Source: Ardenticatenales bacterium
Lineage (GTDB): Bacteria; Chloroflexota; Anaerolineae; Epilineales; Epilineaceae
Assembly: GCA_020853525.1 (NCBI GenBank)
Contig: JADYYS010000059.1
Location: 1 to 64,000, forward strand
DNA length: 64,000 nucleotides
Reading direction: 5' to 3'
The position numbers and the translations under genes are program-made. Shown here one piece after another: positions 1 to 64,000 of the stretch. Position 1 is the first letter of the stretch. Each line of letters starts with the position of its first letter. Below the pieces are notes generated by a model. The model made no database searches and was not told the DNA's origin. It worked only from the letters and a program-made list of their open reading frames with translations.

Positions 1-191
1 AGTCCGGGCGGGGGGGAGCCGGGCCGGGGCGCCCATGCGCCCTGGCCCGGATCGCCATCGTCCGGAGACCGTTCTCCCTCCGACCCTACGTCACCTTCCG
101 GTTACACATCTTTCCCGACGCCCTCTGAGGATGCGCATCGTGGTCTTCGTCTACCCGCCGTCGAGCCGTTCCGTTTCGCTCGTGGGACCGT

Positions 192-431
192 TCACCCGGC
201 GTCCCGATCGGCCTGCGACGCCTTCGCCTGCCGCTGCACCGCCCGCTCGTACCCCTCGGCCAGCAGCGGCCGCACCGTCTCCTCGAACGTCGCCGCGCTT
301 GGGCAGAGCACGCAGGGCCACCCCTGCGGCGCATAGACCGGGTGCGGCATCAGCTGATCCAACGCCGTGAAATCGTGGCCGGTCTGGTCGAAGGTGTCGG
401 TAATGTACTGGGTGATCGAGTGTACGTCCAT
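192..431 (-). CDS. DUF6194-like protein, apparently internally deleted (short form)
   Basis: Translation from ATG at 431: MDVHSITQYITDTFDQT-GHDFTALDQLMPHPVYAPQGWPCVLCPSAATFEETVRPLLAEGYERAV; resembles the N- and C-terminal ends of DUF6194 proteins as I recall them, joined directly. Confidence 0.5.
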   Translation of the reverse strand: MDVHSITQYITDTFDQTGHDFTALDQLMPHPVYAPQGWPCVLCPSAATFEETVRPLLAEGYERAVQRQAKASQADRDAG

Positions 432-477
432 TGGCCGGACACTACTCCTATGTCGGAGACCCTTGCGTCCCGCTACG

Positions 478-849
478 TCACCCGAGCGGTTCACCGAACC
501 GGTTGCTGCCCCGCGTGCCTTCGGCAAACCCGTTGAAGTACAGCACGATCAGAACGCCGGCAAACGGAATCACTCCGGCGAGGATCCACCAGCCTGACTT
601 GTCGACATCGTGCCACCGCTTGACCGAGATGGCCAGACCCGTCCAAATCACCACGGCGGCGTAGCTGGCGAACAGCAGGAAGGCCACCATCCCCAGCGCC
701 GGCGTGTCCCCGCCGCGTACCGCCACCGCCATCCCGGCCCCGATTCCGGCGACCATGAGCCCCAGGATCGCCTCCACGACGACAAAGCTCCACCATTCCG
801 TCCGCCCAACACGTCCTTCGAGCGAGAAAAGCAGCCAACCCCAGTTCAT
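478..849 (-). CDS. DUF805 family membrane protein
   Basis: MNWGWLLFSLEGRVGRTEWWSF...ISVKRWHDVDKSGWW...VLYFNGFAEGTRGSNRFGEPLG: typical DUF805 'GRxxRxxWW...RRxHDxxxSGWW...G..G.NRFGP' pattern. Start chosen at 849, not the ORF-track M. Confidence 0.85.
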   Translation of the reverse strand: MNWGWLLFSLEGRVGRTEWWSFVVVEAILGLMVAGIGAGMAVAVRGGDTPALGMVAFLLFASYAAVVIWTGLAISVKRWHDVDKSGWWILAGVIPFAGVLIVLYFNGFAEGTRGSNRFGEPLG

Positions 850-933
850 GGGTGCCTCCGTGTTCGTCAGGTCGACTGCAACGCGGCCGCATAATACACG
901 CGGATTCACCCACCACCGCCCCGGAGCTCGCCC

Positions 934-3207
934 ATGCCCGGCCACGCCCCCGCCCGCCTCACCGCCCTTGCCACCGCCCTTGCCCTCGCTGGCGCCCTCC
1001 CCGCCGTCGCCCGTCCCGCCCGCAGCCCGACCGCCCTCCGCAGCCAGACCGCCATCGCCTCGGCTGTCGCGCGTGCCCCCTCCACCCGCTTCGTCCCCAA
1101 TCTCGGCCAATGGCCATCCGCCGTCCTCTACCGCGCCGAAACGCCCCGCGGCGCGCTCATCGTCACGGACTCATCGACGCGCGTCATTCCCGGCAAGCGC
1201 ATCCCCGGCGTGTCGCACTTCCTGCGCGGCCCCGACCCGGCCGCCTGGGTCACGAACGTCCCGGCATTCGACAGCCTGATGGTCCACGACGAACGTACGG
1301 GGACGGACGTCGTGCTCGACGGTGATCCATCGGGCCCATTTGCGAGCCTGTTCGATATCCCAACCGGCGTCGTGATGGACGTCGCAATCGACGTCACGAC
1401 GAGTGTCGCGACGGACGCCGCAAGCCGCATCGCCCCCGACCTATCCCTCTCCCCCACCTTCGCCACCACCCCCACCCTCGCCTACAGCACCTACCTCGGC
1501 GGCCGCACGAGCGACCTCGCCCGCGGCATCGCGGTCGACGCCGACGGCAACGCGTACATCGTCGGGACGACGACATCGAACGACTTCCCGGCGTTCGGCG
1601 ACCGGCCCAGCGGCGGCGGCACCCCAGGCACGCCCGGCCCATTCCAAGGCGCCATCGGCAACAGCGGCAGCCTGCAGGACGCTTTCGTCACCAAGCTCGA
1701 CCCGACCGGCACACAGATCCTCTGGAGCACGTACCTCGGCGGCGTCCGCCAGGACGAGGCGTTCGATGTCGCCGTCGACGCCGCCGGGCGCGCCCACGTC
1801 ACCGGGTACACGACCTCGCCCGACTTCCCGACGGCCCGCCCCGTCCAGCCGTCCCTCCACCTTGCAGACGGGATCTGGTCGGGCGATGCGTTCTTCGCGC
1901 GCCTGTCCGCCGACGGCAGCGCGCTCGAGGTCGGCACGTTCTTCGGCGGCACGGGGCGCGATGTCGGCAAGGGGATCGCGCTCGGCCGCGACGGCGCGGC
2001 ATACATCGCCGGGTGGACGGGCTCGAACCTGCCGGCCGTAAACGCCGTCCACCCGCTGAACCGCGGCGTGCGGGACGCGTTCATCGCCAAGTACGCGCCC
2101 GAAGGCGATCGGCTGATCTTCACGACGCACCTCGGCGGTGCGGACGCCGACGAGGCGCGCGATATCGCCGTCGACGCCGCCGGCAACGCGACCATCGTCG
2201 GCAGCACGATCTCGCTCAACCTGCGGACGACCTCGCCCTTCCAGAGCACGCGCCACGGTGACAGCGACGCCTTCGTCGCCCGCCTGAACGCCGACCTGAC
2301 CGCCTTCGGCTACGCCACGTACCTGGGCGGCCGCGGCGCGGACCAGGCCGTCGCCGTCGCCGTGGATGCCGCCGGACAGGCGACCGTCCTCGGCCGCACG
2401 GACTCGCCCGACTTCCCGCGCGCCGATCCGCTCCAGCCGACGCGCGCCGGACCGACGGATCTCTTCGTCACCCGTTTCACCGCGGACGGCAGCGCGCTGA
2501 CGTACAGCACGTACCTCGGCGGCAATGGCGACGAGGGCGGCTGCGTCCAGGACGAGAACTTTCGCGACCTCGCGACGCCCACGCCGGACGGCCGCGGCAT
2601 CCGTTACCTCGAGGGCAGCAAGTTCACGGACGGCCCGTCCGCCGCCCTCGCCCTCGACGCCGAAGGCCGCGCGATCGTCGTCAGCTGCACCAGCTCGGGC
2701 AACGTGCCGACCCTCCGCCCTCTCCAGGACCGCCGCCGCGGCGCCTTCGACCTCCTCGTGGTTGTCCTCCGCCCCGACGGCGGCGCCCTCGACTTCGCCA
2801 CCTACCTCGGCGGCCGCGGCATGAACGTCGCCCGCGCCGCCGCGCTGGGGCCGGACGGCGGCATCCACGTGGTTGGCCAGACAGATGCCAGCGACTTCCC
2901 GCTCGCACCCGCCGCCGGCGCGCTGGACGACGCCCGCGCCGGCACGGACGATGCGTTCGCGCTGAAGATCGGCGCCGTGCCCGACCTCGTCGTCCCGACC
3001 GCCGTCCTGCCGACCCCCACCGCGACGCCGCCCGCGCCGCCGACAGCGACGTCCGCGCCCCCATCCGCGACACCCGCGCCGACCGACCCGCCGTCGCCGA
3101 CCGTCGCGACGCCGACGCCCAGCCCGATCGCGACGATCGAGGCGACGCCGACGACGACGGGAGGCGGCGGGCGGCTGTGGCTGCCGCTGGCGGAGCGATC
3201 CCCGTGA
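934..3207 (+). CDS. SBBP (beta-propeller) repeat exported protein with Pro/Thr-rich C-terminal linker and short C-terminal WLPLxxR-like tail
   Basis: Repeated 'YSTYLGG..D.A.DIAVDAAGNAxVxGxTxSxDFP' units; signal-peptide-like N-terminus; tail VPTAVLPTPTATPPAPPTATSAPP...GGGGRLWLPLAERSP. Confidence 0.85.
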   Translation: MPGHAPARLTALATALALAGALPAVARPARSPTALRSQTAIASAVARAPSTRFVPNLGQWPSAVLYRAETPRGALIVTDSSTRVIPGKRIPGVSHFLRGPDPAAWVTNVPAFDSLMVHDERTGTDVVLDGDPSGPFASLFDIPTGVVMDVAIDVTTSVATDAASRIAPDLSLSPTFATTPTLAYSTYLGGRTSDLARGIAVDADGNAYIVGTTTSNDFPAFGDRPSGGGTPGTPGPFQGAIGNSGSLQDAFVTKLDPTGTQILWSTYLGGVRQDEAFDVAVDAAGRAHVTGYTTSPDFPTARPVQPSLHLADGIWSGDAFFARLSADGSALEVGTFFGGTGRDVGKGIALGRDGAAYIAGWTGSNLPAVNAVHPLNRGVRDAFIAKYAPEGDRLIFTTHLGGADADEARDIAVDAAGNATIVGSTISLNLRTTSPFQSTRHGDSDAFVARLNADLTAFGYATYLGGRGADQAVAVAVDAAGQATVLGRTDSPDFPRADPLQPTRAGPTDLFVTRFTADGSALTYSTYLGGNGDEGGCVQDENFRDLATPTPDGRGIRYLEGSKFTDGPSAALALDAEGRAIVVSCTSSGNVPTLRPLQDRRRGAFDLLVVVLRPDGGALDFATYLGGRGMNVARAAALGPDGGIHVVGQTDASDFPLAPAAGALDDARAGTDDAFALKIGAVPDLVVPTAVLPTPTATPPAPPTATSAPPSATPAPTDPPSPTVATPTPSPIATIEATPTTTGGGGRLWLPLAERSP

Positions 3208-3321
3208 TCGCGCCCTTCGCGGCCGCGCCGGACGGTTTGTCCGCCGCCAGGGCCGTACGATCGATGAGCAGCGGACGATGAGCAGCGGAGAGAGGACCGT
3301 TTCCCGAACCGGAGGACCACG

Positions 3322-3741
3322 ATGTCAAGCGAGCAGAAGGCGATGTCCGCGGCCGTCCTGAACGATGTGTACGCGGCCGGCAACATGGACCGGATCCCGG
3401 CGTTGTTCCATGAGCGCTACGTCCAGAAGCCGTACGGCTTCTCCGGCCACGACGGCGTGCGTCGCCACGCCGCGGCGTGGCGGACGGCGTTCCCCGACTT
3501 GGCGCTCGAGCTCGTCGACCAGATCGAGGAAGGAGACGGCGTCGTGAACCTCGTCTTCCTGACCGGCACGCACGACGGGCTGCTCCACGACCACGTCGCG
3601 CCGACGGGCCGGTCCGTCGCCGTGATGGCGATCGTCCTCTACCGCTTCGAGCACGGGCGGATCGTCGAGGGCGTCGTCCTGCTCGACGAGCTCGCGCTCT
3701 ACCAGCAGCTTGGCGTCGTCGGGACGCCGGTGTGGGGCTGA
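3322..3741 (+). CDS. SnoaL-like / ester cyclase family protein
   Basis: 139 aa; 'AAVLNDVYAAGNMDRIPALFHERYV...GHDGVRRHAAAWRTAFPDLALELVDQIEEGDGVVNLVFLTGTHDG...' matches the SnoaL polyketide cyclase-like pattern. Confidence 0.75.
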   Translation: MSSEQKAMSAAVLNDVYAAGNMDRIPALFHERYVQKPYGFSGHDGVRRHAAAWRTAFPDLALELVDQIEEGDGVVNLVFLTGTHDGLLHDHVAPTGRSVAVMAIVLYRFEHGRIVEGVVLLDELALYQQLGVVGTPVWG

Positions 3742-3956
3742 GGCGGAAGCAGGTCACCTAGTTTCCAGGTCACCGAATGTGAACGGCAGCCTCCGGTGAA
3801 TTGGATCACGGCGACATTCCAGTCGGACGGTTCGCGCCGATGGGCGCCATCCAGTTGCCTCGCCACCCGGTTCGCACTACGCTCCCGCCTCGCGTCACCC
3901 GTCGCACGCCGTCGTGGCGCGCACGTCATCCGACACGACCTACGGAGGCAACGCAC

Positions 3957-4196
3957 ATGTGGTGGATCATCGCCGGCCCGATCGGCGGCTTTCTGGCCGG
4001 CTGGTTCCTCAAAGGCGACAAGAAGTTCGACCTCGTCGACGTCGTCATCGGCCTCCTCGGCGGCTTCTTCTGCGGCTGGCTCTTCACATGGGCCGTCGGC
4101 ACCGGCCTGTTCGGCCAGGTGATCAGCGCGTTCCTCGGCTCCATCGTCCTCGTGTGGCTGTACGAGAAGTTCTCGGGCAAGCGGATCAACATGTAA
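3957..4196 (+). CDS. GlsB/YeaQ/YmgE family (transglycosylase-associated) small membrane protein
   Basis: MWWIIAGPIGGFLAGWFLKGDKKFDLVDVVIGLLGGFFCGWLF...FLGSIVLVWLYEKFSGKRINM; Gly-rich TM pattern. Start moved to ATG at 3957, preceded by 'ggaggcaacgcac'. Confidence 0.75.
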   Translation: MWWIIAGPIGGFLAGWFLKGDKKFDLVDVVIGLLGGFFCGWLFTWAVGTGLFGQVISAFLGSIVLVWLYEKFSGKRINM

Positions 4197-4231
4197 AGGT
4201 CGTCCGGCCGCAACGGGCGTCGGTACGCGAA

Positions 4232-4261
4232 ACGGGCCGGTCCCTTTGGGGACCGGCCCGT
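4232..4261. terminator. Hairpin terminator between convergent genes
   Basis: 13-bp perfect stem acgggccggtccc / gggaccggcccgt with a 4-nt loop, in the gap between the convergent 3957-4196 (+) and 4281-18353 (-) genes. No strong U-tract. Confidence 0.6.
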
Positions 4262-4280
4262 GATTGTGTGACCTCTTCGC

Positions 4281-7200
4281 CTACGGACCGCAGTTCGGCG
4301 GCGCTTCGAGCAGGAAGTGGTCGAAGAGCGGGAAGCTCTGGTAGGCCTTGCTCTCGTCGCCCGGGATGTCCGGGTCGCCGAGCACGGCACCGATCCGTTC
4401 GATCCCGACGGCGCCGAGGCCCACAAGGTTGCGGACGAAGCGGCCCTGCGCGTCGAAGACGTCGTGCTCCCAGAACGTGGCGCTGACGACGATGCTGCCG
4501 AGGAAGCTCGGCCGGACCCAGCCCCAGCTGTCGATGTTGATGTACTCGACCTGCTTCTCGCCCAGCTTCTCGCAGACGAAGTCGATCAGCCCGTTCTGGT
4601 CGTACAGGAAGATCGCGAAGTCCGTGAAGCCCGGCTTGGGAACGAGGTTGGCGATGCCGATCTCGGTGCTCACGCCGCGGTTGCGCTTGGCGACCATCGG
4701 CAGGGCGAAGACCGCCGAGCCGCTCGCCACGCCGCCCTTGCCGTTGCCGAGCTGCCAGTCGTAGATCGTCTCGGTAGCCGCGTTGTAGGCCACCGCTTCG
4801 CGCCGCTCGCTGCGAGCCGGATCGCTGAAGCGCTCGAGGATGACGACGCTTTGGATGCGCGGCGGATCCACGATGTGGGCGCCCGGTGTCCACCACTCCT
4901 GGCTCTCGGCGCGGGCCGTGCCCGTCCAGTTTCCCGGCAGGCCGGCGATGACCGGCAGGAAGTACGACTGGCTGCCGCGCGGGCAGATCCAGTCCACCAA
5001 CGTCTGCTTGATCCCGCCGCCGAAGTCCAGGAAGTAGACCTTCACCTTGGCCGCCACCGTGGCGGAGAGGTTCTGGACCTGGATCGCCGTGTCCCAGCCC
5101 ATGTACTCGTTGTAGATGAGCGGCGCGTAGTTCACCTGGTCGCCCAGCGTGAACTCGAGCGCGTCGATGTCGGCCGGGATCCCGACGTAGCTCGTGAAGT
5201 GGTTCGGTCCCATCGTGTCAACGACGACGCCGAGCGGCTGGCTGGCACGGATCCAGGCGCTGCCGATCCAACCGGCCCCGACGACGGTGGCCGGGTCGAA
5301 ATCGACAGTCTCGCCGCGCGACAGCTGGATCACGTCGCCGAGGATCGGGCGCAGGCAGTTGTCCTGGTCCTTGAACCAGATCTCGAGGCTGGTGCAGAGC
5401 TCGCCCGAGTTCTGGATGTGGAGGATGGTGTTCAGCCCGGCGTTGCCGGAAACGATGTAGGGCGCATAGCTCGTGAAGCCGCCGGAGACCGGATCGTACG
5501 CGCCCTCGAGGTCGCTCGACACGCCCTCGTACGCCGCGTGGTTCGTGCGGTTCGGGTCGACCGGATCCGGGCAGCCGCGGTTCACGACCACCGCCAGCGG
5601 CTCGCCGGCGAACTTGCTGAAGTCGTAGCCGTCGTACGTGCCGCGCTTGCGGTAGGCGATGTCGAAGATGAGCCAGTTCAGGTCGCTGCCGACGACGGAC
5701 TCGTAGATCCGCTCGCACACCAGGCGCCCGAAGGCCACCGGCTGACCCGGCTGCTCCTCGACGATCGCGGCCGAGAGCGAGTAGACGACGGCGCTGTTCG
5801 CACCCGGCGGGATCTGGCTGTTCGCGAAGCTCCAGGCGCTGCCGGGACGGAGCAGACCGCTGCACTCCACCTTCAGCGGCCCGGCCGCCTGCGGCGGGCA
5901 GAAGCCGGCCTCGCCCCAGACGACGAGGACCGGGATCGTATCCCTGTCGCCGACGTTCTGGACCTGGATCCAGGTCTCGCACGTCTCGCCGCCGAGGATC
6001 GGCAGCTGCAGCCTGAAGTCGACGCCGACGCACGGCACCTCGATCCGCACGCTGTCCGTGTCCGTGACGATCGGCAGGCACGACAGGTCCGTCCGGCCCG
6101 AGTTCACCGGGTTCGCGCTGACCTCGACGACGTCGACGGCGTTGCCGCACTCACGCGTCAGGTGCGGCACCGTGACCTGCCGGCGCACGGTCTCGCCGGG
6201 CGCGACGGGCACCTTCGGATCGACGCCGAAGCGGATCGTGTCCGTGAAGATGATGGTCGGCATCGTCGAGCGCGAGCGGAGCGTGTCGGTGATGCGGATG
6301 TCGTCCAAGTACGTCGTGCCGGTGTTCGTGATCTCGAAGCAGAACGTCACCGGCTGACCGGCCTCGTTGATCACCGGCAGGTCGGCGCCCGGGCAGATCC
6401 CGTCGAACGACACCGTCTTGTCGATCTCGATGGACGGGCAGGCGACGGTCGTCGACTCGACGGCCCGGTTGTTCGCGCCGTTCCGGTCGATCGTCGGGGT
6501 GCGCGGCGCCGTGGGCGGCGTGCCGTTCGGTCCCTGCGCCGGGCCGGTGTTCACCAGCGGCCAGACGGCGTCGTTGCGCCGCGTTTCGATGCCCACGGTG
6601 TTTGCGAAGACCGAGCCGCACTTGGCGGCCTGACGGACCATCGCCATGAGCTGGATCGTGACGCTCTCGCGCGTGTTCAACCGGCCGAGCTGCGGCACGC
6701 CGGCGTTGTTCACGCCGTTGCCGACGCGGATCGTGATCCGCCCGTCGTCCCGCACCTCGACGATCTCACCGGCGGACACCGTGACGTCCACCTGCGCCGG
6801 ATCGACCGCCAGGGCGTCGATCGGCAGCTGGTCGACGACGAACACCTCGGCCGCGTCCGACGGGCCGTTGTTGGTGGCGACGATCTGGTACGTGACCATC
6901 CCGCCCGGCGTCACCGGATCGCACGTCAGGAAGTCGCCGAAGATGTCCGTCTTCGTGATCGCCAGATCCGCCTCGGCGATGATCCGGGTCCGTTCGGTGT
7001 CGCGGTTGTTCTGCCGCCGGAAGTCGGTCGTGGATGTCGTCAGGAAGGCCGTGTTGCGGGCGATCACACCCGCCTCGCTGTTCAGCGGCCCGGCGGACTG
7101 GACGTTGGCCGCGTCCAGGACGTAGCCGGCATCGACGATCGTGACGAGGTCGAAGCCGTAGCCGACACCCGGCGTCAGCGTGCCGACACCGCCGCTGAAG

Positions 7201-10200
7201 ATCGTCTCGTTGTGCGCCTTGAGCTGCACGAGCGTGACGACGTTCGTGACGGCGTTGTACGCGCACACCGCCACGTCGTCCGGGTCGAGCGGCTCGCAGC
7301 GCAGGAAGCGCTCGCCCGTCAGGCCCGGCTGCTTGAAGTCCAGCGTATCGGTCAGGACGACGCTAACGGCCGTCGATGGTCCGGCGTTGCCGAACGTGAT
7401 CCGGTAGCGGTGCTCGTTGCCGGCGATCGCCAGGTCGGGCTCGATGCTGCGGTCCAGGCGCGGCTCGGCCGGCACGTCGACCTTCTGCAGGAAGCCGTTC
7501 GCGTCGCCGAACGGCCCGCCGTCGCCCGGCCCGCCGATGTCGGCGACCGCGTTGACGGTGGTGTTGTTGCACGCCTGGTTGTTCGTCGCAAGCGGATCGC
7601 CCGTGAGCGTGAGTGTCGGCGGCGGCGGTGGGAGCGGCCCAGGGGCGGCCGGCGGCGAGGCCGGCGCGAAGAGCGCATCGACGCAGTTCTGGAGGACCGT
7701 GTTGTTCGCCACGGCGCGGTCGACGAGGACGAACAGGCTGAACGTCCGCCGCTCCCCGGGCAGCATGTCGCCGACGGTGCAGTAGAGCGTGCCGCCGTTC
7801 ACCTCGTCGGGCCGGCAGTCCACGCCTGCGTCCGTGTGGAGGTACGTCACGCCCGCCGGCAGGATATCGCGCAGCGTGACGTTGCGCGACAGGCTCGGAC
7901 CGGCGTTCTGTACGGACAGCTCGTAGCGCAGGATGAGGCCGGCGGTCACGCGGTTCGCCTGGTCGGCGATCGTGAAGCGCGCGTTCGGCACGTCGTAGCC
8001 CGTGACGTTCTGTCCGGTCGCCGTCTTGCTCGTCGAGAGGTCGGCCGACGAGAGGACCGCCGTCTGGACGTGGGCGTGGTTGTTGGCGGTCGTCGGGTCG
8101 AAGACGTCGGAACGGACTTCGACGTCGTTCTCGAGAATGGAGCCGGGCGCGACGGACGGGTCGACGAGGACGTCGAAGACGATCGTCGCACCGCGCCGCA
8201 GCGCGGAGTCCACGCCCAGGAGCGTGCCGATGCCGCACGTGAGCTGGTCGACCGGGCTGCCGGACGTGCCGGTCTGGCAGGCAGTCGCCGGCAGCTGCGG
8301 CAGGTTGTCGACGTTCACGCGTACGGTGTTCGGCAGAACGGTGACGCCGGCGGGCAGGCGGTCGGTGACGATGACGTTCTCGGCGTCGGACGGGCCGCCG
8401 TTCTGGACGCGGACGGTGTAGCGAATCCGGCGCCCCGCGGTGACCTGCGTGGCCGAGCCGCTGTAGAACGGCGCCTCGGGCAGGACGGGCAGGGGCGCCT
8501 GGGTGTTCAGGATGCGGCCGGCTTGGCCGTTCGCCTGCACCTCACCGAGCGCCGTCTTCGTCACCGACAGGTTGGCGACGTCGGTGATCTCGTGCAACAC
8601 CTCGGCGTGGTTGGTGGCCGGATCGATCTCGTTGGACGTCGAGACGACGTCGGCGACGTTGCGGATGTCCTGCGCCTGCCGGAAACGGACGCGCATCGTC
8701 ACGATCCAGCGGCCGGTGTTCGGCGGGCCGTCGGCCAGCAGGACGCCGAGCTGCGGGATGCCGAACGCGGGCGTGAGAACCTGCGTGAGCGTGCAGTCCA
8801 CCTGCAGGCGCTGGCCGATGAGCGGGATGCCGCTGGGCTCGAGGACGCCGAACGGCGGCACGGGCGGCAGGGCCGGGGGCCACGGCGTGCCGGCGAGCAC
8901 GTTCGTCTCGGTCGCTCCGGCTGCGGTCAGGCTGCGGCACGTCGCCGGGCGATCGGAGGTGATGTCGATCAGATCGAACTGCTCAGCGGCCTGCAGCACG
9001 TCCTTCAGCGCCACGCCCTCGCCGAAGCTCGGGCCGTGGTTGTCCACGATGACCGTGTACGTGAGGATCTGGCCGGCGCGCACGCGGCCCTCGTTCGTGC
9101 CGAACTTCGAGATCGTGAGGTCGACGAACGACTCCACGTAGTTCTTGGCGAAGGCGGTGTTGTTGGCCGTCACCGGATCGCCGAGTGAGGTCACGCTCGT
9201 CACGGAGACGTTGTTCGTGATCGTCGTGCCGGACGGGATGTTCGGCCGCACGAGCGCCCAGATGTCGAAGCTGCGCGTCTGGCCGCTGGGCAGCAGGCCG
9301 ATGGCGCACGACAGGACCTGCGGCACGGCCGGGGCGTTCGTGATGACGCACATCGGCTGGAGGGTGTCGATCTCGTAGATCACTTCCGGCGGCAGCGTGT
9401 CCGTGACGACGACGTTCTGTGCGTCGGATGGACCGTTGTTCGTCACGAACACGGTGTACTTCACCTGGCGGCCGGCGGCGATCTTCACCGGGTCGACGAC
9501 CTTCGTGACGGCGACATCCGCCTGGGTCTGGACCGGCACGGACACGAGCGAGCTGTTGTTGGCCGGGTTGCAGTCGGGCGTCACGTCGCTGGCCACGGTG
9601 GCGGTGTTCGCCAGCGGACCGGCGGGAATGCTCGGCAACACGACGGTGTTGATGAACACGCGCCGTCCACCGACGGGCGGCTCGCCGACCGGCACCTCGA
9701 AGAGCGAGCAGATCACCTCGTGCGCGCCTTCTGCGTACGTGCACAGTTCGCGGCCGCTCTGGTTCTCGATGCGCGCGCTGACGAATCGCAGCGAGCTGGG
9801 CAGCCGGTCGCGAACGATGACGGACCGCGCGTTGGACGGCCCGGCGTTGGCGATGACGAGCTCGTAGCTGAGCTCGCGGCCGGCGATGACCGGGCTCGGC
9901 GTCGCGAGCTTGACGATCGAGAGGTCGGCGACCTCGGTCACGGCCGTGATCTGCGTGACGAAGTTGTCGTCCTGGAACGGGTCGATGTTGTCCGAGGCCG
10001 TCCAGGCGCTGTTGGCGATCACGTTCGTGCCCGACAGCCCGACGTAGCCGGCATCCACGCGCGCCACGATCGTCACCGTGCCGGACGTGCCGGCGGCGAG
10101 GGACGCGAAGACGCAGCGTGCCGGGTCGGCCGGGTTGCCCGGCGTTCCGGCATGACAGCCGGCGGCCGAACCGCCCGGGCCGACGCCGGCGATCGAGACG

Positions 10201-13200
10201 ATCTCGAGGCCGGCCGGGACGGCATCGGAGACGACGACGTTGGGGGCCGTGCTGCCGCCCGGCTCCCCGAAGGCCGGATTCTGGTTCGTGACGACGATCG
10301 TCCACGTCAGACGCTCGCCGGCGGTGACGGCGTTCGGCACGCTCGTGGTCGTTGCGCACACCGTCGGGCTGCGCACGTCACCGACCTCGCTCTTCGTGAG
10401 GCGCAAGTCCGAGGTGTCGAGCACGGAGATGCTGTCGACGGCGGCGTTGTTGCCGAGGCGCGGATCCGGTGTGCCGATGCGGCCGGTCACGCCGTCGCGG
10501 CTGTAGACGCGCGCCTCGTTGTTGATGTCCTGCGTCTGCGTGGCGCGCGCCGTCACCTGCACGCTCCAGCGGCCGGTACCGAAGCCGCTGCCCACCGGTT
10601 CGAGCGGGTCGACGAGCGTGCAGCGCAGGATCTGGCCCGAGAGCGGCGGCGGCGCCGGCACGACGGTGCACGCGTCGTTCCGGCCCGGATCGAGCAGCGT
10701 GCCGACGAGCGTGAACGCGCCCGACGAGAGGAGGGTGTCGTCGATCGCCAGGTCGCGAGCATGCGACGGACCGAGGTTCTCGACGAGCAGGGTGTACGTG
10801 AAGATCTCGCCGGCGCGCACGCCGTCGTCCGGCTTGCTGACCTTCCAGATCCGGGCGTCCGCCAGGTCGACGAGATGCGTCAGGTGGACCTCGGTGTCGT
10901 CGAGGATGTCCGTGTCGTCCTGGTCGGCCGTCACGCCGGCGCGGAGCGTCAGGACGAGCGGCTGCCCGGCGATCAGGCGGGTGTAGTACGCGTCCGGCTC
11001 GACCTCCGTCTGGACGGTGATCGTCTTGCTCCCGCCGGGCGGGATCGACCCGAACTGGCACGTCAGGAAGCCGACGGGCGCCTCGACGCACTGCGGGACG
11101 TTGTTGTCCGTCACGTAGTGGACGTCGACATCCAGCGTGAGCGTCAGGACGACGCCGGTGGCGATGCTCGAGCCGTCGTTGCGGACGGTGATGTCGTAGA
11201 AGAGCCCGTTGCCGGCGACGGCCGGGCCGGGGAGGAGCGGCGGGCGCGGGGTCTCGGCGTCCGGGTCGGCCGCATCGACGCTCTCGGAAGAAGCGTCGTC
11301 CCCGCCCTCGGCCCCGTCGTGGGCGTCACGCGCCAGCTCGAGGGCGGCGGCGGACTCGAGCGGGTCGGGATAGATGGGCGCCGGGCGCGAGACGATGAGG
11401 ATGTCCAGGTCGATGCTCGGGACGCCGAGGACGACGGCATCGCGGTTGTTGTCCAGGTTCTGATCGCCCGTCTCCGACGTGACGGTGGCGATGTTCGTCG
11501 CGGACTCGCTGGCGGCCGAACTGAACACGGCGTTGATCGTCAGGGTGCGCGAAGCGCCGTTCGCCAGGGCGCCGATCATCCAGATGCCCGAGACCGGGTC
11601 GTACGTCCCGCCTGATGCGGTGTGCGAGACGTACGTGAGGCCGATCGGGAGCCGGTCGCGCGCCGTGACGCCGACGGCATTCAGCGGCCCGTTGTTCGTC
11701 ACGACGATCGTGAACGTCACGGGGGTTCCGAACGCGTACGGGCCGGGCGTGACGGTCTTGTCGATCGAGAGGTCCGCGCCGCGGACCGTGACGGCCGCCG
11801 TGGCGGTGTCGTTGCTCTCATCCGGGTCGGGCAGGCTGCTCGCCGCGACGGTCGCGACGTTCGTGAGGATCTGGCCGCCCGTGCCGCTGAGGAGCTGGCC
11901 CCGCAGGAGCAGCGTCCGCATGGCGCCGTCCGGCAGGCTGCCGATGTTCCAGATGCCCGAGATCGGGTTGTACGTCGTGCCCGGCGGCGTCGTGGCGCTG
12001 ACGAAGGCCATGCCGCTCGGCACGCGGTCGCGGATCTGGACGCCCGTCGCGTCATCCTCGCCGTTGTTCGTGACGGTGATCGTGAACTCGACGGTCTGGC
12101 CCTCGTCGGCAATTGGAAGGTCGACGGACTTCGTGACCACCAGATCGGCGAACACGAGGAAGATCGGCACGGACGCCGTGTTGTTGCGCGTATCCGGGTC
12201 GCCGATCATCGGCGAGAGGTCGTCGACCGTCACGGTGTTCGTGACGATCGGGTTCGCCACCGCGACGCCCGGGTTCACGGTGGCGACGATGTCGAGCGTC
12301 GCCTCGGCGCCGATGCCGGTGACCTCGTCGAACGCCAGCGCGCCGACGTTCCAGTCGCCCGTCCCGGGCGTGTACGTGCCCTGGCTCGCCGTCGAGCTGA
12401 CGTACGTCAGCTGCGACGGCAGGACGTCCGTCGCGTGCACGTCGATCGCGTCCTTCGGCCCGTGGTTCGTGACCGTGACCGTGTAGACCACGGTGTCCCC
12501 TTCGTAGGGCGTGTTGTCGTCGACGGTCTTCTCGACCTCGAGATCGGCGCCCTGCACGGACACGGCGACCGTGCCGGTGTTGTTCGCCAGGTTCGGGTCG
12601 TTCGGATTGTTCGCGGGGTTGCTCGTGCCGGAGATCGTCGCCCGGTTCGCGATGAAGCCGCGGTAGCGGATGACGTTGTGGCTGCCGCAGCCGGCGACGA
12701 AGAGATCACCGTCCGGGCCCCAGACGAGGCCCGTGGGGTTGATCGGCGCCGGCTCGCCGGGCTCGGTGATGAGGAACTCGCCCAGGAAGTCGCCCGGCGA
12801 CATCGGCGACGCGACCTGCGGTCCCTGGTAGACGAGGACCTGGCCGCTACCGCTCGATACGACGTACAGGTTGCCGTCCGGTCCGAACGTGAGGTCGGCC
12901 GCCCCGGCGAGCGGGCCGCCGTGCGAGAAGACCTGGACGAACGCACCCGTGTCCGCGGCGTACTGGAAGATCCCGCTCGGCGTCGAGACGTAGAGGTCGC
13001 CGTCCGGCCCCCACGCGAGGCCGCGCGGCGCGATGAGGGACGGCGATCCGCCGAAGTCGACGAACGGCGGCGGGATCGGGAAGCCGCGCAGGAAGCCCGT
13101 GTCGAAGTAGCGGAGGATCTGGTTGCCGATGTTGCTCGAGACGTAGAGCAGCCCGTCGTCCGGTCCGAACGCCAGGCCCTCCGGACCCTGCAGGCCGCCG

Positions 13201-16200
13201 GAGCCGAAGAAGCCGGGGACGTACGGCGTGCCCTCGTAGGCGCCGGTCGTGCCGTTGTAGCGCAGGATCCGGTCGTTGTTGTAGCTGGCGACGTACAGCC
13301 GGCCGTCCGGACCGAAGACGAGGTCGCGCGGCCCGTCGAGCCCGCTCGTCTCGTCGACGAACGTGTCGATGAAGGCGCCGGTCGTGCCGTTGTAGCGCAG
13401 AACGCGGTCCGTGAACTCGCTCGACACGTAGAGGTTGCCGTCCGGGCCGAACGTGAGGTAGCGCGCGCAGTTCAGCCCGGGGACGGTCGCGCTGTAGCGG
13501 ACCTGGGCGAAGACGCCGGCAAACGCGGCGTGGCCGTCGAAGCGGACGATGCGGTTGTTGCCGCGGTCGGCCACAAGCGCGTCGCCGTCCGGAAGGAACA
13601 CGATGTCGCCGGGCGAGCTGAGGACGCCGCTGCCGAACGTGGGCAGCGCGGCGCCGGTCAGGAAGTTCCAGCGCTCGACGGCGCCGGGGTGGGTCGTGCC
13701 GTACAGGTTGCCGTCCAGGCCGTAGAGCACATCCTCGATGCCGCCGACCGGGTTGAAGCCGGCCGGGTCGCTGGCGACGCCGGCCGAATTCACGCGCAGG
13801 ATGTTGTTCGGGCCGCGGTTTGCGACATACAGGTTGCCGTCCGGCGCGTATGCCAGGCCGCGCGGGTTGTTGATCAATCCGCCGGAGCTGAATACGCCGA
13901 GGAAGGCGCCCGTCGCGCCGTCGAAGCGCAGGATGTCGTCCGGGAGGAAGAAGACGAAGTCGCGGGCGACGAAGACGTCGTCCGAGTCGCCGATGGCCAG
14001 GCCGAACGCGCCCGGTCCGTCCATCGGGACGGCGCTGACGAGCGAGCCAGGGCTCGTCGAGGTCGGCCCGTTCAGGACGATGATCGCTGAGTCGATTGTC
14101 GTGAACGTGCACGAGAGGTTGAGCGTCAGGAAGACGAGCTTGCCGTCCGCCGTGATCTCCATGTCGAATACGTTGTTGATGCTGCCGATGCCGATGCCGC
14201 ACGCCGCGCCGATGAGGTTGCCGTCGAAGAACGGCGTGGCCGACTCGGAGCCGGTGGTGGGGTTGTAGCGCCGGATGATCACCTCGTCGTCGTCCGACGG
14301 ATCGACGATGGCGGCGTAGAGCTGTTGGTCGAGGAAGCTCATCTTCAGCGCCCGGATGCCGTTGACGCCGGTGTTGTCGAACACGCCCTCGAACGTGCCG
14401 CTCACGATCCGTCCGAAGCCGAGGACCTGGTGCGAGTCCGTGCTGACCACGAGGAGGTTGCCTGAAACGGGATCGATCGCCAGCGCCTCGGGTCCGACCA
14501 GCCCGTTCTGGTTGCTGGCGATGATGGGCAGGCCCGGGCCGGGGAAGGCGAGGTCAAGCTGCAGGACCTGCGACAGTCCACGGTTCGCGACGTAGAGGTA
14601 GCGCTGGTCCGGCGACAGCACGAGGCCCGTCGGCCCGGAGAGGCCATCGGACGCGTCGAACAGCGCGCCGGTGCCGATCTGGGCGGAAGCGACGACGTCG
14701 AAGACGAGGATCTCGCTGCTGTTGCGGCTGGCGACGTACAGGTCGGCGATCGTGTCGCCGTTCCGATCCGGGCCGAACACGATCCCGTCGGCTCCGGCCA
14801 GCGTCGAGTTCGGGAACATGCCGAATACGCCCGGGTTCGGGTCGTCCTTGTGCGCAGCAACGACGCCGGTGAAGCCGCCGGCCGGGTTGTAGCGTCGGAT
14901 CTGGCTGTTCAGCGCGTTCGAGACGTAGAGGTTGCCGGCCCCGTCGAAGACGAGCCCGCGCGGCCCGGCGATCCCGTTCGGGAACGGGAAGAGCGGGTTC
15001 GGGCCGACGAACTCGCCGAGCGGGGCGCCCGTCGTCGCATCGAAGTGCAGGACCTGGTTCGTCTGGTTGCTGGCGACGTACAGGATCCCGGCGCGAAGCG
15101 CGAGCCCGACCGGCCCGCGGAGGCATCCGAGGCCGGGCACATCGCAATCCGCGTCCGGCTGGGCCTCCACGAAGACGTCGACGAACGCGCCGGTGGCGCT
15201 GTAGCGCAGAACCTGGTTCGAGTCGTAGCTCGAGACGAGCCAGTTGCCCGTCGCCGGGTCGCGAAGGATGGCGCTCGGGCGGCGCAGCCGGCCGAACGGC
15301 GGCGCCGGCGACGGGTCGCCGTCGGCGATGACGAACTCGCTATCGAACCGCCCGGGCGTGCGCGCCGTGTTCTGGTCGACCCGCACCGTGATCATCAGCG
15401 TTTCCATCTGGGCGATCGCGAGGTTGCCGACCGTCCAGATCCCGGTGACGTTGTTGTAGCTGCCCTGTGTGGCCGTGCTGCTGATGTAGATCAGGCCCGG
15501 CGGCAGCTGGTCGAGGACGGTCACGCCGGTGGCGGCGTAGCGACCGTCGTTCTGAACCTTGATCTCGAACGTGATGACCTCGTCCTCACACGGCATCGGG
15601 TTGTCGACGCGCTTGAAGACGACCCGCAGGTCGGCGCCGGCCGGCGGCGGCGCGATGAACTTCACCGAGAGGTCCTCATGGACGATCGGCGCGCCGATCC
15701 CGCCGCCGGGGTTGCAGCCGTAGGTCAGCCCGAGCGTGCCGTTCGGACCGTCCAGCCCGACCGTGGCCGAGCGCCCGCCGCTGCGGTCGCCGCCGGTGGG
15801 GATCTCGTTGACGAGCGTCGCGGCGGTCGTCATGACCTGGTTGTTGAACCGGCTGCCGATGTACAGCCGTCCGTCCGGGCCGAACGACAGCATGCGCGGC
15901 CCGTCGAGGCCGCCGCTGCCCGATGGCGCTAACGTGCCGATGAAGGCCCCGGTCGTGCCGTTGTAGGCGAGAACCCGATCGTTGGACTGGTTCGTGACGT
16001 ACAGGTTGTTGGCCAGACCCCCGAAGACGATGCCCGCCGGCTCATCCAAGCCGCCGCTGCCGGCGGCGACGAAGTTGCTCACGAACGCGCCGGTCGTCCC
16101 GTTGTAGCGCTTCACCTGGTCCGTCTGGAAGCTCGACACGTACAGGTCCCCGCCCTGGAACACGATCCCGATCGGGACGTCGAGTCCGCCGCTGCCGGCG

Positions 16201-18353
16201 GTGACGAAGTTGCCGATGTACGCACCGGTCGTCCCGTTGTAGCGCTTCACCTCGTCCGTGTTGATGCTGGCGACGAACAGGTCGCCGCCCGTCCCGAATC
16301 GCAGGCCGTGCGGGCCGTCCAGGCCGCCGTCCTCGTCGACGAGGAGCGTGCCCGGATCGTCCTCGACGAACTCGTCGATGAACGCGCCTGTCGTGCCGTT
16401 GTACTCGATGACCTCGTTGGAGAAGATGCTCGACACGAACAGGTTGCCGTTTGGACCGAACACGAGGTCCTGCGGCCCGTTCAGGCCGCCTGAGCCAGCG
16501 CTCACGAACACACCGACGAAGGCGCCGGTCGTGGCGCTGTAGCGGAGCACCTCGTTCGTGGAGCGGCTCGAGACGTACAGGAAGCCGCCGTTGAAGACGA
16601 TCCCTTCCGGGAACGACGGCAGGGTGGGCGATAGGAACGGCACGAGGTCGACGTCGAACTCGAGCACCCGGTTCGAGCCGTGGCTGACGACGTAGAGGTT
16701 GCCGGTGCTGTTGAAGCGGATGTAGCGAGGCTCGTTCAAGCCGTTCTGGCCGGACGCGACGGCGACGTTGAAGAAGCTGCCGTCGCCGCCCGCATAGCGC
16801 AGTACCCGGTCGTTGTTCTCGCTCGCGACGTACAGGTTCCCGTCGGCCGGGCCGAACGCGAGACCGCGCGGGCCGTCCAGACCGCCCGAGCCGCTCGCGA
16901 CGAACGTCCCGATCAACGCGCCGGTCGCGCCGTCGTACTTGATGACCGTGTCCGTGTTGTAGCTGCTGACGTAGAGGTGGCCGTCCGGCCCGAACACGAG
17001 ATCGTCCGGGCCGTCGAGCCCGCCGGAGCCCGCGGCGACGAACGTGCTCAGGAACGCGCCCGTCGCGCCGTTGTAGCGCAGGATCCGGTCGTTGTTGAAG
17101 CTGCTGACGTACACGTTGCTGTCCGGGCCGTAGCGCAGGCCGCGCGGACCGTCCAGCCCGCCGGATCCCGCGCCGATGAACGTCGCGAGGAAGAAGCCGT
17201 CGTTCAGCTGCGTGCCGGGGTGCGCGCCGTTGTAGAGGAGCACGCGGTCCGTCTCGAAGCTGCTGACGAAGACTTCGTCCACGCCGTCCGCCGTGGCATC
17301 GCCCGTTCCGCCCGCCACGCCGTCGCCGATCATCATGCCGGAGGGTCCGTCGAGGCCGGCCTCGCCGCTGCGGATGTGGACGCGCTCGAAGGAACCGGGC
17401 GTCGTGAACCGCGTCACCTTGTCGCCCGTCTCGCTGCTGACGAGGAGGCGGTTGTCCGGCGAGGGGTAGAGGGCGAGCGCGTCCGGCTGCCCGCTGTCGA
17501 CGTTCAAGTACTCGACGCGGATGTCGCTGCTGCGCTCCAGGATCTGGATCTGGAAGATGACCGTTTCGGCCGCTTCGTTGAAGTGGCTGACCTGCTCCCA
17601 CTGCGCCACGAACACCCGGTTCGGCGCCGTGCCGAAGGTGTAGGTCAGGATCCGGCCGTTCGTCGCCACGCGCCAGTCGTCCCACAGCCCGAAGATGCTG
17701 CCGCCGGCGGGTGAGGCGCCAGTCGGGGGGCACGCGTTCGAGAAACGGTTGTCGGGGCCGCCGAGGCTGATCTGGCCGTTGCCGCAGACAAAGACGCTCG
17801 TGTAGACCTGGTCGAAGTAGGTGAAGCTGAAGTCCGGCAGCACGCCGCCGTTCAGCGCGACCGAAACGCACTCGTCGTCCGAGATCGTGTTGAGCGGCAC
17901 GCCGATCGAGCGGATATCGCGGAAGTCCGAGACCGGCGCCTCGGGGTTCCCGATCTCATCGGAGTCCACGTAGCGGTAGTAGCCGTTGCCGGCCAGGCCG
18001 CCGCCGGTGGCCAGCGGCTGCATGCCCTTCGCGGCGTCGCCCGTCAGGACGGGATCGCTCTTCACGACGGGCGGCGGCAACTCGACGGTGAGCGGAGGAT
18101 CGGCCAGCGGGGCCGATGGCGAGGCGTCGAGGGGCGCGCCAGACGGCTGGCCAGACGGCGCGCCGGAGGGCGCACGGGATGGCGAACCGACGGACTCGGC
18201 CGCCGGCGCCGGTACGTCTGCCGTTCCGTTCGCCGCACGCGCCGCTCCGCCGGCGAACGCCAGCGCAACCGCGAGCGCGATGCCAAGCGCCTTGGCGATG
18301 CGAACGGGTCGGGCTTGGCTGTTCACCAGGCGGATAGTGATTCGCCTGCGCAT
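4281..18353 (-). CDS. Giant exported multidomain protein (about 4690 aa): NHL/SMP30-like beta-propeller repeats, many DUF11 (TIGR01451-type) repeats, C-terminal four-repeat module
   Basis: Single ORF; start at ATG 18353 (MRRRITIRLVNSQ...) with SD-like aaggagaa upstream. NHL-like units 'LVFGPDGHLYVSSYNTDTVIKYDGATGALIGTFVASGSGGLDGPRG'; DUF11 units 'ADLxVTKxVxxxxxxxGxxVxYTxxVxNxGPSDAxxVxVxDxLPxGxxxxS'. Confidence 0.85.
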   Translation of the reverse strand: MRRRITIRLVNSQARPVRIAKALGIALAVALAFAGGAARAANGTADVPAPAAESVGSPSRAPSGAPSGQPSGAPLDASPSAPLADPPLTVELPPPVVKSDPVLTGDAAKGMQPLATGGGLAGNGYYRYVDSDEIGNPEAPVSDFRDIRSIGVPLNTISDDECVSVALNGGVLPDFSFTYFDQVYTSVFVCGNGQISLGGPDNRFSNACPPTGASPAGGSIFGLWDDWRVATNGRILTYTFGTAPNRVFVAQWEQVSHFNEAAETVIFQIQILERSSDIRVEYLNVDSGQPDALALYPSPDNRLLVSSETGDKVTRFTTPGSFERVHIRSGEAGLDGPSGMMIGDGVAGGTGDATADGVDEVFVSSFETDRVLLYNGAHPGTQLNDGFFLATFIGAGSGGLDGPRGLRYGPDSNVYVSSFNNDRILRYNGATGAFLSTFVAAGSGGLDGPDDLVFGPDGHLYVSSYNTDTVIKYDGATGALIGTFVASGSGGLDGPRGLAFGPADGNLYVASENNDRVLRYAGGDGSFFNVAVASGQNGLNEPRYIRFNSTGNLYVVSHGSNRVLEFDVDLVPFLSPTLPSFPEGIVFNGGFLYVSSRSTNEVLRYSATTGAFVGVFVSAGSGGLNGPQDLVFGPNGNLFVSSIFSNEVIEYNGTTGAFIDEFVEDDPGTLLVDEDGGLDGPHGLRFGTGGDLFVASINTDEVKRYNGTTGAYIGNFVTAGSGGLDVPIGIVFQGGDLYVSSFQTDQVKRYNGTTGAFVSNFVAAGSGGLDEPAGIVFGGLANNLYVTNQSNDRVLAYNGTTGAFIGTLAPSGSGGLDGPRMLSFGPDGRLYIGSRFNNQVMTTAATLVNEIPTGGDRSGGRSATVGLDGPNGTLGLTYGCNPGGGIGAPIVHEDLSVKFIAPPPAGADLRVVFKRVDNPMPCEDEVITFEIKVQNDGRYAATGVTVLDQLPPGLIYISSTATQGSYNNVTGIWTVGNLAIAQMETLMITVRVDQNTARTPGRFDSEFVIADGDPSPAPPFGRLRRPSAILRDPATGNWLVSSYDSNQVLRYSATGAFVDVFVEAQPDADCDVPGLGCLRGPVGLALRAGILYVASNQTNQVLHFDATTGAPLGEFVGPNPLFPFPNGIAGPRGLVFDGAGNLYVSNALNSQIRRYNPAGGFTGVVAAHKDDPNPGVFGMFPNSTLAGADGIVFGPDRNGDTIADLYVASRNSSEILVFDVVASAQIGTGALFDASDGLSGPTGLVLSPDQRYLYVANRGLSQVLQLDLAFPGPGLPIIASNQNGLVGPEALAIDPVSGNLLVVSTDSHQVLGFGRIVSGTFEGVFDNTGVNGIRALKMSFLDQQLYAAIVDPSDDDEVIIRRYNPTTGSESATPFFDGNLIGAACGIGIGSINNVFDMEITADGKLVFLTLNLSCTFTTIDSAIIVLNGPTSTSPGSLVSAVPMDGPGAFGLAIGDSDDVFVARDFVFFLPDDILRFDGATGAFLGVFSSGGLINNPRGLAYAPDGNLYVANRGPNNILRVNSAGVASDPAGFNPVGGIEDVLYGLDGNLYGTTHPGAVERWNFLTGAALPTFGSGVLSSPGDIVFLPDGDALVADRGNNRIVRFDGHAAFAGVFAQVRYSATVPGLNCARYLTFGPDGNLYVSSEFTDRVLRYNGTTGAFIDTFVDETSGLDGPRDLVFGPDGRLYVASYNNDRILRYNGTTGAYEGTPYVPGFFGSGGLQGPEGLAFGPDDGLLYVSSNIGNQILRYFDTGFLRGFPIPPPFVDFGGSPSLIAPRGLAWGPDGDLYVSTPSGIFQYAADTGAFVQVFSHGGPLAGAADLTFGPDGNLYVVSSGSGQVLVYQGPQVASPMSPGDFLGEFLITEPGEPAPINPTGLVWGPDGDLFVAGCGSHNVIRYRGFIANRATISGTSNPANNPNDPNLANNTGTVAVSVQGADLEVEKTVDDNTPYEGDTVVYTVTVTNHGPKDAIDVHATDVLPSQLTYVSSTASQGTYTPGTGDWNVGALAFDEVTGIGAEATLDIVATVNPGVAVANPIVTNTVTVDDLSPMIGDPDTRNNTASVPIFLVFADLVVTKSVDLPIADEGQTVEFTITVTNNGEDDATGVQIRDRVPSGMAFVSATTPPGTTYNPISGIWNIGSLPDGAMRTLLLRGQLLSGTGGQILTNVATVAASSLPDPDESNDTATAAVTVRGADLSIDKTVTPGPYAFGTPVTFTIVVTNNGPLNAVGVTARDRLPIGLTYVSHTASGGTYDPVSGIWMIGALANGASRTLTINAVFSSAASESATNIATVTSETGDQNLDNNRDAVVLGVPSIDLDILIVSRPAPIYPDPLESAAALELARDAHDGAEGGDDASSESVDAADPDAETPRPPLLPGPAVAGNGLFYDITVRNDGSSIATGVVLTLTLDVDVHYVTDNNVPQCVEAPVGFLTCQFGSIPPGGSKTITVQTEVEPDAYYTRLIAGQPLVLTLRAGVTADQDDTDILDDTEVHLTHLVDLADARIWKVSKPDDGVRAGEIFTYTLLVENLGPSHARDLAIDDTLLSSGAFTLVGTLLDPGRNDACTVVPAPPPLSGQILRCTLVDPLEPVGSGFGTGRWSVQVTARATQTQDINNEARVYSRDGVTGRIGTPDPRLGNNAAVDSISVLDTSDLRLTKSEVGDVRSPTVCATTTSVPNAVTAGERLTWTIVVTNQNPAFGEPGGSTAPNVVVSDAVPAGLEIVSIAGVGPGGSAAGCHAGTPGNPADPARCVFASLAAGTSGTVTIVARVDAGYVGLSGTNVIANSAWTASDNIDPFQDDNFVTQITAVTEVADLSIVKLATPSPVIAGRELSYELVIANAGPSNARSVIVRDRLPSSLRFVSARIENQSGRELCTYAEGAHEVICSLFEVPVGEPPVGGRRVFINTVVLPSIPAGPLANTATVASDVTPDCNPANNSSLVSVPVQTQADVAVTKVVDPVKIAAGRQVKYTVFVTNNGPSDAQNVVVTDTLPPEVIYEIDTLQPMCVITNAPAVPQVLSCAIGLLPSGQTRSFDIWALVRPNIPSGTTITNNVSVTSVTSLGDPVTANNTAFAKNYVESFVDLTISKFGTNEGRVRAGQILTYTVIVDNHGPSFGEGVALKDVLQAAEQFDLIDITSDRPATCRSLTAAGATETNVLAGTPWPPALPPVPPFGVLEPSGIPLIGQRLQVDCTLTQVLTPAFGIPQLGVLLADGPPNTGRWIVTMRVRFRQAQDIRNVADVVSTSNEIDPATNHAEVLHEITDVANLSVTKTALGEVQANGQAGRILNTQAPLPVLPEAPFYSGSATQVTAGRRIRYTVRVQNGGPSDAENVIVTDRLPAGVTVLPNTVRVNVDNLPQLPATACQTGTSGSPVDQLTCGIGTLLGVDSALRRGATIVFDVLVDPSVAPGSILENDVEVRSDVFDPTTANNHAHVQTAVLSSADLSTSKTATGQNVTGYDVPNARFTIADQANRVTAGLILRYELSVQNAGPSLSRNVTLRDILPAGVTYLHTDAGVDCRPDEVNGGTLYCTVGDMLPGERRTFSLFVLVDRAVANNTVLQNCVDALFAPASPPAAPGPLPPPPPTLTLTGDPLATNNQACNNTTVNAVADIGGPGDGGPFGDANGFLQKVDVPAEPRLDRSIEPDLAIAGNEHRYRITFGNAGPSTAVSVVLTDTLDFKQPGLTGERFLRCEPLDPDDVAVCAYNAVTNVVTLVQLKAHNETIFSGGVGTLTPGVGYGFDLVTIVDAGYVLDAANVQSAGPLNSEAGVIARNTAFLTTSTTDFRRQNNRDTERTRIIAEADLAITKTDIFGDFLTCDPVTPGGMVTYQIVATNNGPSDAAEVFVVDQLPIDALAVDPAQVDVTVSAGEIVEVRDDGRITIRVGNGVNNAGVPQLGRLNTRESVTIQLMAMVRQAAKCGSVFANTVGIETRRNDAVWPLVNTGPAQGPNGTPPTAPRTPTIDRNGANNRAVESTTVACPSIEIDKTVSFDGICPGADLPVINEAGQPVTFCFEITNTGTTYLDDIRITDTLRSRSTMPTIIFTDTIRFGVDPKVPVAPGETVRRQVTVPHLTRECGNAVDVVEVSANPVNSGRTDLSCLPIVTDTDSVRIEVPCVGVDFRLQLPILGGETCETWIQVQNVGDRDTIPVLVVWGEAGFCPPQAAGPLKVECSGLLRPGSAWSFANSQIPPGANSAVVYSLSAAIVEEQPGQPVAFGRLVCERIYESVVGSDLNWLIFDIAYRKRGTYDGYDFSKFAGEPLAVVVNRGCPDPVDPNRTNHAAYEGVSSDLEGAYDPVSGGFTSYAPYIVSGNAGLNTILHIQNSGELCTSLEIWFKDQDNCLRPILGDVIQLSRGETVDFDPATVVGAGWIGSAWIRASQPLGVVVDTMGPNHFTSYVGIPADIDALEFTLGDQVNYAPLIYNEYMGWDTAIQVQNLSATVAAKVKVYFLDFGGGIKQTLVDWICPRGSQSYFLPVIAGLPGNWTGTARAESQEWWTPGAHIVDPPRIQSVVILERFSDPARSERREAVAYNAATETIYDWQLGNGKGGVASGSAVFALPMVAKRNRGVSTEIGIANLVPKPGFTDFAIFLYDQNGLIDFVCEKLGEKQVEYINIDSWGWVRPSFLGSIVVSATFWEHDVFDAQGRFVRNLVGLGAVGIERIGAVLGDPDIPGDESKAYQSFPLFDHFLLEAPPNCGP

Positions 18354-18404
18354 GGGCGGTTCTCCTTGGGGCGTGCGGCGGTCTCGGACGAGCCCAACCG
18401 GCAC

Positions 18405-21400
18405 CTAGCGCGCACCGAGCGGCTGGAACACCGGCACACCCGGGCAGTTCGGAGCCGTTTCCGGCTCGAAGTGATCGAAGATCGGGAAGGCCTCGAACGC
18501 CTTGCTCTCGTCGCCCGGCACATCGTTCCCACCGAGGACGCCGCCGATTCGCTCCACGCTCACGGCACCCAGTCCGACGAGGTTGCGGACGAATCGGCCC
18601 TGGCCGTCGAAGACGTCGTGCTCCCAGAAGACGGCGCTGACGACCATCGAGCCCATGTACCGCGGGGGGATCCAGCCGATCGTGTTCAGGTCGAGGTACT
18701 CCACCTGCTTCTCGGTCAGCTTCTCGCAGAAGTGGTCGATTCGGCCGTTCTGGTCATAGAGGTAGATGACGAAGTCGGTGAAGCCGGGCTTCGGCACGAG
18801 GTTCGTGATCGCGATCTCACTCGTGACGCCATTGTAGCCCTTGGCGACGAGCGGGATGGCGAACACGGCTGAGCCGCTGGCCGTTCCGCCCTTGCCGCTG
18901 CCGAGCTGCCAGTCGTAGCTGTAGCACTCCGTCTGGGCGTTGTAGGCAATCGCCTCGCGCCGCGCGGTGCGCGCCGGGTCGGCCCACTTCTCGAGCAGGA
19001 CCACGGACAGCACCTTGGGTGGTTCGACGTTCGGGCCGCCGGGCGTGATCCACTCCTGGCTCTCGACGCGGGCCGAGCCGACCCACGCGCCCGGCAGTCC
19101 GCCGATCACGGGCAGGAAGAACGTCTGGCTGCCGCGCGGGCAGATCCAGTCGACGAGCGTCGTGATGATCCCGCCGGCACGATCCAGGAAGTAGACCTTG
19201 ACCTTGGCCGCCGTCGTGCCGGAGAGGTTCTGGACCTGGATCGCGGAGTCCCAGCCCTGGTACTCGCTGTACGTCAGAGGGGCGTAGTTGATCTGGTTGC
19301 CGAAGCTGAAGTCCAGCTCGAACACGTCGGCCGGGTAGCCGTTGTAGCTCGTGAAGTGGTTGGCGCCGTTCGTGTCGACGACGACCCCGAGCGGAACGGT
19401 CGAGCGGATCCAGGCGCTGCCGAGCCAGTCCGGTCCGACCACGGTGTTCGGGTCGAACGACACCGTCTCGCCGGGCGAGAGCGTGAGGACGTCACCGAGC
19501 ATCGGGCGCATGCAGTTGTCCTGGCCGTAGAACCAGATCTCCAGGCTCGAGCAGAGCGCGCCCGAGTTCTGCATGTGGATCATGGAGCTCAGGCCGCCCT
19601 TGTTGGCGAAGACGAGCGGTGCATAGAAGCCGTGGCCGCCGCTCCGCGGGTCGGCCGCGCCTTCGAGGTCACTCGAGATGCCGATGTAGGCGGCGCTGAC
19701 CTTCTGGTTGGGGTCCGTCACATCCGGGCATGTGCGGTTGACGACGACGGCCACCGGCTCGCTCAGGTACTTGCCGAAGTCGTACGTTCGCCACAGGCCG
19801 CGCATCCGGTATGCGGCGTCGAATCGGACCCACTCCAGGTCGCGGCCGACGACGTACAGGTTGATGTCCTCGCACACCAGCGCCCCGAACGGCACCTTCG
19901 TCCCCGGCTGGACCTCGACGGTCTCGGCGCTCATCGCGTAGACGACCGCGCTGCGGCTGCCCGTCGGCACCTGGCCGGCAGCGAACCGCCACGCGGAGCC
20001 CGGCCGGAGCAGGCCGCCGCACTCCGCCTTCAGCGGACCGGCCGCCTGCGGCGGGCAGAAGCCCGGGTCGCCCCACACGACCATGAGCGGCACGATGCTG
20101 CGGTCACCGACATTCTGTACGGTAACCCAGGTCTCGCACTCGCCGCTGTGGAGCACCGGCAGCTGGAGTCGGAAGTCGACGCCGGCGCACGGGACCTCGA
20201 TCGTGGCGATGTCCGAATCCGTCACGTTCGGCAAGCACGTGAGGTCCGTGCGGCCCGAGTTCACGGGATTGGCCGTGACGGTGACGATGTCCTCGACGAT
20301 CCCGCACTCGCAGTCGAGGCTCTGATAGGTCACCTGCCGCAGGACGGTCTCGCCCGGCGCCACCGGCACCTTCGGGTCGACCCCGAACTTGATCGTGTCC
20401 GTGAAGATCACGGTGGGCATCGTCGTGCGCGTGCGCAACGTGTCCTCGACGAAAATGTCGTCAAGGTACGTCGTGCCCGTGTTCTTGATCTCGAAGCAGA
20501 ACGTGACCGGTTGGCCGGTGCGGTTGATCTGCGGCACGTCGCGTCCCGGGCACTTGCCGTCGAACGAGACCGTCTTGTTGATCTCGATCGCCGGGCACTC
20601 GATCTTCGTGTCCTCGAAGTCGAGGTTGTTGTTGGCGTCCGGGTCGAAAGTGGGCGTACGCGGCTCCGTCGGGCTGACGGGCGGCACGCCCTGCGGCGGC
20701 CCGGTGACGATCGGCGGCCACCGAACGTCGTTGCGGCGGGTCTCGACCGTGACGAGGTTGACAGCGAAGCCGCCGCAAGCAGCCGTCTGCCGGACCATCG
20801 CCTGGATCGTGATGATCACTTCCTGGCCGGCGTTCAACCGGCCGAGCTCGGGCACGCCGGCATTGTTCACGCCGTTGCCGACCTGGAGCGTGATCCGCCC
20901 GTCGTCGCGCACCTCGACGATGCTGCCCGCCGAGATCGTCACGTCCACCTGTGCCGGGTCGACCGCCACGAACGCCTCGGGCAGCCGATCGACGGCGAAG
21001 ACTTCCGCCGCGTCGGACGGACCGTCGTTGCGGACGCGGATCGTCCACGTGATCATGCCGCCGCGCGTGACGGGGTCGCACTGCAGGAAGTCGTCGCCGA
21101 AGAGGTCCGTCTTCGTGACGGAGAGATCGGCCTCGGCGATGATCCGGGTGCGCTCGGTGTCGCGGTTGTTGCCCAGGCGGAAGTCCGTCGTCGTCGAACG
21201 GATGAAGACGGTGTTGCGGGCGATCGCGCCGGGCTCGGAGTTCAACAGGTTGGCTGCGAGGGTGTTGGAGGCGTCGAGGATGTAGCCGGGATCGACGAGC
21301 GTGATCAGGTCGAAGCCGTACGTGATGCCGGGCGCCAGCGTGCCGAGGCCGCCGCTGAAGATGACCTCGTTGTGCGCCCGCAGATTGGCCAGCGTCACGA

Positions 21401-24400
21401 CGTTGGTCACCGCGTTGTAGGTGCAGATCACGGCGTCGTCCGGATCGAGCGGCTCGCACCGCACGAAGCGCTCGCCCGGCAAGCCGGGCTGCTTGAAGTC
21501 CAGCGTGTCCGTCAGGACGACGCTGACGGCCGTCGACGGCCCGGCGTTGCCGAACCGGATCCGGTAGCGGTGCTCGAGGCCGGCGACGGCGAGGTCCGGC
21601 TCGAGCGGCATGTCCAGGCGCGGCTCGGCCGGCACGTCCTTCTTCTCGATGAACGACAGCGCGCCCGACGTCGCCGGACCCGCATCCGGGCCCCCGACGT
21701 CCGCCACGGCGCGAACCGTCGTGTTGTTGCAAGCCTGGTTGTTCGGGCTGAACGGATCGTCCGTCAGCGGCAGCGTCGGCGCCGGCGGCGGCAGCGCGGG
21801 CGGCTGGGCCGGCGGCGTGGCGCCGAGGGACAGCGACGTGACGCAGTTCTGAATGACGGTGTTGTTCGCCACGGCCTGGTCGACGGTGACGTAGATGTCG
21901 AACGTACGCCGCGCCCCGACCGGCAGGTCGCCGACGGTGCAGTAGAGCGTCGTGCCGCCGACCTCGGTCGGCCGGCAGCTGGCGCCGACGACGCGCAGCA
22001 GGCGCACGCCCGCCGGCAGCACGTCGGACAGCGTGACGTTCGACGAATCGCTCGGTCCGTTGTTCTGCACGGCGATCTCGTAGCGCAGCACGAGGCCGGC
22101 GGTCACGGAGTTGGCCTGGTCCTGCAGGTTGAAGCGCTGGTTGGCGACGTCGTAGCCGACGACGTTCTGCCCCATCGCCGTCTTGCTCGTGGACAGGTCG
22201 GCGTCGGTGTCGACGACGGTCTCGACGTGGGTGTGGTTGTTCTGGTTGAACGGGTCGAAGACGTCCGAGCTGACGAACGCGTCGTTCTCGAGGACGGACC
22301 CTGCGGCGAGCGACGGGTCGACGAGCACGTCGTACTGGATCGTCGCGCCGCGGCGGACGGCGAAGTCGACGCCGAGCAGCGTGCCGAGGCCGCATACGAG
22401 GCGGTCGGCCGGATCGCCCGGCGTGCCGGTCTCGCACGTGCCGGCCGGCATGGTCGGTTGGTTGTCGACCGTGACGATGACCGAACCGGGCAGGATCGTC
22501 ACGCCCGGCGGAAGGCGGTCCGTCACGATGACGTTCTCCGCGTCCGACGGCCCGCCGTTCTGGATACGGAGCGTGTAGCGGATCCGGCGGCCGGCGGTGG
22601 CCAACGTCGCGGACGTGGTGTAGTTCGGCGCCTGCGGGAAGGCCGGCGCGGCGGCGGTGGTGTTGTAGATCAGGCCCGCCTGACCGGTCACCTGCACCTC
22701 GCCCACCGCCGTCTTGACGATCGACAGGTTGGCGACGTCCGTGATCTCGTGCAGGACCTCGGCATGGTTGTTGTCCGGCTGCGGCTCCTCGGCCGTGGCG
22801 GACAGAACGTCGGCGACATTGCGGATGTCCTGCGCCTGCCGGAAGCGCACGCGCATCGTCAGGATCCAGCGACCGCTGTTCGGCGGTCCGTCGGCGCGGA
22901 GCACCGCCAGCTGCGCCTCGTTGCGCGTCGTGAGGGGGTTGTCGCCTTGCGTCAACGTGCAGTCGACCTGCAGGCGCTGGTTGATCAGCGGGATGCCCGT
23001 CGGCTCGAGGACGCCGAAGAACGGCACCGGCGGGAGCGACGGCGGCCACGGGGTGCCCGCGATGTTGTTCGTTTCGGTGCCGACGGCCGTCAGGCTGCGA
23101 CACGTCGTGGCACGGTCGGACGTGATGTCGATCAGGTCGAACTGCTCACCGCTCTGCAGCACGTCCTTCAGCGACACCGTCTCGGCGAAGCTCGGCCCGA
23201 GGTTGTCGACGATGACGGTGTACGTCAGGATCTGCCCGGCGCGCACCTGACCGTCGTTGTTGCCGAACTTCGTGACCTTGAGATCGCTCTTCGTGAGGAC
23301 GAGGTTCTTGCGGGCCGAGACGTTGTTGCGGCCGAGCGTGTAGACGTCGCTGTTCGTGACGCCCGCGATCGGGTTCAGGTCACGGTCCGGCTCGGTCGGG
23401 CTCGTGACGATCGCGACGTTCGTGATCGTCGTCCCCGAGTAGATCTCGGGCCGGACGAGCGTCCAGATGTCGAACGTCCGAACGCCGCCGCCGCTGTCGG
23501 CCGCATCGCGCGGCGGATTGCTGCCGCGCGGCTCGAGCGTGCCGAGCGGACAGAGGAGCGGCGACGTGCGGGTGAGGGCGACCTGCCCGCGCATTTCCCC
23601 GCCCGGGAAGTCCGTCGAGTGCACGTTCACGTAGAAGCCGGCCGGGTTGGCGATGAGGGCCGCGGCCTGCGCCGCAGACAGGAAGAGCTCGCCGACGACC
23701 GGGTTCGTCGTGCTGAACGGCGGCGGCGGCGGCTGGTTGAACAGGTTGATGACGACCGGGCCGTTGACGCCCGCTCCGCCCGCATGGATATGGGCGTCCA
23801 GCAGGTTGTCGACGTCGTTCACCTGCAGGCTGTACACCAGGCGGTTCGTCGTCGTGTCGAGGACGAACGTCGCGAGCCCGTTGGCGAGCGATGCGTTCGG
23901 CGGCACCTCGTTCGCACCGGCCAGGACGGCGCGGTAGCCGAGCAGGTTGGCCGGCCGTGTGCACATCGGCGCGTTCGTGTCGATCTCGTAGTTCACCTCG
24001 TCGGGCAGGACGTCGTAGACCTCGACGTTCTGGGCATACGACGGGCCGAGGTTCGTGACGGTGATCGTGTACTTCTTCTGCTCGCCGGCGAAGACCTTGA
24101 CCGGGGAGCTCGTCTTCAGGATCTCGAGGTCGGCGATCGCCACGACGGACGTCGTGATCGTGACGGAGTTGTTCGCGACGTTGCAGTCGGGCGTCTGCGT
24201 CGTCGTCGCGGTGGCGGTGTTGCCGATCGCGCCGGGTGCGGTGTCGGGGCGGACGCGCGTGTTGATGAAGACGCGGCGCTGGCCGATGCCGGTTGTCGGC
24301 TCGGAGGGCGGGATGTCGAAGCCCGAGCAGATGACCTCGTGCGCGCCGGTGCTGTACGTGCAGTTCTCGCGTCCCTGCACGTTCTCGATGCGGGCCGAGT

Positions 24401-26783
24401 GGAACACGACACCGGCCGGCAGTCGGTCGCGGATGATCACCTCGCGGGCCGTCGAGGGCCCGCTGTTCTGGACGACGAGCTCGTAGGTCAGCGACTCGCC
24501 GGCGTTCACCGGGTTGGGCGACGCCGACTTCGTGATCGAGACATCGGCGACCTCGCCGACGGTCGTGACCTGGTTCACCCAGTTGTTCTGCAGGCTTGGA
24601 TCGAGGTTGTCCGAGAACGCCTGCGCGCTGTTCTGGAGCAGGTTCGTGCCCGAGACGCCGACGTAGTCGTCGTCGACGCGCACGACGATCGTCATCGACG
24701 CCGTCTGCGCGACGGCCAGCGAGCCGTACGTACAGCGCGTCGGATCGCCCGGATTGCCAGGCGTGCCGGCATGGCATCCGGCCGCGCCGCTCGGCCCGAC
24801 GCCGGTGACGCTGACCAACTCGAGGCCGTGCGGCAGGAAGTCCTCGATGACGACGTTGGTGGCGGTGCTGCCCCCCGGAGCGCCGAAGGCCGGCGCGAGG
24901 TTGGTGACGACGAGGTTGTAGGTCAGATTCATTCCGGCCGTGACCTGGCCGGGCGTCGGCGTCGTCAGCGCGCAGTTCACGGCACTCCGCACTTGGCCGG
25001 TCGAGGTCTTCGTCAGCGCCAGGTCGGAGGTGTCCAGAACCGAGATGTTGTCGACCGCATAGTTGTTGGACAGATCCGGATCCGGCGTGCCGGGCGTCCG
25101 CCCGGTGACGGCATCCACGGTGTAGACGTGAACCTCGTTGTTCACGTCCGTCGCCTCGACGGCGCGCGCCTCGATCTGGACGGTCCAGCGCCCGGTGGCG
25201 GGCGCGATGCCGCTGCCGACGGGCTCGAGCGACTCGCCGAGGATGCAGCGGACGATGCGGCCCGTCTGCGGCGGCGGCGCGGCCGCCTGGGTGCAGCTGT
25301 CGGCGCGCGTCGGGTCGAGGATGATGTTCACGAGCGAGACGTTGCTGTTGAACAGCACGGTGTCGTCGAAGCGCACCTCGCGGGCCGTGGAGGGGCCGAG
25401 GTTCTCGATCAGGACGGTGTACGTGAAGATCTCGCCGGCGCGGATGGAATCGTCCGGCTTGCTCACCTTCCAGACGCGCAGGTCGGCCAGGTCGTCCAGG
25501 AACGCCACCTGGCTGAAGACATTGTTCGACGGGTCGGCGTCCACCTGGAAGCTGGACACGGCGACGTGGTTCGTCATCCGCTCGAACCCGTTGGCGACCG
25601 CCTCCGGGTCGACGTCGACCTGGATCGTGAACACCTTCGTCTCGCCACCGTCCAACGTGCCGAGCTCGCACTCGACGATGCCGCTGCCCGGCGCGGTCTC
25701 GGCGCACGCCGGATCGACGACCGGGCCGCCCATCCCGTCGTCCGTCGGCGGGGCGTTGGACGAGATGAAGTTGACCTGCGGCGGCAGCGTGTCGATGACC
25801 TCGACGTCCGTCGCGCGGCCGCTGCCCAGGTTCGTGACCGTGATCTCGTAGAACAGCGGCTCGCCGGCGATGGCGGGGTCCGGGAACGAGGTCTTCGTGA
25901 CCATGAGGTCGACCTCGGGCTCGATCCGCAGGTCGTCGATGAGCAGGCCGGTGTCAATGCGGAAGTCGTCCTCGCCCTGGTCGCTGACCAGGAACCGCAG
26001 CTCGTGGCTGCCGGAGGTCGTGATCAGGTGCTGGAACGTGTCGAAGCCGCTCTGGCCCCATTCGAAGCTGCAGCCGCTGTTGCCCTGCAGGATCCGGACA
26101 CCGTCGACCGGGATGTCCTGGAGCGGCGAAGGCCCGCCGCCGGGCACGCTGCCCGAGAGGATCGGCACGCCGTCGAGCGTGACGATGAAGAAGTCGTCGA
26201 ACGGGTCGGGGCTCGTCGTGCCGTCCGACTCGGCCGTGAGGAAGTTCCAGTCGAAGCTCAGCGTCGCCGGCACCTGCGTCGGCGAGAGGGTGAAGGTCTG
26301 GTGCATGATCGCGCGGTCGTTGTCGCTGTTGTCGTCCGGGTCGCCGTCGAGGTCGCCGAGGTTGACGTTGCCTCGCTCGCCCGGCCCGGAGCAGAGGAAC
26401 GCCATGCGCGCGCCGTCCGGCGTGACGATGTCCCGACCGTCGTTCACCGGCTCACGCATGAACTGCGCGTCCGAGAGCGTCGTCACGGTGCCGAGGCCGT
26501 CGTCGATGTCCCAGCCGGCGAGCATGTCCTCGAAGCTATCGACGTACGGCAACACGCCGCCGACGTCCAGGTCCGCCAGCGGCTTCATCGGCTTCGCGGC
26601 CGCGATCGGCGCGTCGGACGACGGGCCGGCGGAGACCGGCGACTGCGCCGACGTCGCGCCGCCCGAGAGGACGAGCGCCACGCCGCACACCGCGCCGAGC
26701 CCCAGCATCCGCCAGCCGGTCCGACGGCGATAGGGCTTGGTGGATCGTGCCTGCGCGCTCGGGATGAGACCGGTGGGGCGCAT
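18405..26783 (-). CDS. Giant exported DUF11-repeat protein (about 2792 aa) with an inserted CHRD domain; paralogue of 4281-18353
   Basis: Start at ATG 26783 (MRPTGLIPSAQARSTKPYRRRTGWRMLGLGAVCGVALVLSGG) with SD 'aaggagaag'. Collinear with the downstream giant gene from 'DLADxRxWKVSKPDD' to the C-terminus. Confidence 0.85.
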   Translation of the reverse strand: MRPTGLIPSAQARSTKPYRRRTGWRMLGLGAVCGVALVLSGGATSAQSPVSAGPSSDAPIAAAKPMKPLADLDVGGVLPYVDSFEDMLAGWDIDDGLGTVTTLSDAQFMREPVNDGRDIVTPDGARMAFLCSGPGERGNVNLGDLDGDPDDNSDNDRAIMHQTFTLSPTQVPATLSFDWNFLTAESDGTTSPDPFDDFFIVTLDGVPILSGSVPGGGPSPLQDIPVDGVRILQGNSGCSFEWGQSGFDTFQHLITTSGSHELRFLVSDQGEDDFRIDTGLLIDDLRIEPEVDLMVTKTSFPDPAIAGEPLFYEITVTNLGSGRATDVEVIDTLPPQVNFISSNAPPTDDGMGGPVVDPACAETAPGSGIVECELGTLDGGETKVFTIQVDVDPEAVANGFERMTNHVAVSSFQVDADPSNNVFSQVAFLDDLADLRVWKVSKPDDSIRAGEIFTYTVLIENLGPSTAREVRFDDTVLFNSNVSLVNIILDPTRADSCTQAAAPPPQTGRIVRCILGESLEPVGSGIAPATGRWTVQIEARAVEATDVNNEVHVYTVDAVTGRTPGTPDPDLSNNYAVDNISVLDTSDLALTKTSTGQVRSAVNCALTTPTPGQVTAGMNLTYNLVVTNLAPAFGAPGGSTATNVVIEDFLPHGLELVSVTGVGPSGAAGCHAGTPGNPGDPTRCTYGSLAVAQTASMTIVVRVDDDYVGVSGTNLLQNSAQAFSDNLDPSLQNNWVNQVTTVGEVADVSITKSASPNPVNAGESLTYELVVQNSGPSTAREVIIRDRLPAGVVFHSARIENVQGRENCTYSTGAHEVICSGFDIPPSEPTTGIGQRRVFINTRVRPDTAPGAIGNTATATTTQTPDCNVANNSVTITTSVVAIADLEILKTSSPVKVFAGEQKKYTITVTNLGPSYAQNVEVYDVLPDEVNYEIDTNAPMCTRPANLLGYRAVLAGANEVPPNASLANGLATFVLDTTTNRLVYSLQVNDVDNLLDAHIHAGGAGVNGPVVINLFNQPPPPPFSTTNPVVGELFLSAAQAAALIANPAGFYVNVHSTDFPGGEMRGQVALTRTSPLLCPLGTLEPRGSNPPRDAADSGGGVRTFDIWTLVRPEIYSGTTITNVAIVTSPTEPDRDLNPIAGVTNSDVYTLGRNNVSARKNLVLTKSDLKVTKFGNNDGQVRAGQILTYTVIVDNLGPSFAETVSLKDVLQSGEQFDLIDITSDRATTCRSLTAVGTETNNIAGTPWPPSLPPVPFFGVLEPTGIPLINQRLQVDCTLTQGDNPLTTRNEAQLAVLRADGPPNSGRWILTMRVRFRQAQDIRNVADVLSATAEEPQPDNNHAEVLHEITDVANLSIVKTAVGEVQVTGQAGLIYNTTAAAPAFPQAPNYTTSATLATAGRRIRYTLRIQNGGPSDAENVIVTDRLPPGVTILPGSVIVTVDNQPTMPAGTCETGTPGDPADRLVCGLGTLLGVDFAVRRGATIQYDVLVDPSLAAGSVLENDAFVSSDVFDPFNQNNHTHVETVVDTDADLSTSKTAMGQNVVGYDVANQRFNLQDQANSVTAGLVLRYEIAVQNNGPSDSSNVTLSDVLPAGVRLLRVVGASCRPTEVGGTTLYCTVGDLPVGARRTFDIYVTVDQAVANNTVIQNCVTSLSLGATPPAQPPALPPPAPTLPLTDDPFSPNNQACNNTTVRAVADVGGPDAGPATSGALSFIEKKDVPAEPRLDMPLEPDLAVAGLEHRYRIRFGNAGPSTAVSVVLTDTLDFKQPGLPGERFVRCEPLDPDDAVICTYNAVTNVVTLANLRAHNEVIFSGGLGTLAPGITYGFDLITLVDPGYILDASNTLAANLLNSEPGAIARNTVFIRSTTTDFRLGNNRDTERTRIIAEADLSVTKTDLFGDDFLQCDPVTRGGMITWTIRVRNDGPSDAAEVFAVDRLPEAFVAVDPAQVDVTISAGSIVEVRDDGRITLQVGNGVNNAGVPELGRLNAGQEVIITIQAMVRQTAACGGFAVNLVTVETRRNDVRWPPIVTGPPQGVPPVSPTEPRTPTFDPDANNNLDFEDTKIECPAIEINKTVSFDGKCPGRDVPQINRTGQPVTFCFEIKNTGTTYLDDIFVEDTLRTRTTMPTVIFTDTIKFGVDPKVPVAPGETVLRQVTYQSLDCECGIVEDIVTVTANPVNSGRTDLTCLPNVTDSDIATIEVPCAGVDFRLQLPVLHSGECETWVTVQNVGDRSIVPLMVVWGDPGFCPPQAAGPLKAECGGLLRPGSAWRFAAGQVPTGSRSAVVYAMSAETVEVQPGTKVPFGALVCEDINLYVVGRDLEWVRFDAAYRMRGLWRTYDFGKYLSEPVAVVVNRTCPDVTDPNQKVSAAYIGISSDLEGAADPRSGGHGFYAPLVFANKGGLSSMIHMQNSGALCSSLEIWFYGQDNCMRPMLGDVLTLSPGETVSFDPNTVVGPDWLGSAWIRSTVPLGVVVDTNGANHFTSYNGYPADVFELDFSFGNQINYAPLTYSEYQGWDSAIQVQNLSGTTAAKVKVYFLDRAGGIITTLVDWICPRGSQTFFLPVIGGLPGAWVGSARVESQEWITPGGPNVEPPKVLSVVLLEKWADPARTARREAIAYNAQTECYSYDWQLGSGKGGTASGSAVFAIPLVAKGYNGVTSEIAITNLVPKPGFTDFVIYLYDQNGRIDHFCEKLTEKQVEYLDLNTIGWIPPRYMGSMVVSAVFWEHDVFDGQGRFVRNLVGLGAVSVERIGGVLGGNDVPGDESKAFEAFPIFDHFEPETAPNCPGVPVFQPLGAR
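23568..23943 (-). other. CHRD-domain coding segment inside the 2792-aa protein (approximate limits)
   Basis: YRAVLAGANEVPPNASLANGLATFVLDTTTNRLVYSLQVNDVDNLLDAHIHAGGAGVNGPVVINLF...FYVNVHSTDFPGGEMRGQVALTR: canonical CHRD pattern (LxGxxEVPP, AHIHxGxxGxxGPVVxxL, YxNVHTxxxPxGExRGQ). Confidence 0.8.
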
Positions 26784-27244
26784 GGGGTGCTTCTCCTTCG
26801 GCCGGGCGCCGCGTCGGGATCGGCGGCTCGGTAGCGGATCGTTCCGTCCCGTCGGGCCGCGCGCCGCTTGGCGGGCCAGTGACAGGCCAGCGGCGGCAGC
26901 GCTCGGGCACTGCGGGTGCGTGTTCGGTTCGTTAAGAGCAAGCGGCGTTTGTCTCTGGCTGCCCGTTGCCGGCCCCGACCGCGTCGCGGCACCAACACAC
27001 AGCATGCACCGCGCGCCAATGCGGGTGCCCGCAGATGTAACGGTTCGGGTGGGGGACAGGATACGGCTGACCCGGCCGAGTCGGACACCGTTTCTTAAGA
27101 TCCGGATGAGCGCGCGCGGTCCTGGTCGACAGCTTGCGACAGCTGGCGACAACATCGCCGCGGACCGTTGGATGAGCGTACGCAGAGCATCCGGATCGCG
27201 GCGCCGGAAGGCCGCGCGCGCCGGCGCCAAATTCGGATCGAATC

Positions 27245-27270
27245 GGATACGCTCGGATCCGAGCGTATCC
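27245..27270. repeat. 26-bp perfect palindrome in a divergent intergenic region
   Basis: ggatacgctcgga|tccgagcgtatcc; lies between 18405-26783 (-) and 27410-28852 (+). Confidence 0.8.
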
Positions 27271-27409
27271 TTCCGCCGGCGGCCCGCGTTACATCTGTAC
27301 GCGACGGGTGACCGCCGCGCGTCGTGTGGTGCGCCTCGGCGCGTCGTGCGCGTCGTCCACATGGACAGTCTGTTTCGCGATCCGCCGCGGGTCGCCAGGA
27401 GGTGTTGCC

Positions 27410-28852
27410 GTGCAACGAACGGTCATCGGTGCTGGGCTCCTCGCGACGGCGTTCGTCGGCGGGATGGCGCTGAGCGCCGCGCATGCGCCGGACGCCCGGG
27501 CGGCTCGGGGCGCGCCATCGACGGCGACGGTCGGACAGGCCGCCCCCGCCCCTGAACAGGCCGAGGCCCTGGCGCGCGTCGGCGCCGCGGCCGCTGCACG
27601 CCGACGGTTGGGGGACGCCGACGCGGACTTCCATGCCGACGGTACGCTCACCGCCGAGGCGCTCGCCCTGGTGGACGGGGAGCGGGCCGAGATCCTGGAG
27701 TGGATCGACGACTTCATCGAAGCGCAGGAACTCGTCGCGCCGCAGCCGGACACCGGGAGCGTCGAGCGGCTCCGCGACCTCCGGGCGCGGATCGCCGCGC
27801 TGCCCGATGAGCACCTCCACCGGCTCCGGATCGGCATGGGCGATGATCCCGGCTTCTGGCAGCTCTTCGACATGCTCAAGAGCATCCTGGTGCCGGGCAG
27901 CCAGCCCGTGCCGCCGCATTATGTCGACATGATCGCGTCGTCCTACAACGTGCCGAGGGGCGTGACGTACAGCCAACGGCCGCAGCGCTACGTGATTACC
28001 CCAGGGCTGATCGGCGGACCGGAGCTCCCGGGCCTGCCGGGCGGCCTCCAGCCGGATGCCGTCGTCACGCCCGACGCGACGCAGACCGTGCCCTACCCGC
28101 TGCGCACGCCCTTCCCGACGCGCGAAGCGCTTCCGGAGGTCGAGAGCCGGCCGGGCTGCGTCGGGGCGTTCTCGGTGGACAACATCTGCGCCGAGTGCCC
28201 GGACGCCGTGCCGCTCGAGGCGGTGTTCGCCGCCAAGCTCGCGGCGATCATCGCCGGCGGCCTCAACGACGCCTCGGGAACTTCATCGCAGGACATCTGT
28301 GCCCCGCCGGGCGTCGGATTCACGGTGCCGCAATTCGTGAAGTACATCTTCATCGGCATCGCGGCCGCGGCCGAGGAGGTGGTGAACGCCCTCGAAGCGG
28401 CAAACAAGGTGGCGGAAGACTGCCGTGAAGCCTACGCGCAGGCCGTGGCGAACACGCAACTCGACGAGACGATCTCGTCGCGCGTCTCGCAGGCCAGCTT
28501 CGACCTGCACGCCGATACCGAGATGCGCCTGGCCATCGAACACAACCTCCTCCGGGGCGCGGACGAGAACATCGGTTTGTTCATTCTGCCGTTCCACCGT
28601 TGCGGGAGCCTGATGCCGCAGTCGGACGTCGAACAGCGTTTCCGCTTCTGCGGCAAGCTCGAGCTCGTCCGTGACGTCGTCGCCGAAGCGATCGACCGGA
28701 ACAATGCCGCCGGCGGGACGGTCGACGTGAACAACGCCCGGCTCGAGCTCGCGGCGGGCGACATGCACTACATGAACAGCCAGTGGCGCTCGGCGTACGC
28801 GCGCTATCGCGCCGCTTACATCCGCGTCGTCCAACAGTCGTCGACGCCGTAG
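27410..28852 (+). CDS. Uncharacterised exported protein (family A, paralogue of 28877-30202)
   Basis: GTG start at 27410 preceded by 'aggaggtgttgcc'; signal peptide [31 protein letters not shown]; shares the C-terminal pattern 'SRxSQxSxDxH...NARxELAxxxxxxxxxxxxxAxARYRxAY' with the next gene. Confidence 0.75.
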
Positions 28853-28876
28853 GCACGGCGGAAACAGGAGCGTCTG

Positions 28877-30202
28877 ATGCGCAACACCGCGCTCGCGAAG
28901 GTTCTGGGTCCGATCGTCGTCGCCGGTGCGTTCGCGGCGGGCCTCGGCTATGGCAATGGCGCCACCGCCCCATTCGGCGCCGCGCGGCCGGTCCAGGCTG
29001 CAGCACCGCTGCCCGGCCCGAACGCCGCGGCCCCGCTGTCGTTCCTGCAGGACAACGAGCCCGCCGCCGTGCAGGCCCGTCAGCTGGCGATGCTCGAACA
29101 GCTTCCGGAGGAGCAGCGCTGGCGTCAGTACATCGCCCCGTACCTCGCCGCGCAGGGCGTGGCCGACGCCGCTGTCACCCAGCAGGACGACGACCCGCCG
29201 ACGCCGGCCGAACTCGAGGCGTTCCGCGCCACGTACGCCACATTTGCCGTCGACGTCCAGCGCCTGCTCGACCTCATCCCGCAGGACCGGCGGATGGACA
29301 TCAAGGACCGTGTCGCCGCGGCGCAGGTCCTGATCCCGGAGATGACGTACGACGAGCTCGCCGCCCTCAAAGAAGGGTTTGCCGACTACCCCGGCTTCTG
29401 GTCGGCGCCGACTTGGGCGGCGAACCTCCTCGCCAGCAGCGGCCACGTCCAGGCGATGCAGCTCCAGCCAGGCGGCGGAGCGGCGCAGCCGCAGGCGCTG
29501 CCCACCCTCCCGCCGTTCGTACCGCAGTTCCCGGACTGCAAGGAATACGGCTCGACCCCGATCTGCGACGACTGCCCGGTCGCGCCGGCGGGCGGCTACA
29601 TCTCGATCGCCGTGCTGAACGCCGTCGCGGTCGCCGCCAAGTACGGCTGCCAATTCATCCCGCCCGACCTCCTGACGGGCTCGGCCAGCATCCCGAACCC
29701 GGTGAACGTCATCTGCGTGGGCGTCCGCGTCGGCCTCGAGATCGCGGCCGCCTCGCTGAACCTGGCCTACGAGCTCGCGAACAACTGCAACGAGGGCGTC
29801 TTCTACGGCCTCGTCGTCACGTACCTGGACACGACGGTCTCGTCGCGGGCGTCGCAGCAGAGCCACGACTTCCACCGCGCCTGGAACCTCCGCACGGACA
29901 TCGAGGACAACCTCCTCGACCTGCTGGACAAGCGGATCTCGACGTACCAGCTGCCCGCCAGCCAGGCCGGCTTCCTCACCGCCACGACGACCGACCTCTC
30001 CGTGGATTGGATCGTCGAGGACACGATCAACATGCAAGGCGCGGCGGGCTACGACGTCCGCAACGCGCAGGCCGAGCTGGCCGACGCCCGGATCCTGCTG
30101 TCGGGCGGCGACTACAAGAACGCCTTCGCCCGCTACCGCAAGGCCTACCGCGCCGCGGTGCGCGTCGGCCGCGAGCTGCCGGCGGCGACGCCGACGCCGT
30201 AG
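28877..30202 (+). CDS. Uncharacterised exported protein (family A)
   Basis: 441 aa with an N-terminal hydrophobic signal; CDDCP motif and C-terminal '[33 protein letters not shown]' parallel the upstream gene. Confidence 0.75.
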
Positions 30203-30219
30203 AGCGCCCCGGCGCGCGC

Positions 30220-32592
30220 GTGGGTTCGATCCGGCGTCGCCTGCGGCGCGGCGGCGGCCGGGTTGCGCGGCCGCCGGCTGCCGGACGCCTGCGGCCGTGG
30301 CTCCGATCCGGCATCGTGCTGGCGATCGCTGCCGCACTCGGTGCGGCGTATGCCTCCGACGCCGGGTCGCCCGCCGCCGCCGCACCGGCCCGCGGCGGCG
30401 GCGCGTTCGCCCTCGTCGGCTTCCTCAGCGGACCGACCTCCGCCCGCGACGTGGCGCTCGGCGACCTCGACGGCGACGGCGATCTCGACGCGTTCGTCGT
30501 CAACCACAGCGCGCTCTCGCCCGGCGGCATGCTGGTGGGTGAGCCCGACCGCGTGTACCGCAACAACGGCGGCGGGATGCTGGCCGACAGCGGCCAGCGC
30601 CTCGGCGCCGGCTTCGGCGACGCCGTCGCGCTCGGCGACCTCGACCGGGACGGCGACTTGGACGCGTTCGTCACGAACTTCGGGCACTTCGATGCCGGCG
30701 GCGCGTTGATCCCACAGCCGGACGAGGTCTGGTTGAACAACGGCGCCGGCATCTTCACCGACAGCGGCCAGCGCGTCGGCAACGACCCCGGCCGCGACAT
30801 CGCCCTCGGCGACCTCGACGGCGACGGCGACCTCGACGCCTTCGTGGCGAACGGCGCCGACCCGAACGGCGTGCCGGCCGGCCGGCCTAACAAGGTCTTT
30901 CGCAACAACGGCAGCGGCAGCTTCACCGACACCGGCCAGCGCCTCGGCATCCAGGACTCGGCCGCCGTCGCGCTCGGCGACCTCGACGGTGACGGCGACA
31001 TCGATGCCGTCGTCGGCAACGACGGCGCGGCCAGCGAGGTCTGGCGCAACGGCGGCAACGGCTTCTTCACGGACACCGGCCAGCGACACGCCAACGGCAA
31101 CACCTGGGATGTCGGCCTCGGCGATCTCGACGACGACGATGACCTGGATGTCTGGTTCGCGACGGCTGCGGCCTTGGCCGGAGGCGGGCCACCGCAGCCG
31201 GACCAGGTCTTCCGCAACAACGGCCGGGGCGTGCTCGCCGACAGCGGCCAGCGCCTCGGGACCGGTACGACGAGTGCCGTTCGCCTGGCGGACATCGACG
31301 GCGACGGCGACCTCGACGCGCTGCTCGGTAACGTCCGTCAGCCGACGGAAGCCTGGCTGAACAACGGCGCCGGTGCGTTCATCGACAGTCTGCAGCGGCT
31401 GGGGCGCGCGGCGACGCTCGGGCTGGCCGCCGGCGATATGGACGGCGACGGCGATCCCGATCTCGTGCTGGCCAACCAGGGCGAGTTCAGCACACTGTGG
31501 CGCAACGTCGATGCCGCCGGCAGCACGCCGACCGCCACCCGGTCCGCAACGCGCACCGCCACGGCCACCGACCCGCCGCCCTCCGCCACACGCACCGCTA
31601 CCCGGACCGCCACGGCGACCGCGACGGCAACGATGGCGCCTTCATCGACCGCCACGCGCACGTCGACGCCGACGAGCACATCCGTCCCGACGGCGACGCG
31701 CACCATGACGCCGAGCCCGACCGCCTCGTTCACGCCGTCATCGACCGCCACGCCGACGCCAACCCGCACGGCCACCGCCACCGCGACCCCGACGCACACG
31801 CCGACACCGACCATCACCCGCACACCAACGGTCACCCACACGCCGACGATTACGCACACCCCGTCCCCCGGGCCGTCGCCGACCGCCTCGACCACCTGGA
31901 CGCCGAGCGCGACGCCGACCCTCACCGCATCGCCGACGCCCTCTCCACTGCCCTCTCCAACGCCCTCTCCGACGCCCTCTCCAACGCGCACCCCGAGCCC
32001 CACGGCAACCCCATCCCCGACCCACACCCCGTCGCCCACCGTGACGCGCACACCGACGCCCGGCCCCTCCCCCACGCCCTCCACCACGCCAACGCCCTCG
32101 CGCACCCCCACGCCTTCCCCGACGCGAACGCCGACGAGGACGCCGACGATCACCCTGACCCCGTCCATCACCCCGACACCCTCGACGACTCCGACCCCGT
32201 CGTCGACGTTCACGCCGTCCGTTACCCCGACACCCTCCCGCACCCGCACCGCCACGCCGACCCGCACGATCACGCCCACCCGCACCCCGACGCGCCCGCC
32301 GACGGCCGGCCCGTCGCCGACACCCACCCGCACGGCGACCGCATCTCCCTTCACCGCCACACCGACAACCGCCCCTTCCGCCACCCCTTCGCCCGACCCG
32401 CCGACTCCGACGATCACGCCGACGGCACCCGTCGAGGAGACGCCGACCGCGCGGCCGGACGTGACAGCCCCGGCCTCGCCGGAGGCCTCGGCAACGCCGA
32501 CGGCGACCGATACGCATGCGAGCCGCACGTGGCGGATCCTCCTGCCCATCGCGGCCAAGCTCGGCCGGATCGAGGGTTCGGTGAGGCGATAG
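30220..32592 (+). CDS. FG-GAP/VCBS repeat exported protein with a Pro/Thr/Ser linker of about 330 aa and a C-terminal LLPIAAK-type tail
   Basis: Repeated '[46 protein letters not shown]' units; linker '[27 protein letters not shown]...'; tail '[25 protein letters not shown]'. Start (GTG 30220) uncertain; upstream part of the ORF-track ORF overlaps the previous gene and is rejected. Confidence 0.75.
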
Positions 32593-32689
32593 GGCGCCGG
32601 CCCGTTGCGCCCGCGCCGGCTGGAACGACCGGCCCTGAAGTGCGCGAGGGCGCGCCCTGACCGTCGTGTCGGCCCAGCGCCGTGCCCGC

Positions 32690-33598
32690 TCACCGAAACG
32701 CGGCTGCGTCCGGCTTCCTCCCCGCCGCGACCTCGGCGTAGTACCGCCCCCAGTCCGGCCGACTGCCGTCGACGTCCGCAAAGCCGTAGACGTGCATCAT
32801 TTGCCACGACGAGAGCGCCTGTCCCGACCAGCGCACGACATCCGGATCGGCCGCCAGAGCGGCCACGGCGCGGCCGACGTAGGCGGGGGACTCGGCGAGG
32901 AGGAAGTGCGGGTCCTGCGCCGCAGCGTCGCGCCAGGTCGCCTCGGTGACGCCGAAGTGGTCGAGCATCTCCTCGGAGCGCAGGAAGCCGGGTGTGATCG
33001 ACACGGCCGTGCCGCCATGTGGCCGCAGGTCCTCGGCCTGGCCGAGCGCGAGCCGGATGACGGTCGCCTTGGCGAGGTCGTAGTAGAACGACCCGCGGTA
33101 GCCTGCGTCCTGCCCGTCCGTCACCTCGAAGACGAGCCCACGCCCGGATGCGATCAGCAGCGGCGCGACGTGCCAGCTCGTGATCAGGTGCGTCTCGATC
33201 GCATTGCGAAACATCTGCAGACCGCCGGACAGCGACTGGCGCCAGAACGGCTCGTCGAACACGATCAGCTTCTCCCCGCCCCAGATGTCGTTGACGAGGA
33301 TGTCGAGCCGGCCCGCATGGTCGGCGCCGATCCGCTCGGCCAGCGCCGCGACCTGCGACGGAACCATGTGGTCGACCGCGACCGCAATCCCCTCACCGCC
33401 GGCAGCCGTCACGAGCTCGGCGGTTTCCTCGATCGTCTCGGCCCGGTTCAACTGCGAACGCTGCGCCCGCGTCGTGCGCCCGGTGCAGTAGACCGTGGCC
33501 CCGGCGGCGCCTAGCTGCACGGCGATGCCGCGCCCGGCGCCGCGCGTCGCGCCGGCGACGAGCGCGATTCGACCCTTGAGCGGTGGTTCGTTCGTCAT
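32690..33598 (-). CDS. Short-chain dehydrogenase/reductase
   Basis: ATG 33598: MTNEPPLKGRIALVAGATRGAGRGIAVQLGAAGATVYCTGRTTR (TGxxxGxG-like) ... GSFYYDLAKATVIRLA (YxxxK). Confidence 0.85.
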   Translation of the reverse strand: MTNEPPLKGRIALVAGATRGAGRGIAVQLGAAGATVYCTGRTTRAQRSQLNRAETIEETAELVTAAGGEGIAVAVDHMVPSQVAALAERIGADHAGRLDILVNDIWGGEKLIVFDEPFWRQSLSGGLQMFRNAIETHLITSWHVAPLLIASGRGLVFEVTDGQDAGYRGSFYYDLAKATVIRLALGQAEDLRPHGGTAVSITPGFLRSEEMLDHFGVTEATWRDAAAQDPHFLLAESPAYVGRAVAALAADPDVVRWSGQALSSWQMMHVYGFADVDGSRPDWGRYYAEVAAGRKPDAAAFR

Positions 33599-33686
33599 GA
33601 CGACGGCCTTTCTATGTCGACCCGTGCCGGCGACCGCAGAGGCACCTGCAATCCCGGCCGCGGCACGGGCATGGAATCCGCCATGA

Positions 33687-33692
33687 TATACT
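33687..33692 (+). promoter_or_regulatory. Extended -10 (TGATATACT) just upstream of the ATG of 33700-34578
   Basis: catgATATACTcgccggaATG: TGA-TATACT with 7 nt between the hexamer and the ATG. Confidence 0.4.
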
Positions 33693-33699
33693 CGCCGGA

Positions 33700-34578
33700 A
33701 TGGACCCGCGGCCGCCACGCAGCCCCACCACCGCACGCGCCCGGACGATCGTGGCGGCCGCCTGCGCCGTGGCGCTGTCGGCCGGGATTTGCGCCGGGCA
33801 TGCACCGCGCCCGGCGGCCGCGCGAGCGCCCGGGCAGACGCTCGCGCCGTCACCGCCACCGTCCGTTCCCATTCGATCGACGTTCGGCGACGCGCTGGCC
33901 GGCCTCGTGAACACGCTCCGTACCGAACGGGGCGTCGCCGTGCTCCCGCGCGAGCACGCGCTGGACCGCGCGGCGTCCGCCCAGGCGGCGGCGCTGGCAC
34001 GCGACGGCGGCGTGGCGGGCGACGACACGCCCAGCGGGGGCGAAGCGCTGCGGGCCGCGGTGGTGCTGGCCGGCTGGGATGCCCCGCCCGCCCTCGTGCT
34101 TGCCCGCGCGTACGCCGTTCGTCGCAGCCTCGAGCAGGCCGCCGACTGGCTCGCAAGCCCCGACAATCCGGACGGCACGGCGCTATTCGACGCCGCAGCC
34201 ACCGCGCTCGGCGCGGCGACGGAGCCGTTGTCGGACGGCCGGGTCGCCTGGGTCGTCGTCGTCGCAGCCGGGGCCCCACCACCGCCATCCGCCGGTGTCG
34301 AAGGCCACTCGTCCACCGTTTCGTCGCCGGGCGCCGCCGCCGATCCGATGGCCCCCGCCGTCCTTACGGACGCACCGCCGTTCGCCGTGACCGCGCTGCC
34401 CGCTGCCCGCGGGGATGCGTTCGGGCCTGCCCTTCCGGAGGCGGGCGCCCTGTCGGGCGGCGACCCCCTTGCCGCGTGGACGCCGGCGCTGCAGCGCACC
34501 GCGCGCATCGTCATCGCCATCGTGATCGGCTTGTTCGTCGTGACGGCGCTGCGGTTGAGGGGCGCGGATCCGAACTGA
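33700..34578 (+). CDS. CAP/SCP-like domain protein with N-terminal signal and C-terminal TM segment
   Basis: 'FGDALAGLVNTLRTERGVAVLPREHALDRAASAQAAALARDGGVAGDD' resembles the CAP N-terminal helix region; C-terminal hydrophobic 'RIVIAIVIGLFVVTALRL'. Confidence 0.5.
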   Translation: MDPRPPRSPTTARARTIVAAACAVALSAGICAGHAPRPAAARAPGQTLAPSPPPSVPIRSTFGDALAGLVNTLRTERGVAVLPREHALDRAASAQAAALARDGGVAGDDTPSGGEALRAAVVLAGWDAPPALVLARAYAVRRSLEQAADWLASPDNPDGTALFDAAATALGAATEPLSDGRVAWVVVVAAGAPPPPSAGVEGHSSTVSSPGAAADPMAPAVLTDAPPFAVTALPAARGDAFGPALPEAGALSGGDPLAAWTPALQRTARIVIAIVIGLFVVTALRLRGADPN

Positions 34579-34648
34579 TGCGCACCGGCCGCGGGGCGGC
34601 GATCCGGCGTCGACCAGTCCGGCGTCGAGCTTCTACGCCGGCACAACG

Positions 34649-34682
34649 AAAAACCGGGCTGCCGACAAGCGACAGCCCGGTT
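34649..34682 (-). terminator. Rho-independent terminator downstream of tRNA-Asp
   Basis: On minus strand: AACCGGGCTG TCGCTTGTCGG CAGCCCGGTT TTT: GC stem followed by a T-run. Confidence 0.8.
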
Positions 34683-34686
34683 CCGG

Positions 34687-34763
34687 TGGCGGGAGCGACG
34701 GGATTCGAACCCGCGATCTTCGGCTTGACAGGCCGATGTGTTAGGCCTCTACACCACGCCCCC
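34687..34763 (-). tRNA. tRNA-Asp (anticodon GTC), CCA encoded
   Basis: Minus strand GGGGGCGTGGTGTAGAGGCCTAACACATCGGCCTGTCAAGCCGAAGATCGCGGGTTCGAATCCCGTCGCTCCCGCCA: acceptor GGGGGCG/CGCTCCC, anticodon loop CTGTCAA, T-loop GGTTCGAATCC. Confidence 0.95.
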
Positions 34764-34913
34764 GTGTCCCATCCCGGCCCGCTGTTCGTCCGACGCATCC
34801 CTGCGGCGGCACCCCAGCGGCGGGCGAGGATAGCATCCCGAGCCTGCCCGTGTCAAGCGTGCGGGTCCGGTTCGATCGGAGTCGACGCTCGACGGTACAC
34901 CGCGGAGATGCAC

Positions 34914-35114
34914 TAGGGCGTGTTTGCAAACCCAGTTCCGGCAGCTAAAGCTGGCCGGCTGGAGGCGCCCCTATCGGGTCGCCCTGGTGCCCGCCTTCGC
35001 GGGCACCCCGAGGTTTGAAGCGCCCGCGAAGGCGGGCGCAATGGCCGAAGGCCATCAGCCGGCCGGCTTCAGCCGCCGGTCTTTTCCGTGGCCACCCTTT
35101 GCAGACACGCCTTA
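34914..35114. mobile_element. MITE-like non-coding palindromic element, about 201 bp
   Basis: Ends TAGGGCGTGTTTGCAAA / revcomp TAAGGCGTGTCTGCAAA (15/17 match); internal inverted similarity (CCGGCAGCTAAAGCTGGCCGGCTG vs CCGGCGGCTGAAGCCGGCCGGCTG) and nested palindromes gtgcccgccttcgcgggcac, gcgcccgcgaaggcgggcgc. Confidence 0.65.
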
Positions 35115-36155
35115 GCCGAGCAGCCGCCGGAACGCCGCGAGCGCCCGCTCGACATCGTCCGCCGACACTTCCCAGTGCGTCACGAGCCGGAACCGGTTCC
35201 CGCCGACGCCGAAGAACCGCACCCCTTCCGCCGCCATGCGCTCCACCAGCCCGTCGACGCCGATGTCGTCACGGTCCAGGGCGGCGACGACGATATTCGT
35301 GCGGCCGGCGTCGGGGGCAGGCGTCACGCCGCGCATCCCCGCGAGACCCTCGGTCAGACGGCGGGCGTTCTCGTGGTCATCGGCCAGGCGGTCGACCATC
35401 GTGTCGAGCGCGACGAGGCCGGCGGCGGCCAGCACGCCCGCCTGGCGCATCCCCCCGCCGAGCTGCTTGCGCGCCCGCCGCGCGGCGTCGATGAACGCCG
35501 CGGTGCCGCACAGCACGCTGCCGACGGGCGCGGCGAGGCCCTTGGACAGGCAGAACGTCACGCTGTCGGCGTCCGCGGCCAGCGTGGCGGCCGGCACGCC
35601 GAGGGCGACGGCGGCGTTGAAGATCCTTGCCCCGTCCAGGTGCACGGGCAAGCCGTGCGCGTCGGCGACGGCGCGAACGGACCGCATGTAGGCCGCGTCC
35701 AGCACGGCGCCGCCGCAGCGGTTGTGCGTGTTCTCGAGGCAGATCAGGCGCGTGACAGGGAAATGGATGTTCGGCGCCCGAACGGCGGCCTCGACGGCCG
35801 TTATGTCGAGCGTCCCGTCCGGTCGGTTCGGCAACGTGCGCGGCTGGATCCCGCCGAGTGCCGCCATGCCGCCGGCCTCGTAGTAGAACGTGTGCGCCTC
35901 GTCGCCGACAATCGCCTCGTCGCCCCGCCCGCAGTGGGCCAGCACGGCCGCCAGGTTGCCCATCGTGCCGCTCGGCACGAACAGGCCGGCCGCCTTGCCC
36001 ATCGTCTCGGCCGCCTGACGTTCCAGGCGGTTGACGGTCGGGTCCTCGCCGAAGACGTCGTCGCCGACCTCGGCCGCGGCCATCGCGGCACGCATCGCGG
36101 GCGTGGGGCGGGTGAGTGTGTCGCTGCGCAGGTCGACACAGCCGTTCATCGCCAT
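35112..36155 (-). CDS. ltaE: Low-specificity L-threonine aldolase
   Basis: [43 protein letters not shown]...[13 protein letters not shown]...[10 protein letters not shown]...[15 protein letters not shown]...[16 protein letters not shown] (PLP Lys region). Start MAMNGC at 36155 or MNGC at 36149. Confidence 0.92.
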
Positions 36156-37624
36156 CAACCGGCCCCGCCCTCGAGAAGGGTCGCCGCCGCCGTGAGCCGC
36201 TCGATGACCTTGTCCTTGCCGACGATGGCCAGCGTCTCGAACAGCGGCGGCGCGATCTTCTTGCCCGTCACGGCCACCCGCACCGGCTGGAAAAGCGGTC
36301 CGGCCTTGACGCCGAGTGCTTCGGACAGCGCGCGGAGCTCTTCCTCGAGCGCCTCGGCCGTCCAGTGGACAACCGTTGCCAGCGCCTCCGCGGTGCGGCG
36401 GAGGTTGGCGGCGACCTCGGCGGGGGCGAGCTTGTTGGGCACGAGGTCGACCACCTCGGGCGTGATCCTCGTCGCCCAGAAGAAGTCGACCAGCGGCACG
36501 ACCTCGAGAAGCGTCGTGATCCGCTCCCGGATGAGCGGCACGAGGGCCAGCACCTCGGCGGCCGTCGCCTCGATGCCCGCGTCGGCGAGGAACGGCACGA
36601 GGCGCGCCGCGAGGTCGTCGGGCGCGAGACTGCGGATGTAGTGGCCGTTCATCCACAACAGCTTGTCGGGGTTCCACGCCGCCGGGGAGACCTTGATGTC
36701 GCCGAGCGCGAACCGCGCGGCGGCCTGTTCGGGCGTGAAGATCTCCTCGTCGCCGCTGTAGGCCCAGCCGAGCAGCGCCAGGTAGTTGAACAGCGCCTCC
36801 GGCAGGTAGCCGGCGGCGCGGTAGTCGCGCACCTCGGCGCCGCCATGGCGCTTGCTCAGCTTGCCCTTGCCGTCGGGCGCCAGGACGAGCGGCACGTGGC
36901 AGTACACCGGCGGCGTCCAGCCGAACGCGTCGTACAACATGAGGTGGATCGGCGCGCTCGGGATCCACTCGTCGGCGCGCAGGACGTGCGTGATCGCCAT
37001 CGCCACGTCGTCGACGACGACGGCCAGGTGATATGTCGGGAAGCCGTCGCTCTTCAGGATGATCGGATCGTCCATCTCGGCAAGGTCGAAGGCGATCTCG
37101 CCGCGCAGAACGTCGTCCAGCGTCCGCGTCCCCGACAGCGGCATCGCCAGCCGAACCGTATGGCGACCGCCCTCCGCCTGCCTGGCGGCGACCTCGTCCG
37201 CGCTCAGGTTGCGGCAGTGCCGGTCGTAGCGCCCTTTCAGCTTGCCGAGTTCACGCGCCCGACGAACCTCGTCCAGACGCTCGGGCGTGCAGAAGCAGCG
37301 GTAGGCCTTGCCGGCGGCCAACAGAGCGTCGACATGCCCTTGGTACAACGGCAGGCGCTCGCTCTGCATGTACGGGCCGAATGCTCCGCCCGTGAACGGC
37401 CCCTCGTCGGGCGTGATCCCGAGCCAGTCCAGCGCCGCCCGCTGGTCGTCCAGCGCCTCGGCCACGAACCGGCTGCGGTCCGTGTCCTCGACGCGCCAGA
37501 CGAAAGCGCCGCCGTGCGCGCGCGCGAACAGCCAGTTGAAGATCGCCGTTCGGGCGTTGCCGACGTGGAAGAAGCCCGTCGGCGAGGGCGCGATGCGCAC
37601 GCGGACGGGAAGGGTTGCGGACAT
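36155..37624 (-). CDS. gltX: Glutamate--tRNA ligase
   Basis: [27 protein letters not shown] (HIGH-like HVGN), [33 protein letters not shown] (KLSKR). Confidence 0.95.
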
Positions 37625-37642
37625 GCGGGTCTCCGTTTCGGG

Positions 37643-38788
37643 TTACGAGAACTCCAGCGGCCGCCGGCACATCCGCACGGACTGCACCAGCCCCAACGCG
37701 ACCATCGCCGTGAGGAGGCTCGAGCCGCCGTAGGACATGAACGGCAGGCTGAGGCCGGTCGGCGGCACCACCTGCAGCACGACGCCGATGTGGATCAGCG
37801 CCTGGCCGAAGAGGTACGTTGCGACGCCCGTGCAGACGAGCGCACCGGTGGAGTCGAGGGCGGTCGAGGCAGCGCGCAGGATGCGCAGCACGATGAAGCC
37901 GAGGAGGGCGACGGCGACGGCGCTGCCGACGATGCCGAGTTCCTCGGCGATGAGCGCGTAGATCGCGTCGGAGTGGAGCACTGGCACGAACCCGCCCTGT
38001 GACTGCGAGCCCTGCGCGTAGCCGATGCCGAGCAGCCCGCCGTTGCCGACCGCGATGAGCGCCTGCCGGCTCTGGTAGCCGGGCACGATCATGTCGGCGA
38101 AGCGCGCCAGCCAGTGCTCGTAGAGCAGTCCCATCCGGAAGCTGAGCGCAACGAGCGGTCCGGCCGGCAGGACCAGGAGGCCGAGGTGCAGCATTCGCGC
38201 CCCGGCCGCGAACGTGATGCCGAGCCAGATCAGCGACAGGACGACGGCCGTCGAGAGGTTGGGTTGCATGAGGATCAGGCCGACGGGCACCGCGATCATG
38301 CAGATCGCCCCGAGGAGGACGCGCGGTCGGCGGACGTCGTAGCGGCTGTAATAGGCGGAAAGCGCCACGATCATGACGACCTTCATCAGCTCGCTCGGCT
38401 GGATCGTCAGGATCCCGACCTCAAAGCCCCGCCGCGCGCCGAGCACCGTCACGCCGAAGACGAGGACGAGCCCGAGGGCGGCGACGAACATCCCGTAGAG
38501 CGGCAGCGCGAACGCCGCCAACGTGCGGTAGTCGCTGGCGCTGACGAGCCCGTACAGCACGAGACCGATCGCCGCGAACACGATCTGTTTGTAGACGTAG
38601 TCCTCCCACCACACGCTCGTCAGCCCGCCGCGCAGCGTCGCGCTGTAGATCATCGCCACACCGAATGCGACGGCCGCCGCGACGGCGAGCGTCATCAGCC
38701 AGTCGAAGGTGCGCAGCTTGCGCCACACCGCCTCCGGCAACGACGCCGTCGCCGGCCGCGGCAGACGCCCGACGAGCGCGCGGTTCAC
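37643..38788 (-). CDS. rodA: FtsW/RodA/SpoVE family; probable RodA
   Basis: 'FGVAMIYSATLRGG', 'IGIGYAQGSQSQGGFVPVLHSDAIYALIAEELG', 'GLSLPFMSYGGSSLLTAMVALGLVQSV': SEDS family signatures; shape-operon context favours RodA. GTG start overlaps the minE stop. Confidence 0.9.
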   Translation of the reverse strand: MNRALVGRLPRPATASLPEAVWRKLRTFDWLMTLAVAAAVAFGVAMIYSATLRGGLTSVWWEDYVYKQIVFAAIGLVLYGLVSASDYRTLAAFALPLYGMFVAALGLVLVFGVTVLGARRGFEVGILTIQPSELMKVVMIVALSAYYSRYDVRRPRVLLGAICMIAVPVGLILMQPNLSTAVVLSLIWLGITFAAGARMLHLGLLVLPAGPLVALSFRMGLLYEHWLARFADMIVPGYQSRQALIAVGNGGLLGIGYAQGSQSQGGFVPVLHSDAIYALIAEELGIVGSAVAVALLGFIVLRILRAASTALDSTGALVCTGVATYLFGQALIHIGVVLQVVPPTGLSLPFMSYGGSSLLTAMVALGLVQSVRMCRRPLEFS

Positions 38789-39072
38789 CGCCCGCCCCCT
38801 CCCGTCACACCGCCTCCGCCGCCGGACCGCCCGAGCGGGATCTCGGCCACCAAGCGCCCGCCTTGCTCCAACTTCACCTCGACGTCGGCGTTCGCGATGT
38901 CGACGTGGCGCGAGATCACGGCGATGATCTCATCGCGGATCAGCTCGAGCTGCGCCGGCGTCAGGCGCGCGCGGTCGTACTCCAGCACCACCTTCAGCCG
39001 CTCCTTGGCCACCCGGCCCGATGCATCGGACGCAGGTCCCACACGGCCCATCAAGCGATCAAGGAAGCCCAT
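38785..39072 (-). CDS. minE: Cell division topological specificity factor MinE
   Basis: MGFLDRLMGR...AKERLKVVLEYDRARLTPAQLELIRDEIIAVISRHVDIANADVEVKLEQ; MinE pattern; directly after minD. Confidence 0.92.
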   Translation of the reverse strand: MGFLDRLMGRVGPASDASGRVAKERLKVVLEYDRARLTPAQLELIRDEIIAVISRHVDIANADVEVKLEQGGRLVAEIPLGRSGGGGGVTGGGGR

Positions 39073-39074
39073 GG

Positions 39075-39905
39075 TCACCCTCCGTCCGGTCCGGCTCGGA
39101 ACAGGTTGCTCAGGCTCCTGAGGAACCCCTTGGCCTCGGCTTCGTCCAGCGCCATGAGCGGCACGGTCTCGCCTTCGATCCGGGCTGCGATGTTGTGGAA
39201 CGCCCGACCGGCGCGCGACGACGCGTCCAGCGCCACCGGTTCGCCGCGGTTCGTCGCGGCCACGATGCCGGCGTCCTCGGGCACGACGCCGAGGATGTCG
39301 ACGCGCAGGATATCGAGCACGTCCGCCGTGGTCATCATGTCGCCGCGCGCCACGAGGTCGGGCTTGATTCGGTTCAGAATCAGGACCGGTGCCGGCTTGC
39401 CGGCGGCCTCGACGAGTCCGACGATCCGGTCGGCGTCGCGGACGGCGGACACCTCCGGCGTCGTCACGAGAATCACGCGATCGGCCGGCGCCAGCGCGTT
39501 GCGAAAGCCCTGCTCGATGCCGGCCGGCGAATCGACGAGGATGTAATCGACATGCGTGCGCAAGTCCTCGCAGACCTGAACCATCTCCTCCTGCGACACG
39601 TCGTCCTTGTCGGAGTGCTGATCGGCCGCCAGCATGAGCAGACCGGGCACACGCTTGTCGCGGATCAGCGCTCGTTCCGCGTCGACGACGCCGCGCACGA
39701 CGTGCATGAGGTTGTATACGACGCGGTTCTCCAGGCCCATCACGACGTCGAGGTTGCGCAGCCCGATGTCGGCGTCGATGACCGCCACCGTCCGCCCTCG
39801 CCGCGCGAGCGCCACGCCGATGTTCGCCGTCGTCGTCGTCTTGCCGACGCCGCCCTTGCCGGACGTGATCGTGAAGACCTGGGCGCGCTGGGACTGTTCG
39901 TCCAT
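39075..39905 (-). CDS. minD: Septum site-determining protein MinD
   Basis: MDEQSQRAQVFTITSGKGGVGKTTTTANIGVALARRG...DADIGLRNLDVVMGLENRVVYN (deviant Walker A KGGVGKTT). Start at 39905 preferred over ORF-track M at 39986. Confidence 0.95.
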   Translation of the reverse strand: MDEQSQRAQVFTITSGKGGVGKTTTTANIGVALARRGRTVAVIDADIGLRNLDVVMGLENRVVYNLMHVVRGVVDAERALIRDKRVPGLLMLAADQHSDKDDVSQEEMVQVCEDLRTHVDYILVDSPAGIEQGFRNALAPADRVILVTTPEVSAVRDADRIVGLVEAAGKPAPVLILNRIKPDLVARGDMMTTADVLDILRVDILGVVPEDAGIVAATNRGEPVALDASSRAGRAFHNIAARIEGETVPLMALDEAEAKGFLRSLSNLFRAGPDGG

Positions 39906-39958
39906 GGATGCTGGCTCCGGGAGTAGAGTGGGGTCGGGGGCCTGTATTGGCCGAGGCA

Positions 39959-39984
39959 GGGCAGGCACGGGGACCCGCCCGTAC
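39959..39984. repeat. REP-like palindrome copy in the minC-minD gap
   Basis: gggcaggcacggggacccgcccgtac; 24/26 identical to 58863-58888 (gggcaggcacggggacctgcccctac). Confidence 0.65.
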
Positions 39985-40030
39985 ATGGCTCATGCAGCTT
40001 GCAGCGTCAACTTCAAGTTCATCGCCGTCG

Positions 40031-40669
40031 TCATCGCCATCCCTCGACCACGATCCGTCCGTCGACCTCGCGCGCCACCTCCGGCACCGGCACCCGGTCC
40101 GGCTCCTCCGGCGCCCGGGCGAGCGCCGGTCCGATCCGCAGCTGCGTCGGTGCCAGGTCGAGCGCGCAGACCATCGCCCCGGCGCTCGCCAGCCCGGCCT
40201 CTACGGTGCCGCGCAGCCGTCCCCAGACGATGACATGGCCGCCGGCGATGATCTCGGCGCCCGGGTTCACATCGCCCAGAACGATGACCGTCCCATCATG
40301 GCTGATCCGCTGCCCGCCGCGCAAGGTGCGCTCGACGAGCAGCGCGCCTTCGGCGGCCACCGGTGCGGGGGCTGCCGGCGCCGTCGGGGCCGCCCGCCCG
40401 CCGATCGAGACCTCGACGAGCGACATGCCGGCCGCGGCCACTTTCTCCGCCAGCCGGGCGACGAGCACCGGATCCAACGGACCGGGCTTGACCTCGACCG
40501 CGGTCGGCGCGCCGGCGAAGAAGGTCCGGCCGCGCCGCGCCAGCTGGGCGTCGAGGCTGGCGAGGATGTCGTCCGGCGCCTCGCGGCCGTCGACGGTGAT
40601 CGTCACCGTGTTGCCGCGGCCCTTGATCGTCACCGGCGGCTTGGGCGGCAGCGGAACTTCCTGGCTCAT
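40031..40669 (-). CDS. minC: Septum site-determining protein MinC
   Basis: ATG 40669: MSQEVPLPPKPPVTIKGRGNTVTITVDG...LLVERTLRGGQRISHDGTVIVLGDVNPGAEIIAGGHVIVWGRLRGTVEAG: MinC C-terminal beta-helix signature; ATGA overlap with mrdA. Confidence 0.93.
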   Translation of the reverse strand: MSQEVPLPPKPPVTIKGRGNTVTITVDGREAPDDILASLDAQLARRGRTFFAGAPTAVEVKPGPLDPVLVARLAEKVAAAGMSLVEVSIGGRAAPTAPAAPAPVAAEGALLVERTLRGGQRISHDGTVIVLGDVNPGAEIIAGGHVIVWGRLRGTVEAGLASAGAMVCALDLAPTQLRIGPALARAPEEPDRVPVPEVAREVDGRIVVEGWR

Positions 40670-42843
40670 CCGTCGCCCCGTGACGGCGGGGCGTCCGCCG
40701 CGGCGCCGTCCGCCGCCGCGCCCGACGGCCCTTGGCCGGGCGACTCGGCATCGGCCTCGGCCGTCGGGCACGGCGGCGAGGTGCACGGCGTCGCTTCCGG
40801 GGCGGGCTGCGGGATGCCGAAGTACGTCCGCAGCACCTCGGCGGCGATCGGCGCGGCCACCTGCGAGCCCTCGATGATGTGGTCCAGACCGCGGCCGTCG
40901 ACGAACACGGCCAACGCGATCTCGGGCTTGTCGTATGGGGCGAAGGCGACAAACCAGGCATGGGTCAGCAGGTTGCCGTAGCGGTCGGTCCGTACGGTTG
41001 GCTTGCCGTCCTTGCCGGTGAACACGTCGGCGAACTCGGCCGTGCCCGTCTTGCCGGCGATCGCGACCTGCGGCGGCATGCCGGCCCACGAGGCCGTGCC
41101 GCCCGGCAGCACCGCCTGTCGCATCCCCTCGCGCACGAGCGCGAGGTGCGCCGGGTCGACGGGCACCTGCCGGATCACGCCGCCCGGCACCCGGCGCGGA
41201 TCGTCGCGGCCGTTGACGTCCGCAACGCGCGTCACGAGGTGCGGCCGATAGAGCGTCCCGCCGTTCGCCACCGCGGCCGTCGCGTTCGCCATCTGGAGGG
41301 GCGTCGCCAGCGAATAGCTCTGGCCGATGCCCATGTTGTAGGTCTGGCCGGTGCCCCAGTACTCGCCGTTGTGGGCCGCCAGCCACCGCTTGTCCGGCAC
41401 GAGTCCCTCGACCTCGCCGACGAGCTCGATGCCCGTCAGCGCACCGAGGCCGAACGCCATGGCGTAGCGGCCGAGCCGGTCGCTCCCAAGACCCGCCTGG
41501 TTCGCCCCGCCTTCGTAGTAGCCCCCGGCGACCTCGTAGAAAAAGACGTCGCACGATTGGGCCAGGGCGCCGACGACGTTCAACGCCCCGTGCCCGCCGC
41601 GATTCCAGCACACGAACTGTTGGCGCGCCGCGGGGTTGTAGGCGTGCGGCAGGTAGATGGCGCCGGGATCGACGATCCGCGTCTGGCCCGTGATCACGCC
41701 TTCCTGCAGGGCGGCGGATGCGGTGATGATCTTGTAGGTCGAACCCGGCGGCTGGCCCGTGAGGGCCCGGTTGACCAAGGGCAGATCGGGATCGGTCAGC
41801 AGCTTGACGAACGCCTCGGGTGAGGCGCCTGTCGAGAACATGTTGTTGTCGAACGTCGGCAGCGTCACGAGCGCCCGCACGGCGCCGTCCCGCGGGTCGA
41901 TCGCCACGACGGCGCCGCTCTTGGAGCCCGACTTGCGGAGTCCGCGCGCCAGCGCCTCCTCCGCCGCCTGCTGGAACGTCAGGTCGATCGCGAGCTCGAG
42001 GTTGTCACCCGGCACGGGCTCGCGGCGCGTCGTCTCCAGCCGCCGCAGGGGGCGACCATGGGCGTCGACGACGACGATCTGCTCCCCTTTCCCGCCGCGC
42101 AGCACGTCCTCGTAGCTGGCCTCGATCCCGCTCCGGCCGACGCTGTCGTACACCCGGTAGTCCTTGGCGAGGTAGCCGTCGACCTCCTCCTCGGGGATCG
42201 AGCCGGTGAAGCCGAGGATGTGGGCGAGCGTCGGACCGGCCGGATACTCGCGCACGCTGGACTCGGTCACGAGGACGCCGGGCAGATCGCCCTGGCGCTC
42301 CATCAACCGGAAGGCGGCATCGCGCGGCACGTTGCGGTCGATCGGGATCGGCTGCCAGCCGGCCCACACGGTCTCGCCCGCTTCGTTGACGGGCATGAGC
42401 CGGACGATGCTGCGCGGCGCCGCGAACATCGCCCGCACCGCGTCGTCCTGCGCGCCGCCTTGCGCGTCCCGCGGTCCGGACCGCCCGACGCGCATGCTGG
42501 CGGCACGGGGATAGACCGACATGCCGATGCGCTCCGCGACGGTATTCAGCACGCGCTCGCGCGCTTCGGCGGAAACGTCCGCCAGGGCCCCCGGCACGAT
42601 GGACACCGTGAACCGCGGGCGGTTGAAGACCACCTGCTCACCCTTGCTGTCATAGATCACGCCCCGGTCGGCCTCGATCTCCTGGGCCACGTAGCGGTTG
42701 TTGCGCGCATCCGTGCGCAGCTCGGCGCCGCGGATCACCTGGATCTGCCACTGGCGACCGAGGAGCGCCGCCAGCGCGACGACGACGATCGCCCGCAGGC
42801 CGATCAAGCGCGTGGTGCGGAGCGGACCCGGTACGCCCGCCAT
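40666..42843 (-). CDS. mrdA: Penicillin-binding protein 2 (transpeptidase)
   Basis: 'YPAGPTLAHILGFTG', 'LTGQPPGSTYKIITASAALQEG' (variant of SxxK: GSTYK), 'IAGKTGTAEF' (KTG), 'QSYSLATPLQMANATAAVANGGTLYRPHLV'. Start MAGVPGPLR at 42843. Confidence 0.92.
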   Translation of the reverse strand: MAGVPGPLRTTRLIGLRAIVVVALAALLGRQWQIQVIRGAELRTDARNNRYVAQEIEADRGVIYDSKGEQVVFNRPRFTVSIVPGALADVSAEARERVLNTVAERIGMSVYPRAASMRVGRSGPRDAQGGAQDDAVRAMFAAPRSIVRLMPVNEAGETVWAGWQPIPIDRNVPRDAAFRLMERQGDLPGVLVTESSVREYPAGPTLAHILGFTGSIPEEEVDGYLAKDYRVYDSVGRSGIEASYEDVLRGGKGEQIVVVDAHGRPLRRLETTRREPVPGDNLELAIDLTFQQAAEEALARGLRKSGSKSGAVVAIDPRDGAVRALVTLPTFDNNMFSTGASPEAFVKLLTDPDLPLVNRALTGQPPGSTYKIITASAALQEGVITGQTRIVDPGAIYLPHAYNPAARQQFVCWNRGGHGALNVVGALAQSCDVFFYEVAGGYYEGGANQAGLGSDRLGRYAMAFGLGALTGIELVGEVEGLVPDKRWLAAHNGEYWGTGQTYNMGIGQSYSLATPLQMANATAAVANGGTLYRPHLVTRVADVNGRDDPRRVPGGVIRQVPVDPAHLALVREGMRQAVLPGGTASWAGMPPQVAIAGKTGTAEFADVFTGKDGKPTVRTDRYGNLLTHAWFVAFAPYDKPEIALAVFVDGRGLDHIIEGSQVAAPIAAEVLRTYFGIPQPAPEATPCTSPPCPTAEADAESPGQGPSGAAADGAAADAPPSRGDG

Positions 42844-42845
42844 GC

Positions 42846-43352
42846 CTAACGCTCCCACGCCAGCCGCGGCGGGCCGCTGCGCCGCGCGAGCCAGCGCAGC
42901 GGAAAGTAGACGATCGGCAACCACAAGAGGTTGAGGAGCACGGTCGGCAGCACGGTCGGGACGAGCGCCGCAGGTCGGACGTCGACGATGTCCCCGATCA
43001 GACCGAGGACGACGATCTGGCCGGCGATGAAGACGATCGTCGCCAACGTGGTGAGCGCGGCCGGCATGAAGATCGCGTCCGCCAGCCGCCCGGAGCCGAG
43101 CCCGACGACGAGCGCCGCCGCGATGAGCGGCAGCGTGTACGTGCCGATCGGCTTGGGCGACATCACGTCGCTCAACAATCCGGCGGCGAGCGCCCAGGCC
43201 ATGCCCTGGCGTGGGCCGCGCACGTAGCCCCAGCTGACGACGACGAGCAACGTCAGCAAGGGCACGGCGCTGCCGAGCGCGGCCGAGGGCATGAGCGCGA
43301 CCTGCGCGATCACCACCCCGAGCAGGATGAGCGCCGCGCCGTACGGGTTCAC
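42846..43352 (-). CDS. mreD: Rod shape-determining protein MreD
   Basis: 168 aa, multi-TM; located between mreC and mrdA; 'LTLLVVVSWGYVRGPRQGMAWALAAGLLSDVMSPKPIGTYTLPLI' typical of MreD. Confidence 0.85.
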   Translation of the reverse strand: MNPYGAALILLGVVIAQVALMPSAALGSAVPLLTLLVVVSWGYVRGPRQGMAWALAAGLLSDVMSPKPIGTYTLPLIAAALVVGLGSGRLADAIFMPAALTTLATIVFIAGQIVVLGLIGDIVDVRPAALVPTVLPTVLLNLLWLPIVYFPLRWLARRSGPPRLAWER

Positions 43353-43366
43353 GACCGCACGTGCGT

Positions 43367-44320
43367 TCAGGGCCGGACGTCTGCGCCGGAAGCGGCCGAT
43401 CCGTCGGGGGCCGAGCCGTCGGCGGCGGAGCCGTCGGGGGCTGATCCGCTGTCCGTTGAACCGGCGGCGTCGGGCAGCGGCACGGCGCGCCAGCCGGTGA
43501 TGACGAGAGCGAACTCGACGCTGCCGAGGTCGACGAACGGCCGGACGACCGCCTCCTGGTTCGGCCGCTCGTCGCTCTGCCGCACCTCGATCACCTGGCC
43601 GATCGGCACCATCCGCGGGAAGCCGTTCGTGCCGTCGAGCCCGCTGGTGTGGATCACGTCGCCGACGACGATGTTGGGCGGCATGCCGGGCCCGTTTTGC
43701 GGCACGTAGCGCAGCGTGAGGTCGCCCCCGACCGAGCCGACGAGCATTCCGGTGGCCCGTGATCGCTCGACGCGCGCCCCGACGGCCGAACCGCCGTCGT
43801 TGATCAACAGGACCTGGCTCGCCTCGCCGAACGTGCGCACCACCCGGCCGACGAGACCGCGATGCGTGGCCACCGGGTCACCCTCGGCGACGCCGGCCAG
43901 ACTGCCCTGGTCGATCCAGATGGCATGCACCAGTCCGCCCGGTTCGCCGCCGACGACGTCCGCACGCACGCTGGCGCCCAGCAGATCGAGGTCCACGCGG
44001 TCCCGCTTGTAGCCGAGGGCGGCGCGAAGCTCTTCGTTCTCGCGGATCAGCTGGCCCTGCTTCGTGGACTCGACCTGGAGCCGGGCGTTCTCCTCGGTCA
44101 ACTCGGCCACCTTGGCCTCGAGCGCCTCGCTGCTGCGCGACCACTCCGTCACGACCCCCACCTGCTCGCGCGCGCCGCGCAGCGCATGCGTGACGGGCGC
44201 GAGGACGCGCGACAGCGTGCCGTTGATCGCCGCCGGCCCGCGCCAACCGCGCGCCAAGCCGAACACGACGCCGAGGAGCGCCAGCGCGAACATCCACGAC
44301 GGCCGGTCGCGGCGCGACAT
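43367..44320 (-). CDS. mreC: Rod shape-determining protein MreC
   Basis: 'LEAKVAELTEENARLQVESTKQGQLIRENEELRAALGY...IDQGSLAGVAEGDPVATHRGLVGRVVRTFGEASQVLLINDGGSAVGARVERSRATGMLVG'. Start MSRRDRPSW at 44320; low-complexity Ala/Asp/Gly/Ser C-terminal tail. Confidence 0.92.
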   Translation of the reverse strand: MSRRDRPSWMFALALLGVVFGLARGWRGPAAINGTLSRVLAPVTHALRGAREQVGVVTEWSRSSEALEAKVAELTEENARLQVESTKQGQLIRENEELRAALGYKRDRVDLDLLGASVRADVVGGEPGGLVHAIWIDQGSLAGVAEGDPVATHRGLVGRVVRTFGEASQVLLINDGGSAVGARVERSRATGMLVGSVGGDLTLRYVPQNGPGMPPNIVVGDVIHTSGLDGTNGFPRMVPIGQVIEVRQSDERPNQEAVVRPFVDLGSVEFALVITGWRAVPLPDAAGSTDSGSAPDGSAADGSAPDGSAASGADVRP

Positions 44321-44330
44321 CCGACGGCGC

Positions 44331-45401
<1,071 letters not shown>

Positions 45402-45459
45402 GAAAGCGGGCTCCTCAAACGGCCGCGGTACAGGAACGGACCTGCGGCGGACCCGGCGC

Positions 45460-45465
45460 AGTATA
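45460..45465 (-). promoter_or_regulatory. Extended -10 (TGGTATACT) upstream of mreB
   Basis: Minus strand TATGGTATACTGCGCC about 58 nt upstream of the GTG start. Confidence 0.4.
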
Positions 45466-45521
45466 CCATACGGGTCCGGCCCGGTCTGCTCGTACGTCGG
45501 CGCACGCCGCCCGTACGACGC

Positions 45522-45547
45522 AAAACGGGCGGCCTCTCGGCCGCCCG
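45522..45547 (-). terminator. Rho-independent terminator downstream of bL25
   Basis: Minus strand CGGGCGGCC GAGA GGCCGCCCG TTTT. Confidence 0.8.
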
Positions 45548-45615
45548 CGATTGCGATGATCTGGTCGTGATCCTGAAGCGCCGAGCGAGCCTGGCGACGT
45601 CGGCACCCCGAACGG

Positions 45616-46299
45616 TCAGTCGGCGTCCGTACCCGACTCCGACGCGCCGTCGTCCGCATGCGCGGCGGCGTACTCGGAGGTCGACGGGTCCATCGTCGCA
45701 AGGTAGTCGTCGTCGCCGACGACCGCCGCACCGCGCCGGAGCGCCGCCATGCGCGCGACGGCGCGGTTCGAATCGTCCATGATCCGGACGCCCTTCGGCA
45801 CGTCCACATCCGAAATGCGCAGGACCTGGCTGAGCTCTTTCAGCTTGCCGCCGTCGACGACGATCTCCTGCGGGAGGTCCTTGGGGAGGGCGCGGACGAT
45901 GACATGGTCGAGCAGCGCGCGGATCATCGCCTCGTTGCGCTGCACGGCCGGCGGCACCTTGCCCCCGATCCGCACCGGGATCGCCGTCTGGACGGGCACT
46001 CGCTCGCTGACCTCGAGCAGGTCGGCGTGGATCGGCGTGAGCTTGGTCGGGTGGATCTGCAGCGCCCGGGCAATCGCCAGGCGCGGCTTCTTGTCGCCCT
46101 CGATGTCCACGTGGATCAGCCGCGTCGTGCCGGCCTTGTGGAGGACGGCGCGCAGGTGCTTCGTGTCCACCTGCAGGCTGACGGGCTCGCTCTCGGGACC
46201 GTACAGCACGCACGGCGTCAAGCCGGCCCGCCGCAGCCCGGCCACCTTCTTGCCGAGAACCGTGCGCAACTGCGTGTTCAGAGTGATCTGCTCGCTCAC
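45616..46299 (-). CDS. rplY: 50S ribosomal protein L25 (bL25, CTC/TL5-type)
   Basis: GTG 46299: VSEQITLNTQLRTVLGKKVAGLRRAGLTPCVLYGPESEPVSLQVDTKHLRAVLHKAGTTRLIHVDIEGDKK...HADLLEVSERVPVQTAIPVRIGG: bL25 pattern. Confidence 0.9.
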   Translation of the reverse strand: MSEQITLNTQLRTVLGKKVAGLRRAGLTPCVLYGPESEPVSLQVDTKHLRAVLHKAGTTRLIHVDIEGDKKPRLAIARALQIHPTKLTPIHADLLEVSERVPVQTAIPVRIGGKVPPAVQRNEAMIRALLDHVIVRALPKDLPQEIVVDGGKLKELSQVLRISDVDVPKGVRIMDDSNRAVARMAALRRGAAVVGDDDYLATMDPSTSEYAAAHADDGASESGTDAD

Positions 46300-46453
46300 G
46301 ATGAGGCTCCTGCAACCGTCCCACGCGGACGCCCGAGCGGCGGCCGGATTGTCGATCCACCTGTGCTTGTCGATCCGACTCTGCCGCGGCGCCGAACGGT
46401 GCCGGCGCGGCGACGAACGGAGAGGATAAGGGCTTCGAGGCGTGAGCGCAAGT

Positions 46454-47545
46454 TCAGGGCGCGTCCGGACCGTGCGACCCCCGCGCATGTACCTTCTGGG
46501 GTCGTTTCGATCCGCCGTCCGCCCGCCAATCCGGCGGTCGCTCCCGCCGCCGCCACGCCCAACCGACCGGGTAGCCGAACATCTTGGCGACATCACCCGT
46601 GATCCGGATCACCGGCACGCACCACGCCGCGATCACCCGCTCGCCGACGGTCAGCGGCTGCCACTGGCGCGCAAGTCGCCGGTAGGGCTGCGCGACCATT
46701 GCCACGATGCCTGCCGCCGGAACGATCCACCACAAGGCGCTGTCGAACATGGCCAGGCCGACGAGCGACGGACCGGCCGCGACGTACGTGAGGTATCGGA
46801 CGGCGTGGCGCCTCCGCCACAGATCGGCCTTGCCGTCGCCGCGGGCGTACAGGTAGTACTGGCGGGCGAACCGGGCGAGGGACGATCGCGGCCGGAAACG
46901 AGCGACGGCCGACGGCGCGAAGGCAGGCGGTCCGGCGATCCGCTTGAGCCGGAGGTCGAACACGAGGTCCTCGCAGTAGTCGAGCCACTCCGGGTAGCCG
47001 CCGATCGCCGCGGCATCCGCCTTCAGGAAGGCCACGGACCGGCTGGACGGGAGGAACGTCGTCGGGTCGATGTCCCCCACCTCCGGCAGCGTCGTCGCGC
47101 CGAGCGCCGTTTCGAACGGGCCCTCCGGCGCGCTCGTGAAGAACCCGGCCGCCCAGCGCGCCTCGCCCCGCTCGATCGGCGCCACGAGGTCGGCCAGCCA
47201 GCCCGGCACGAGGCGCACGCCGGCATCCGTGGCCGCCAGGATCGGCCCGGCGGCCGCGGCGATCGCTGCGTTGCGGCCCTGCGAGATGTTTGCCCCCGGC
47301 CGCTCGACGAGCGTGAGCCGCAGCGCCTCGCCATCCGGCCGCGCCGCCCGCCATGCCCGCACCGCGCCGACGGTGCCGTCCGTCGAGCCGCCGTCGACGA
47401 CGACGACCTCGTCCGGGGGCCGGGTCTGCGCCGCGAGGCTGTCGAGAAGCGCTGGAATCGTCGCCGCCTCGTTGTACACCGTGGCGATCACCGATACCGC
47501 GCGAGCGGCGGGCGCGCCGGACGGGAGGTCGTCGTCGTCGTGCAT
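46454..47545 (-). CDS. Glycosyltransferase family 2
   Basis: AVSVIATVYNEAATIPALLDSLAAQTRPPDEVVVVDGGSTDGT...GANISQGRNAAIAAAAGPILAATDAGVRLVPGWL. Confidence 0.9.
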   Translation of the reverse strand: MHDDDDLPSGAPAARAVSVIATVYNEAATIPALLDSLAAQTRPPDEVVVVDGGSTDGTVGAVRAWRAARPDGEALRLTLVERPGANISQGRNAAIAAAAGPILAATDAGVRLVPGWLADLVAPIERGEARWAAGFFTSAPEGPFETALGATTLPEVGDIDPTTFLPSSRSVAFLKADAAAIGGYPEWLDYCEDLVFDLRLKRIAGPPAFAPSAVARFRPRSSLARFARQYYLYARGDGKADLWRRRHAVRYLTYVAAGPSLVGLAMFDSALWWIVPAAGIVAMVAQPYRRLARQWQPLTVGERVIAAWCVPVIRITGDVAKMFGYPVGWAWRRRERPPDWRADGGSKRPQKVHARGSHGPDAP

Positions 47546-47554
47546 GGTGGGCGG

Positions 47555-47560
47555 ATTATA
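47555..47560 (-). promoter_or_regulatory. -10 hexamer TATAAT 9 nt upstream of the GT2 ATG
   Basis: Minus strand CCCCGTATAATCCGCCCACCATGCACG. Confidence 0.4.
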
Positions 47561-47631
47561 CGGGGATGTTAACGGGGAACCGGCGCACCCGATCGGACGC
47601 GGCGCGGCGGTGGACCCTACCATTGTCGCCC

Positions 47632-48600
47632 ATGAGCATCGAATCGCCCGACGAAACCGCGCCGTCCCCGCTCCAGCCCCCCGCCACCGCCACCCTCGGC
47701 CCGCTCCGGCGCCGCCAGGCCGACGGCTGGTCGCTCGTCCTGTCCAGCGAGGGCATCGGCCACCAGCTCCTCTCCGGCGCCGACGGCCTCTACCTGGCCG
47801 TCGACGCCGGCGACGCCGCGCGCGCCTCGGCCTCGCTGGCGGCGTACATGGCCGAGAACGACGCGCCGGTCTTCGACACCACCCGCCGCCCGCCGTCCGG
47901 GCCGAGCGCCGATCCCGCCGGCCGGGCCGACATCGGCCTCGGCGTCGCCGCCGGCCTCGCGCTCCTCGCCGGGTTTGCCGTCACCGGCGACGCCACGCAC
48001 GGCGGCGGACTGGCGCCGCTCGGCGGAGCCGACAGCGGATTGATCCTGAACGGCGCACTGTGGCGGACCGTCACCGCACTGACGCTGCACGCCGGGATCG
48101 GCCACGTCCTGGCGAACGCGTTGGCGAGCGTGATCTTCCTGCCGCTCGCGGCACGCCGCCTCGGGATCGGCATGACCGTGCTCGGCACGATCGGCGCCGG
48201 TGCGATCGGCAACGGGCTGACCGCGCTCGTTCGTGGACCCGGTTCGCTCGGCGTCGGCTTCTCGACGGCCGTCTTCGGCGCGCTCGGCCTCTTGGCCGGC
48301 GCGCGCCTCGTCGACGGCGACCGCGGCGGGCGCGGCGGGCGCGGCGGGTGCTGGGTCGTGCTCGGCGCAGCCGCGGCGCTGCTGGCGCTCCTCGGCTCGG
48401 GCGAGCAGAGCGACGTGCTGGCCCATGCCTGCGGCCTGGCCTCCGGCGTGCCGATCGGCGCCGCGATCGCGCGGCTGGCGCGTGCGGGAGCGCCGGCGGA
48501 CGGGACGGGGACTTCCGTCGCGGGCGCGCGCCTGCAGTGGGCGGCCGGGATCGCGGCGGCGGCGATCATCGCGGGCGCATGGGGGCTGGCGCTGCGTTGA
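47632..48600 (+). CDS. Rhomboid family intramembrane protease-like protein
   Basis: 'LWRTVTALTLHAGIGHVLANALASVIFLPLAARRLG', 'GFSTAVFGALGLLAG' (catalytic Ser region), 'DVLAHACGLASGVPIG' (catalytic His). Confidence 0.82.
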   Translation: MSIESPDETAPSPLQPPATATLGPLRRRQADGWSLVLSSEGIGHQLLSGADGLYLAVDAGDAARASASLAAYMAENDAPVFDTTRRPPSGPSADPAGRADIGLGVAAGLALLAGFAVTGDATHGGGLAPLGGADSGLILNGALWRTVTALTLHAGIGHVLANALASVIFLPLAARRLGIGMTVLGTIGAGAIGNGLTALVRGPGSLGVGFSTAVFGALGLLAGARLVDGDRGGRGGRGGCWVVLGAAAALLALLGSGEQSDVLAHACGLASGVPIGAAIARLARAGAPADGTGTSVAGARLQWAAGIAAAAIIAGAWGLALR

Positions 48601-48704
48601 GGGGCATCGTCCAGCGGCGCCGTCCACGGCGGACGTCGGCGGGGACGATATCCGCCATGGTCATCCGTCGGCCGGGTCCGCGACGCCGGCGCAACGCCGC
48701 GCCG

Positions 48705-48710
48705 TATAAT
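48705..48710 (+). promoter_or_regulatory. -10 hexamer TATAAT upstream of recJ
   Basis: gccgTATAATcgtccc 27 nt before the GTG start at 48738. Confidence 0.35.
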
Positions 48711-48737
48711 CGTCCCACCCGCGAATCGAGGATCGCC

Positions 48738-50546
48738 GTGCCCAATCCCGTCCCGCCCGCCGCGCCGCGCGCCCGGTGGCGCCTCAGCCCGCCGCCCTCG
48801 CCCGCGCTCGATGCGCTCGGCGATCCGCTGCTGGCGCGTGCGCTCGCCGCGCGCGGCGTCACGGAGCTCGACGGCGCGGCGGCGTTCCTCGGCCGTTCGG
48901 TGGGGGACGACAACCCGTTCCGGCTGACGGACATGGACCGCGCCGTGACCCGCCTCCGCCGCGCGATCTCGGGCGGCGAGCGGATCGCCGTGTACGGCGA
49001 CTACGATGCGGACGGCGTGACCGGCACCGCGCTGCTCACGACGGCCCTCCGCGCCCTCGGCGGCGACGTGCTGCCGCACCTGCCGCATCGCGAGCGCGAC
49101 GGCTACGGCGTGCACACCGCGGCGCTCGACCGGTTGGCGAAGCACGGCGTGCGGCTCATCGTCACGGTGGACTGCGGCGTCCGGGCGGCGGAACCGCTCC
49201 TGCACGCCCGCGCGCTCGGGCTGGACGTCATCGTCACCGACCACCACGCGCTGCCGGACGCGTTGCCGGCGGCGGTGGCCGTCGTGAACCCACGCCGCGC
49301 GGACGACGGCTACGGCTTCCACGAGTTCGCCGGCGTCGGACTGGCGTACAAGCTGGCGCAGGCGCTCCTGCGGGTGGCGGCGCGCACCTCGGCGCGGCCG
49401 GCAGCGCTCCACGAGACCGATCTGCTCGACCTCGCGGCGATCGGCACCGTCGCGGATGTCGTTCCGCTCGTCGGCGAGAACCGGATGCTCGTCCAAGGCG
49501 GCCTCGAGCGGATCCGGGCGGGCGCCCGACCGGGCGTCGCGGCGCTGTGCGAGGCCGGCGGTTTCGAGGCGGCGACGATGACGGCCCGCGGGATCGCGTT
49601 CGGGCTCGGGCCGCGGCTGAACGCCGCCGGTCGGATGGGGGATGCCACGATGGCGCTGACGCTGCTGCTGTCCGATGAGGACGGCGAGGCACGCCGGCTC
49701 GCCGCGCAGCTCGAGCACATGAACCGCGAGCGGCGAGCGGCGACGGATGTCGCGCTCGAAGCGGCGCACGCGGATCTGGCGGGGCGGACGGACGCGCCAT
49801 TCCTCGCCTGGGCATCGCCGGACGTCGGCCTCGGCGTGATCGGGCTCGTCGCGGGCCAGCTGGCGCAGGCGCACTACCGCCCGGCCGCGGTGTTCCGCAT
49901 CGAGGGCGACACGGCACGCGCCAGCCTGCGCTCGATCGCCGAGTTCAACGTCGTCGAAGCCCTCGACCGCATCGCCCCGCTGCTCGAGCGGCACGGCGGC
50001 CACGCGCGCGCCGGCGGCCTGACGGTGCGAACGGACCGCCTGGACGAGGTCGTCGATGCCCTCACCCGCCTGGCCGACGACGCACTGCGCGGCGCCGACC
50101 TGCGCCCGGTCCTCGACATCGACGCCGAGCTGCCGCTCACGGCCGTGAACGACGACCTCTACCGCCGGCTGCAAGCCCTCGAGCCGTTCGGCGAAGCGAA
50201 CCCGTCGCCGCTCATCCTCAGCCGGGACGTCCCGGTGGCGTCCAAACGGATCGTCGGCGAGCGCCACCTCAAGCTCATCGTCCCGACCGCGCGCGGGTCG
50301 ATGGAGGCGATGGCGTTCGGCCATGGGGACCGGCTGGCGGGGATCGGGGAGCGGATCGACGTCGTGTACGGCGTGCGCGAGCGGGTCTGGCGCGGCGAGC
50401 GCAGCCTGGAACTCGACGTCCAGGACTTCGCGGCGGCCGGGACGGCACGTGTCCAGGTGGACGGCCACGCGCCGGCCGATGGCGGACGCGTCGGGGACAG
50501 GATCGCCGGAATGGGCGCGCCCGACGTCGTCGCCGCCTCGATCTGA
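48738..50546 (+). CDS. recJ: Single-stranded-DNA-specific exonuclease RecJ
   Basis: 'RIAVYGDYDADGVTGTALL' (DYDADG), 'DCGVRAAEP...VIVTDHHALPDALPAAVAVVNPRR' (DHH), 'GGHARAGGLTV' (DHHA1 GGH). Confidence 0.93.
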   Translation: MPNPVPPAAPRARWRLSPPPSPALDALGDPLLARALAARGVTELDGAAAFLGRSVGDDNPFRLTDMDRAVTRLRRAISGGERIAVYGDYDADGVTGTALLTTALRALGGDVLPHLPHRERDGYGVHTAALDRLAKHGVRLIVTVDCGVRAAEPLLHARALGLDVIVTDHHALPDALPAAVAVVNPRRADDGYGFHEFAGVGLAYKLAQALLRVAARTSARPAALHETDLLDLAAIGTVADVVPLVGENRMLVQGGLERIRAGARPGVAALCEAGGFEAATMTARGIAFGLGPRLNAAGRMGDATMALTLLLSDEDGEARRLAAQLEHMNRERRAATDVALEAAHADLAGRTDAPFLAWASPDVGLGVIGLVAGQLAQAHYRPAAVFRIEGDTARASLRSIAEFNVVEALDRIAPLLERHGGHARAGGLTVRTDRLDEVVDALTRLADDALRGADLRPVLDIDAELPLTAVNDDLYRRLQALEPFGEANPSPLILSRDVPVASKRIVGERHLKLIVPTARGSMEAMAFGHGDRLAGIGERIDVVYGVRERVWRGERSLELDVQDFAAAGTARVQVDGHAPADGGRVGDRIAGMGAPDVVAASI

Positions 50547-50566
50547 ACGCACGGCGTCAGACGCGG

Positions 50567-52021
50567 ATGGACGCGCCGGCGGTTCCGATCCACCCGGACC
50601 GCGTCCGGGCGCTGAACGAAGCGCCGGTTACGCCCGGGCCGGTCCTGTACTGGATGTCGCGCGACGCGCGTGCGGCCGACAACTGGGCGCTGCTGCACGC
50701 ACGCGCGATCGCCGCCGCCGCGGACGCGCCGCTGGCCGTCGTGTTCGCGCTGGCACCGTCGTTCCTCGCCGCGCCTTGGCGCGCCTACGCCTTCCTCCTG
50801 GCCGGGCTGCGCGAAGTGGAGCGCGACCTGCGCGCGCTTCAGATCCCGTTCGCCGTCCTGCACGGCGCCGATCCGCGCGACACCGTGACGGCGTTCGTCC
50901 GCACCCACGGCGTCGGCCGCGTCGTCGTCGACTTCAACCCGCTTCGGCTGGCGCGGGAGTGGCGCGCGGGCGTCGGCGATCGGCTGGCGGCGGCGGGCGT
51001 GCGCCTCGAGGAGGTCGATGCGCACAACATCGTGCCGTGCTGGGTGGCCTCCGCCAAGCTCGAGTTCGCGGCGCGAACGATCCGGCCGAAGATCGAGCGG
51101 CTCGTCGACGCGTTACTCGAGCCGTTCCCGGCGCTTGCTCCGCAGGCCGTGACGTGGCCGTCGCCGCTGCCGGCGGTCGACTGGGCGGCGGCCGAGGCGT
51201 CGCTGGCCGTCGACCGGTCGATCGGCATGGCCGAGGCCTTCACGCCCGGCCCGGCTGCCGCCCATCGCGCCCTGGATGCCTTCCTGTCCGGTAGCCTCGA
51301 CGGCTACACGAAGCGACGCAACGACCCGAATGCCGACGGCCAGTCCGGGCTGTCGCCCTACCTGCACTTCGGCCAGATCGCCCCGGCGCGCGTGGCGCTC
51401 GAAGTTCGGGCCCGCGCCGCGGACGTACGCGCGATGGGCGCCGGCGGCGTCGATGTCGCCATCGACGTAGATCCCGATGTCGCGCGTTCGGCCGACGTCG
51501 CCGCGTTCCTCGAAGAGCTGATCGTCCGCCGTGAGCTCGCGGACAACTTCTGCCTGCATCAGCCCGCCTACGACAGCTTCGACGGCTTCCACGCTTGGGC
51601 GCAGCGCACGCTCGACGCACACCGCGGCGACGCGCGCGACGCCCTGTACGACATCGACGACTTCGAGCGGGCCGCGACGCACGACGACCTCTGGAACGCC
51701 TGTCAGCGCCAGATGGTCCGCACCGGCAAGATGCACGGCTACCTGCGGATGTACTGGGCCAAGATGATCCTGGCCTGGTCGGCCACGCCCGAGGAGGCGC
51801 TGGCCACCGCCATCGTATTGAACGATCGGTACGAACTCGACGGGCGCGACCCGAACGGCTACGCCGGCATCGCCTGGGCGATCGGCGGGGTGCACGATCG
51901 GCCATGGTTCGATCGGCCGGTGTTCGGGACGGTGCGGTACATGAGCGCGAGCGGTGCGGCGCGGAAGTTCGACGTGCCGGCGTATGTGCGGCGCTGGTCG
52001 GCGCCGGAGCGGCGCGCATGA
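50567..52021 (+). CDS. phr: Deoxyribodipyrimidine photolyase, class II
   Basis: 'GPVLYWMSRDARAADNWALLHARAIA', 'ALDAFLSGSLDGYTKRRNDPNADGQSGLSPYLHFGQIAPARVALEV', 'TGKMHGYLRMYWAKMILAWSATPEEALATAIVLNDRYELDGRDPNGYAGIAWAIGGVHDRPW'. Confidence 0.92.
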   Translation: MDAPAVPIHPDRVRALNEAPVTPGPVLYWMSRDARAADNWALLHARAIAAAADAPLAVVFALAPSFLAAPWRAYAFLLAGLREVERDLRALQIPFAVLHGADPRDTVTAFVRTHGVGRVVVDFNPLRLAREWRAGVGDRLAAAGVRLEEVDAHNIVPCWVASAKLEFAARTIRPKIERLVDALLEPFPALAPQAVTWPSPLPAVDWAAAEASLAVDRSIGMAEAFTPGPAAAHRALDAFLSGSLDGYTKRRNDPNADGQSGLSPYLHFGQIAPARVALEVRARAADVRAMGAGGVDVAIDVDPDVARSADVAAFLEELIVRRELADNFCLHQPAYDSFDGFHAWAQRTLDAHRGDARDALYDIDDFERAATHDDLWNACQRQMVRTGKMHGYLRMYWAKMILAWSATPEEALATAIVLNDRYELDGRDPNGYAGIAWAIGGVHDRPWFDRPVFGTVRYMSASGAARKFDVPAYVRRWSAPERRA

Positions 52022-53016
52022 CGCGGTCCGTCGATGACGGCGATCGGACTGCGGGCGATCGGACTGCGGGCGATCGGCGCGGCGGGGATGCCCACAGCGG
52101 CGTCGGAGCCGTCGGCCGCAACGGAAGCGACGTCGCCGCCGTGACGCTGCAACGCGCGCGTCGTGCCTGGCATCTCTGGCGCCGCCCGTACGTGTCCACG
52201 GCCGCGGCCGCGATCGCCTACCGCACGCTGTTCTCGATCGCGCCGCTCCTCGTGCTGGCCATCGCCGTGCTGGGCCGCGTCGTCGGTGCGTCGACCGCGC
52301 ATGCCACCGTCCTGGCGTTCGCCGCCGATGCGCTCGGCGTGCCGATCACCGGGCCGCTGGCCGACGCCGTGTCGTCGTTGCTCGAGGCGATCACCCATCC
52401 GGGCGCGCAGTTGCGGGCGTCCGCGGTGGCGACGGTACTCGTCCTCCTGGGCGCGTTGGGCGTGTTCGACGAGGTCCGGCTCGCCCTCAACCTCCTGTGG
52501 TCGGTCGAGGTGCGGCGCGGCCGGCGCGGTCTGGCGGCCGTGGCGCTGGCGCGGCTCGTCGGCCTCACGCTCGTGCTCGGCGGGGGCGTGCTCGTGGCGC
52601 TCTCGCTGGCGACCGCGCGTTGGATCGCCGCCACGGCGCGCGCGCTCGGCGTCCCGGCGCATTGGGTGCCGGCGGCGGACCCGCTGGACCGGGCGGTGAT
52701 CTTCGTGCTCATCACGGTGCTCTTCGCCTGCATCTACCGCGGCTTCTCCGACAGCCGCCCGCGCTGGCACGACGTCTGGGGCGGCGCACTGATCACGGCG
52801 GCGCTGTTCAGTCTGGCGAAGGGGGCGTTCGCGGCGTATGTCGTCGTCGCCGGCGTCGGGTCGGTGTACGGGGCGGCGGGGGCGCTGGTGGTGCTCGTGC
52901 TTTGGGTGTACGTGAGCGCCTGGACGATGTTGTTCGGGGCGGCGTGGGTGGGGGCGCGAAGCGCGGCCGCTACGGTCGCTCCAACGTCACCCGCCCCCCA
53001 TCCCCATCCACCGTGA
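52018..53016 (+). CDS. YihY/virulence factor BrkB family membrane protein
   Basis: ATG 52018 (ATGA overlap with phr stop); 'YVSTAAAAIAYRTLFSIAPLLVLAIAVLGRV...RGFSDSRPRWHDVWGGALITAALFSLAKGAFAAYVV...YGAAGALVVLVLWVYVSAWTMLFGAAW'. Confidence 0.87.
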   Translation: MTRSVDDGDRTAGDRTAGDRRGGDAHSGVGAVGRNGSDVAAVTLQRARRAWHLWRRPYVSTAAAAIAYRTLFSIAPLLVLAIAVLGRVVGASTAHATVLAFAADALGVPITGPLADAVSSLLEAITHPGAQLRASAVATVLVLLGALGVFDEVRLALNLLWSVEVRRGRRGLAAVALARLVGLTLVLGGGVLVALSLATARWIAATARALGVPAHWVPAADPLDRAVIFVLITVLFACIYRGFSDSRPRWHDVWGGALITAALFSLAKGAFAAYVVVAGVGSVYGAAGALVVLVLWVYVSAWTMLFGAAWVGARSAAATVAPTSPAPHPHPP

Positions 53017-55666
53017 TCCGCGCCCCGTCCCTGATCTGCGCCGTCGCCACCCCCGTCCCGAGCACCGCCGGGATCCCGTACTCCCGCGCCACGATCGAGC
53101 TGTGGCTGAGCGGCCCGCCGACGTCCGTGACGATACCGGCGGCCAGCGCAAACAGCGGCGTCCAGGCGGGGGTCGTGATCTTCGTCACCAGGATGTCGCC
53201 GTGGCGCATCGCGTGGAAGTGATCCGGGCCGAGGATCACGCGGGCCGTGCCGGTGACGCGCCCGGGGCTGGCCCCGATCCCATTGATCGTGTCGCCCCCT
53301 TCCTGGTGGGAGTGCGCCGGCATGAAGCGCATGAGATCCATCCCGAGGAACGTCGCGCCCCCCTTCAGCGGCAGGGCCACCGGCGGCGTGACCGTGCGGT
53401 TGTGCGCCGCCGTCGCCCGCCGCGCGGCTACGGCGCTCGCGTGGTCCTCCGCCCGCTGGCCGCTGTCGATCGCCCGTGCCACGTCCTGCAGCTCGTCGAC
53501 CGTCAACCAGTAGACATCCTCGGCCGCCGTCACCGCCCCCGCCGCGACGGCGCGCTCCCCGAGGACGCGCATCATCCGCCGCAGCTGCGGCCAGCCGAGG
53601 CCGACGTCCGCCAGCGCGTCTTCTCGCAGCGGCGCGAACTGCTGGGCGCCGCCGAGCAGCCAGCCGACGAACCGGCCGCGCCGCCCGCGCAGGCGGGATC
53701 GCAGCGCGTGCGTCGCCGCCTCGCGCGCCGCCGACGAAGCACCTTGGCGCTCGTACGGGCTGCGGGCATCGCCGGCGACGAAGGACTTCAGCGCTTCCAG
53801 GAGCGGCGACGGATCGTCCGCAGCCAGCGGCTTGCTGAAGTCGAGGTCGTAGACCGCATCGCCGTAGTGCTGCAGATGGGCGGCGAAGAGCGTCGTGAAC
53901 ACGTTCCAGGCATCGGCCGTGACATGGCCGGGCGGCGGACCGCCCAAGGCGGCGGCGATCTCGGCAGTGGTCATCGACGTCAGGGCGGATGCAAGATCCG
54001 GATGTTCCCTCGCCCAGACCGCCAGATCGAACAGCGCCTTCTCGGCTCGGATCGGCTTGCTGTCGAACCCCAACAGGTAGGTGATCGCCAGCGGATCGCC
54101 CTTGCGCTTGGCCAGCTTGCCGTAGAAGTACGTGAAGCATGCCTCGCCGATGTAGGCGACCGGCAGGATGCCGCTTTGGATCGTCAGGTAGTAGTCCGCC
54201 GCCGCGTCCGTGATCCGCGCCGCGCCGGCCAGCAGGTCGGAAGCCGTCGACCCGACCAGGTCCCGCTCGTCCCACGCGGCCACCACGGCGCGATAGCGCG
54301 GATGGGCCTCGTCCTCCCAGAGCGATCGGGCACGCCGGAAGTGATCGATCAGCTGGCCGGGGTGGGTGAGGAAGTGGAACAGCATCCGGAACGTCTGCGT
54401 CGGCGACATCGAGTAGTCGTAGTAGGCGAACCCATGGATCGTCGTGAGATCGGTGAGCTGCTTCATGACCCGCGCGAGGCCGATCTCCGCCATCAGCGCC
54501 GCCATCGCCCGGTTCCAGCGCGGCAGCGCCATCGTCTCGAACAGCGGCGAGAGCGGCTCGGGCAGGAGCTCGACGACGCTCGAGCGTGCGTAGCGCCCGT
54601 TCGCTTTCGGCGTCGTCCAGTCCAGCTCGACGCGCGGCTCGGGCAGCGCCGTGATCGGCCGCGCCTGGACGATCGCGATGTTGCCGCCGGCGATCGCCCA
54701 CTCGACGTCGACCGGGTGGCCGTACAGCGCCTCGATCCGGCCGCCGAGCCGCGTCAGCTCGGCGATGTGGGCGGGCGACAACGTCGGCGCGGCGCGCCGC
54801 GCCGACGGCACCGGCACCTCGCGCGTGCCGTCGTCCGTCCGCACGGTCTGCACCGCCTTGTCCATCACATCCGCCGATCGGATCGTCCCCGTCGCCTTGT
54901 CGACCCGGAACGTATCCGGCGTCACGTGCCCGCCGACGATCGCCTCGCCCAGCCCCCACGCGGCGTTGACGACGACCTCGTCGCGTGCTCCCGTCATCGG
55001 GTTCGCCGTGAACAGGATCCCGGCCACGTCCGCCGGCACGAGGCGCTGCACGACGACGGCCAGGCTCACGTCCGCGCCGTCGATGCCCTGCCGCGCCCGG
55101 TACCCGATCGCTCGCGCCGTCCAGAGCGACGCCCAGCAGCGCCGGACGGCAGCCAGAACCGCCTCGGCGCCGCGCACGTTCAAGTAGCTGTCGTGCTGCC
55201 CCGCGAACGACAGCTCCGGCAGATCCTCCGCCGTGGCCGACGATCGCACCGCCACCGCCGGATCGCCCGCCCCGAGCACGGCGTACGCCGCCCCGACGCC
55301 CTCGGCGACGTCGCGCGGCACCGTCGCCTGCACGATGAGCGCCCGGATGATGGCCGACGCCCGCTCGAGCGACGCCGGCTCGTCGATCGTCGCCCGGTTC
55401 GCGGCCCGCTGGATGACCTCCGCGAGATGGTTCGCGTCCACGAAGCGCCGGTAGGCGGCGGTGGTCACGTGGAAGCCGGGCGGGACGGGAAGGGCGGCGG
55501 CGGAGAGGCGGGCGAGGGAGGCGCCTTTGCCGCCGGCGGCGGCGAGGGTGGCGTGCGAGGAGTCCAGAGGGAGGATGAGGGGCACCGATGAGGCCGACGA
55601 TGGCCGGTGAGAAGGCGTGTGAGAGGGCGTGTGAGAGGGCGTGTGAGAGGGCGTGTGAGAGGGCAT
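52970..55666 (-). CDS. PEP synthase / rifampicin phosphotransferase-like enzyme (PPDK N-terminal ATP-binding + PEP-utilizer domains)
   Basis: 'GGKGASLARLSAAALPVPPGFHVTTAAY', 'AVRSSATAEDLPELSFAGQHDSYLNV', 'TDVGGPLSHSSIVAREYGIPAVLGTGVATAQIRDGARITVDGDGGRVTL' (catalytic-His loop). Start MPSHTPSHT at 55666. Confidence 0.87.
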   Translation of the reverse strand: MPSHTPSHTPSHTPSHTPSHRPSSASSVPLILPLDSSHATLAAAGGKGASLARLSAAALPVPPGFHVTTAAYRRFVDANHLAEVIQRAANRATIDEPASLERASAIIRALIVQATVPRDVAEGVGAAYAVLGAGDPAVAVRSSATAEDLPELSFAGQHDSYLNVRGAEAVLAAVRRCWASLWTARAIGYRARQGIDGADVSLAVVVQRLVPADVAGILFTANPMTGARDEVVVNAAWGLGEAIVGGHVTPDTFRVDKATGTIRSADVMDKAVQTVRTDDGTREVPVPSARRAAPTLSPAHIAELTRLGGRIEALYGHPVDVEWAIAGGNIAIVQARPITALPEPRVELDWTTPKANGRYARSSVVELLPEPLSPLFETMALPRWNRAMAALMAEIGLARVMKQLTDLTTIHGFAYYDYSMSPTQTFRMLFHFLTHPGQLIDHFRRARSLWEDEAHPRYRAVVAAWDERDLVGSTASDLLAGAARITDAAADYYLTIQSGILPVAYIGEACFTYFYGKLAKRKGDPLAITYLLGFDSKPIRAEKALFDLAVWAREHPDLASALTSMTTAEIAAALGGPPPGHVTADAWNVFTTLFAAHLQHYGDAVYDLDFSKPLAADDPSPLLEALKSFVAGDARSPYERQGASSAAREAATHALRSRLRGRRGRFVGWLLGGAQQFAPLREDALADVGLGWPQLRRMMRVLGERAVAAGAVTAAEDVYWLTVDELQDVARAIDSGQRAEDHASAVAARRATAAHNRTVTPPVALPLKGGATFLGMDLMRFMPAHSHQEGGDTINGIGASPGRVTGTARVILGPDHFHAMRHGDILVTKITTPAWTPLFALAAGIVTDVGGPLSHSSIVAREYGIPAVLGTGVATAQIRDGARITVDGDGGRVTLERP

Positions 55667-55668
55667 GG
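55609..55668 (-). repeat. 12-bp coding minisatellite (5 units) encoding PSHT repeats at the protein N-terminus
   Basis: gagaaggcgtgt/gagagggcgtgt x3/gagagggcatgg; encodes MPSHTPSHTPSHTPSHTPSH on the minus strand. Confidence 0.9.
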
Positions 55669-55928
55669 GGCGACGCTCCTTGGCTGCGCGGTCATTGTGC
55701 GTCCCGCCCGCGGCGACCGCCAAAGTGCCGTGCGCCCTGGCATCGGCCGACCGGCGCCGGTATCCGCGGCGCCGGTATCCCACCATCCCCTCACGCCGCC
55801 GTTCACCGGCCGACGGCCCCCCACCGGCCCACGCGAAGGGGACCGACGCGACGCGCCGGCCCCCTTCGACCCCCCGGTCAGTGGTTCGACGACGGATCGG
55901 GGCATCCGAACCCGTCGTACGCCGCGCG

Positions 55929-58559
55929 TCAGGGCACCGGCGGCGGCGGTGGCGGCAGGTTCGTCGGTGCCGGCGGCGGGCCGCCCGGGGTGGGCGGGTT
56001 CGGGCCGGGCGGAATCGCGGTCGGATTGTAGGGATAGGGTGTCGGGACGGCCGGGCCGCCGGGCTGCCACGGGCCGTGGCTCGGGACGCCCGGGCAGCCG
56101 ATGACCGGGCCGGCGAAGGCGAACGGTCCGATGATCGGGAATCCGGGACTGGCCGCCGATTCGTCGCCCGGGATGTCGACGCCGAACTGCGTCGCCGTCC
56201 GCTCGATCTTCACGACGGCCAGGCCGACGACGTTGCGGGCGATCCGATTCGCCTCGTCGTACGTCAGATGCTCCCAGTAGACGGCGCTGATGACGGCCGA
56301 GCCCTTGAATCCCTCGGGCAGGATGCCCAGGTCGCCCGCCACGTCCAGGTACTCCACTTGCTTCTCGTTCAGCTTCTCGCACAGGCTGTTGATCAGGCCG
56401 TTCTGGTCGTAGATGTAGATGATGAAGTCCGTGAACCCCGGCACCGGCACGACGTTGTTGATCGCCAGCTCCGTGGACAGGCCGGTCCCGCGAACGTCCT
56501 TGAAAAAGCTCGGGATGCCGACCCGACCGACACCGGAGTAGAGACCGCCGTAGCCGCTGCCGGTCTGCCAGTCGTACGCCCGCTGTTCGGGGAACATGGC
56601 ATAGCTCATCGCCTCCAGCGCCGCCGTCCGCGTTGCGTCGCCGTACTTGGTGAGCGTCACGACGCCCGTCACGTTCGGCGCCTGGATGCCGGGCTGGCCG
56701 GGCATGAACCAGTCCTGGCTCTCGACGCGCACCGCACCCACCCAATTGCCGGGGAGCGCGCTGATGATCGGCAGGAAGAAGCCGGCGCTGCCGCCCGGGC
56801 AGATCCAGTCCACGAGCGTGTTGATGATCCCGCCGGAGCGGTCGAGGAAGTAGACCTTCACCTTGGCGTTGTGGATCTGGCTGAGGTTCTGAACCTGGAC
56901 GAGCGCGTCCCAGCCCTGGTACTCCGAGTACGTCAGCGGTCCGTAGGCCACCTGGCTGCCGGTCGTGAAGTACGGCGCGCCCTCATAGCTGTACTTCAGC
57001 TCGGACGGGTTGCCGGTATAGCTCATCAGGACGTCCTGGCCGATGTTGTCCACGACGATGGACACCGGTTGGCTGGCCCGGACGTAGGCGCTGCCGACGA
57101 AGTTCGGGCCGACGCAGCTTGCCGCATCGAACTGGTGCGTCTCGCCCGGCGCCAGCGTCGCCACGTCGCAGACGCGCGGGCGGTTGCAGTCGTCCTGCGC
57201 CTTGAACCAGATCTCGAGCGACGTGCACTCGTAGCCGCCGTTCTGGATGTAGAGCCAGCTCGTGAAGCCGCCCTCGTCCGCATAGATGAGCGGAGCGAAG
57301 AACGCGAAGCCGTTGTACACGGGGTCGTACGTGCCGAGCTGCTCGTCGGCGATGCCGGCGTAGCCGCCGGTCACGTTCACGAGCGGGTTCTGGTCGCCCG
57401 GGCACTTGCGCACGACCTCGACCGCCAGGCTGGCGCCTGCATAGCGGCGGAAGTCGAAGCTGTAGGTGGTCGTCTGCCAGACGCCGTACGTGTTGAACGC
57501 CTGCTTGAAGCGCCGGTAGTTGTCGCAGTTCCCGACGACGTCATGGAAGAGCGCCTCGCACAAGAGGTCGGCAAACACGTCGCCGCTCGGGCCGCCGGAC
57601 GGGTAGGTCCCGATCGCCGGCGCGCTGAACACCATGCCGCTCTTCGATCGTCCCGGCAGCTGCGCGCCGATGAAGTTCCACGTGCTGCCCGGCGCGAGAA
57701 GCCCCGAGCACTCGACCTTGAGCGGCCCCGTGCACTGCGGCGGGCAGAAGCCCGGCGCGCCCCAGACCATGAGCAGCGCCTTCGACGGCCACGCCCCGAC
57801 GTTCTGGGCTTCGATGATCGTGTTGCAGACGTTGTCGTTGGCTTCGTAGTTCAGGATCGGGAGGTGGATCTGGCGGCCGGTCGGGATCTCACAGCACGGC
57901 GGCGGCGGCACCGGCCCGCCCGGCACGACCGGCGGCGGCGGCGGCACGACCGGCCCGCCCCGCGGCCCGGTCGGCTGGTAGAACCCGAAGTCGGCGCGGC
58001 CGCTGCAGCACCACAGGAGCGAGAAGTCCCGCAGCTCGAGGTCACGCGAAGTCGGCGTCGTCGGAACGTACTTCTCGTCGACGGCCACGACCTCGACATG
58101 ATAGACGGGGCCGAGCGGCAGGAGCGGGAAGCGATAGTACCCATCCTGATTGGTGACGGTCTCGCCGATCACCTGCCCGGTCTGGGCATCCGACAGCCGC
58201 ACGACGACGTTCGGCAGCCGCCAGTCGCCGCTGTTCGACTCGTAACGCCCGTTGCGGTTGTTGTCCACGTAGCTGTTGCCGACGACCTTCAACGCCGTGC
58301 AGCGCGTGAAGTCGTCGTTCGGCGTGTCGCCCTCCGCCGGCCGGACGCCGGGCGGCATCTCGGCGCCGCTCGGCCCGCTCGGGCAGTTCGGCGTCGCCTC
58401 GGCTTGCGGCGCCGCGGCCCGTGGATCACTCACCTGTGCATCGTCGGCTGCGCGGACGGCGACGCCGCCACTGCTGTTCGCCCCGAACATGAATGCGCCG
58501 AATGTGAACGCCGCGATTCCCCACGCTGCCGGAGCAACGCGCCCCAGTCGCTTGACCAT
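55929..58559 (-). CDS. Exported SdrD-B/Cna-B-like domain protein with the same C-terminal four-repeat module as the giant proteins; Pro-rich tail
   Basis: N-terminus MVKRLGRVAPAAWGIAAFTFGAFMFG; 'GNSYVDNNRNGRYESNSGDWRLPNVVVRLSDAQTGQVIGETVTNQDGYYRFPLLPLGPVYHVEV' (SdrD B-like); C-terminal module 'CNTIIEAQNVGAWPSKALLMVWGAPGFCPPQCTGPLKVECSGLL...'. Confidence 0.82.
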   Translation of the reverse strand: MVKRLGRVAPAAWGIAAFTFGAFMFGANSSGGVAVRAADDAQVSDPRAAAPQAEATPNCPSGPSGAEMPPGVRPAEGDTPNDDFTRCTALKVVGNSYVDNNRNGRYESNSGDWRLPNVVVRLSDAQTGQVIGETVTNQDGYYRFPLLPLGPVYHVEVVAVDEKYVPTTPTSRDLELRDFSLLWCCSGRADFGFYQPTGPRGGPVVPPPPPVVPGGPVPPPPCCEIPTGRQIHLPILNYEANDNVCNTIIEAQNVGAWPSKALLMVWGAPGFCPPQCTGPLKVECSGLLAPGSTWNFIGAQLPGRSKSGMVFSAPAIGTYPSGGPSGDVFADLLCEALFHDVVGNCDNYRRFKQAFNTYGVWQTTTYSFDFRRYAGASLAVEVVRKCPGDQNPLVNVTGGYAGIADEQLGTYDPVYNGFAFFAPLIYADEGGFTSWLYIQNGGYECTSLEIWFKAQDDCNRPRVCDVATLAPGETHQFDAASCVGPNFVGSAYVRASQPVSIVVDNIGQDVLMSYTGNPSELKYSYEGAPYFTTGSQVAYGPLTYSEYQGWDALVQVQNLSQIHNAKVKVYFLDRSGGIINTLVDWICPGGSAGFFLPIISALPGNWVGAVRVESQDWFMPGQPGIQAPNVTGVVTLTKYGDATRTAALEAMSYAMFPEQRAYDWQTGSGYGGLYSGVGRVGIPSFFKDVRGTGLSTELAINNVVPVPGFTDFIIYIYDQNGLINSLCEKLNEKQVEYLDVAGDLGILPEGFKGSAVISAVYWEHLTYDEANRIARNVVGLAVVKIERTATQFGVDIPGDESAASPGFPIIGPFAFAGPVIGCPGVPSHGPWQPGGPAVPTPYPYNPTAIPPGPNPPTPGGPPPAPTNLPPPPPPVP

Positions 58560-58726
58560 TGCCCACTCCTGATGATGCCAAGTACATCGGGTCGACGGTT
58601 GATGCGTCGACAGCGGCGGGCAGGCGCGCGACTTCGGGGGGGATAACGGCGGCCGGACAATCCGTGTTACGCCCGGCTAACCAGGCACGCACGTGATGCG
58701 ACAACCACCGATCCCCGCCCCCCCGT

Positions 58727-58963
58727 ATTCGCCGACCACCATCCCCGGCCCACACGCATTCGCCGACCACCATCCCCGGCCCACACCCGCCCCACCGGCC
58801 CACACGAACCCGGGCACGATCGTCTCGTTGGGTGGCGGGGAGAGGATGGCCCGGGGCCTACGGGGCAGGCACGGGGACCTGCCCCTACCGGGCGTCGATT
58901 GCGTGTGGGCCGGGGATGGTGGTCGGCGATTGCGTGTGGGCCGGGGATGGGTGGGTCGGCGAA
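58727..58963. repeat. REP/BIME-like structure: duplicated 29-bp unit, central palindrome, and inverted duplicated unit
   Basis: attcgccgaccaccatccccggcccacac at 58727-58755 and 58758-58786; inverted copies gtgtgggccggggatggtggtcggcgat at 58903-58930 and gtgtgggccggggatgggtgggtcggcgaat at 58933-58963; central palindrome ggggcagg...cctgcccc at 58862-58885. Confidence 0.8.
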
Positions 58964-59072
58964 TACGGGGGGGCCGTTGTAGGTGGGGATCGGCGCTTGC
59001 GACGACATCGTGTCGCGAGCGTGTCCGAATCGCCGTTGTCGGTGAGATCGGAGTGCGGGTAGGCTCGGAGCC

Positions 59073-59573
59073 ATGAAGGATGGCGAGCGATGGCGCCGGC
59101 GGTCGATCCGGTTGCTGTGTTACGACTACGCGGCGGCGGGTGCGTACTTCGTTACGATCGTCACACAGGACAGGGCGCCAATCCTCGGGACGGTCGTCAA
59201 CGGGCGGGCGAAGTGCACGGTGGCGGGCCGGATGGTATGGGAAGTCTGGAGTGCGCTGCCGTCGGTCTATCCGTGCGTACAGGTCGACACGTTCGTCGTC
59301 ATGCCCGACCACGTGCATGGAATACTCGTTCTTGCGCCCAGGGTGATGTCGGATGATGAGGCGCTCGAGGTGATATCGTTGCCAACGATCGTCGGTTTGT
59401 TCAAGTCGATGACAACGAAACATTACATCGATGGCGTCAATACGCACGGATGGCCATCATTTCGCGTACGGCTGTGGCAGCGAAACTACTACGAACGCAT
59501 CGTCCGCGATGACGACGCGCTCGATCGCATCCGCCGCTACATCCTCGCGAACCCGGCTCAATGGCGTCGTTGA
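59073..59573 (+). CDS. REP-associated tyrosine transposase (RAYT, Y1/HUH transposase-like)
   Basis: 'YFVTIVTQDRAPILG', 'VVMPDHVHGILVL' (HUH), 'LWQRNYYERIVRDDDALDRIRRYILANPAQWRR' (Tyr motif with C-terminal NPxxW). Confidence 0.87.
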   Translation: MKDGERWRRRSIRLLCYDYAAAGAYFVTIVTQDRAPILGTVVNGRAKCTVAGRMVWEVWSALPSVYPCVQVDTFVVMPDHVHGILVLAPRVMSDDEALEVISLPTIVGLFKSMTTKHYIDGVNTHGWPSFRVRLWQRNYYERIVRDDDALDRIRRYILANPAQWRR

Positions 59574-59748
59574 TCGCGCGACGGACCGTGGGTGATCGGC
59601 GCCGGAACCATCCACGGTTCGGACCGGAACCTTCTACGGTTTCGGGCAAGATCATGGACGATCCGGTGACGAACGACCTGTGGAACGCGCCGCTCGCCCG
59701 ATCCGTCGATCCGGCCGACACGGGCGGATGCCGCCGGTGAGACGCACG

Positions 59749-59782
59749 AAAAGGCGGGGGCTGCCGAAGCAACCCCCGCCCT
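59749..59782 (-). terminator. Rho-independent terminator downstream of 59928-60821
   Basis: Minus strand GGCGGGGGttgcttcggcagCCCCCGCC TTTT. Confidence 0.7.
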
Positions 59783-59852
59783 TCACGATCCGATCATCGA
59801 CCAGCCCTGCGCCCTGCCGCACCCATGCGGTCAAGCGGCCGACGCAAGAGGG

Positions 59853-59931
59853 CTAGTACACCACCACTGAACATGCCTTGGGCGGCGACCAGATTGGGGA
59901 GTCCCAAGAATCTACAGTGGTGCTGTACTAG
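59853..59931. mobile_element. 79-bp inverted-repeat element with CTAG ends
   Basis: ctagtacaccaccactg (59853-59869) and cagtggtgctgtactag (59915-59931): 16/17 inverted match. Confidence 0.6.
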
Positions 59932-60821
59932 TACCGCATCCAGTACCCCTGCCACTGCCACTGCGACTGGTAGCACCGGCAGTTGTTGTTGTAGGCGTAC
60001 CGGCTCTGCCACAGGTAGCCCGGCCGGTAGCCGACGGTCGATCCGTAGCACTGGTTCGTGTACGAGCGGAGCGTCGGCACCCACTGCTGGCACCCCTGCT
60101 GGTAGGGCAGGTAGTACCACATGCCCTGGCTCTGGTAGCAGCTGTTGTTCAGCTGGTTGCCGTTGTAGCCGTAGAAGTAGGCCAGGTTGGAGCTGATCCA
60201 CGGCTGGCGGATGTAGGCCGCCATGCTGTTGCAGAGGTTGTAGTAGTTGTTGGAGTACTGGCGGTAGACGTTGTAGCTGTTGTAGAACATCGCGCCGGTG
60301 TTGTAGCCGTAGGCGCTCCAGTTGTCCGGCGAGGCGCCCGACAGCATCGATGCGCCCCCGAGCGCGGCGTCGCTCGCCGCGCCGTCGCCTTCGGTCACGG
60401 CGCCGCCCGGACCGGGCAGGCCGATGACCGGGTTGACCGCGCCGTCGGGCAGCGCTGCCATCGTCACCTCGAAGTCGGGCGACAGCGTGACCTCGCCGCG
60501 CTCGATGAGCGTGTTCGAGTCCGCCATGGCCGCACGGTAGTCGTCCAGGTACGCCTGGCTCACGCCGAGCGTCTCGGCCGTCGCGTCGTCACGGAGCTGC
60601 ATCGTGCCGTCTTCGGCGACGTACAGGTACGGCTCCATCCGCTGGACGAGGTCGAGTACGTCGGCCATTTCGGCCGCGTCGACGATGTGGGCGGCGTCCA
60701 TGCGCTCGGTCTGCGCCGGGACACCGGCGGGCGCCATCTGCGCCTGGGCGGTGCCGGCCGCGAATCCAGCCGTGCCAAGCACGGCGGCCGCGGCGACAAA
60801 CAGCAAGTGGGTCCGGTTCAT
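59928..60821 (-). CDS. Exported protein with Tyr/Asn/Gln/Cys/Trp-rich C-terminal domain
   Basis: ATG 60821 with SD-like 'ggaggtatgacctg'; signal MNRTHLLFVAAAAVLGTAGFAAGTAQA; C-terminus YGYNTGAMFYNSYNVYRQYSNNYYNLCNSMAAYIRQPW...NNNCRCYQSQWQWQGYWMRY. Confidence 0.8.
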   Translation of the reverse strand: MNRTHLLFVAAAAVLGTAGFAAGTAQAQMAPAGVPAQTERMDAAHIVDAAEMADVLDLVQRMEPYLYVAEDGTMQLRDDATAETLGVSQAYLDDYRAAMADSNTLIERGEVTLSPDFEVTMAALPDGAVNPVIGLPGPGGAVTEGDGAASDAALGGASMLSGASPDNWSAYGYNTGAMFYNSYNVYRQYSNNYYNLCNSMAAYIRQPWISSNLAYFYGYNGNQLNNSCYQSQGMWYYLPYQQGCQQWVPTLRSYTNQCYGSTVGYRPGYLWQSRYAYNNNCRCYQSQWQWQGYWMRY

Positions 60822-61036
60822 CAGGTCATACCTCCATCGGGAAACCAGGGTGCCTTGGCGGCGGACGGACGGATGGGCAGGAGCTCGACCGATGGTCGAT
60901 GCCGCCCGTTGAGGCGGCAGACCCGACGCCGGATAGGATAGCAGGATTCGTGCGATCCCTGAAGGGCGAACGCGATACCGACGATCATGGGCGGACGCGC
61001 CTCCAGGCAACCCATGCCCGGCCGTCATGCCCTCAG

Positions 61037-62389
61037 CTAACGGCGGCGCGCCGACCCCGTTACGCGGTCCGGCCGCTGCCGAAACCGTTCGAACACCTCC
61101 GACGCCTCGGCCGGGTCATGGTCCACCTGGAGGAAGCCGTCGGCGTCCAGGCGCGCGCCCGCCGCGACGAGCGCGCCGCCGACGACGTTGGCTGCCCGCA
61201 ACACCAGGCCGTCCGGACCGGCAGCCGCCGTCACCCCCGGCAGCGGAAGCCCGACGCCGCCGAGCCCACGCCAGCCGTTCACCGGATGGCACGCCACGAA
61301 GCCCGCCGCGCCGCGCGGTGCCCAGCCGACGCACAGCTCGACGCCCGTGGTCTCGACGAACGCGCGCGCCAGCATCGGCGGCACGGGCCCGCCGACCAGC
61401 CAGCCACGGACGGACCGCAGCTCGGCTTGCGGGAGCTCGGGCGCCGCCACCAGCCGTGCCACGGCGGCGACGTCGGACACGACCCAGGCGGGCCGAAAGT
61501 AGCGGAGCGCATCCACGGCATCCGCCGGCTGCCACGATCCGGGCAGTGCCACGCGCGCCCGCAGCGCCGGTGCCGCGCCGAGCGCGGCGACGACGCCGAG
61601 CGGTGACGCCAGCGGCGCGAGGACGAGCCACGTGTCGTCACCCGGGCTGGTGTCCGTGAGCCAGGCCGTCATCATCTGCGCCCCGGCCGCGAGCTCGGGC
61701 GCGCCGTAGCGCACACCGTCGACCTCGATCGCCCCCGCCCGCACGGCCTCGTCGGCGGTAGGCGACGCCGGACCGTCGCCGGCGACCCAGCGCTGCCATG
61801 GGACGGCGTTCGGGAAGGCGGCAACGGGACGGTGCATCCGATTGCCGTCCCCAAGGCGGGCCAGCAACCGCAGCCCGAAGCGCAGCTCGCGCAGCGGGTC
61901 GACGGTGACGATCCGGGGAAGCGGCCCCCCCGACCGTTGCATCGCCTGTGCGAACGGCAGCGCCTCCCGGTCGAGGATGATCGCCAGCGGTGCGCCGAGC
62001 CGAACGCTCAGCTCCGCAGCGGCGGACACGTCGGCGCCGTCGACCGGCGCCACGACGCGGCCCGCCCTGAGCCCGCCGACGACGACGGCGAGCAGCGTCG
62101 GCCCGGGCGGAAGCGCCACGAGGATCGGCCGCCCGTCCGCCGCGGGCTCACGGCCCAGCGCCGCGGCCACGGCGTCGGCCAACGCGTTCAGCGCAGCGTA
62201 GTGCAGTGCCCGCCGCCCATCCGTGACGGCCGGGAACGTCGGCGCGACGGCGGCAGCGTCGGCGAGGATGCCTGCGAAGTCCCCCGCGGCGGCGTCAAGG
62301 GCGTACGGCACGCCGGGCTCGTAGTGCGCGAGCCAGGGCGTCTGGGGCGGCCCTGTGCGTTCGCGATTGTCGGGATTGGACTTCGACAT
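61037..62389 (-). CDS. AMP-dependent synthetase/ligase-like protein, probably catalytically degenerate
   Basis: N-terminus 'WLAHYEPGVPYALDAAAGDFAGILADAAAVAPTFPAVTDGRRALHYAALNALADAVAAAL' is FadD-like; lacks a recognisable YTSGTTGxPKG P-loop and C-terminal catalytic-Lys subdomain. Confidence 0.65.
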   Translation of the reverse strand: MSKSNPDNRERTGPPQTPWLAHYEPGVPYALDAAAGDFAGILADAAAVAPTFPAVTDGRRALHYAALNALADAVAAALGREPAADGRPILVALPPGPTLLAVVVGGLRAGRVVAPVDGADVSAAAELSVRLGAPLAIILDREALPFAQAMQRSGGPLPRIVTVDPLRELRFGLRLLARLGDGNRMHRPVAAFPNAVPWQRWVAGDGPASPTADEAVRAGAIEVDGVRYGAPELAAGAQMMTAWLTDTSPGDDTWLVLAPLASPLGVVAALGAAPALRARVALPGSWQPADAVDALRYFRPAWVVSDVAAVARLVAAPELPQAELRSVRGWLVGGPVPPMLARAFVETTGVELCVGWAPRGAAGFVACHPVNGWRGLGGVGLPLPGVTAAAGPDGLVLRAANVVGGALVAAGARLDADGFLQVDHDPAEASEVFERFRQRPDRVTGSARRR

Positions 62390-62543
62390 GGGAAACCGAT
62401 CCTGCGAGCAGGGGGCGATTCGTTCCGGCAGGGGGACGATCACAGGCGTCGATCGTCGAGGCCGCCCGCGGCCGACTTTGGCCGGCGACGCACGGCACGC
62501 GAGCCGGCGCACGCTAACGCTACCACGACCGAAGGCGACTGTG

Positions 62544-62549
62544 TATAAT
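62544..62549 (+). promoter_or_regulatory. Consensus -10 TATAAT upstream of rpsB
   Basis: gactgtgTATAATgcccg; 130 nt upstream of rpsB; no clear -35. Confidence 0.4.
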
Positions 62550-62679
62550 GCCCGATCGGCCTGCCGGATGCGTCCGCGGCCGAGCGCATCCGCGCGCCAT
62601 CTCACACGCCTCCCACCCTTCGTGACCGGCCGAGCGCCGGCCCTGGGCGGCGGACGACGAACGAAAGGGACCGAATTCG

Positions 62680-63468
62680 ATGAGCCTGGCCACGATGAAA
62701 GAGCTGTTGGAAGCGGGTGTCCACTTCGGACACTACACGCGCCGTTGGAACCCGAAGATGCGCCCGTTCATCTTCACCGAGCGCAACGGGATCCACATTC
62801 TCGACCTCGCGCAGACCGTCGAGAAGCTGACGGAGGCGACCGATGCGGTGCGCGCCGTGGCGGCGAGGGGCGGCACCGTGCTGTTCGTCGGCACGAAGAA
62901 GCAGGCGGCGAGCAGCTTGCAGGAAGCGGCTGATCGCTGCGGTTCGCCGTACGTCATCGACCGCTGGCTCGGCGGGATGCTGACGAACTGGCAGACGATG
63001 CGCGCACGCGTCGGCACGCTCCTCGACCTCGAGAACCGGCGCGACCGCGGCGAGTTCGCGATGCTCTCCAAGCGCGAGCAGCTGACGATCGAGCGCAAGA
63101 TCGAGAAGCTGAACAAGCGTCTCGGCGGCATCAAGCACATGCACGACCTGCCCGACATCATGTATGTGGTCGACACCCGGCGCGAGCATCTCGCCGTCGG
63201 CGAGGCGAACAAGCTCAAGGTGCCGATCGCCGCGATCGTCGACACGAACTGCGACCCGGACCCGATCACGTACGTGATCCCGTCCAACGACGACGCGATC
63301 CGCGCGCTCAAGTTGATCACGGACAAGATCGCCGACGCGATCATCGAGGGCCGGACGGAGCGCGAGAGCACCGCCGGAGACGGCGGGCCGAGCGACGACG
63401 TCGACACGACGAAGCGGGTGTACGACCCGTTCGACGACGAGGCGGTCGAGGACGACGACGAGGACTAG
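62680..63468 (+). CDS. rpsB: 30S ribosomal protein S2
   Basis: [50 protein letters not shown]...[10 protein letters not shown]...[36 protein letters not shown]; classic uS2. Confidence 0.98.
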
Positions 63469-63590
63469 CCGTCCGGCCGTCCGCCGGTTGTCGTCGTTTG
63501 GACAGATGAACCCCCTGATTTCACGAGAGACGACCGTCCGGCATGCCGGGCGGCCGTGACACGGCACGCCAGACAAGGAGCACAGATACG

Positions 63591-64000
63591 ATGGTCACCA
63601 CAGACATGATCCGCCAGCTGCGTGAGCGCACCGGCGCGGGCATCCTGGATGCCAAGAAGGCCCTCGACGCGAACGACGGCGACATCGAGAAGGCGATCCA
63701 GCAGCTGCGGGAGCAGGGCTTGGCCAAGGCGGCCAAGAAGGCGATGCGCGAGGCGGCCGAGGGCCGGGTCTACAGCTACATCCACGGGGATCCGGGCCGC
63801 GTCGGCGTCCTCGTCGAGGTGAACTGCGAGACGGATTTCGTCGCCCGCACGCCGACGTTCCAGGCGCTGTGTCACAGCATCGCGCTGCAGATCGCGGCGG
63901 CGAATCCGAGCTTCGTCTCGCCGGACGAGATTCCGGCCGAGGTGCTGGAGAACGAGCGCTACACGCTCCTCAAGCAGCTCGAGGGCGAGAACAAGCCGGC
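63591..64000 (+). CDS. tsf: Elongation factor Ts (partial, runs off window)
   Basis: MVTTDMIRQLRERTGAGILDAKKALDANDGDIEKAIQQLREQGLAKAAKKAMREAAEGRVYSYIHGDPGRVGVLVEVNCETDFVARTPTFQ; SD 'aaggag' upstream. Confidence 0.97.
   Translation, partial: MVTTDMIRQLRERTGAGILDAKKALDANDGDIEKAIQQLREQGLAKAAKKAMREAAEGRVYSYIHGDPGRVGVLVEVNCETDFVARTPTFQALCHSIALQIAAANPSFVSPDEIPAEVLENERYTLLKQLEGENKP

Follow-up and report, generated by a model that had tools for sequence, protein, structure and literature searches.

A CHRD domain nested in the cysteine hairpin of a DUF11 repeat in a putative surface stalk protein of Chloroflexota

Tandem genes for two giant DUF11 proteins

The window, that is, the whole stretch of 64,000 nucleotides of Chloroflexota DNA analyzed here, contains two giant minus-strand ORFs that are tandem paralogues; we call them copy 2 and, downstream of it, copy 1. 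Over roughly the 1684 C-terminal residues of copy 2, the two proteins are 68% identical. The genes and their C-terminal modules are as follows.

18405..26783, minus: copy 2 gene, encoding 2792 aa when read from its probable start; the open frame reaches 27362
4281..18353, minus: copy 1 gene, with an NHL region and without CHRD; ORF 4281-18404
18438..20195, minus: copy 2 C-terminal module (about 586 aa), specific to the order and assigned to no known family
4290..6038, minus: C-terminal module of copy 1
56118-57872, minus: a further C-terminal module in the window

A good ribosome-binding site precedes a more internal start in both genes, and the true starts are probably these, at 26783 for copy 2 and 18353 for copy 1, each after AAGGAGAA. 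Copy 2 consists of a signal-like N-terminus, DUF11 repeats, a nested CHRD domain, and the C-terminal module. Pfam identified many DUF11 repeats in both copies, NHL repeats in copy 1 only, and one CHRD domain in copy 2 only, which is also the single CHRD of the 4.27-Mb genome. When the copy 2 protein was compared with the features of fibrillar adhesins, stalk repeats were present according to Pfam; no known adhesive domain and no known anchor domain were found with Pfam or NCBIfam. Because of the signal-like N-terminus and the behavior of DUF11 proteins elsewhere, copy 2 is probably a secreted, stalk-type protein displayed at the cell surface.

The C-terminal module (about 570-586 residues) closes some eleven long proteins of the genome and had no match in Pfam or NCBIfam. 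Every one of the order's seven genomes contained it (3-22 matches per genome); 53 genomes from elsewhere in the class had none. It may have an order-specific role in surface sorting or anchoring. In the related genome G001, an 11555-residue open frame (G001:C209, minus) with many DUF11 repeats also ends in this module. Beside the tandem pair, and divergent from it, lie two adjoining ORFs (27308-28852 and 28877-30202, both plus) that have no Pfam match and look like paralogues by eye; they are followed by a gene whose product combines FG-GAP repeats with a long tail rich in Thr, Pro, and Ser (30304-32592, plus).

A complete CHRD domain splits one DUF11 repeat

The original prediction held that a complete CHRD domain lies within one DUF11 repeat of copy 2, that both halves of this repeat are kept, and that the equivalent repeat of copy 1 has no such insert. 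The two peptide strings quoted in its favor were both found in the sequence where it had placed them. Residues of the nested repeat (283 in total) are numbered from 24134.

23286..24134, minus: host DUF11/CLIPPER repeat including its CHRD insert, 283 residues
23961..24134, minus: first half of the host, residues 1-58, with Lys7, Asp41, and Cys58; AlphaFold2 strands 3-10, 13-15, 19-28, 34-42, and 47-52
24114..24116, minus: Lys7, predicted isopeptide donor, in strand 1 (3-10)
24012..24014, minus: Asp41, predicted catalytic Asp, in strand 34-42
23961..23963, minus: Cys58, left edge of the insert
23568..23945, minus: CHRD domain (Pfam match 23580-23936), with His115, His117, and His172
23550..23552, minus: Cys195, right edge of the insert
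23286..23558, minus: second half of the host, residues 193-283, with Cys195 and Asn239; AlphaFold2 strands 193-200, 218-227, 236-244, and 272-280
23418..23420, minus: Asn239, predicted isopeptide partner, in the penultimate strand (236-244)
9126..9521, minus: equivalent copy 1 repeat without CHRD, nine predicted strands

The CHRD profile (PF07452) was matched over its whole length (1-117 of 117) by residues 1143-1261 of the copy 2 ORF (window 23936-23580, minus), with an E-value of 1.2e-30 and a score of 107 bits against a curated cut-off of 24.1. To describe the host repeat, we used a DUF11 profile of 127 positions built locally from 75 repeats of the copy 1/copy 2 protein family. The match to this profile was broken by the CHRD, with positions 1-62 stopping just before it and positions 65-112 restarting just after it, and when the flanks were joined without the CHRD, they scored as one DUF11 domain of the PF01345 type (E-value 8.7e-31, positions 1-112 of 127). 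The same splitting and rejoining of the profile was also seen in related proteins. The two cysteines of the host loop are 136 residues apart in the nested repeat, compared with 11-13 residues in comparable repeats of copies 1 and 2. The insertion point that had been proposed is correct and corresponds to this Cys-Cys hairpin loop. Taken from profile matches and residue spacing, the nesting is no chance pattern. Pfam placed no CHRD in the equivalent copy 1 repeat (9126-9521).

Predicted structure of the nested repeat and its putative bond-forming residues

We next consider the structures predicted with and without the insert. In the AlphaFold2 model of the nested repeat (pLDDT 85.9, pTM 0.85), a putative CHRD barrel is set into an intact nine-strand sandwich, the order being five host strands, eight CHRD strands plus one helix (residues 64-184), and four host strands. 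The model of the copy 1 repeat has nine strands (pLDDT 96.5), and its hairpin occupies the corresponding position. Confidence in the nested model was low at residues 252-263 (<50) and about 70 in the linker at residues 201-217, and the prediction of the second half of the host is based on seven sequences. The alignment given to the structure job comprised nested repeats, CHRDs, and first halves only, because the second halves were misplaced when whole DUF11 repeats, or their second halves, were aligned together with the nested one. The domain search, the joined-flank test, and the structure prediction thus agree on a complete CHRD within one repeat whose two halves are preserved.

Foldseek matched both the nested and the copy 1 models to the CLIPPER crystal structure 9ifr at a probability of 1.00; for the nested model, the alignment spanned 278 columns over a target of 123 residues. 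From the AlphaFold2 strands and this match, the host is predicted to have a nine-strand CnaA-like fold. A PDB sequence search with the copy 1 repeat returned nothing, and 9ifr was reached by the fold search only. For the CHRD, the sequence profile matched the human chordin CHRD domains in the PDB (E-value 7e-20); chordin was not among the 50 Foldseek matches listed for the nested model.

CLIPPER is the new name of DUF11, and a Lys-Asn isopeptide bond with a neighboring catalytic Asp has been demonstrated in one member; such a bond connects strand 1 to the penultimate strand in CnaA-like domains (PMC12617251). The corresponding residues of the host, Lys7, Asp41, and Asn239, do not vary among the four Chloroflexota hosts and copy 1, nor do these positions vary across 40 ordinary DUF11 repeats. 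In addition, the NCBIfam model RrgB_K2N_iso_D2 scored above its cut-off in the copy 2 protein. Lys7 and Asn239 flank the CHRD on either side. Among the Acidobacteriota hosts described below, two (L067 and L179) keep Lys, Asp, and Asn, and the third (L066) lacks all three, a joint loss that is expected if the three residues act as one unit. Both hairpin cysteines are kept in every nested host. From these residues and the topology, rather than from model coordinates, we infer that an isopeptide and a disulfide form in the host.

The same nesting in related Chloroflexota and in Acidobacteriota

A search of related genomes for the same insertion, as had been suggested, was positive. Three further proteins, from two genera of the window's order, and three Acidobacteriota genomes show the same nesting at the same site. 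G001 (MAG OFTM155), of another genus in the same family, encodes two nested proteins (C108 and C62), and G003 (MAG Baikal-deep-G121), of another family in the same order, encodes one. Across genera, the nested CHRDs of Chloroflexota share 45-62% identity. A scan across bacterial and archaeal genomes identified two Acidobacteriota MAGs with the nesting (L066 and L067), and a search within the Acidobacteriota class added a third case (L179, genome G842), with 3 of 148 genomes having the nesting. Full-length nested matches among the 396 genomes sampled from the window's own class were confined to this order, and among the CHRDs retrieved from that class, DUF11 adjoined only those of this order.

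Of the seven nested CHRDs, six, drawn from both phyla, formed one clade in the CHRD tree (98/83), and the seventh, from G003, was not resolved with the other six. Because other bacteria, including members of a second phylum, have this nesting at the identical position, the nested pair appears to be an old, reused module in at least two phyla and not a one-off insertion of copy 2. When two of the Acidobacteriota nested proteins were compared, their C-termini differed, so the unit common to both phyla looks like a composite repeat rather than a whole gene. The rarity of the nesting suggests that this composite repeat has been transferred between phyla.

The nested CHRDs of L067 (6364-7116, plus) and L179 (1501-2253, plus) lack an HxH motif and a third His that are widely conserved in bacterial CHRDs, and we read them as decayed or repurposed inserts. 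In a further G001 protein (L024:7527-7910, plus; G001:C205, ORF 3558-10229), a CHRD occupies another loop of another repeat, after profile position 107. It clustered in the CHRD tree with CHRDs from tandem arrays, apart from the nested ones, indicating that the protein family acquired CHRDs at least twice, independently.

A different kind of insert was observed in G001:C62 (L023:1447-2520, minus), where an extra low-complexity segment of roughly 80-90 residues lies just past the second cysteine of the host. Copy 2 has a short insert, PRGSNPPRDAADSGG, at this site.

Loss of the CHRD from copy 1 or gain in copy 2

The original prediction treated copy 1 as the state before insertion, and this is probably wrong: the apparent orthologue of copy 1 and outgroup proteins have a CHRD, and we set copy 1 aside as the ancestral state. 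The G001:C108 protein (ORF 3445-18084) resembles copy 1 in three ways: it has the NHL N-terminus, it groups with copy 1 in the C-terminal tree (99/98), and its gene is the downstream member of a tandem pair. The upstream member of that pair groups with copy 2 in this tree (100/99), and the order of the two genes is the same in both genomes. The G001:C108 protein therefore appears to be the orthologue of copy 1, and since it has a CHRD, copy 1 most likely lost its own. We regard this loss, rather than a gain by copy 2, as fairly probable.

The opposite course, in which copy 2 and its CHRD-bearing relatives gained the domain after copy 1 had split off, with a separate gain in G003 and with copy 1 as the pre-insertion form, is consistent with several observations. 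Copy 1 falls outside copy 2 and the two G001 hosts in the host-repeat tree, and a topology in which all CHRD hosts form one clade without copy 1 was not rejected by the AU test (p = 0.32), so this tree alone is not decisive. The G003 CHRD stands apart from any resolved grouping with the other six, and the family did take up a CHRD a second time, at the other loop. However, the NHL architecture, the tandem order, and the C-terminal tree all make copy 1 the orthologue of a CHRD-bearing G001 protein, and the insertion site is exactly the same in all hosts, the other phylum included. Gain in copy 2 is accordingly an unlikely account, and loss from copy 1 is preferred. Also speaking against a loss, copies 1 and 2 pair with one another (100/100) in the segment that follows the host, perhaps as a result of gene conversion. 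The copy 1 linker VITNAPAVPQV was also considered as a scar of a lost CHRD and was rejected, since other repeats in both copies have 11-13 residues between their cysteines.

What the nested CHRD may do

The two His of an HxH motif and a distant third His are kept in 38/38, 37/38, and 37/38 of the bacterial CHRDs, respectively, and all four nested CHRDs of Chloroflexota have the complete set. As a lead only, these residues may be likened to the copper ligands of Cu-only superoxide dismutases (SODs). DR_0644 from the Deinococcus envelope has been described as a Cu-only SOD with His74, His76, and His182 as ligands, its copper being predicted and not seen (PMC9823218). It is tempting to regard the nested CHRD as a copper-binding, SOD-like head clearing superoxide at the cell surface, given the near-universal histidines, the SOD fold of the chordin CHRDs (PMC13382577), and a weak match between the CHRD profile and the DR_0644 structure (8aca), in which His182 falls on the third CHRD His. 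Nevertheless, we consider this role doubtful. That profile match was not significant (E-value 1.4) and left HxH unaligned, and a sequence relation between CHRD and 8aca was set aside for this reason; moreover, copper in DR_0644 is itself a prediction, the histidines are lost in two nested Acidobacteriota CHRDs, and the chordin CHRDs, which are SOD-like barrels that bind glycosaminoglycans, hold no metal (PMC13382577).

That glycosaminoglycan binding is the sole measured CHRD function we found in the literature, and it suggests a tentative alternative, namely that the nested CHRD is an adhesive, polysaccharide-binding head similar to the chordin CHRDs on sulfated glycosaminoglycans. DUF11 stalks bear adhesive domains and CnaA folds accept adhesive inserts (PMC12617251), which fits such a head, but the chordin site relies on Arg/His surface residues of its own and bacterial CHRDs are without any known ligand, so that this role, while possible, is somewhat unlikely. 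The CHRD might also be a tolerated passenger with no function of its own, in a hairpin that merely accepts insertions. Copy 1 manages without a CHRD, L023 carries its low-complexity insert beside one, the domain has decayed in two Acidobacteriota, and another loop has received a second CHRD, all of which would agree with a passenger. The Chloroflexota nested CHRDs nevertheless keep fully conserved motif residues at 45-62% overall identity, and this conservation across genera speaks for selection on the nested domain and makes a mere passenger improbable.

A proposed arrangement of the stalk and its inserted domain

Taken together, we propose that copy 2 is probably a surface stalk in which a DUF11 repeat, closed behind the insert by an isopeptide, carries the CHRD as a side lobe and displayed head, and that this composite is an old module. 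A CHRD barrel in the Cys-Cys hairpin would project from the stalk and leave the stalk itself continuous. The isopeptide between Lys in strand 1 and Asn in the penultimate strand, if formed, would close the host covalently behind the CHRD, and a disulfide between the two cysteines, if formed, would be a second clamp at the base of the CHRD. Judging from the topology, a pulling force along the stalk would pass through the isopeptide and bypass the CHRD, which may act as a functional head for binding a ligand or a metal part-way along the fiber.

In a stronger version of this proposal, the CHRD would be a copper-binding, SOD-like domain within an isopeptide-closed, load-bearing fiber, with the force bypassing it, and the composite would have moved between phyla as a unit. 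This version is quite unlikely; if true, it would put a head with metal-binding or catalytic activity midway along a fiber, spared from the pulling force. The natural pairs with and without the insert, the decayed inserts, and the one joint loss of the isopeptide residues would let experiments tell the part played by the bond from that played by the CHRD, and the conserved HxH and third His make a copper test of bacterial CHRD function simple.

Comparison with known systems

The CLIPPER structure 9ifr (DUF11, PF01345; PMC12617251) and the host share nine strands, a Lys in strand 1, a catalytic Asp, and an Asn in the penultimate strand. The difference lies in the Cys-Cys hairpin, which is about 123 residues longer in the host and is predicted to fold as the CHRD barrel. 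The human chordin CHRDs (9RD6, 9QVV, and 9IGM; PMC13382577), which have an SOD-like Greek-key barrel, are homologous to the nested CHRD (the profile match noted above); unlike the copy 2 domain, they stand four in a row, are not nested, and lack the HxH...H set. DR_0644 (8aca; PMC9823218), a beta-sandwich envelope protein, shares with CHRD an HxH and a distant His, but it is a stand-alone trimeric subunit, and its likeness to CHRD is not significant. GhlA of Litorilinea aerophila (Chloroflexota), a grappling-hook protein with 49 DUF11 domains, is, as proposed for copy 2, a giant surface protein built as a string of DUF11 beads, and its description does not mention CHRD (PMC13319060).

A literature search found DUF11 and CHRD together in no paper. 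A parallel is offered by the CnaA and CnaB domains of Gram-positive pilins and adhesins, in which, as proposed for the host, a functional domain is located in a loop of an isopeptide-bonded stalk domain; there, the inserts are vWFA, CnaB, or thioester domains, whereas here the insert is a CHRD, in Chloroflexota and Acidobacteriota (PMC12617251). Domain insertion in a CnaA-like fold is thus already known (PMC12617251), and a CHRD inside DUF11 is, by this literature search, a new form of it. CHRD thereby joins the short list of domains inserted in CnaA-like isopeptide domains, and the arrangement is now extended to Chloroflexota and Acidobacteriota.
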